DNA from: a virus
IMG/VR virus record: IMGVR_UViG_3300045960_000146
Span: 1-22,171 of that record
DNA length: 22,171 nt
Reading direction: 5' to 3' (one strand)
Below the pieces are notes generated by a model. It searched no databases and was not told where the DNA came from. It worked only from the letters and a program-made list of their open reading frames with translations. This document shows, piece by piece, positions 1 through 22,171 of this stretch (position 1 is the stretch's first letter; each line of letters starts with the position of its first letter). Both the position numbers and the translations under genes were made by a program.

Positions 1-993
1 GATGGGGAGGTCGGCGATGCGGTCGATGATGTCCTTGGCCGCCTTCAGGTTCTCCTTCAGGTTGCCGTTCTCCTCGTTCAGGTCTTCGACCTGCTTCTGG
101 AGCTCGACCATCTTCGTCAACACTTCCACTAGACGGCCCGAGGTCGTCTCGAAGGCCTTGTGGAGGTCGTCCTGCGACTCGGCGTCGCGCGTGACGGTAT
201 CTCCGAGGTCTTCCGTGTCGCCCTCGGCTGTCTCGTCGAGCAGGGCATCGTTCTCAGAGGCACCCGGCGAGGTGGTCTGCGAACCCTGACTGTCGTCGCT
301 CGTCACGGTCACCGTGACGCGCGTGCGTCCCTCGGCGAGGTCGGGCTGGACGTCTTCGGCCAGCTCCTCGCTGATGGCACCGGTGGTATCCGGCTCGGTG
401 TCCTTCTCCACTTCCGTGGGGACGGGCTCCGGCTCGGGCTCAGGTTCGGTCTCGAAGGACGGCTCCTCGCCATCGACGATGGTCGAGAGGCTCTTCGTCG
501 CGTACTGCACCCAGGACCGCGGGTTCGCGGGGATGCCGACGATGGAGGCTTCGAGGAGATTGACGTCCTCGATGATGAAGCCACCGTCCTTCTTCTTCGT
601 CGCTCCGCCCTTCGGAATCTGGGCGCCGATGCTCGTCCCCAGCTTCACGCCGGAGTCGACGGCCTCCCAGGTCTTCAGGGCGCGGGGGTTCGTCTCATTC
701 ACCACGACGTCGAAGTCGAGGTCGACGATGGGGTCTGTCTCGCCCCAGCCGCGCTGCTCGACCTTCGTGTTCTCGACGGTCCCGAGGACGTCCTCGGGGA
801 CCTTGTACTCGTGGTTGAGGAAGATGGTCATCCCGACGGCGGACTGCGCCATCTTCTCGATGGCAGGCAGCCGAATCTCGTCGCCCGCGAGGTCGCGGAC
901 GGTCGATGATGCCGTCGTCTGCAGATGCTTCTTCCCGTCGGCAGAGGTATAGGCCTTCAGGAGGCCGCTGTAGATATTGAACCGCGCGTCCAT
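1..993 (-). CDS. HK97-type prohead protease fused to scaffold-like domain (partial, 3' end off window)
   Basis: The frame is open from an ATG at 993 to the window edge, giving 331 residues with no stop, so the gene is incomplete. Residues about 8-170 read as a caudoviral prohead protease (the serine protease that matures the procapsid). Candidate catalytic residues are His61 in FLNHEY, Ser121 in KLGTSIGA and Glu149 in NLLEASIVGIPANP, which is the conserved end of the fold. After a Pro-Glu linker (about 178-200) comes an acidic, low-complexity stretch, then a heptad-like coiled coil at about 285-325, as expected of a scaffold. Protease-scaffold fusions are known in HK97-like phages. The start overlaps the glycosyltransferase end by 37 nt and has GGAGG ten bases upstream. 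The major capsid protein would be expected next, outside the window. The protease call is secure; the scaffold role is inferred. Confidence 0.85.
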   Translation of the reverse strand, partial: MDARFNIYSGLLKAYTSADGKKHLQTTASSTVRDLAGDEIRLPAIEKMAQSAVGMTIFLNHEYKVPEDVLGTVENTKVEQRGWGETDPIVDLDFDVVVNETNPRALKTWEAVDSGVKLGTSIGAQIPKGGATKKKDGGFIIEDVNLLEASIVGIPANPRSWVQYATKSLSTIVDGEEPSFETEPEPEPEPVPTEVEKDTEPDTTGAISEELAEDVQPDLAEGRTRVTVTVTSDDSQGSQTTSPGASENDALLDETAEGDTEDLGDTVTRDAESQDDLHKAFETTSGRLVEVLTKMVELQKQVEDLNEENGNLKENLKAAKDIIDRIADLPI

Positions 994-2198
994 GTGTCAC
1001 TTTCCTCCGGGGATGCTGTAGCCAGCTCCGAAATCAAGTCATGGAACTTCGCGGCTGCGAAGTCCCAGGAAAAGCCCAGGGCGTGGGCCGCGCCCTTCTC
1101 TCCGAGGTCTCTACGCATCCCACGTGAGAGGTAGAGCTTCTCGATGGCCTCGGAAAACAGGCCGACATCGGGGAGCCACTGGTCGTGGCCGGGTGGGACC
1201 GTCTGCTCTCGTTCTGGGAGCAGGAGCGCTGCGCCGGGTCCGACCACCTCGGGGATGGTCGAACAGTCCGGTGCGACGATGGGGACTCCGCAGGCCGCCG
1301 CCTCCAGGAGGGTCAGGCCGAAGCCTTCGCCCGCCGTAGTGGAGACGTACAGGTCTGCTGCGTTGTACAGGACCGCCAGGTCCTTCTCGGGCCAGCCGAA
1401 GAACGTGTTGATGCCGCCAGGGAACTGGAAGCGGTCCTTCAGCTTGGGCTCTCGGGTGAGGAACTGCGCGAGGTTGTATCCCGCGCTGTCGTTCGCCTCG
1501 CAATGGAGATGGACGATGATGTCGGAGTGCTTCCGCATCACGGGCCAGAGGGCCTTGATGGTGTCCGGGTAGTTCTTCCGCGTCGAGTTGCGGTCCACGC
1601 GAAGGACGAGGAATGCGTCTGGGTCGAACCCGAACGCTCTCTTCGCATCCTTCTTCGATGCGATGACACGCCCGTCCGACATCGTCATGGGGCGATGCGT
1701 CACCGGGTAGAAGGTCTCGGTATCGAGCCCGTGGTAGACGACCGGCGCCTCGGGCATCCACGTATCGCGTCCGAACTTCGTCATCGCGACGCGCTTCACG
1801 ACGTTCGCCAGGACCTGCCAGGTCCCCGGCTGATGGATGCCGTCGATGGGCATGTAGGCAAGGATGGGGCGGTACTGCAGCAGATACTTCTCTGCGTCGT
1901 ATTTGTTGCTGAACAGGTACCGCATGACGACGAACGGGTCGTTCACCATCACGACGACATCCGGCTCGACTGTCCCGAGCATCTCGGTGACCCGGCTGAA
2001 GCCGTAGACGTCACCGGGCGAGAGCATCGTCGGCGAGTAGAGCTTCATCGGAGTGGGGTAGTGGTCGCCCCGGTGATTGATGGCGAGGACGCTGATGTCA
2101 TCGCCGTAGTTGCGAACGAGCCTGTCGCCGATTTCGTGCGTGACCTTCGAGAACCCTGTATGGCAGCCGCCGTCGCCTATCCACAAGACGCGCGTCAC
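957..2198 (-). CDS. GT4-family (GT-B fold) glycosyltransferase
   Basis: This 413-residue protein is likely a cytoplasmic enzyme that transfers a sugar from a nucleotide-sugar donor. The N-terminal Rossmann half begins RVLWIGDGG. The C-terminal half contains VDRNSTRKNYPDTIKAL and the donor-site block EGFGLTLLEAAACGVPIVAP at about residue 290. That block carries the E-x7-E signature of GT4 retaining transferases. The length fits the family. The start is taken as GTG at 2198, which shares its G with the TAG of the upstream gene and has GGAGG just ahead; the frame is open 25 codons further but nothing there resembles the family. It lies between a putative baseplate/fibre gene and the prohead protease, so it is probably co-expressed with virion proteins. 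Donor and acceptor cannot be read from the sequence. Confidence 0.85.
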   Translation of the reverse strand: MTRVLWIGDGGCHTGFSKVTHEIGDRLVRNYGDDISVLAINHRGDHYPTPMKLYSPTMLSPGDVYGFSRVTEMLGTVEPDVVVMVNDPFVVMRYLFSNKYDAEKYLLQYRPILAYMPIDGIHQPGTWQVLANVVKRVAMTKFGRDTWMPEAPVVYHGLDTETFYPVTHRPMTMSDGRVIASKKDAKRAFGFDPDAFLVLRVDRNSTRKNYPDTIKALWPVMRKHSDIIVHLHCEANDSAGYNLAQFLTREPKLKDRFQFPGGINTFFGWPEKDLAVLYNAADLYVSTTAGEGFGLTLLEAAACGVPIVAPDCSTIPEVVGPGAALLLPEREQTVPPGHDQWLPDVGLFSEAIEKLYLSRGMRRDLGEKGAAHALGFSWDFAAAKFHDLISELATASPEESDTWTRGSISTAAS

Positions 2199-2518
2199 TA
2201 CTCCCTCCGAACGACGAGTGTGTTCGTGCTCGCGGTCGTCTGGACGTCCTGGTTGGCGTAGACGACCTTCCATTGGACATCGTAGGTTCCCGGCACGTTG
2301 AGGTCGTTCCTGCCGAACTCGTAGAGCACCTTGCCGAGCGTCGGGTCTCCGGAGATGTCCGCCTCCGCGTTGACGGTGAAGAGCTTGTCGTCCGCCTTCC
2401 GCATCTGGAACCAGATACGGGCGCCGGTCAGGTCGAGCGCGGTCCCGTCCTTGTGCGTGAGGGTGGCCCGGACGACAGGGCGGTTATTGCCCTGGACGAC
2501 CGTCGGATAGGTCGGCAT
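2198..2518 (-). CDS. Small beta-sandwich virion protein, BppU-N-like
   Basis: About 106 residues. The pattern is an alternating beta-strand domain: NNRPVVRATLTHKDG, then ALDLTGARIWFQMRK, GKVLYEFGRNDLN, VPGTYDVQWKVVYA and a final TLVVRRE strand. This 'linear in X, DLTGA, pG-Y-...' pattern resembles the N-terminal domain of phage baseplate upper proteins (BppU-like) and similar Ig-like fibre-attachment domains; the assignment is by eye. The ATG at 2518 overlaps the stop of the giant repeat protein as TGATG, implying translational coupling. A GTG one codon earlier (2521) is possible. Its place directly after the giant fibre-like protein suggests a partner or attachment protein. It could also be a generic Ig-like decoration protein. 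Confidence 0.6.
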   Translation of the reverse strand: MPTYPTVVQGNNRPVVRATLTHKDGTALDLTGARIWFQMRKADDKLFTVNAEADISGDPTLGKVLYEFGRNDLNVPGTYDVQWKVVYANQDVQTTASTNTLVVRRE

Positions 2519-5500
2519 CACAGCACCCCCGTAATGCGCGCCGCTGCTGTCAGCTGACCGGTTTGGACAGTGGTGGCTGGCGGGGCGAGCGAGAAGGTCG
2601 TCTCGATGGAGTCCACCTCGATGGCGGCCCGGATGTCATCTACGTCCAGCTCTGCGCTTATCGCATCGATGTCCAGGACGGACCCGATGGTATCGGCATC
2701 GATATCCGCGGAGATTGCATCGACATCGATGTGCGCGTAGATGTCGCTGTCGAGGAACCGCCCGACCCACGCATGCGCGGTAAGCGAGAAGGCGCATGTG
2801 AGGCTGACCCATGCGTCCGCCGTGAAGTCGAAGACGCCACGGAGGTTCGCGTCCGAGGTGAAGGAGAAGACGGCAGAAGAACCAAAGACCGCGTCTGCGG
2901 TGAAGCCGGACGTCCGGCCTGCCAGCGCCACCGCGTCCGCGGAGACGCTCGCGGTCCCTGTTCGCCTTACGCGCGCATCTGTCGTGAAGGCGTGCGTCGT
3001 GGACGCCGCGATTATGGCGTCCGATGTGAGAGTAGCAGAACGCGTCGACTTGACAACAGCGTCGGCGCTACAGATTCCAGCAAATGTCCTGCGCAGGAGC
3101 GCATCCGCGACGAAGGACCCGGCCGCATGCGTTGTGAGCTCGGCGCTTGCGGTGATTGTGTATACTGCGGCTCTGCGCTGGAGGACAGCCGAGGCCGTGA
3201 AAACGGCGACAGGCGTCGTGCTAGTCCAGGCATCCGTGGTAAGGGAACCGGACGAGGAGCGCTCGATTGCAGCGCTCGCGAGGAGGGCTCCTATACCGGA
3301 ACACCGGATGACTCCGGAAGCCGAGAAGCTCCCCATCCCGGTGGAGAGAACAACGGCAGACGAGTCAAACGAGAATGTCCGGCCCCCACGGATGACACCG
3401 TCGGCCGTCGACTGAAGGGCGAAAGTCCGGAGGACGACGGCCGATGTGCTTGTCCCGCCCGTCTGCTCGCGGCTGATGACACCGTCGGCCAGCGCAGAGG
3501 CGGCCTGCGTCCTCTTCGCGACGGCGTCCCCCGGGACGGAGCCCGTGGCGGTCCGCAGGATGACAGCGTCCGCCCCGATGGACCCAGACGCTGCCCGCGC
3601 GATGGACGCATCGGACGTGATGTAGCCCGACCCACCCACCCGGAGGACCGCGTCGGCGCTCATCGTTCCCAGGCGGGTACCGAAGATGTCCGCGCTCGCC
3701 GTGACGGACCCGGTGCCGCCACGGTTGATGCTCGCCTCGGCGGTGACCGAGCCGGTCGGCGTGCCGAAGAGCGTCGCATCGGCGGCGAGGGCGAAGACGC
3801 CGGACCCCTGGACCCATGCCCGTGCGGTGAAGGTTGAGCTAATGCCGGACGACTTGATGTCCGCATCAGCTGTGACAACACCATTGACAGGCCTGTAGAA
3901 GTACGAATCCGCGCTGAGGCTGGTGCTGGACGTCCGTGCGATAATCGAGTCCGACGTGATACCGACCGTCGAGGTCTTGCCGATTACTGCATCAGCAGCT
4001 ACGGTTCCAGTAGACGGTCTCTTGAACGTCGCATCGGAGGACAGACTGAAGATGAAGGTCCTGCGGAAATCAGCGGAGGCTGAGTACGCGCCCGCCTGGG
4101 TGACACGCAGGACTGCATCGAAAGTGACGGTATCGCTATGGGAGAGCTGTACATCGGCATTGCCACTCAGCTGACCCTGGACGGTCTTCTTGATGACGCC
4201 GTCCGCGCCGACCCCCGCCTGTCCTTCCTTCTTGATGACCGCAGCCGCTACTACCTGGCCCTGGCCGAGCGCGAAGATGACCGCGTTCGCCGCGACGCTC
4301 GCCGCCTGCGTCGCCTTCAGGTCCGCGTCCGCGCTGTAGCTGCGCGTCTCGACCCGCAGAACCTTCGCATCCGCCGTCAGCTGCGCGCTGGCAGCACGTT
4401 TGACGTCCGCGTCTGAGGGGAGCGACCCTGCCCGGCCTACGCGCCTGAGGGCGTCCGCGGTGAACGCGCCCGTCTGCGTCCTGAAGATGTCCGCATCGGC
4501 GGTGTACGCTCCAGTCAGCGTCTTCTTCGCGATGGAATCCGCTGTCAGGACCGTCGTGAACGAGCGCAGGATGACGCCAGCGGCGACCGTGTCCCCTGTT
4601 GCCGGTCGCTTGATGACGGCGTCCGCGGTGCTGGAGCCGGACCTGCTGACGCGAGTGACAGCCTGCGCCGTCAGCCCTCCGGCTCCCGCCGTCCTGACGA
4701 CCGCGTCCGCGGTGAACGCGCCGCTCAGCGAGCGCTTGATGTCGGCGTCCGCGCCGAACCCATAGACGTTGACGCCGAGCTTCCAGGCGTTGGCCGTGAA
4801 CGTGGACGCCTGGAGGACTAGCTGCGTGGCATCGGCGGTGAACGAGCCGGTCTGTGTGACGAGGGATAGGAGGAGTTCAGCGTCCCCGGTGAATGAGCCG
4901 GTGAGGACACGCAGGACGTCGGCCGCCCCGGTGAATGACCCGGACTGCGTCTTCCTGACGGACGCATCCGCGGGCACGGAGGAGCTGATGCCTGAAAGCT
5001 TGACGACGGCATCTGTCGTGGCGGACGAGGCCACGGACTTCTTGATGACCGAGTCGACCGTGAACGACGAAGCGGCGCTCTGCTTGACTGTCGCATCGGC
5101 AGTCGTCGTCGAGGCGAACGTCCGCAGGAGGCTGGCATCTACCGTGATGCCGACGGCACCACCAGCGGAAGGCCGCACCGCGAGCGTGTTCGCGGCGGAG
5201 TATGTCCCGCCCGACCACGTGACGTTCCCCGGGTCCTCCGACGAGGCCGCGTTCTGCCGGTACATCGCGACGACGCCACCGTTGGTGCCATAGCGACGAG
5301 CGGTGAACGCGGAGAAGTTCGCCGGACCGGACGAGTAAGCGTTGTTGTAATGTCCCGCGACGACGAGCCAGAGGGTGTCCTCGGTGCCCCACCCCGACGG
5401 GTCGAGCGACGGCGGGTTGACGGTCGACGCAGGCCCAGCCGTGACGGTGGTCCCGCACTCGGGGACCGTCGTCCCGTGCCACCCGGTCACCTTCAGGACA

Positions 5501-8445
5501 GTCCATGCCGCCCATCTCGACGTGGCGAGCGCGACGGTGAGCGTCCCACCGGATGTGTCCTCCGCCTGCATGATGCGATAGCAGACGCGGAGGCGGAAGG
5601 CGTTGGAGGGTCCCACCTGATTGAAGAGCTCGGTGAACTTCGTCGTCCCGCCGTCATACGTCCAGGAGTTCTGGGCCGTGCTCGCGTCGTTCAGGAAGGC
5701 GACGATGAGAAGGTCGCCCGTCGAGAACGACGGGAGCGTGACGCCGAGGGACGTCCCCGCGCCGGAGCCACCCGACTCGCTGACCCCTATGGGTCCGCCG
5801 CCCGTCCCGGCGGAGAATGTCTTCTGGATGACAGAGTCAGCAGAGAACGAGGGGGAGACCGTCCTCCCCACGGTCGCGTCGGCAGTTCCAGACCCCGTCT
5901 GCCCTCGCTTGATGACGGCATCCGCCGTAACCGAGCCAGAGACCGTGACGGTGAGCCGCGCATCTGCCGTCAGTGGCGAGCCGTCGACTGCTCCACCCGC
6001 CTGCGTGGCGAGGAAGTCATCTGCGGTGGTCGCGCCGATGAGTCCTTCGCCATCGTCGTAGGACCCGACGAAGATACCGACCTTGCCGGTCGTGTTCTGG
6101 TTGGCGGCGGTGTTGTCGGTCGTGTCGATGCCCCACGACCCACCCTCGGAACCGGATTGCAGCCACGCCTTCAGGCGGAGGGATGTCGGAGACGCACCGG
6201 ACGCCTGAAGGCGATACCGGGACGCCCCGATGGACTTCGACGCGGATGCTACCTCTGTCCACGCCCCCGCCGTCGAGCGATAGAGGTAGAAGAGGTTGTA
6301 CGACCCCTGCACGAAGTAGTAGGTCGTGCTGCTGACGCGACGGACGACCGGACCACCGAAGTAGGCGTCGTCGGTCGAGAGGTAGACATCGACATCGCCG
6401 GAGATGTCCGGAGCGACGACCGAGATACCGCCGCCGTCCAGACCGGACATATTCGGCGGGACCGTCGCCGCGGCGCGGTCGTTCGTCTTGTCGATGAGGA
6501 TGCCGCCCGCGGAGCCCACGTAGTCGGCGGTCCACGACGTACCTGTTTCAGGCGTGTGCGTCGAGAGGGCGGCGGTGCCCGAGCCTGCCTCTGTGAATGA
6601 GTCCTGCGCGACGGTATTGGTGCCAGAGGAACCATAGACGCGCTCGCGCTTGATGTCGGCGTCGGCGGTAAAGACCATCCCGTTGGTCGCGCCGCCAGCC
6701 CACGCCTTGAAGACGACCGCATCGGCCTTCTTGTCGGTGAAGGTGTAGGTCGTGGCCCCCTGCACGATGGTGGCGTCAGCCGTGATGGGCGCCCCGTCGG
6801 CGTGGATGGTGCGGACGAGGATGGTTCCGGCGACCCAGTACTCCGCGGAGGCATATGTGAAGACGCCCGGGTCTTCTGTCGCACCGGCTCCTGTCTTGTA
6901 GGCGGCGACGATGTTCGTCGCGCCAGCGAACCCGGAGACATAGCGATGCGGGAATGTCGTGTACCCGGACGGACCGGAGTCGATTGAGACGAAGTAGTCG
7001 CCAGCGGCGATGGCGATGGCGAGGTTGTTCCCCGTACCCCACGAGGCCGTCTCGGACGGTGGGTTCGCCGTCGTCGTGGAGCCTGTCTCGGCTGTCCCGG
7101 AGGACGGAGCGGATGTCCCATGCCAGTCGTCGACGGGAATGCGCAGGATGGTCCAGGCGGCTGCGTTCGGACTCGTCCAGGAGACCGTGACGGTGGAGGA
7201 GTCTCCCTCTTGCATCTTCCGGTAGCGGCAGTCCATGCGGACGTTGTAGAGGTGACTGTTATCCCAGAGCTGCGACCAGTGGTTCGTCGCTCCGTCATGG
7301 GTCCAGGTCTGGGCCTCTGACCCGTCCATGCTGACGGCCATGATGAGAAGGTCGCCGGGGACGAAGGACGGGAGCGTGATGTCGCGGCTCGACGGAGATG
7401 TCGACTCCGCGTACCCGGTCTCCGTCAGCCCAGGGAAGTTGCCCGATGGCCGGTGGACCAGTGTCCGCGTGATGACGGCGTCGGCGGTGAGCGGCGTCGG
7501 CTCGTACGTCTTCTTGATGACGGCGTCCGCGGTGAGCGGCGTCGGCTCGTACGTCTTCTTGATGACAGCGTCCGCGGTGACGCTCTGGGCTGCCCCCGAA
7601 TAGGTGCGCAGGACCACCGCGTCCGCGGTAGCGGAACCGGTATTCGCACGGACGAAGTTCGAATCAGCAGCAAGGGACCCGGAGATGGTCGCCTTGATGT
7701 CGGCGTCGGCGGTGACGGTGACGAACTTCGTCCAGCCGTTCGCCTCGGCGAGGACAATCCAGCCAGACGCCCAGTCCTGCGCGACCGTCCATCCGGTCGT
7801 GTTGTACGTCTGCGTCGAGTTCGCCGTCGCCTGCAGCTTCGTCTGCGTGGCGACCGCCATGCCCGTCGAACCGGAGCCGACCCTGGCCGTCTGCTGTGTC
7901 GACCACGACCCATTCGTCGTGTCCGAGTCGCCCGTCGGGGAATACGAGCCGGTCTCGTAGGCGACGGCGGCGACGGTCAGCTGCTCGACGGTGATGGTGC
8001 CGGTCGTGACCGAAGGGGTCGTCGTCGCGGCGCCTGCACCCGTCCCGGTCGTGGAGTAATCCGCGTTCTTCACGTCCGCGGCGGTGATTTCCCAGAGCGC
8101 GCATGCCTTCGCCGTGCAGTTGCTCTGGGTCGTGAACGTGATGACCGTCGAGGACGTCAGGGGCAGGACGTTCTGGTCACAGGTGAAGATGCGCAGGACG
8201 CAGCCTGCGTTCGCGGACGCCGGGTCCCTGAGGGTCGCATGCCGCGACGTCCACGTGTTCCCGAGGGTATCGGTGACGCTGCCCGTGCCGAACGGGTCCG
8301 CCCCCGAGGAGCCGGAGTTGTCGTAGGCGACGACGAGGACCGCGATGGAGTTCGACGCGAAGTCCCCGTTCGGGCTGATAGTCAGCCCGTTCGTGTTGCT
8401 GGAGTTGTTCGTCGCGGTTCCGCGTGCGGTACTTCCAAGCGCCAT
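2518..8445 (-). CDS. Giant TADA-repeat fibre/adhesin-like virion protein (1975 aa)
   Basis: The largest gene in the window, rich in Ala, Ser, Thr, Gly and Asp. Visible layout: an N-terminal globular beta domain (about 1-235); six short repeats (about 240-335); a lectin-like domain starting near ITLPSFVPGDLLIMAVS (about 337-550); three repeats; a LamG/concanavalin-like domain (about 615-815); four repeats; a second copy of the lectin-like domain starting near VTLPSFSTGDLLIVAF (about 885-1095). Then follow roughly 57 consecutive repeats of about 14-16 residues with core T-A-D-A-V-I-K-R (about 1095-1890), and five 9-residue repeats (1906-1950). There is no signal peptide, membrane helix or visible enzyme motif. 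The start ATG overlaps the stop of a short upstream frame (TGATG), with no strong ribosome site. The repeats suggest a long beta-structured shaft carrying binding domains, so a tail fibre or head fibre is likely; the exact role is inference. I do not recognise a named family for the TADA repeat. Confidence 0.75.
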   Translation of the reverse strand: MALGSTARGTATNNSSNTNGLTISPNGDFASNSIAVLVVAYDNSGSSGADPFGTGSVTDTLGNTWTSRHATLRDPASANAGCVLRIFTCDQNVLPLTSSTVITFTTQSNCTAKACALWEITAADVKNADYSTTGTGAGAATTTPSVTTGTITVEQLTVAAVAYETGSYSPTGDSDTTNGSWSTQQTARVGSGSTGMAVATQTKLQATANSTQTYNTTGWTVAQDWASGWIVLAEANGWTKFVTVTADADIKATISGSLAADSNFVRANTGSATADAVVLRTYSGAAQSVTADAVIKKTYEPTPLTADAVIKKTYEPTPLTADAVITRTLVHRPSGNFPGLTETGYAESTSPSSRDITLPSFVPGDLLIMAVSMDGSEAQTWTHDGATNHWSQLWDNSHLYNVRMDCRYRKMQEGDSSTVTVSWTSPNAAAWTILRIPVDDWHGTSAPSSGTAETGSTTTANPPSETASWGTGNNLAIAIAAGDYFVSIDSGPSGYTTFPHRYVSGFAGATNIVAAYKTGAGATEDPGVFTYASAEYWVAGTILVRTIHADGAPITADATIVQGATTYTFTDKKADAVVFKAWAGGATNGMVFTADADIKRERVYGSSGTNTVAQDSFTEAGSGTAALSTHTPETGTSWTADYVGSAGGILIDKTNDRAAATVPPNMSGLDGGGISVVAPDISGDVDVYLSTDDAYFGGPVVRRVSSTTYYFVQGSYNLFYLYRSTAGAWTEVASASKSIGASRYRLQASGASPTSLRLKAWLQSGSEGGSWGIDTTDNTAANQNTTGKVGIFVGSYDDGEGLIGATTADDFLATQAGGAVDGSPLTADARLTVTVSGSVTADAVIKRGQTGSGTADATVGRTVSPSFSADSVIQKTFSAGTGGGPIGVSESGGSGAGTSLGVTLPSFSTGDLLIVAFLNDASTAQNSWTYDGGTTKFTELFNQVGPSNAFRLRVCYRIMQAEDTSGGTLTVALATSRWAAWTVLKVTGWHGTTVPECGTTVTAGPASTVNPPSLDPSGWGTEDTLWLVVAGHYNNAYSSGPANFSAFTARRYGTNGGVVAMYRQNAASSEDPGNVTWSGGTYSAANTLAVRPSAGGAVGITVDASLLRTFASTTTADATVKQSAASSFTVDSVIKKSVASSATTDAVVKLSGISSSVPADASVRKTQSGSFTGAADVLRVLTGSFTGDAELLLSLVTQTGSFTADATQLVLQASTFTANAWKLGVNVYGFGADADIKRSLSGAFTADAVVRTAGAGGLTAQAVTRVSRSGSSTADAVIKRPATGDTVAAGVILRSFTTVLTADSIAKKTLTGAYTADADIFRTQTGAFTADALRRVGRAGSLPSDADVKRAASAQLTADAKVLRVETRSYSADADLKATQAASVAANAVIFALGQGQVVAAAVIKKEGQAGVGADGVIKKTVQGQLSGNADVQLSHSDTVTFDAVLRVTQAGAYSASADFRRTFIFSLSSDATFKRPSTGTVAADAVIGKTSTVGITSDSIIARTSSTSLSADSYFYRPVNGVVTADADIKSSGISSTFTARAWVQGSGVFALAADATLFGTPTGSVTAEASINRGGTGSVTASADIFGTRLGTMSADAVLRVGGSGYITSDASIARAASGSIGADAVILRTATGSVPGDAVAKRTQAASALADGVISREQTGGTSTSAVVLRTFALQSTADGVIRGGRTFSFDSSAVVLSTGMGSFSASGVIRCSGIGALLASAAIERSSSGSLTTDAWTSTTPVAVFTASAVLQRRAAVYTITASAELTTHAAGSFVADALLRRTFAGICSADAVVKSTRSATLTSDAIIAASTTHAFTTDARVRRTGTASVSADAVALAGRTSGFTADAVFGSSAVFSFTSDANLRGVFDFTADAWVSLTCAFSLTAHAWVGRFLDSDIYAHIDVDAISADIDADTIGSVLDIDAISAELDVDDIRAAIEVDSIETTFSLAPPATTVQTGQLTAAARITGVL
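2596..2730 (-). repeat. Five tandem 9-residue (27-nt) repeats at the C-terminus of the giant protein
   Basis: The encoded residues 1906-1950 divide exactly into five 9-mers: IDVDAISAD, IDADTIGSV, LDIDAISAE, LDVDDIRAA and IEVDSIETT. The consensus is [IL]-[DE]-[VIA]-D-x-I-x3. The pattern is distinct from the TADA repeat and suggests a short regular beta or solenoid segment near the end of the fibre. Confidence 0.85.
2790..5160 (-). repeat. Long TADA-repeat array inside the giant protein (about 57 units)
   Basis: The minus-strand translation shows about 57 consecutive degenerate units, roughly 14-16 residues each, of the form G-S-[VF]-T-A-D-A-[VD]-[IL]-x-[KR]. About 13 more units lie in the N-terminal half. 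The DNA copies have diverged at many positions while the core is kept, pointing to old duplications under selection on the protein. Boundaries are approximate. Confidence 0.85.
7471..7560 (-). repeat. Two near-identical tandem 45-bp repeats (15 aa each)
   Basis: Positions 7471-7515 and 7516-7560 match with one mismatch and encode two copies of TADAVIKKTYEPTPL. A third copy starts at 7561 but diverges after about 20 bases. This is the only place in the giant gene where neighbouring repeats are almost identical in DNA, so it marks a recent duplication. Confidence 0.9.
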
Positions 8446-8561
8446 CAGGCGGCCCTACCGGACACACTGAAACGGGACCCCACCGAAGTGAGGTCCCGTC
8501 CGGTATTCCTGTTGTCGAGGAGGGTCTGCGCCATGGGATTGGCACCCTTCCGACGCCCCAT
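8445..8561 (-). CDS. Possible 38-aa leader ORF or amber-readthrough extension upstream of the giant gene
   Basis: An ATG at 8561 opens 38 codons, from MGRRKGANPM to SVSGRAA, ending in a TGA that overlaps the giant gene's ATG (TGATG). The frame is the same as that of the upstream 135-aa gene, separated from it only by the TAG at 8592-8594 and ten further sense codons. It could be a coupled leader peptide, a readthrough tail of the upstream protein, or a non-coding leader holding a hairpin. There is no convincing ribosome site at 8561; an internal ATG has a GGAAGG eleven bases upstream. Low confidence. Confidence 0.3.
   Translation of the reverse strand: MGRRKGANPMAQTLLDNRNTGRDLTSVGSRFSVSGRAA
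8472..8499 (-). terminator. 12-bp hairpin with UUCG tetraloop before the giant gene
   Basis: On the minus strand, ACGGGACCUCAC pairs with GUGGGGUCCCGU (one U-G pair) around a UUCG loop closed by C-G, an exceptionally stable form. It is followed by UUUC but no long U tract. It sits 27 nt before the ATG of the giant gene and could be a terminator or attenuator separating the giant gene from upstream genes, or an mRNA stabiliser. It is a poorer hairpin on the plus strand (C-A mismatch), supporting minus-strand function. Confidence 0.6.
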
Positions 8562-8569
8562 GGGATTGG
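8531..8569. repeat. 12-bp direct repeat, 27-bp period
   Basis: CCATGGGATTGG occurs at 8531-8542 and again at 8558-8569. In the minus-strand frame this gives two NPM motifs nine codons apart (NPMGRRKGANPM). The period is a multiple of three, so the repeat keeps the frame of the short ORF. Confidence 0.8.
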
Positions 8570-8591
8570 GGCCTGATGTGTCCTGGGTGAA

Positions 8592-8999
8592 CTACCCGAG
8601 CTTCATCCAGTCCACGTCGAACTTCTCGTCGAGGTAGCGACCGATGGTGCGGAGGGCCTCCCGGACGGTGATGCCCGCGACAATCCAGCCGGTGGGCTTC
8701 CCGAGGTTGCCGACCTTCGTGATGAGCCAGTTGCGCTGCGCGAGCGTCAGGACGTCGTCGAGTTGGAGGTCGGGGAAGACGGTGAGGTCCGGGTCGGCGT
8801 CGGCGGCCGTGACTGCGCTATCCGCGATGCGGCAGAGACACCAGTTGAACATCGGCGTCCCGTCCGCGTTGCCGGGGATGATGGTGACGTAGGGCCCGTA
8901 GTCCGATGCCTTCGCCCGGTACGGGCCGGTCGTCGCCTCAGAGCCGGGAGTCACCACGGACGTTCCGTTCCCGATGATTGGCGAGAGGACCCAGCGCAT
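8592..8999 (-). CDS. Conserved-looking phage protein of unknown function (135 aa)
   Basis: The protein begins MRWVLSPIIGNGT, has a central PDLQLDDVLTLAQR segment and ends in a helical stretch with VREALRTIGRYLDEKFDVDW. It has no membrane segment or signal peptide. The start ATG at 8999 overlaps the preceding stop as TGATG. It ends in TAG, and the frame stays open for 49 more sense codons beyond it. Its position directly before the giant fibre-like gene suggests a small virion or assembly role, but no family is recognised. Confidence 0.75.
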   Translation of the reverse strand: MRWVLSPIIGNGTSVVTPGSEATTGPYRAKASDYGPYVTIIPGNADGTPMFNWCLCRIADSAVTAADADPDLTVFPDLQLDDVLTLAQRNWLITKVGNLGKPTGWIVAGITVREALRTIGRYLDEKFDVDWMKLG

Positions 9000-9388
9000 C
9001 AGCCCCTCCCGGCGAGGAGCATCCGCCCGATGACGTCGACATCATCGCCGGTGCAGACAAGGCCGACGAGGAAGGCCCACATCCTGTCCGTCGCCCCGTC
9101 GAGACGCTTCTTCCCGATGCCATACGCGATGTACTCACCGGGTGCGCTCGTCGTCGCGAAGTGCCGCGCCGTGTAGTACGGCTGTTCACCTTCGAGGACG
9201 ACCATGTGCATCGCGGGGAACGAGTGGTCCTTCCGCAGCAGGCTCCACATGGACGTGACGCGGAGCCAGTCGGCGTAGGTAGTCGCCCAGCCCTTCTCGT
9301 CCAGGTCGACGATGACGGACTCCGCTCCGTCCGGGAGCGAGATATGGAGGTAGAAGGGGTTATCGCCCTGCCAGGCCCTCATCTCCAT
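8999..9388 (-). CDS. Hypothetical protein (129 aa) within the glycosylation/structural block
   Basis: A mixed alpha/beta protein with strands such as NPFYLHISLPDGAESVIVDL and HMVVLEGEQPYY and a C-terminal helix RMWAFLVGLV. The hydrophobic stretch is too short to be a confident membrane segment. The start is ATG at 9388, overlapping the end of the upstream glycosyltransferase by 10 nt; a second in-frame ATG lies two codons in (9382). It is coupled downstream through TGATG. No motif is recognised. Confidence 0.7.
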   Translation of the reverse strand: MEMRAWQGDNPFYLHISLPDGAESVIVDLDEKGWATTYADWLRVTSMWSLLRKDHSFPAMHMVVLEGEQPYYTARHFATTSAPGEYIAYGIGKKRLDGATDRMWAFLVGLVCTGDDVDVIGRMLLAGRG

Positions 9389-10200
9389 CCGAGCTTCTCC
9401 TTCGCCTGCTCCCAGCCGAGGGTAGGCAGGCCCATCTTGTCATTGACCTCGCGGCGCATGTACTCGTCCCCGGGCGAGCGAACGGCAATCTGCGCCCAGT
9501 AGTCGCGCTTGGTGATGATGCGCTCCGCCACGTGGCCGATTTCGATGCGTGTATCGACCCAGATGGAGCACCCGGCGGCCTTCGCGTCCTGGCAGAAGGC
9601 GAGGTCCTCCCCGAACGTCGAGCCCCAACGGAAGAACGAGGGGGGCCGCCCTCCCACTCGAACGTCGAGCGGTGGCATCTCCGTCCCCGCGATGGATTCG
9701 AAGACGCGCTTGTGGATGATGGCGAAGGCGAGCCCCGTGGCGTCGACCTCGACGATGTCATCATCCCAGTCTTCGAGGAAGTTGTAACCCCCCGACTCAG
9801 GCCCCTCGCGCATGTACAGCGTCGGCTGGTGCGGTGCGGAGCGCCGGAAGCAGAGGCCGCCGACGATGTCGAGGTCGTACTGCTCGCGCGTCGCGACCAG
9901 GCGCCCGATGTCCCCCGGCTCGAACACCATGTCATCGTCGATGAAGAGGAGCCAGTCACCCTCCATCCGCTGGACGGCCTCGTTGCGCTGCATCGTGAGG
10001 ATGCCGCCCTGGAGGATGAGCCTGTTGACCGAGACGCCGGGCGGGAGCCACGAGTAGTCCGTCATCAGGAGGCTCGTGACCGTCGCCGCATTCACGTGGT
10101 CACGGCAGGGGATGGCGAGCGTCCCGGCCTTCGTCGTGTCCGGGTACGCCATCCTGAAGGCTGTCGTCCCGTTATTCGTCGGTGCCGCCTCCAGGCTCAT
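9379..10200 (-). CDS. GT-A-type glycosyltransferase (GT2-like), 273 aa
   Basis: Residues 79-90 read MEGDWLLFIDDD. The DDD at 88-90 is the metal- and nucleotide-sugar-binding motif of GT-A enzymes. An upstream LTMQRNEAV segment is the usual helix before it. Further on, FGEDLAFCQDAKAAGC (about 207-222) carries the ED acidic pair of the acceptor/catalytic site, followed by a His in EIGHV. The size is compact, as in phage-encoded transferases. The ATG at 10200 overlaps the epimerase stop as ATGA. It probably works with the neighbouring epimerase and glycosyltransferases on a shared glycan; donor and acceptor are unknown. Confidence 0.8.
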   Translation of the reverse strand: MSLEAAPTNNGTTAFRMAYPDTTKAGTLAIPCRDHVNAATVTSLLMTDYSWLPPGVSVNRLILQGGILTMQRNEAVQRMEGDWLLFIDDDMVFEPGDIGRLVATREQYDLDIVGGLCFRRSAPHQPTLYMREGPESGGYNFLEDWDDDIVEVDATGLAFAIIHKRVFESIAGTEMPPLDVRVGGRPPSFFRWGSTFGEDLAFCQDAKAAGCSIWVDTRIEIGHVAERIITKRDYWAQIAVRSPGDEYMRREVNDKMGLPTLGWEQAKEKLGWR

Positions 10201-11150
10201 CGCGAACGCACCATCAGCTCGATTCCCTCCTCCAGCGAGACCTTCGGCGTATAGACCGCGCGCATCCGCTCCGTGTCCGCGTAGCGGTTCGCGACGCCGA
10301 CGGGCTTGCTCTCGTCCGTCTTGATGGTCGGCGCATACCCGACGATGTTCGCGGCGAGGCGGGCCACCTCGCGGAAGCTCGTCGCGATGCCCGTGCCGAT
10401 GTTCAGCGCCTGGTAGCCGTGGAGGCCCTGGTCAAGCATCGCCTCCGTCGCTCCCACGACGTCCGTCACGTGGATGAAGTCCCGGGTCTGCAGGCCGCTC
10501 CCCCAGACCATCAGGGGGTTCTCCTTCCGGGCTGCCCGGGCCGTGATGGCGGGCATCGGATAGTCGAGTGGCTGCTCTTCCCCGTACCCGGAGAACGGAC
10601 GGATGCAGAGCGTAGCGAGACCATACTCGGCGGCTGTGCACGCGAGAACCTCCCCCGCGAGCTTCGTGAAGCCATACATGCTGTCCGGCCGCTCCCAGTA
10701 GCCGTCGTTCGGGATGAACATCTCCTCGCTCAGGGAGGTGTGCCCGTCGTCCTCCTGGAAGACGGTCCCGTAGACGGCGGACGAGGACGGATATACGGCG
10801 ACGCGCGCGTGCTTCGCCGCATACCGGAACATGAGCATGTCGAGGCGCAACGAGTCCGCGTTATAGAGCTGGTCGTACTCGATTTTCATCCGCCCGCCGA
10901 CGGGCGCGGCGAAGTGGTAGATACGGTCGAAGTACGTCGGCCAGTGGTCCGCCCGCCACTCGAACGCGCCATCGGTGAACCACCACCCGGCGTCGCATTC
11001 CCGCCTGCGCTCGGGAGGTGTCTCGAACGGCCACCGGGCGTGCTCGGCGGACATGTCGTCGATGGCCCACACCTCGTGCCCTGCGGCGACGAGGTGGCGG
11101 GTGAACGACCGCCCGAGGAACCCGGCCGCTCCGGTGACGAGGATGTTCAT
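10197..11150 (-). CDS. NAD-dependent epimerase/dehydratase (nucleotide-sugar, extended SDR)
   Basis: The 317-residue length is typical of nucleotide-sugar epimerases and dehydratases. The N-terminus MNILVTGAAGFLG has the GxxGxxG NAD-binding loop (residues 7-13). IYHFAAPVGG, YPSSSAVYG (Ser at 122-125) and the catalytic pair Tyr159-x3-Lys163 (YGFTK) follow in the right order. RDFIHVTDV (223-231) is the usual substrate-domain motif. This level of reading cannot separate UDP-glucose 4-epimerase, GDP-mannose 3,5-epimerase and 4,6-dehydratase types. The start is ATG at 11150, overlapping the methyltransferase stop as ATGA; an ATG five codons earlier is less likely. It would supply a modified sugar donor for the adjacent glycosyltransferases. 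Confidence 0.88.
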   Translation of the reverse strand: MNILVTGAAGFLGRSFTRHLVAAGHEVWAIDDMSAEHARWPFETPPERRRECDAGWWFTDGAFEWRADHWPTYFDRIYHFAAPVGGRMKIEYDQLYNADSLRLDMLMFRYAAKHARVAVYPSSSAVYGTVFQEDDGHTSLSEEMFIPNDGYWERPDSMYGFTKLAGEVLACTAAEYGLATLCIRPFSGYGEEQPLDYPMPAITARAARKENPLMVWGSGLQTRDFIHVTDVVGATEAMLDQGLHGYQALNIGTGIATSFREVARLAANIVGYAPTIKTDESKPVGVANRYADTERMRAVYTPKVSLEEGIELMVRSR

Positions 11151-11740
11151 CGAGTCGCGCTCCACAGCTGGAAGTCATAGGGGAATCCGTCGAGCGCGAA
11201 CAGGCCGTGGGACGTCGGCGTCCAGCCAGCCTCTTCTAGCATCTCGCCATAGCCCTTCATGTCGAACTGCCAGAGATGTTCCGGGTTCGATTCGTCGCTC
11301 TGCCCCGGGCGCATGCAGGGCGAGGACGCGACGAGATTGGTCGCGACGAGACGTGCGCCGCGGAGGATGTCGACGGGGTCGGGGACGTGTTCTAGGAACT
11401 CCGTGAGGACGACCATGTCCCATGGGCGCATCCTCCCGAGGTTTATCCGGAGGCACGTCTCGACGTCCTCGACATGCTTCTCATGCGGGAACGAGACATC
11501 GAGCGCCTCGATGGACGGGGCGCTGATGTCACTGAGTCCCGCGTATTTGATTGGATGGATTCTGTGCGCGGCCTCGACGATGGACCCGTCACCGCACGCC
11601 GGGTCGAGGACCTGCTCCGGCCGGTGCCACGCGATGAGCGCGCCCGTCGTGAGGAGACGATGGATGTGGTCGGGCCAGGTGAAGTTGCTGCGAGCGACCT
11701 GGTAGTCGGCCTCACTCGCGTCCCGGATACGCAGGCGCAT
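11147..11740 (-). CDS. Class I SAM-dependent methyltransferase
   Basis: This 197-residue protein has motif I VLDPACGDGSIVEAA (about 44-58), the glycine loop that binds S-adenosylmethionine. AGLSDIS follows (motif II region), then WDMVVLTEFLEHVPDP (107-122), the motif IV and post-motif block typical of small-molecule and sugar methyltransferases. It does not carry the NPPY or DPPY tetrapeptide of N6-adenine DNA methyltransferases. The location between sugar-metabolism genes suggests methylation of a sugar or glycan, which is inference. The ATG at 11740 begins one base after the previous stop. Confidence 0.82.
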   Translation of the reverse strand: MRLRIRDASEADYQVARSNFTWPDHIHRLLTTGALIAWHRPEQVLDPACGDGSIVEAAHRIHPIKYAGLSDISAPSIEALDVSFPHEKHVEDVETCLRINLGRMRPWDMVVLTEFLEHVPDPVDILRGARLVATNLVASSPCMRPGQSDESNPEHLWQFDMKGYGEMLEEAGWTPTSHGLFALDGFPYDFQLWSATR

Positions 11741-11741
11741 C

Positions 11742-12068
11742 TCAGGCGACGGTGACGGCCTGGCTCTTCACGGACGAGTCGTCGGACACCTTGCGGACCT
11801 CGACTGTCCAGGAGCCCGCCTCGGGGAAGATGTAGTTGTTCAGCGTGTACTCGCCGTCCGCGTTGCAGGCGAAGACGTGGCTCCGGCCCATCTCGGTGCC
11901 GTCGAGCTCGTACGTCGCGTAGTAGCGGACCTCGTCCATGGACGGGAAGTGCTCCGCGTCGAACGTCGTGTCATCGTTGAGCGAAAGACCGGCGAGGTCG
12001 AAGCGCACGACGGTCTGCTTCGCGGTGATGCTGCCCGACTCGGGGGTCGGGGTCACGGTCACAGCCAC
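11742..12068 (-). CDS. Small Ig-like beta-sandwich protein, putative virion component (108 aa)
   Basis: The start is GTG at 12068, with AGGAG five bases upstream; it overlaps the preceding glycosyltransferase by ten bases. The chain alternates beta strands: KQTVVRFDLAGL, EVRYYATYELDG, RSHVFACNADGEYTLNNYIF, GSWTVEVRKV and a final QAVTVA strand. The GSWTVEV plus final strand pattern is typical of Ig-like or fibronectin-like modules found on phage surfaces. There is no enzyme motif. A decoration or connector protein is plausible; the fold call is by eye. Confidence 0.6.
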   Translation of the reverse strand: MAVTVTPTPESGSITAKQTVVRFDLAGLSLNDDTTFDAEHFPSMDEVRYYATYELDGTEMGRSHVFACNADGEYTLNNYIFPEAGSWTVEVRKVSDDSSVKSQAVTVA

Positions 12069-12832
12069 GGTTTCTCCTTCTCGAATGCGATTGCCTCGAC
12101 CCTGGGCCACCAGGGATACGAGCGGACATGCCTCCACCCGCGTCGCGCCGCGGACGCAACGCAGGCGTTATGCATCATGAGGCGATTGTGGTCCTCCCAT
12201 CCGGGATTTCCGCGGCCGACATCCCAGTAACGCAGGTAGTCCTGCATCATCTCGTCGAGGCTCCGCACGTGGTTGATGTGCCCGTGTCGCCACAGCATCG
12301 ACCTCTTGTCCGGGACATCCGGACGGCTGTGGAGCATCAGGGGCCACGTGTACCTCTTGCGGTACAGGCGCAGATGCGAATGCTGCTCCTTGTACTCGTT
12401 CCCCTCGACCCAGCTGTGGAACGGAATCCATATCCCGTCCAGCTCGTGCAGCTCGCTCACCCATGTCGCGTGCGACAGGCTGTCGAGGAGGTCGTCGGAG
12501 GGGAACTCATCCGCGTCGAGCTTGAAGACCCAGGGGGTCGAGAGCTTCTCCGCGACCAACCCGTATGTCGCGTCGCCGTAGCCCTTGCGCTCGTCGGAGC
12601 TCACGATGTCCGCGTAGCGGAGCGCGATGTCGTAGGTCCTGTCCGTCGACTCCTGGACGCTGATGGCTATCTTCCCGAAGTAGGGGCGGCACTTCTTCAG
12701 GAGCTTCGGAAGACGCTTCTCTTCGTTCCACACGGCCATCGCGAGTCCGATGTGCGTGTAGGGCTTGCGGTTCGGATACCGGATTCCCGAGTGCCTGGCG
12801 ATGGCCTTGCAGTCGGGAAAGTAGTCGAGCAT
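12059..12832 (-). CDS. GT2-like glycosyltransferase (257 aa)
   Basis: The N-terminal strand IGLAMAVWNEEKRLPKLL (28-45) contains the NEE signature of family 2 transferases. KIAISVQESTDRTYDIAL follows as the second strand and loop. VFKLDADEFPSDDLL (103-117) holds the DAD metal site at 106-108. The C-terminal half is rich in Trp, His and Arg (RLYRKRY, WRHGHINHVRS), likely the acceptor-binding part. It is similar in plan to family 2 enzymes that act on glycoproteins or lipopolysaccharide cores. It starts at the ATG directly following the TAG of the next upstream glycosyltransferase. Confidence 0.83.
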   Translation of the reverse strand: MLDYFPDCKAIARHSGIRYPNRKPYTHIGLAMAVWNEEKRLPKLLKKCRPYFGKIAISVQESTDRTYDIALRYADIVSSDERKGYGDATYGLVAEKLSTPWVFKLDADEFPSDDLLDSLSHATWVSELHELDGIWIPFHSWVEGNEYKEQHSHLRLYRKRYTWPLMLHSRPDVPDKRSMLWRHGHINHVRSLDEMMQDYLRYWDVGRGNPGWEDHNRLMMHNACVASAARRGWRHVRSYPWWPRVEAIAFEKEKPWL

Positions 12833-13510
12833 CTACGCTTCCGCCATCTCCGCGATAGCCTCACGCACCTTGCTCACGTCCGCGCCCGCTGCGTGCAGGA
12901 GCCACGACTCGTACGCGATGCGGTCCTTGTCGTACATCTGTACCGCGTTCACCCGGGCGTATCCCTCGTCCCAGGTCGCCTTCCCGGCGGCCGGGTGCAT
13001 GTGCTCGATGATGACGTCCGAGAGGTAGTGGAGGGAGCCAGACCGCTCCCCGAGGTACTTCCAGGCGTTGTCGAGGTAGAGGTGCATCTGGGCCGGGGGA
13101 CAGAACCAGCCGAGCTTCTCGACGATGGGGCCGCTGATGAAGACGGCGGTCGGCAGGTTCTCCCGCTGGTACAGGTCGTCTCCGTAGGCGAACCCACCGT
13201 GCCTCAGCGCCTGCGTGACGCGCCGGTCCCAGCCAGGGGTGCGGAATCGGTGGTCGTCCCCGACGAAGCCGATGACGTCCCAGAGGCACGCCTCGCGCGC
13301 GGCGATGAGGTTGAGTGCGTCTGCCATCCCGGGCCTGCCCCGGGGGACGACGTACGAGCCCTCGGGGTACAGCTGCGCGGTGGCGTCGTCCTCGTCGAGG
13401 ATGAACGCGAGCTTCGTCGTCGGCAGCTCCGCCGTGCGCACGAACGTGCCGAGCAGCTCCGCCGCCTTTTCCGGGCGCCCACGCGAAGGGCAGAGGACGA
13501 GCGTCGTCAT
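12833..13510 (-). CDS. GT-A-like glycosyltransferase (225 aa)
   Basis: MTTLVLCPSRGRPEKAAELL at the N-terminus is the opening strand, loop and helix of GT-A folds. KLAFILDEDD (33-42) is the second strand with its acidic loop. DVIGFVGDDHRF (78-89) contains the GDD that corresponds to the DxD metal site. ISGPIVEKLGWF and a late EHMHP (169-173) match the C-terminal acceptor side. The start ATG at 13510 overlaps the upstream stop as ATGA; the frame is open 25 codons earlier but without sense. Likely part of the same glycan pathway as the neighbours. Confidence 0.78.
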   Translation of the reverse strand: MTTLVLCPSRGRPEKAAELLGTFVRTAELPTTKLAFILDEDDATAQLYPEGSYVVPRGRPGMADALNLIAAREACLWDVIGFVGDDHRFRTPGWDRRVTQALRHGGFAYGDDLYQRENLPTAVFISGPIVEKLGWFCPPAQMHLYLDNAWKYLGERSGSLHYLSDVIIEHMHPAAGKATWDEGYARVNAVQMYDKDRIAYESWLLHAAGADVSKVREAIAEMAEA

Positions 13511-13758
13511 GCGGGGTCTCCGAACGTCTGCAGCAGCTGGCATACCTTGTTCCAGATGTCCGCCGTGTACTGGGTCATGTCGCAATTCCCGCAGATGGTC
13601 TTCACGAGGTCGTTGACCTTCGCCGCCACCTCCGGCGTCAGCGGGCCGACACGGAGCCAGTCCATGTCGTCCCCCATCCCTTTTGCGATGGTCGAGTAGT
13701 CATAGACCTGGAACGCGGCCCGACGGATGTTCGCCTCCGTCAACGGGTCGTACGCCAC
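13507..13758 (-). CDS. Hypothetical protein (83 aa) with CxxC
   Basis: The start is GTG at 13758, backed by a strong AGGAGG six bases upstream, although it overlaps the preceding gene by 59 nt. Three cysteines lie at 56, 59 and 73, the first two as ICGNCD, so a metal site or disulfide is possible. The rest looks helical (TPEVAAKVNDLVKTI, ADIWNKVCQLLQTF). It could be a head-tail or assembly protein by position. No family is recognised. Confidence 0.65.
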   Translation of the reverse strand: MAYDPLTEANIRRAAFQVYDYSTIAKGMGDDMDWLRVGPLTPEVAAKVNDLVKTICGNCDMTQYTADIWNKVCQLLQTFGDPA

Positions 13759-13966
13759 CGATAGCCTCCTCTATCTCGTCATCGTCCCATCCGAAGGGGT
13801 CGGGCTCAGCGGGCTGCCAGCGCTCGGTGAGCCAGTCGTAGAACTCCCAGAACTCGTCCTCGGAGAGCTCCCCCCGGCGATTCCAGTATTCCTGGGCCGC
13901 CGGGGGCAGCGTCGCCAGACGAGCCATCGCGTCGACGATTTCCTGGAACGCGATGGGCGTCTTCAC
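13700..13966 (-). CDS. Hypothetical acidic protein (88 aa)
   Basis: The start is GTG at 13966, four bases after the homing endonuclease stop, with a weak ribosome site. The N-terminal two thirds are helical and acidic (LSEDEFWEFYDWLTERW). The tail VDGGEHPSGRVPGL is low-complexity and overlaps the start of the next gene. Without the inserted endonuclease this gene would follow the 162-aa protein directly. Function unknown. Confidence 0.6.
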   Translation of the reverse strand: MKTPIAFQEIVDAMARLATLPPAAQEYWNRRGELSEDEFWEFYDWLTERWQPAEPDPFGWDDDEIEEAIGGVRPVDGGEHPSGRVPGL

Positions 13967-13970
13967 GGAT

Positions 13971-14411
13971 TTACGTCTCGTCGTATTCGAGGTGCTTCAG
14001 CTCACGAAGTCGTCGGTACATGGACTCCCTCAGCTCTTCCTCTTCTGGCGACAGGCGCCTCTTCGGATTTGGCTTTCGCGCCCTGTCCTCGACGAGGTTC
14101 TGGAACGCGATGGCGACATCCGCTTCGTCCGCCTTGACGTCGAGATATGGCCTCAGCTCTCGCAGTGCCATGCCAGCGATGCTCGATACGGTCACCCATT
14201 CCGAGATGGACCGCTGGTTACCGATGCGCTTCGTGACCTGGATGGAGCCACCGAACCGTCTCTGGAGCCGGAGGAGAGGCGCTGGATTCACCTGATGACA
14301 GGCGAACCTGAGATACCAACGCCTCCGGCCCTGGGGACTTCGGCTTACGCCGATAGCGATATGACCTTCTCCGTCGATAAATCCCGCGAGATAGAGTAGC
14401 TCAGCGTCCAT
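13971..14411 (-). CDS. Free-standing LAGLIDADG homing endonuclease (146 aa)
   Basis: YLAGFIDGEGHIAI (7-20) is the LAGLIDADG helix with its acidic metal-binding residue and the following strand. The rest matches a one-motif monomer: basic DNA-facing strands (RRWYLRFACHQVNP), a RLQRRFGGSI segment, TKRIGNQRSISEWVTV and a basic C-terminal helix. One-motif enzymes act as homodimers and cut long sites to spread their own gene. The ATG at 14411 has no clear ribosome site and lies in the loop of a hairpin (14400-14419). The gene is bracketed by a 10-bp direct repeat. It sits between structural genes and is not in an obvious intron. The call is firm; target site unknown. Confidence 0.88.
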   Translation of the reverse strand: MDAELLYLAGFIDGEGHIAIGVSRSPQGRRRWYLRFACHQVNPAPLLRLQRRFGGSIQVTKRIGNQRSISEWVTVSSIAGMALRELRPYLDVKADEADVAIAFQNLVEDRARKPNPKRRLSPEEEELRESMYRRLRELKHLEYDET

Positions 14412-14454
14412 GCGCTGAGTCTACAACTACAGCGGGTATTTATCACGTCTCGTC
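13973..14454. repeat. 10-bp direct repeats flanking the homing-endonuclease gene
   Basis: ACGTCTCGTC occurs at 13973-13982 and 14445-14454, 472 bp apart, and the next bases (GTA versus ATA) nearly match. On the minus strand the two copies encode the last residues, YDET, and the start of the stop codon of both the 162-aa protein and the endonuclease. Confidence 0.7.
14400..14419 (-). promoter_or_regulatory. Hairpin holding the homing-endonuclease start codon in its loop
   Basis: CTCAGCG (14400-14406) is perfectly complementary to CGCTGAG (14413-14419), with a 6-nt loop at 14407-14412. The start codon of the endonuclease is complementary to 14409-14411, inside the loop. Such RNA structures restrict translation of free-standing homing endonuclease genes in T4-like phages; function here is inferred. 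Confidence 0.6.
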
Positions 14455-14464
14455 ATAGCTGTAG
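14427..14464 (-). promoter_or_regulatory. Hairpin spanning the stop codon of the 162-aa gene
   Basis: CTACAGC (14427-14433) and GCTGTAG (14458-14464) form a 7-bp perfect stem with a 24-nt loop containing the TGA at 14443-14445. It may protect the 3' end of the structural mRNA, or weakly terminate before the endonuclease. There is no U tract. Confidence 0.35.
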
Positions 14465-14931
14465 CTGATGGTCTCCTGGGTCCAGTTCCCCGGGCCGCAG
14501 TCAGCGGCCACCTGGAGCTGGAAGACGGCGTAGCGGGTCGTGGACCCGGTAGCCGAGTAGCTCGTGGCGTCCCACGTGGCCTTGTTGCCCGACGTGTAGG
14601 TCGTGAACGCCGCGTTCGCGATGCTCGACGTGCCATTGGTCGGGGTCGTGCCGGTGACGTAGTTCGCCGTGAAGTAGAGCGACGTGCTCGTCTGGACGGC
14701 GCCGTCACCCCAAATCTTGAAGTTGGTGACGCCATTGGACGGGGCCGTGTCGATGTACAGCTTCAGCCACTTCTCGTACGAGTTGGTGCCGACGCTGATG
14801 GGGTTCGACGTCCGGTTCCCGATGCTGTTCGTCGCGTTGTCGGCGGAGACGAAGTCGATGCCCGTCACGGCTGCGGACTGCGTCCCCGCGCTCGCGCCCG
14901 TGTAGACGCGAACCGAAAGAGCTGCGGTCAA
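14443..14931 (-). CDS. Putative virion structural protein (162 aa)
   Basis: Thr-, Ser- and Asn-rich, almost all beta (LSVRVYTGAS, EKWLKLYIDTAP, NFKIWGDGAVQTSTSLYFT, RYAVFQLQVAADCGP) with a final strand ETISYSYDET. This composition is typical of phage head-decoration or fibre-type proteins. The start is TTG at 14931: no ATG or GTG is as well placed, and AAGGAG lies six bases upstream. It directly follows the portal gene. There is no signal peptide or enzyme motif. Confidence 0.65.
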   Translation of the reverse strand: MTAALSVRVYTGASAGTQSAAVTGIDFVSADNATNSIGNRTSNPISVGTNSYEKWLKLYIDTAPSNGVTNFKIWGDGAVQTSTSLYFTANYVTGTTPTNGTSSIANAAFTTYTSGNKATWDATSYSATGSTTRYAVFQLQVAADCGPGNWTQETISYSYDET

Positions 14932-14958
14932 CGGATTCTCCTTCGAGTCTTCTTCCCG

Positions 14959-16299
14959 CTACTTCTTCGGGGCCGGGCCTGCGGGCTTCTTGGGTCCCGC
15001 ATCCGCCCCCGCCGACGCAGGAGGCTCAGGTTTGTTCTGTGAGTCGAGGACCTCGCGGGCGCTCGGGACGTTGTCCAGGCTGACCGCGCCGGTCGGGGTG
15101 ACGACGAAGAGCTTGTCGTACTCCGGCCCGAGCGGCTCCCGGCCCTCGTCGATGCGCGCCTCGTTCGGCGTCTTCCAGGGGAACCCCGCGAGCGCGAGCT
15201 TGTTCATCTGGGCGCGTGCGGTCGACTCCTTCAGGTTCAGCTGGAGGAATCGGAAGGCGAGGTTGTTCTCCTTGCCGCCGAACGCGGTATCCCAGACGAC
15301 CTCTCGCGTGAAGTAGTCCTGGATGAGCGCCATGAGAGGACGCAGGCCTCGGTCCTCGGTGATTTGGAGCATCGTGTCGGAGGTGGCCCGGTTGATGTCG
15401 AAGGTGATGCCCAGGTCCTGGGGGTTGATGCCCAGGACGGCGGCAATCTTCCGCACCAGATACGTCTGCCACTCGTCGAACTGCATGTCCCGGTTGCTGT
15501 CCTTGAAGCGGACGAACGTCGGGTTCTTCGTGCCTCCGATGAACGCGAGCGCTCCCTTGCCTGCGACCTCACTCGACCAATAGCTCTTGAACCGCTCGAC
15601 GTCCTCCGGACGTGCACCTTCGCCGAGGTGCAGGAGCCCGTCGGGTGCGGCTTCGAGCACTTGTCGCCTGTTGTACTCCGCGGCCGAGAGCTCGCTGTCG
15701 ATGGTCATCTTCAGCGTCTCGACCGGTGAGAGACCGAGCGGACTGTAGGTCCGCGGGTTGGACATGATGTAGAGGAGCTCGTCGTTGCGGAACTTCGCGC
15801 GCTCCTGCCAGTCCGGGTACCAGAAGTACCGCGGCTCGTCCGGGTTGTGTCCGTCCCAGGAGGCGGAGACGCGGATGGTGGCACCGTCGACGGGCCAGAG
15901 CTCGACGACCTCGCCGCGGAGGTTGCGCACCTTCTCGACGCACCCGGCGTCGAGGACGAGGATGTCCTCCACGATGGGCTCGATGAAGGAGCGGAACGAG
16001 TCGACGCGGCTGTTGGGCATGGAGAAGAGCTCGCGCACGCGGTCTGCGAGCGGTTGGCTCATCTCCCGCTCGGTGTCGAAGGGGACGATGTCCCACTCGG
16101 CCGAGCTGACCTGGGTCTTGCGGACGTTGATGGCGGCGCGCAGCCACTCTGAATGTTCCGACCAGTTACGGAACTGCTGAGCGTTCGACTTGCCGACCTT
16201 CCCTGAATAGGGAGTGACGACCGTCGAGGACGTCGGCGGGACGCGCTCCGGTGACGTCCGGGGCGCGATGGCGTTGCGGATGTCCGCCAGGATGCCCAT
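14959..16299 (-). CDS. Portal protein
   Basis: This 446-residue protein would form the dodecameric DNA-entry ring at the capsid vertex. The order matches phage portal proteins: NWSEHSEWLRAAINVRKTQV with EWDIVP, a wing domain (VELWPVDGATIRV, PRYFWYPDWQ), then DELLYIMSNPRTYSPLGLSPVE, the hallmark 'G.SP.e' segment before a helix (about 185-210). After this come IAAVLGINPQDLGIT and the C-terminal crown DYFTREVVWD. The last 40 residues are Pro-, Ala- and Lys-rich. The start is ATG at 16299 (AAGGAAGG upstream), sharing a base with the preceding TGA; an upstream in-frame ATG at 16413 would add unrelated sequence. It directly follows the terminase genes. Confidence 0.92.
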   Translation of the reverse strand: MGILADIRNAIAPRTSPERVPPTSSTVVTPYSGKVGKSNAQQFRNWSEHSEWLRAAINVRKTQVSSAEWDIVPFDTEREMSQPLADRVRELFSMPNSRVDSFRSFIEPIVEDILVLDAGCVEKVRNLRGEVVELWPVDGATIRVSASWDGHNPDEPRYFWYPDWQERAKFRNDELLYIMSNPRTYSPLGLSPVETLKMTIDSELSAAEYNRRQVLEAAPDGLLHLGEGARPEDVERFKSYWSSEVAGKGALAFIGGTKNPTFVRFKDSNRDMQFDEWQTYLVRKIAAVLGINPQDLGITFDINRATSDTMLQITEDRGLRPLMALIQDYFTREVVWDTAFGGKENNLAFRFLQLNLKESTARAQMNKLALAGFPWKTPNEARIDEGREPLGPEYDKLFVVTPTGAVSLDNVPSAREVLDSQNKPEPPASAGADAGPKKPAGPAPKK

Positions 16300-16487
16300 C
16301 ACACCTTCCTTCGAAGTGCATCGCGGACGATGGCCTTCTGCTGGCGGTTGAGCAGGTCGGCGACCATCTGCTTCTCGGAGAGGCGGAGGGCCTCTTCGTA
16401 TGTGTAACGCCATGTGTCGATGCTGCGCAGCATCGTCCCGACGTGGTCAGGGATTTCACGCCATCCGTCGCGGAACTCCGCCCTCAC
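16299..16487 (-). CDS. Small helical protein between terminase and portal (62 aa)
   Basis: The start is GTG, overlapping the large terminase stop (GTGA); the end overlaps the portal start (TGATG). The sequence is almost wholly helical and charged (YTYEEALRLSEKQMVADLL, RQQKAIVRDALRRKV). Small helical proteins at this position occur in several phages and may help packaging or head assembly. No family is recognised. Confidence 0.65.
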   Translation of the reverse strand: MRAEFRDGWREIPDHVGTMLRSIDTWRYTYEEALRLSEKQMVADLLNRQQKAIVRDALRRKV

Positions 16488-17917
16488 AGGGAGAGGCTCC
16501 CGAAGACGAGACGGGAGCCGACGAGGTCCATCGCATAGCCGAGCGCATCGACCATGTCGTCGTGGCTCTTCGGGAAGGAGAGCAACTCCGACTCGAAGTC
16601 GGAATCCCGAAGGCTCCGGTGGTGGAACACCTTGTGGCCCTCGTAGCGGGCGGAGACCGAGCGCGCCCGCGTCACCTTGTCCGTGTCGGCCTTGCGTCCG
16701 ACGACGGGGAGCGCGGTCGTGTCGAGGAGGTCCTTGATGAGGGTGGACTGGAACTGCTGCGACTCGATGATGATGCGTTCCATGTTCTGGTACGCCATCC
16801 AGCCGTCGATGACGAATTCCCGGTGCCCGGTCTCGCGCTTGTCCCGGTAATAGGAGAGGACGTAGTGGTTGAACTCCTCGTCCTCGGCGACGATGACGCG
16901 GGCGGTGTAGTCGGCGCGCTCCCGTTCGGAGGAGGCCAGGTCTACCCCCATCCGGATTCGGTACGTCTTTTCAGGGTCCAGGGTGTCGAAGTACTGGAAC
17001 CACTCTCGACGAAATACGTTTCCTGCCATGAGGCCGGAGATGTCGTTGAGATACGCGCAGGCGAAGAGAGCGGTACCCATGTCTCTTCGCTCGTGTTCCA
17101 ATCTGTCAACGGGCCAGTATTCTGGCCAGAGGGCCTTCTGAACACCATCCTCTTCATAGATGGCGCCACGTACCAGACTAGGCCACTTCCGCTCCTGGAT
17201 GAGCTTCTCATACAAATCCCCCTCGCCCCACCGCGTACCGAGCACGATGATGGACCCACCGGGCGCACGACAGGGACGAAGCGTCTTGCTGAACCAGTTC
17301 TCGATTTTTTCAAGCTGGTCGACGGTAGTGACGTTCTCTTCGTCGATGATGTCGTCGCACAGAATCAAATCGAAACGCTTGGAGATGATGGCGCCGCCAG
17401 CTCCGATTGCGTAGCAGCTGACGTCCTTCGTGCCATGCAAAGGGGAATCGAGGGAAATCCACTCGGCGTCGGTCCACTTCACCGTCCCGGTGCGATTGCC
17501 GAAGACCTCACGGAATCGGTCGTTGTTCTCGATGGTCCACTTGATGGCCCGGGAGAAGTCGACCGCCTGCCGCGCCGTGTTGCTGATGAGCCCGACGCGG
17601 AGGTCCGGCTTCTTCGCGAGCAGCCAGGAGAGGAGGATGGTGTCGCCCCACGTCGTCTTCGCGTGTCCCCGGGGCAGGAGGCAGACGCCGTCCTCGTGTC
17701 GCTCCAGTCGTTCGAGGATGAAATCCACCATCTGCATGTGGTGGGGGGCCGGTTGATGTCCGAAGACGTATTCGCCATAGGCGTAGACGTCGTCAGCCGC
17801 CAGCCTCCGGAGCGCCATCTGGAGCAACCTCTCGGCTGCTTCCTTCGACAAGTCGTGCACGAGCGGCGCCGATGAGCTCTCGGAGCTCGGAGGGGCTGAG
17901 GTTGGCCTCGAAGACAT
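16484..17917 (-). CDS. Terminase large subunit (packaging ATPase/nuclease)
   Basis: The 477-residue protein has both catalytic domains. ATPase: Walker A PRGHAKTT (82-89), Walker B DLILCDD (183-189) with the following acidic pair, and the coupling motif LGTRWGEGD (226-234). RNaseH-like nuclease: GVDLASS with Asp326, IIIESQQ with Glu385, and KSHDDMVDALG (450-460) supplying Asp453/454/457. It pumps DNA into the prohead through the portal and cuts concatemers. The ATG at 17917 has AGGAG a few bases upstream, although it overlaps the small terminase by about 125 nt; no later start has a comparable ribosome site. Confidence 0.95.
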   Translation of the reverse strand: MSSRPTSAPPSSESSSAPLVHDLSKEAAERLLQMALRRLAADDVYAYGEYVFGHQPAPHHMQMVDFILERLERHEDGVCLLPRGHAKTTWGDTILLSWLLAKKPDLRVGLISNTARQAVDFSRAIKWTIENNDRFREVFGNRTGTVKWTDAEWISLDSPLHGTKDVSCYAIGAGGAIISKRFDLILCDDIIDEENVTTVDQLEKIENWFSKTLRPCRAPGGSIIVLGTRWGEGDLYEKLIQERKWPSLVRGAIYEEDGVQKALWPEYWPVDRLEHERRDMGTALFACAYLNDISGLMAGNVFRREWFQYFDTLDPEKTYRIRMGVDLASSERERADYTARVIVAEDEEFNHYVLSYYRDKRETGHREFVIDGWMAYQNMERIIIESQQFQSTLIKDLLDTTALPVVGRKADTDKVTRARSVSARYEGHKVFHHRSLRDSDFESELLSFPKSHDDMVDALGYAMDLVGSRLVFGSLSL

Positions 17918-18305
17918 GGTGCTCCTCGGTACGGCTGGTCGGCTCCCCGGTCAGCAGGAGGAGCTTGTCGATGGCGAGCGCCGCATCGCGGGTCGTGACG
18001 TTGCCCGGCTTGTCCTTCAGGTTATCCGCGTAGGCGTAGAGCGTCGCCCGCATGACCTGCACGGCCTCTTCGCGGATGAGACCGGCCTGGCCGCGGATAC
18101 GCTGCTCGGCGTCCTCCATCCCCCGGCGGGTGGCCTCGGCCTGGAACTCCCTCCGCCGGGTCGCCCAGTCCCCGAGTCGGGCCTGGCGGGCGACGGCGGA
18201 CCAGGAGATGCCATAGCGCTCGGCGATGCCGCGGATGGACTCGGTGCCCCCGATGTACTCCCGCTCCATCGCCTTGTAGTCGACCTTGTGCGTGTTACTG
18301 ACCAC
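17793..18305 (-). CDS. Terminase small subunit
   Basis: This 170-residue protein has an N-terminal helix-turn-helix (YIGGTESIRGIAERYGISWSAVARQA, about 17-42). After it lies a helical oligomerisation region (EEAVQVMRATLYAYADNL) and a variable C-terminus, in the usual order for DNA-recognising small terminases. The start is GTG at 18305, with GGAG seven bases upstream, overlapping the ParB-like gene by 11 nt. It is immediately upstream of the large terminase. It would bind the pac or cos region and recruit the motor. Confidence 0.85.
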   Translation of the reverse strand: MVSNTHKVDYKAMEREYIGGTESIRGIAERYGISWSAVARQARLGDWATRRREFQAEATRRGMEDAEQRIRGQAGLIREEAVQVMRATLYAYADNLKDKPGNVTTRDAALAIDKLLLLTGEPTSRTEEHHVFEANLSPSELRELIGAARARLVEGSSREVAPDGAPEAGG

Positions 18306-18924
18306 CGAGGTACTCCGCGCAAATCATCTCCAGGGCGGACCAGTCCGGGCACCGCTCGGAGGCCTGGATGCGCCGGATGGCGTCGTCGAGCACCTGTGCC
18401 GCGTCGGCTGGCATGCGGAACGACCGCAGGACCCACTCCTCCTTCTTCTCTTCCTTCTTCCGCGGCTCGTCGAAGGCGTCCCAGTGGAAGTCACCGAGCA
18501 ATGTCGCCATGCGCTCGTGGGAGAAGGGAAGGACGTCGGCGAGGCGGGTCTTGTCCATCCGGCCCGCGAGGTCCCGGACGAGGTCGGCGAGCCGGTCGGG
18601 GTCCGCTTCGCCGTGGGTCTCGTTGAGGACGATGGTCAGCTGCTTCGCCGTCGTGTCGTCGATGTCGAGATAGATGGCAGGGACCTCGGTGTACCCGAGG
18701 TCCTTCGCCACCTTCCAGCGATGCTCCCCGTCGATGATGACGCCGGATGTGTTCGCGATGATGGGCACGACGAACCCGAAGGTCGTGATGGAGGACTTCT
18801 CCTTCTCGTACATGAAGGAGTCCATCCGGTTCGGGTTCCACGCATTCGGCCGGAGTGAGCCGACCGGGACGGAGAGGACGGTCAGTCGTGCTCCGGGCTC
18901 GCGGTCATGAGCTTCACCATCCAC
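18295..18924 (-). CDS. ParB-like (Srx/ParB N-domain) nuclease-fold protein
   Basis: The ParB core starts at VPVGSLRPNAWNPN and continues through ITTFGFVVPIIAN to VIIDGEHRWKVAKDLGYTEVP, the equivalent of the ParB 'GxHR' box, and AIYLDIDDTTAKQLTIVLNE. The C-terminus is basic and helical (RKKEEKKEEW) and ends just before the small terminase. Phage ParB-domain proteins near terminases often act in DNA binding, nicking or modification; the partner methyltransferase often fused to them is absent here. The start is uncertain: GTG at 18924 is chosen because upstream sequence looks non-coding; a CTG at 18885 with GGAG five bases ahead overlaps the previous stop and is also possible. Confidence 0.78.
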   Translation of the reverse strand: MDGEAHDREPGARLTVLSVPVGSLRPNAWNPNRMDSFMYEKEKSSITTFGFVVPIIANTSGVIIDGEHRWKVAKDLGYTEVPAIYLDIDDTTAKQLTIVLNETHGEADPDRLADLVRDLAGRMDKTRLADVLPFSHERMATLLGDFHWDAFDEPRKKEEKKEEWVLRSFRMPADAAQVLDDAIRRIQASERCPDWSALEMICAEYLGGQ

Positions 18925-19082
18925 GGCCGGTCGTCGACGCGGCGCCACCACTGTCTCGCTCTTGCCTCCACGATGGATGGGCGTTGCTTCTCGGCGCAGA
19001 TGGCGCACATCCAGACGTTCGCGATGAAGAACGGCTCGTACGTCCTGACACCACATTCACAGGTGAACGGCTTCTTGGTCAT
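18882..19082 (-). CDS. Small zinc-ribbon protein (66 aa)
   Basis: Four cysteines occur as TCEC (8, 10) and MCAIC (26, 29) on either side of a hydrophobic turn, giving a compact zinc ribbon. The remainder is a basic, Trp-rich helix (IVEARARQWWRRVDDRPWMV). The ATG at 19082 overlaps the upstream stop as ATGA. A DNA- or RNA-binding accessory role is plausible. Confidence 0.72.
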   Translation of the reverse strand: MTKKPFTCECGVRTYEPFFIANVWMCAICAEKQRPSIVEARARQWWRRVDDRPWMVKLMTASPEHD

Positions 19083-19444
19083 CCGGGCACCCCCACGCGG
19101 ATATCGCCCGTCCGGTCATAGCGGACCACCTCCACGTATGAATCCGGGAGGGCGAACACGAAGTGCTCGCGGAACCAGTACGCGATGGATATCGGGGACG
19201 CCGACTGGTCGTACGCCGCGGTACTCGTCGCCCGGATGGCATCGTCGAGCAATTGCGCGACATCCGCGGTATCCGGGTCACCATGCGCTCTGACGGAGAC
19301 CCTGTAGCGATGACGGTGTGGCCGACCCTCTTCCCCCTCCGCACCTTTCACGAGATGAGGTGCGGAGAATTCCCGTTCAAGAGAGATGTAGGCACGGCCT
19401 TCATCGACCATCCCGACGTCGGGCCTCCCTATCTTCGCTTGCAC
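19079..19444 (-). CDS. 6-pyruvoyl-tetrahydropterin synthase/QueD-like protein
   Basis: The order of conserved blocks matches the PTPS/QueD fold: REFSAPH (Zn ligand His30), PHRHRYRVSV with His43 and His45 in place of HGH, a short DVAQLLDDA helix (compare DFxxLK), SPISIAYWFREHF (compare PTAENLAxxI) and a final VEVVRYDRTGDI strand. QueD makes a 7-deazaguanine precursor; relatives act in tetrahydropterin or folate synthesis. The usual catalytic Cys four residues before the HxH is Glu39 here, and the DH pair of the QueD active site is not visible, so activity may differ. The start is GTG at 19444; ATG at 19411 is an alternative. No QueC, QueE or FolE is in the window. Confidence 0.6.
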   Translation of the reverse strand: MQAKIGRPDVGMVDEGRAYISLEREFSAPHLVKGAEGEEGRPHRHRYRVSVRAHGDPDTADVAQLLDDAIRATSTAAYDQSASPISIAYWFREHFVFALPDSYVEVVRYDRTGDIRVGVPG

Positions 19445-19471
19445 AGAAGACTACACGATGTGCACCTTCTG
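19444..19471 (-). promoter_or_regulatory. Hairpin at the start of the QueD-like gene
   Basis: CAGAAG (19444-19449) pairs with CTTCTG (19466-19471) around a 16-nt loop, and overlapping GCACA and TGTGC arms give an alternative pairing. It ends on the GTG start codon, so it could limit translation from that codon and favour the internal ATG. Confidence 0.35.
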
Positions 19472-19506
19472 GCAAGGGAGTATAGGGAAATGCAGGGGTG
19501 GGAGGT

Positions 19507-19548
19507 CTCGGAGCTGGCTCGCTGGTCGGTCGTCGAGACAGCTCCGAG
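19507..19548. other. Long intergenic hairpin between the membrane-protein and QueD-like genes
   Basis: CTCGGAGCTG (19507-19516) and CAGCTCCGAG (19539-19548) are perfectly complementary. Inside, CTCG (518-521) pairs with CGAG (534-537) after one G-A mismatch, leaving a 12-nt loop. There is no adjacent U tract. It lies in the only real gap of the leftward gene chain before the terminase, so it may be an RNA processing or attenuation element. Confidence 0.5.
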
Positions 19549-19568
19549 CGTACACCCCCGTGTCAATC

Positions 19569-19853
19569 TCACAGGAACCATGCCCCGATGACCAGCCCGA
19601 TGACGGCACCGATGACGAGGAAGAGGACCGTCCAGGCGAGGAGCGACAGGTCATCGTCTGCCTCGCTGGGCGCGACAGATGCATTTCCTGCATTTGTCAG
19701 GGGGAGTTTTCGCCAGCGCCACATGATGGCGTCGATGATGAAGATGGCCCCGTCCTCATGGTCGACACCGAGCGAAGAGAGGACCTCCCGTGCATGTGTC
19801 ATCCGGTCAGCGGTGATGAGCTCGGTGCACTCCCAGATGCCTGTGGGTGTCAT
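19569..19853 (-). CDS. Single-pass membrane protein (94 aa)
   Basis: A soluble N-terminal part (MTPTGIWECTELITADRM) is followed by DGAIFIIDAIMWRWRKLP. A C-terminal hydrophobic helix LLAWTVLFLVIGAVIGLVIG lies at about 71-90. The acidic SEADDD just before the helix favours an N-out/C-in or membrane-anchored topology, which cannot be decided here. The ATG at 19853 overlaps the previous stop as ATGA. Possible roles include a holin-like or host-membrane-interacting early protein; no family is recognised. Confidence 0.65.
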   Translation of the reverse strand: MTPTGIWECTELITADRMTHAREVLSSLGVDHEDGAIFIIDAIMWRWRKLPLTNAGNASVAPSEADDDLSLLAWTVLFLVIGAVIGLVIGAWFL

Positions 19854-20077
19854 CTCTGACCGTAAAGAGCATCCAGTGCGCGCGCCAGGCGCTCGTCCGT
19901 GTGCCATCCCTCCTGCTGAAGGGAGATGCGGGCCGCCTCGGCGAGGTCCATGGCGGCGGTATTGAGCCGGTCGATTTCCTGCAGCAATTCCTCGACATCC
20001 GCATCTGCTGCATTTCTCACGCCACCGTAGACGCGCATCCGCTCCAGATGACGCTCCCGGATGGCTTCCACGCTCAT
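19850..20077 (-). CDS. Hypothetical helical protein (75 aa)
   Basis: Mostly amphipathic helices (MSVEAIRERHLERMRVYGG, DADVEELLQEIDRLNTAA) with a heptad feel, so a small coiled-coil or dimeric protein is likely. It is linked by ATGA overlaps to both neighbours, placing it in the early part of the leftward operon. Function unknown. Confidence 0.65.
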   Translation of the reverse strand: MSVEAIRERHLERMRVYGGVRNAADADVEELLQEIDRLNTAAMDLAEAARISLQQEGWHTDERLARALDALYGQR

Positions 20078-20331
20078 TCCAGCTCCAATGGCCGGGTATT
20101 CCCGGTCACGTTGGTGACGGTGATGTCCTCGATGATGGCGAGGGGATTCTCGTGCTCATAGCCCGTGATGGACCAGAACGTCACCACGTCCTCCACCACC
20201 AATCGTGTGACCGCGGGGTCCCAGTCCCCGATTGTGACCTTCACCCAGAACTCGTTGTTCTTCGGGGTGAGCACCACCGTCCTCTGGTCCGGCCGGGTCC
20301 AGTGCCGGACGGGCGGGTCCATCTTCTTCAT
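20074..20331 (-). CDS. Hypothetical protein (85 aa)
   Basis: The start is the ATG at 20331 (MKKMDPPVRHW), which overlaps the stop of the upstream regulator gene as ATGA. The protein looks beta-rich (RTVVLTPKNNEFWVKVTIGDW, VVEDVVTFWSI) and ends ITVTNVTGNTRPLELE. No motif, membrane helix or signal peptide is seen. A longer in-frame start at 20442 would run over the regulator and is unlikely. Confidence 0.6.
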   Translation of the reverse strand: MKKMDPPVRHWTRPDQRTVVLTPKNNEFWVKVTIGDWDPAVTRLVVEDVVTFWSITGYEHENPLAIIEDITVTNVTGNTRPLELE

Positions 20332-20483
20332 TTCTTCTTCTCCTCGGCCCGGACCTCCCGCAACCGTTTTTGCAGCAATTGCGCGACAAGTGCGCTCATC
20401 GTCATATCTCCCGCCTTGGCGAGCTCCCTGGCCTGCTCCCACAGGTCGTAGTCAATCGATATCTGCTTGGCCACCTTGGGCAT
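20328..20483 (-). CDS. Ribbon-helix-helix transcription regulator (51 aa)
   Basis: The protein is MPKVAKQISIDYDLWEQ, then ARELAKAGDMTMSALVAQLL, then QKRLREVRAEEKKK. It has a short N-terminal strand (QISID), helix A (YDLWEQARELAKAG), a turn and helix B (MSALVAQLLQKRLREV), the Arc/MetJ-type fold that binds DNA as a dimer through the strand. The ATG at 20483 has GAGG five bases upstream. It is the first gene of the leftward chain, and an 18-bp palindrome lies 22 bases upstream, so autoregulation is likely. Confidence 0.75.
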   Translation of the reverse strand: MPKVAKQISIDYDLWEQARELAKAGDMTMSALVAQLLQKRLREVRAEEKKK

Positions 20484-20493
20484 CTGGTCCTCG

Positions 20494-20505
20494 CTAGCTA
20501 GCTAG
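20494..20505. promoter_or_regulatory. 12-bp CTAG-type palindrome next to the regulator gene
   Basis: CTAGCTAGCTAG is fully self-complementary and lies between the operator-like repeat and the regulator's ribosome site. It may be part of a protein-binding region; no function is proven. Confidence 0.3.
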
Positions 20506-20523
20506 TGGTATGAGCGTATACCA
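20506..20523. promoter_or_regulatory. Operator-like inverted repeat, possible binding site of the RHH protein
   Basis: TGGTAT (20506-20511) and ATACCA (20518-20523) are perfect inverted 6-bp arms around GAGCGT. The location, 22 bases before the start of the ribbon-helix-helix gene, and the arm type suit an autoregulatory operator. A weak minus-strand promoter (TATACG at the -10) overlaps it, with only a poor -35, so the promoter call is weak. Confidence 0.4.
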
Positions 20524-20722
20524 GGGGTCAAGCTGCATTTGTCGGGGGTGGGACATAAGGCGCGAGGCTTATCTGTGCAACCGCGTATTTCTGACGCAGC
20601 TCCCCACCACTCCACGCTCACGGGACTTGCGCGACCGGGGGGCATCAGCCAGAACAGACATAGCCCGAGAGCCACGCGATAAACGCGTGCGCCTCGCGGC
20701 GAGCCCGAATAGGAGGCCGTAA
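20524..20722. other. Divergent intergenic region
   Basis: This is the remainder of the 239-bp stretch between the leftward and rightward genes. It probably holds both promoters. Besides the palindromes listed separately it has a hairpin at 20673-20689 (CACGCG/CGCGTG, loop ATAAA) in the leader of the zinc-finger gene. No gene, tRNA or long T tract is seen. Confidence 0.5.
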
Positions 20723-21025
20723 ATGGCCCGCAATACGTCGCGCCGCTTCACGGAGGCGGAGGTCGCAGCAATCGTCGCTGAGGCCCTCAAGTCCCAGAAG
20801 GGCGAGTCCCTCTCCCAGAAGCGGGAGCGGGGCGCCGGTGGCACCTGCGACAAGAAGTCCTGCGAGGACTACGGTCGGAAGTTCGCCACCAAGAACGGCT
20901 ACGACTCCCACGTCGAGGGTCGGAAGCACAGCAAGGGCACCAACTCGAACCCGGCCATCACCCCCGACATCGCCGAGGTCATCTCCCTCGCCGTCGCCGA
21001 GGCCCTGAAGGCCATCGTCCGCTGA
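20723..21025 (+). CDS. C2H2-like zinc-finger protein (100 aa)
   Basis: The spacing Cys42-x4-Cys47-x6-Phe54-x5-Tyr60-x2-His63-x5-His69 fits a C2H2 finger; the His-x5-His spacing and the Tyr are typical of matrin/U1-type fingers, which mostly bind RNA or DNA in eukaryotes. The exact C-x2-C of that class is missing (the fourth-last position before Phe is Tyr50), so Cys42 and Cys47 would be the ligands. An amphipathic helix EVAAIVAEALK near the N-terminus is echoed by EVISLAVAEALKAIV at the C-terminus, a sign of dimerisation arms. The ATG has AGGAGG six bases upstream. A nucleic-acid-binding early phage protein is likely; the function is unknown. Confidence 0.7.
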   Translation: MARNTSRRFTEAEVAAIVAEALKSQKGESLSQKRERGAGGTCDKKSCEDYGRKFATKNGYDSHVEGRKHSKGTNSNPAITPDIAEVISLAVAEALKAIVR

Positions 21026-21033
21026 CCCTCGTA

Positions 21034-21052
21034 GACGTCACGACCTGACGTC
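21034..21052 (+). terminator. Hairpin after the zinc-finger gene
   Basis: GACGTCA (21034-21040) and TGACGTC (21046-21052) form a 7-bp stem with loop CGACC, starting nine bases after the stop. The stronger hairpin at 21061 follows, so the two act as a tandem 3' structure. Confidence 0.35.
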
Positions 21053-21060
21053 AGACGCCG

Positions 21061-21090
21061 AGCCCCCATGCCGACAAGTGCATGGGGGCT
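21061..21090 (+). terminator. 11-bp perfect hairpin, probable terminator
   Basis: AGCCCCCATGC (21061-21071) pairs with GCATGGGGGCT (21080-21090) around an 8-nt loop. It lacks a U tract (TAGGTCT follows) but sits in the gap between two plus-strand genes. It is equally able to form on the minus strand. Confidence 0.5.
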
Positions 21091-21172
21091 TAGGTCTGTG
21101 CGCCAGTTTGTGCACAGATGCAGCGTGATGCGGCGTCAAATCCCGCTGCAAATCCCCGCCGCAGGAGGTCGT

Positions 21173-21391
21173 ATGGCTATCGCTCGGCTCATCGTGCCCA
21201 CAGACCCTGACGAGCCTGCCTTCGTGCAGGTCACCCTCACGGTCGATGAGGCCATGCAACTCGGCGACACGCTCAACTCGTGGCTGGAGACCGATATCCC
21301 CGACATGGGAGGCTGGGAGGCCAACGACGCGCTCGCCGAGTCTCTCGTTCGCTCCATGGAGGACATCAACCACAACCTCGCTCGCATCTAG
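21173..21391 (+). CDS. Hypothetical protein (72 aa)
   Basis: The start is ATG at 21173 with AGGAGG four bases upstream; the frame is open further upstream through a non-coding-looking region. The sequence MAIARLIVPTDPDEPAF, VQVTLTVDEAMQLGDTL, then DALAESLVRSMEDINHNLARI gives a short beta-alpha pattern. It resembles no family I recognise. Confidence 0.65.
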   Translation: MAIARLIVPTDPDEPAFVQVTLTVDEAMQLGDTLNSWLETDIPDMGGWEANDALAESLVRSMEDINHNLARI

Positions 21392-21433
21392 GCGGGCCGT
21401 TCGTCAGCACATCGAACACGGAAGGAGCACGAA

Positions 21434-21637
21434 GTGTCCATGCCCATCGACGCCATCGACGTGATGGCGGAGCAGACGCTGGAGTCGAGCGTCGCGGAGC
21501 CCATCGCCGAGGTCGAGCAGGCCCCGGTGTCGGAGAACTCGTGGTGGCGGAGGGCGCTGGAGAACCGCCTCGTCGCCAAGGACCTGACGCCGTACTCGGA
21601 GGGGATGCTCCTTGCAGGGAAGGAGGGTGATGCGTAG
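21434..21637 (+). CDS. Hypothetical protein (67 aa)
   Basis: The start is GTG at 21434 with AAGGAG six bases upstream. The N-terminal part is acidic and low-complexity (AEQTLESSVAEPIAEVEQAP); the C-terminal part has NSWWRRALENRL, a Trp-rich basic patch. Function unknown. Confidence 0.6.
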   Translation: MSMPIDAIDVMAEQTLESSVAEPIAEVEQAPVSENSWWRRALENRLVAKDLTPYSEGMLLAGKEGDA

Positions 21638-21693
21638 GTCGTTCTCGTAAGCGGATTGTCAACCTATCGCGTCCCACGTAGGAGAACACACAC

Positions 21694-21948
21694 ATGGGTC
21701 AGCCCGTCGTCACCCGGCTCGTCGTGAGCAAGGGTGGGTCCACCACGACCGTGAGGGAGGCGCACTTCGGCGTCGTCACCGAGTCCCTCCCCTCTCGCAT
21801 CGTCGGTCTGGGGCAGCGCCCCGTGGGGACCGACAGCACCATCCGCGGCATCGAGGTCCACAAGCACGGCAACGTCAACGTCTGCCGTGAGGAGGTCGAG
21901 GGCTGCGGCGTCATCGGGCGTCACCTGCACCGTGGTGACCGCCGCTAG
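21694..21948 (+). CDS. Hypothetical protein (84 aa)
   Basis: Beta-rich and basic (MGQPVVTRLVVSKGGSTTTV, HFGVVTESLPSRIVGLG) with an HKHGNVNV segment and a His-rich basic C-terminus (GRHLHRGDRR). The ATG at 21694 has AGGAG nine bases upstream. It is followed by a strong hairpin. Confidence 0.6.
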   Translation: MGQPVVTRLVVSKGGSTTTVREAHFGVVTESLPSRIVGLGQRPVGTDSTIRGIEVHKHGNVNVCREEVEGCGVIGRHLHRGDRR

Positions 21949-21960
21949 GAGCCCCACTCC

Positions 21961-22012
21961 CTCACCTGCCACGGAGCACAGCCCCTGGCCACGCTGTGCT
22001 CCGTGTGGTGAG
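21961..22012 (+). terminator. Long two-part hairpin after the 84-aa gene
   Basis: CACGGAGCACAG (21970-21981) and CTGTGCTCCGTG (21994-22005) form a 12-bp perfect stem. Past a small internal loop (TGC/T), CTCACC (21961-21966) pairs with GGTGAG (22007-22012). Total paired length is 18 bp with a 12-nt apical loop. It starts about 12 bases after the stop. There is no U tract. Confidence 0.6.
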
Positions 22013-22029
22013 CGTGTGGTGTTCACACG
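22013..22029 (+). other. Small hairpin in the leader of the last gene
   Basis: CGTGTG (22013-22018) and CACACG (22024-22029) pair around GTGTT, immediately after the larger hairpin and about ten bases before the ribosome site of the next gene. A leader or terminator extension is possible. Confidence 0.3.
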
Positions 22030-22047
22030 TCAGCACAGGAGAGGCAC

Positions 22048-22171
22048 ATGGCTGACAGCACGGGATTTCGAGGTGCAGCGTGGTGCATCGCCACGTTCCA
22101 CCTCTCGAAGTCCGGCATCCCCCAGCCTGCGGAGCAGGAGTTCATCTGGGGCGATAGCGCGGCTGACCTCG
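22048..22171 (+). CDS. Unknown protein, 5' end only (41 codons in window)
   Basis: The ATG at 22048 follows AGGAGAGGCAC and opens MADSTGFRGAAWCIATFHLS, then KSGIPQPAEQEFIWGDSAADL up to the window edge. There is no stop, so the gene continues outside. The sequence is too short to assign a family. Confidence 0.6.
   Translation, partial: MADSTGFRGAAWCIATFHLSKSGIPQPAEQEFIWGDSAADL

Follow-up and report, generated by a model that had tools for sequence, protein, structure and literature searches.

The DNA analysed in this study (hereafter the window) is an IMG/VR virus record of 22,171 bases, in which the phage genes identified all lie on the minus strand. It carries a large gene for a protein made of 14-residue repeats and globular domains, lying among structural and sugar-modifying genes. 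The features are as follows:

1-993, minus strand: prohead protease, cut by the contig end (Pfam/PHROG profiles)
957-2273, minus strand: GT4-type glycosyltransferase, after the adaptor (Pfam/PHROG profiles)
2198-2521, minus strand: single-domain BppU_N protein (the putative adaptor), 107 aa, GTG start (PF10651, E 4.3e-8)
2518-8445, minus strand: repeat gene encoding the probable fibre, 1975 aa, 69 units of 14 aa plus globular domains (translation, autocorrelation, profile)
2521-2751, minus strand: C-terminal module, residues ~1899-1975, IDVDAIS-type repeats plus the last unit (sequence)
2746-5157, minus strand: main repeat array, residues 1097-1900, near-continuous 14-aa units (autocorrelation, profile)
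5170-5793, minus strand: beta-sandwich domain copy 2, residues ~885-1092 (AlphaFold2 model; Foldseek)
5995-6636, minus strand: LamG-like segment, residues ~604-817 (label given by eye; a similar segment opens the L068 protein)
6808-7437, minus strand: beta-sandwich domain copy 1, residues ~337-546 (39% identity to copy 2; homologues in 17 viral contigs)
7732-8445, minus strand: N-terminal globular domain, residues 1-238, ~235 aa (sequence)
8592-8999, minus strand: cassette protein IGNG, 135 aa (a homologue adjoins the G018 repeat gene, 32%, E 6e-7)
8999-9388, minus strand: cassette protein DLD, 129 aa (homologues in L101, L135, L027, G011 and G018)
9379-10200, minus strand: GT2-type glycosyltransferase (Pfam/PHROG profiles)
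10197-11165, minus strand: nucleotide-sugar epimerase/dehydratase (profiles)
11147-11740, minus strand: methyltransferase (profile)
12059-12832, minus strand: GT2-type glycosyltransferase (profile)
12833-13585, minus strand: glycosyltransferase-like protein (phrog_14945)
13971-14411, minus strand: LAGLIDADG-type gene
14443-14931, minus strand: cassette protein VYTG, 162 aa, small, beta-like (69% identical in L101, 48% in G011)
14959-16413, minus strand: portal protein (Pfam/PHROG profiles)
16484-17917, minus strand: terminase large subunit (Pfam/PHROG profiles)
18295-19056, minus strand: ParB-like protein

The repeat gene is an ATG-initiated open reading frame. An earlier note on this DNA had given its boundaries and its length of 1975 residues correctly and omitted the strand; a plus-strand reading of 2518-8445 was rejected, since it has stops in frame across the stretch. 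The stop codon of the gene and the GTG start of the BppU_N gene overlap by 4 bases, and the PF10651 match of the latter lies above the curated cut-off. Both ends of the large protein were also missing from the earlier list of its domains. The N-terminal domain gave no family match in Pfam or PHROG and no BLASTP similarity to the two beta-sandwich copies, while the body of the C-terminal module (residues ~1899-1952, beginning IDVDAISADIDADTI) lies ahead of the last unit and resembles the ends of the proteins in L026, L121, L133, L068 and L115. Searches with the whole protein and with its pieces revealed no fibre family in Pfam (E up to 1) or in PHROGs, including the PHROG tail fibre profiles, and PDB searches by sequence (whole protein and profiles) returned nothing credible.

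Autocorrelation of residues 1096-1905 peaks at lags of 14 (0.279) and 28 (0.266) residues over a background of ~0.08. An iterated 14-mer profile recognised 69 units, of which 13 precede residue 1097 and 56 follow it, almost all of them joined head to tail with zero gap, in good agreement with the approximately 70 repeats (about 57 consecutive and about 13 interspersed) reported earlier. The shuffled protein (n=100) gave a mean of 4.3 and a maximum of 9 units, and a family-wide profile finds 72 units in the window protein. TADA is a consensus and not an invariant motif: its exact form was counted 20 times, against a mean of 0.37 and a maximum of 3 in shuffled sequences, and the consensus of 432 units of the family reads x-G-S-F/L-T-A-D-A-V-I-R/K-R/K-T-x. 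Within the selected blocks, conservation is 87% at position 6, 83% at position 7 and 96% at position 8. Tandem Repeats Finder reported no array over the repeats, whose GC3 is 0.83. The units are on average only 45% identical in nucleotides, and their third-base identity at identical residues is 0.44; the array is therefore old and kept by selection on the protein. The repetition belongs to the encoded protein and does not stem from a recent expansion of the DNA. The repeat has no match in Pfam, PHROG or the PDB and we found no published paper naming it, so that the earlier statement that no named repeat family could be recognised holds for these libraries and the literature searched.

Patterns and the repeat profile revealed the same repeat family in at least 32 other IMG/VR contigs, with 8 to 84-85 units per protein. 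In contrast, tblastn found the repeat in none of 50,697 phage records and none of 72,556 plasmid records. Since the same BLAST settings, at the size of the phage collection, recovered 37 of 37 known repeat loci, its absence from the phage records is not caused by the low-complexity filter. Among 55 pattern matches in GTDB genomes, the best-scoring ones examined were coiled coils (TADAAEKAGQIE) or other repeats and not members, and many viral pattern matches (AADAAA, SASAAS, AADAQAKIDADV) were rejected as well. Given this absence from phage and plasmid records and the unrelated nature of the GTDB matches, the repeat-bearing contigs look like phages of hosts without cultured phages. Several contigs (L026, L135, L115, L120, L121 and L081) each carry two adjacent repeat genes, as if the fibre had been duplicated.

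The two beta-sandwich copies (residues ~337-547 and ~885-1092) are 39% identical over 213 aa (BLASTP, E 1e-36). The duplication claimed in the earlier note was thus real; the names lectin and LamG given there were labels by eye without a Pfam or PHROG match, and a search of residues 600-826 gave no match to a LamG-type or any other Pfam family at E up to 1. Relatives of the beta-sandwich domain, with a common WGTEDTLW signature, open proteins of 247-1192 aa in 17 viral contigs. The AlphaFold2 model of copy 2 has a pLDDT mostly of 76-94 across the domain. When it was compared with BFVD by Foldseek, minor tail proteins from Gordonia phages and mycobacteriophages matched it at E values between 8e-7 and 5e-5, with a TM by target that was mostly 0.4-0.75. 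As modelled, the domain therefore has a known phage tail-protein fold, and "lectin" remains a guess. The minor tail proteins of Hawkeye, Tweety and GodonK share this predicted fold with the window domain at just 12-18% identity, and TADA repeats were detected in none of the phage records. Fold relatives from the PDB were unusable (best Foldseek E 0.027, to a Klebsiella phage depolymerase; best VIA-align Z 5.0), immunoglobulin light-chain matches to the domain profile (E 0.02-2) were rejected as chance, and a joint alignment of the domain and the repeats was misaligned and dropped.

The globular modules between the repeats are interchangeable across the repeat family. Other repeat proteins contain inserts with propeller-like repeats (L101 and L062, by eye), a LamG-like segment (L068) or a tail-hub-like one (L078). 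In L133 (1454-4714) approximately 25 copies of a 20-residue repeat (RTTSEAPTTSDVATRTGSFN) precede the TADA repeats, placing two repeat families in one chain. Proteins of L002, L005, L008 and L014 begin with the beta-sandwich domain and continue as long arrays of different repeats with a period of ~20-22 residues (VAGTGSVPSVTIS, QNSETDSAQALSKRKS, VVQDATQAQTVD and GLIDSGSAIYAPTV), which suggests convergent repeat fibres in unrelated phages. They share the domain with the window protein and differ from it in motif and period, and BppU_N was not detected in their contigs. A further beta-sandwich protein, in L003 (4713-6851), has linkers rich in Ser (SSASSESS) and carries a GPGKVHVTQT repeat at its C-terminus.

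One gene order recurs, whole or in part, in the relatives: the portal gene, then sugar-modifying genes, a DLD-type gene and the repeat gene, and after it the BppU_N and GT4 genes. PF10651 was identified in 16 of the 32 repeat-bearing contigs (directly downstream of the repeat gene in 13). It was found neither in the 18 viral contigs used as controls (Fisher p 1e-4) nor in the 17 whose sole common feature is the beta-sandwich domain (p 2e-4); these values overstate independence, because the phages share ancestry (G011 and G030 look near-duplicate), and the controls are pattern matches and not a random sample. BppU_N was not detectable in the other half of the repeat-bearing contigs. The glycosyltransferase PF00534, usually located just after BppU_N as in the window, is present in 20 of 32 repeat-bearing versus 2 of 18 control contigs (p 8e-4). 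Epimerases taken by themselves show no significant enrichment (p 0.17).

In G011 and G018, the genes for VYTG (48% and 37% identical to that of the window, respectively), DLD, the repeat protein and a protein of ~100 aa occur in the same order as in the cassette, directly behind phrog_5287 minor tail genes and phrog_1887 or phrog_196 tail or hub genes. BppU_N homology of these small proteins, which occupy the place of the adaptor, was not demonstrable (hhalign probability 1.5%). Portal genes precede the cassette in the window and in about eight relatives, and in the window it is situated between portal and prohead protease. Judged by gene order, this is a single cassette with two locations, since it follows the portal in some phages and tail-tip genes in others. 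VYTG homologues across the cassette are 162-175 aa long with 37-70% identity, and VYTG has no match in Pfam, PHROGs or phage records. VYTG and DLD flank the sugar genes in the window lineage. The LAGLIDADG-type gene, located just behind VYTG at the edge of the block separating it from DLD, is possibly linked to the arrival of these enzymes.

The best explanation of the locus is that the repeat protein is a virion adhesion fibre, which we consider probable. The gene lies in a structural module (terminase, portal, prohead protease) and overlaps a BppU_N gene, a type enriched beside repeat genes; tail-hub genes stand ahead of the cassette in G011 and G018; the beta-sandwich fold resembles that of actinophage minor tail proteins; the repeat has an amphipathic strand periodicity (see below); and modules are swapped between repeats across the family. 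With only slightly less assurance, it can be proposed that the fibre belongs to a tailed phage of an uncultured host and combines a beta shaft, binding modules, docking through BppU_N and sugar enzymes. The 14-residue units would form a long, strand-rich, amphipathic shaft, flexible or rod-like, presenting several sugar-binding-like modules. The interleaved beta-sandwich domains may be surface-binding modules, probably for glycans, and the BppU_N protein probably holds the fibre on the virion, as in the lactococcal baseplate or neck whiskers. The most likely form is a modular, probably glycosylated whisker at the neck or tail tip.

Modular long phage adhesins with BppU_N anchors are already known; new are the repeat and its cassette, which were absent from all libraries searched and for which no paper was found. 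BppU_N rings carry the adhesins of lactococcal phages, both at the baseplate and at the neck, where they are fused to fibres with carbohydrate-binding tips (PMC6669499). In neck passage structures of this kind an N-terminus resembling BppU is combined with a fibre and CBM tips, and binding to cells was shown for some of them (PMC6669499); lactococcal phages can dispense with their neck fibres, which are bound to the portal vertex (PMC4493119). The window resembles the neck passage structure of 936 and P335 phages (TP901-1 ORF51) in its BppU_N-type domain, the hallmark of such adhesion devices, and in its long fibre, and the CBMs can be likened to its candidate binding modules. However, in those structures BppU_N is fused to a coiled-coil fibre with a CBM at the tip, whereas in the window it is encoded by a separate overlapping gene (no Pfam match to BppU_N was found in the fibre chain itself), the predicted shaft is a 14-residue beta repeat and the domains are interleaved. 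A device of the BppU type would also be expected to form an 18-mer ring at the neck or baseplate. Another parallel is gp007 of Halorubrum tailed virus 25 (HRTV-25), a 1569-aa LamG- and repeat-rich protein whose gene overlaps that of a standalone BppU_N protein (gp008) beside terminase and portal. Its repeats are degenerate and are not TADA 14-mers, it has no TADA sequence similarity, and the host is archaeal. This locus (L211, 2284-7324) is an experimentally tractable analogue from a cultured virus.

The strongest competitor concerns placement: the protein may be specifically a tail-tip (baseplate) fibre, the head-region location being a matter of gene order only. We give this somewhat less than even odds, and put the neck rather than the tail tip below an even chance as well. 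The position of the G011 and G018 cassettes directly behind tail-hub and minor tail genes points to the tail tip, as do L078, which joins the repeats in one chain to a segment with weak resemblance to the tail protein XkdQ/YqbQ (E 0.015), and the fact that BppU of TP901-1 is a baseplate protein (PMC6669499, PMC4493119). The neck is favoured by the location downstream of portal genes in the window and several relatives, and by the standalone BppU_N genes of HRTV-25 and HGTV-1, which adjoin terminase and portal.

Wherever the proposed adhesion fibre is attached, its shaft would be built from the repeat. The hydrophobic moment at 180 degrees exceeds that of shuffled sequences (z 4.8 for the window, z 15.7 for the family), and that at helical angles is below it. 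In the AlphaFold2 repeat model (monomer, 21-row alignment) each unit has strands of ~9-10 residues, at a pLDDT of 51.6 and a pTM of 0.36. The strand and turn that the earlier note proposed for each unit are consistent with the alternating hydrophobicity if the beta strand is amphipathic, and with a turn of five residues adjacent strands would have to run antiparallel; the regular shaft or solenoid was not borne out by a model of such confidence. For a triple beta-spiral (the adenovirus shaft type, trimeric and with two strands per repeat) this monomer model provides the only comparison. YadA/Hep_Hag head repeats are likewise 14 residues long, beta-rich and adhesive. Their motif is different, the window repeat has no glycine in a second turn, and the protein has no Pfam match to this trimeric autotransporter head at E up to 1.

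Low model confidence, an array with 25% Ser plus Thr and nearby glycosyltransferase genes would also suit a disordered, glycosylated brush, in which the repeats were mucin-like sugar carriers without a fixed fold. We consider this improbable: the hydrophobic alternation is strong (positions 4, 6, 8 and 10 are nonpolar), and the exact 14-residue spacing with very few indels and the conserved Ala and Asp are unlike mucin linkers. The earlier note had regarded a disordered chain or homology to an enzyme as arguments against a fibre; the model, despite its low confidence, is strand-rich, leaving some room for disorder, and no enzyme homology was found.

Similarly improbable is the capsid-surface filament, or head fibre bound to the major capsid protein, that the earlier note had suggested beside a phage fibre. 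A gene between portal and prohead protease would suit it, and the archaeal tailed virus HFTV1 has receptor-binding-like turrets on its head (PMC12494034), but no capsid-binding domain was found, BppU_N is known from tail and neck rings, so that neck or tail tip fits the adaptor better, and relatives adjoin tail-hub genes. A non-virion protein (e.g. an adhesin that is secreted, or a phage-borne factor for defence or superinfection) is very unlikely: the adhesin-like domains would suit it, but the gene is co-directed with structural genes, overlaps BppU_N and has relatives beside tail-hub genes, and 1975 aa would be costly outside the virion.

Another component of the virion fibre reading concerns the sugar enzymes. 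The epimerase, methyltransferase and glycosyltransferases probably make a sugar and attach it to virion proteins, the likeliest target being the Ser/Thr-rich fibre. That the fibre itself is glycosylated is a tentative proposal, with a little less than an even chance. S-CBS4 and phiPsal1 have similar enzymes in the same portal-to-neck region without a TADA fibre; therefore the enzymes need not act on the fibre.

In a more far-reaching and rather doubtful proposal, an undescribed 14-residue beta-repeat fold would build very long phage whiskers, and the cassette (VYTG, DLD, fibre and adaptor, often with sugar-modifying enzymes) would provide uncultured phages with self-contained, swappable, self-glycosylated adhesion devices, docked behind portal or tail-hub genes. 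Assuming that every unit contributes one strand, such whiskers, with up to 84-85 units, could attain lengths of tens of nm.

The repeat family and its conserved cassette, present in at least 33 uncultured phages, have been missed by annotation libraries. Through them, BppU_N adaptors can be connected in a testable way with long beta fibres and with glycosylation encoded by the phage. Should the fold prove to be new, it would add a building principle for phage fibres; if not, many hypothetical giant genes of viral metagenomes would still be explained.
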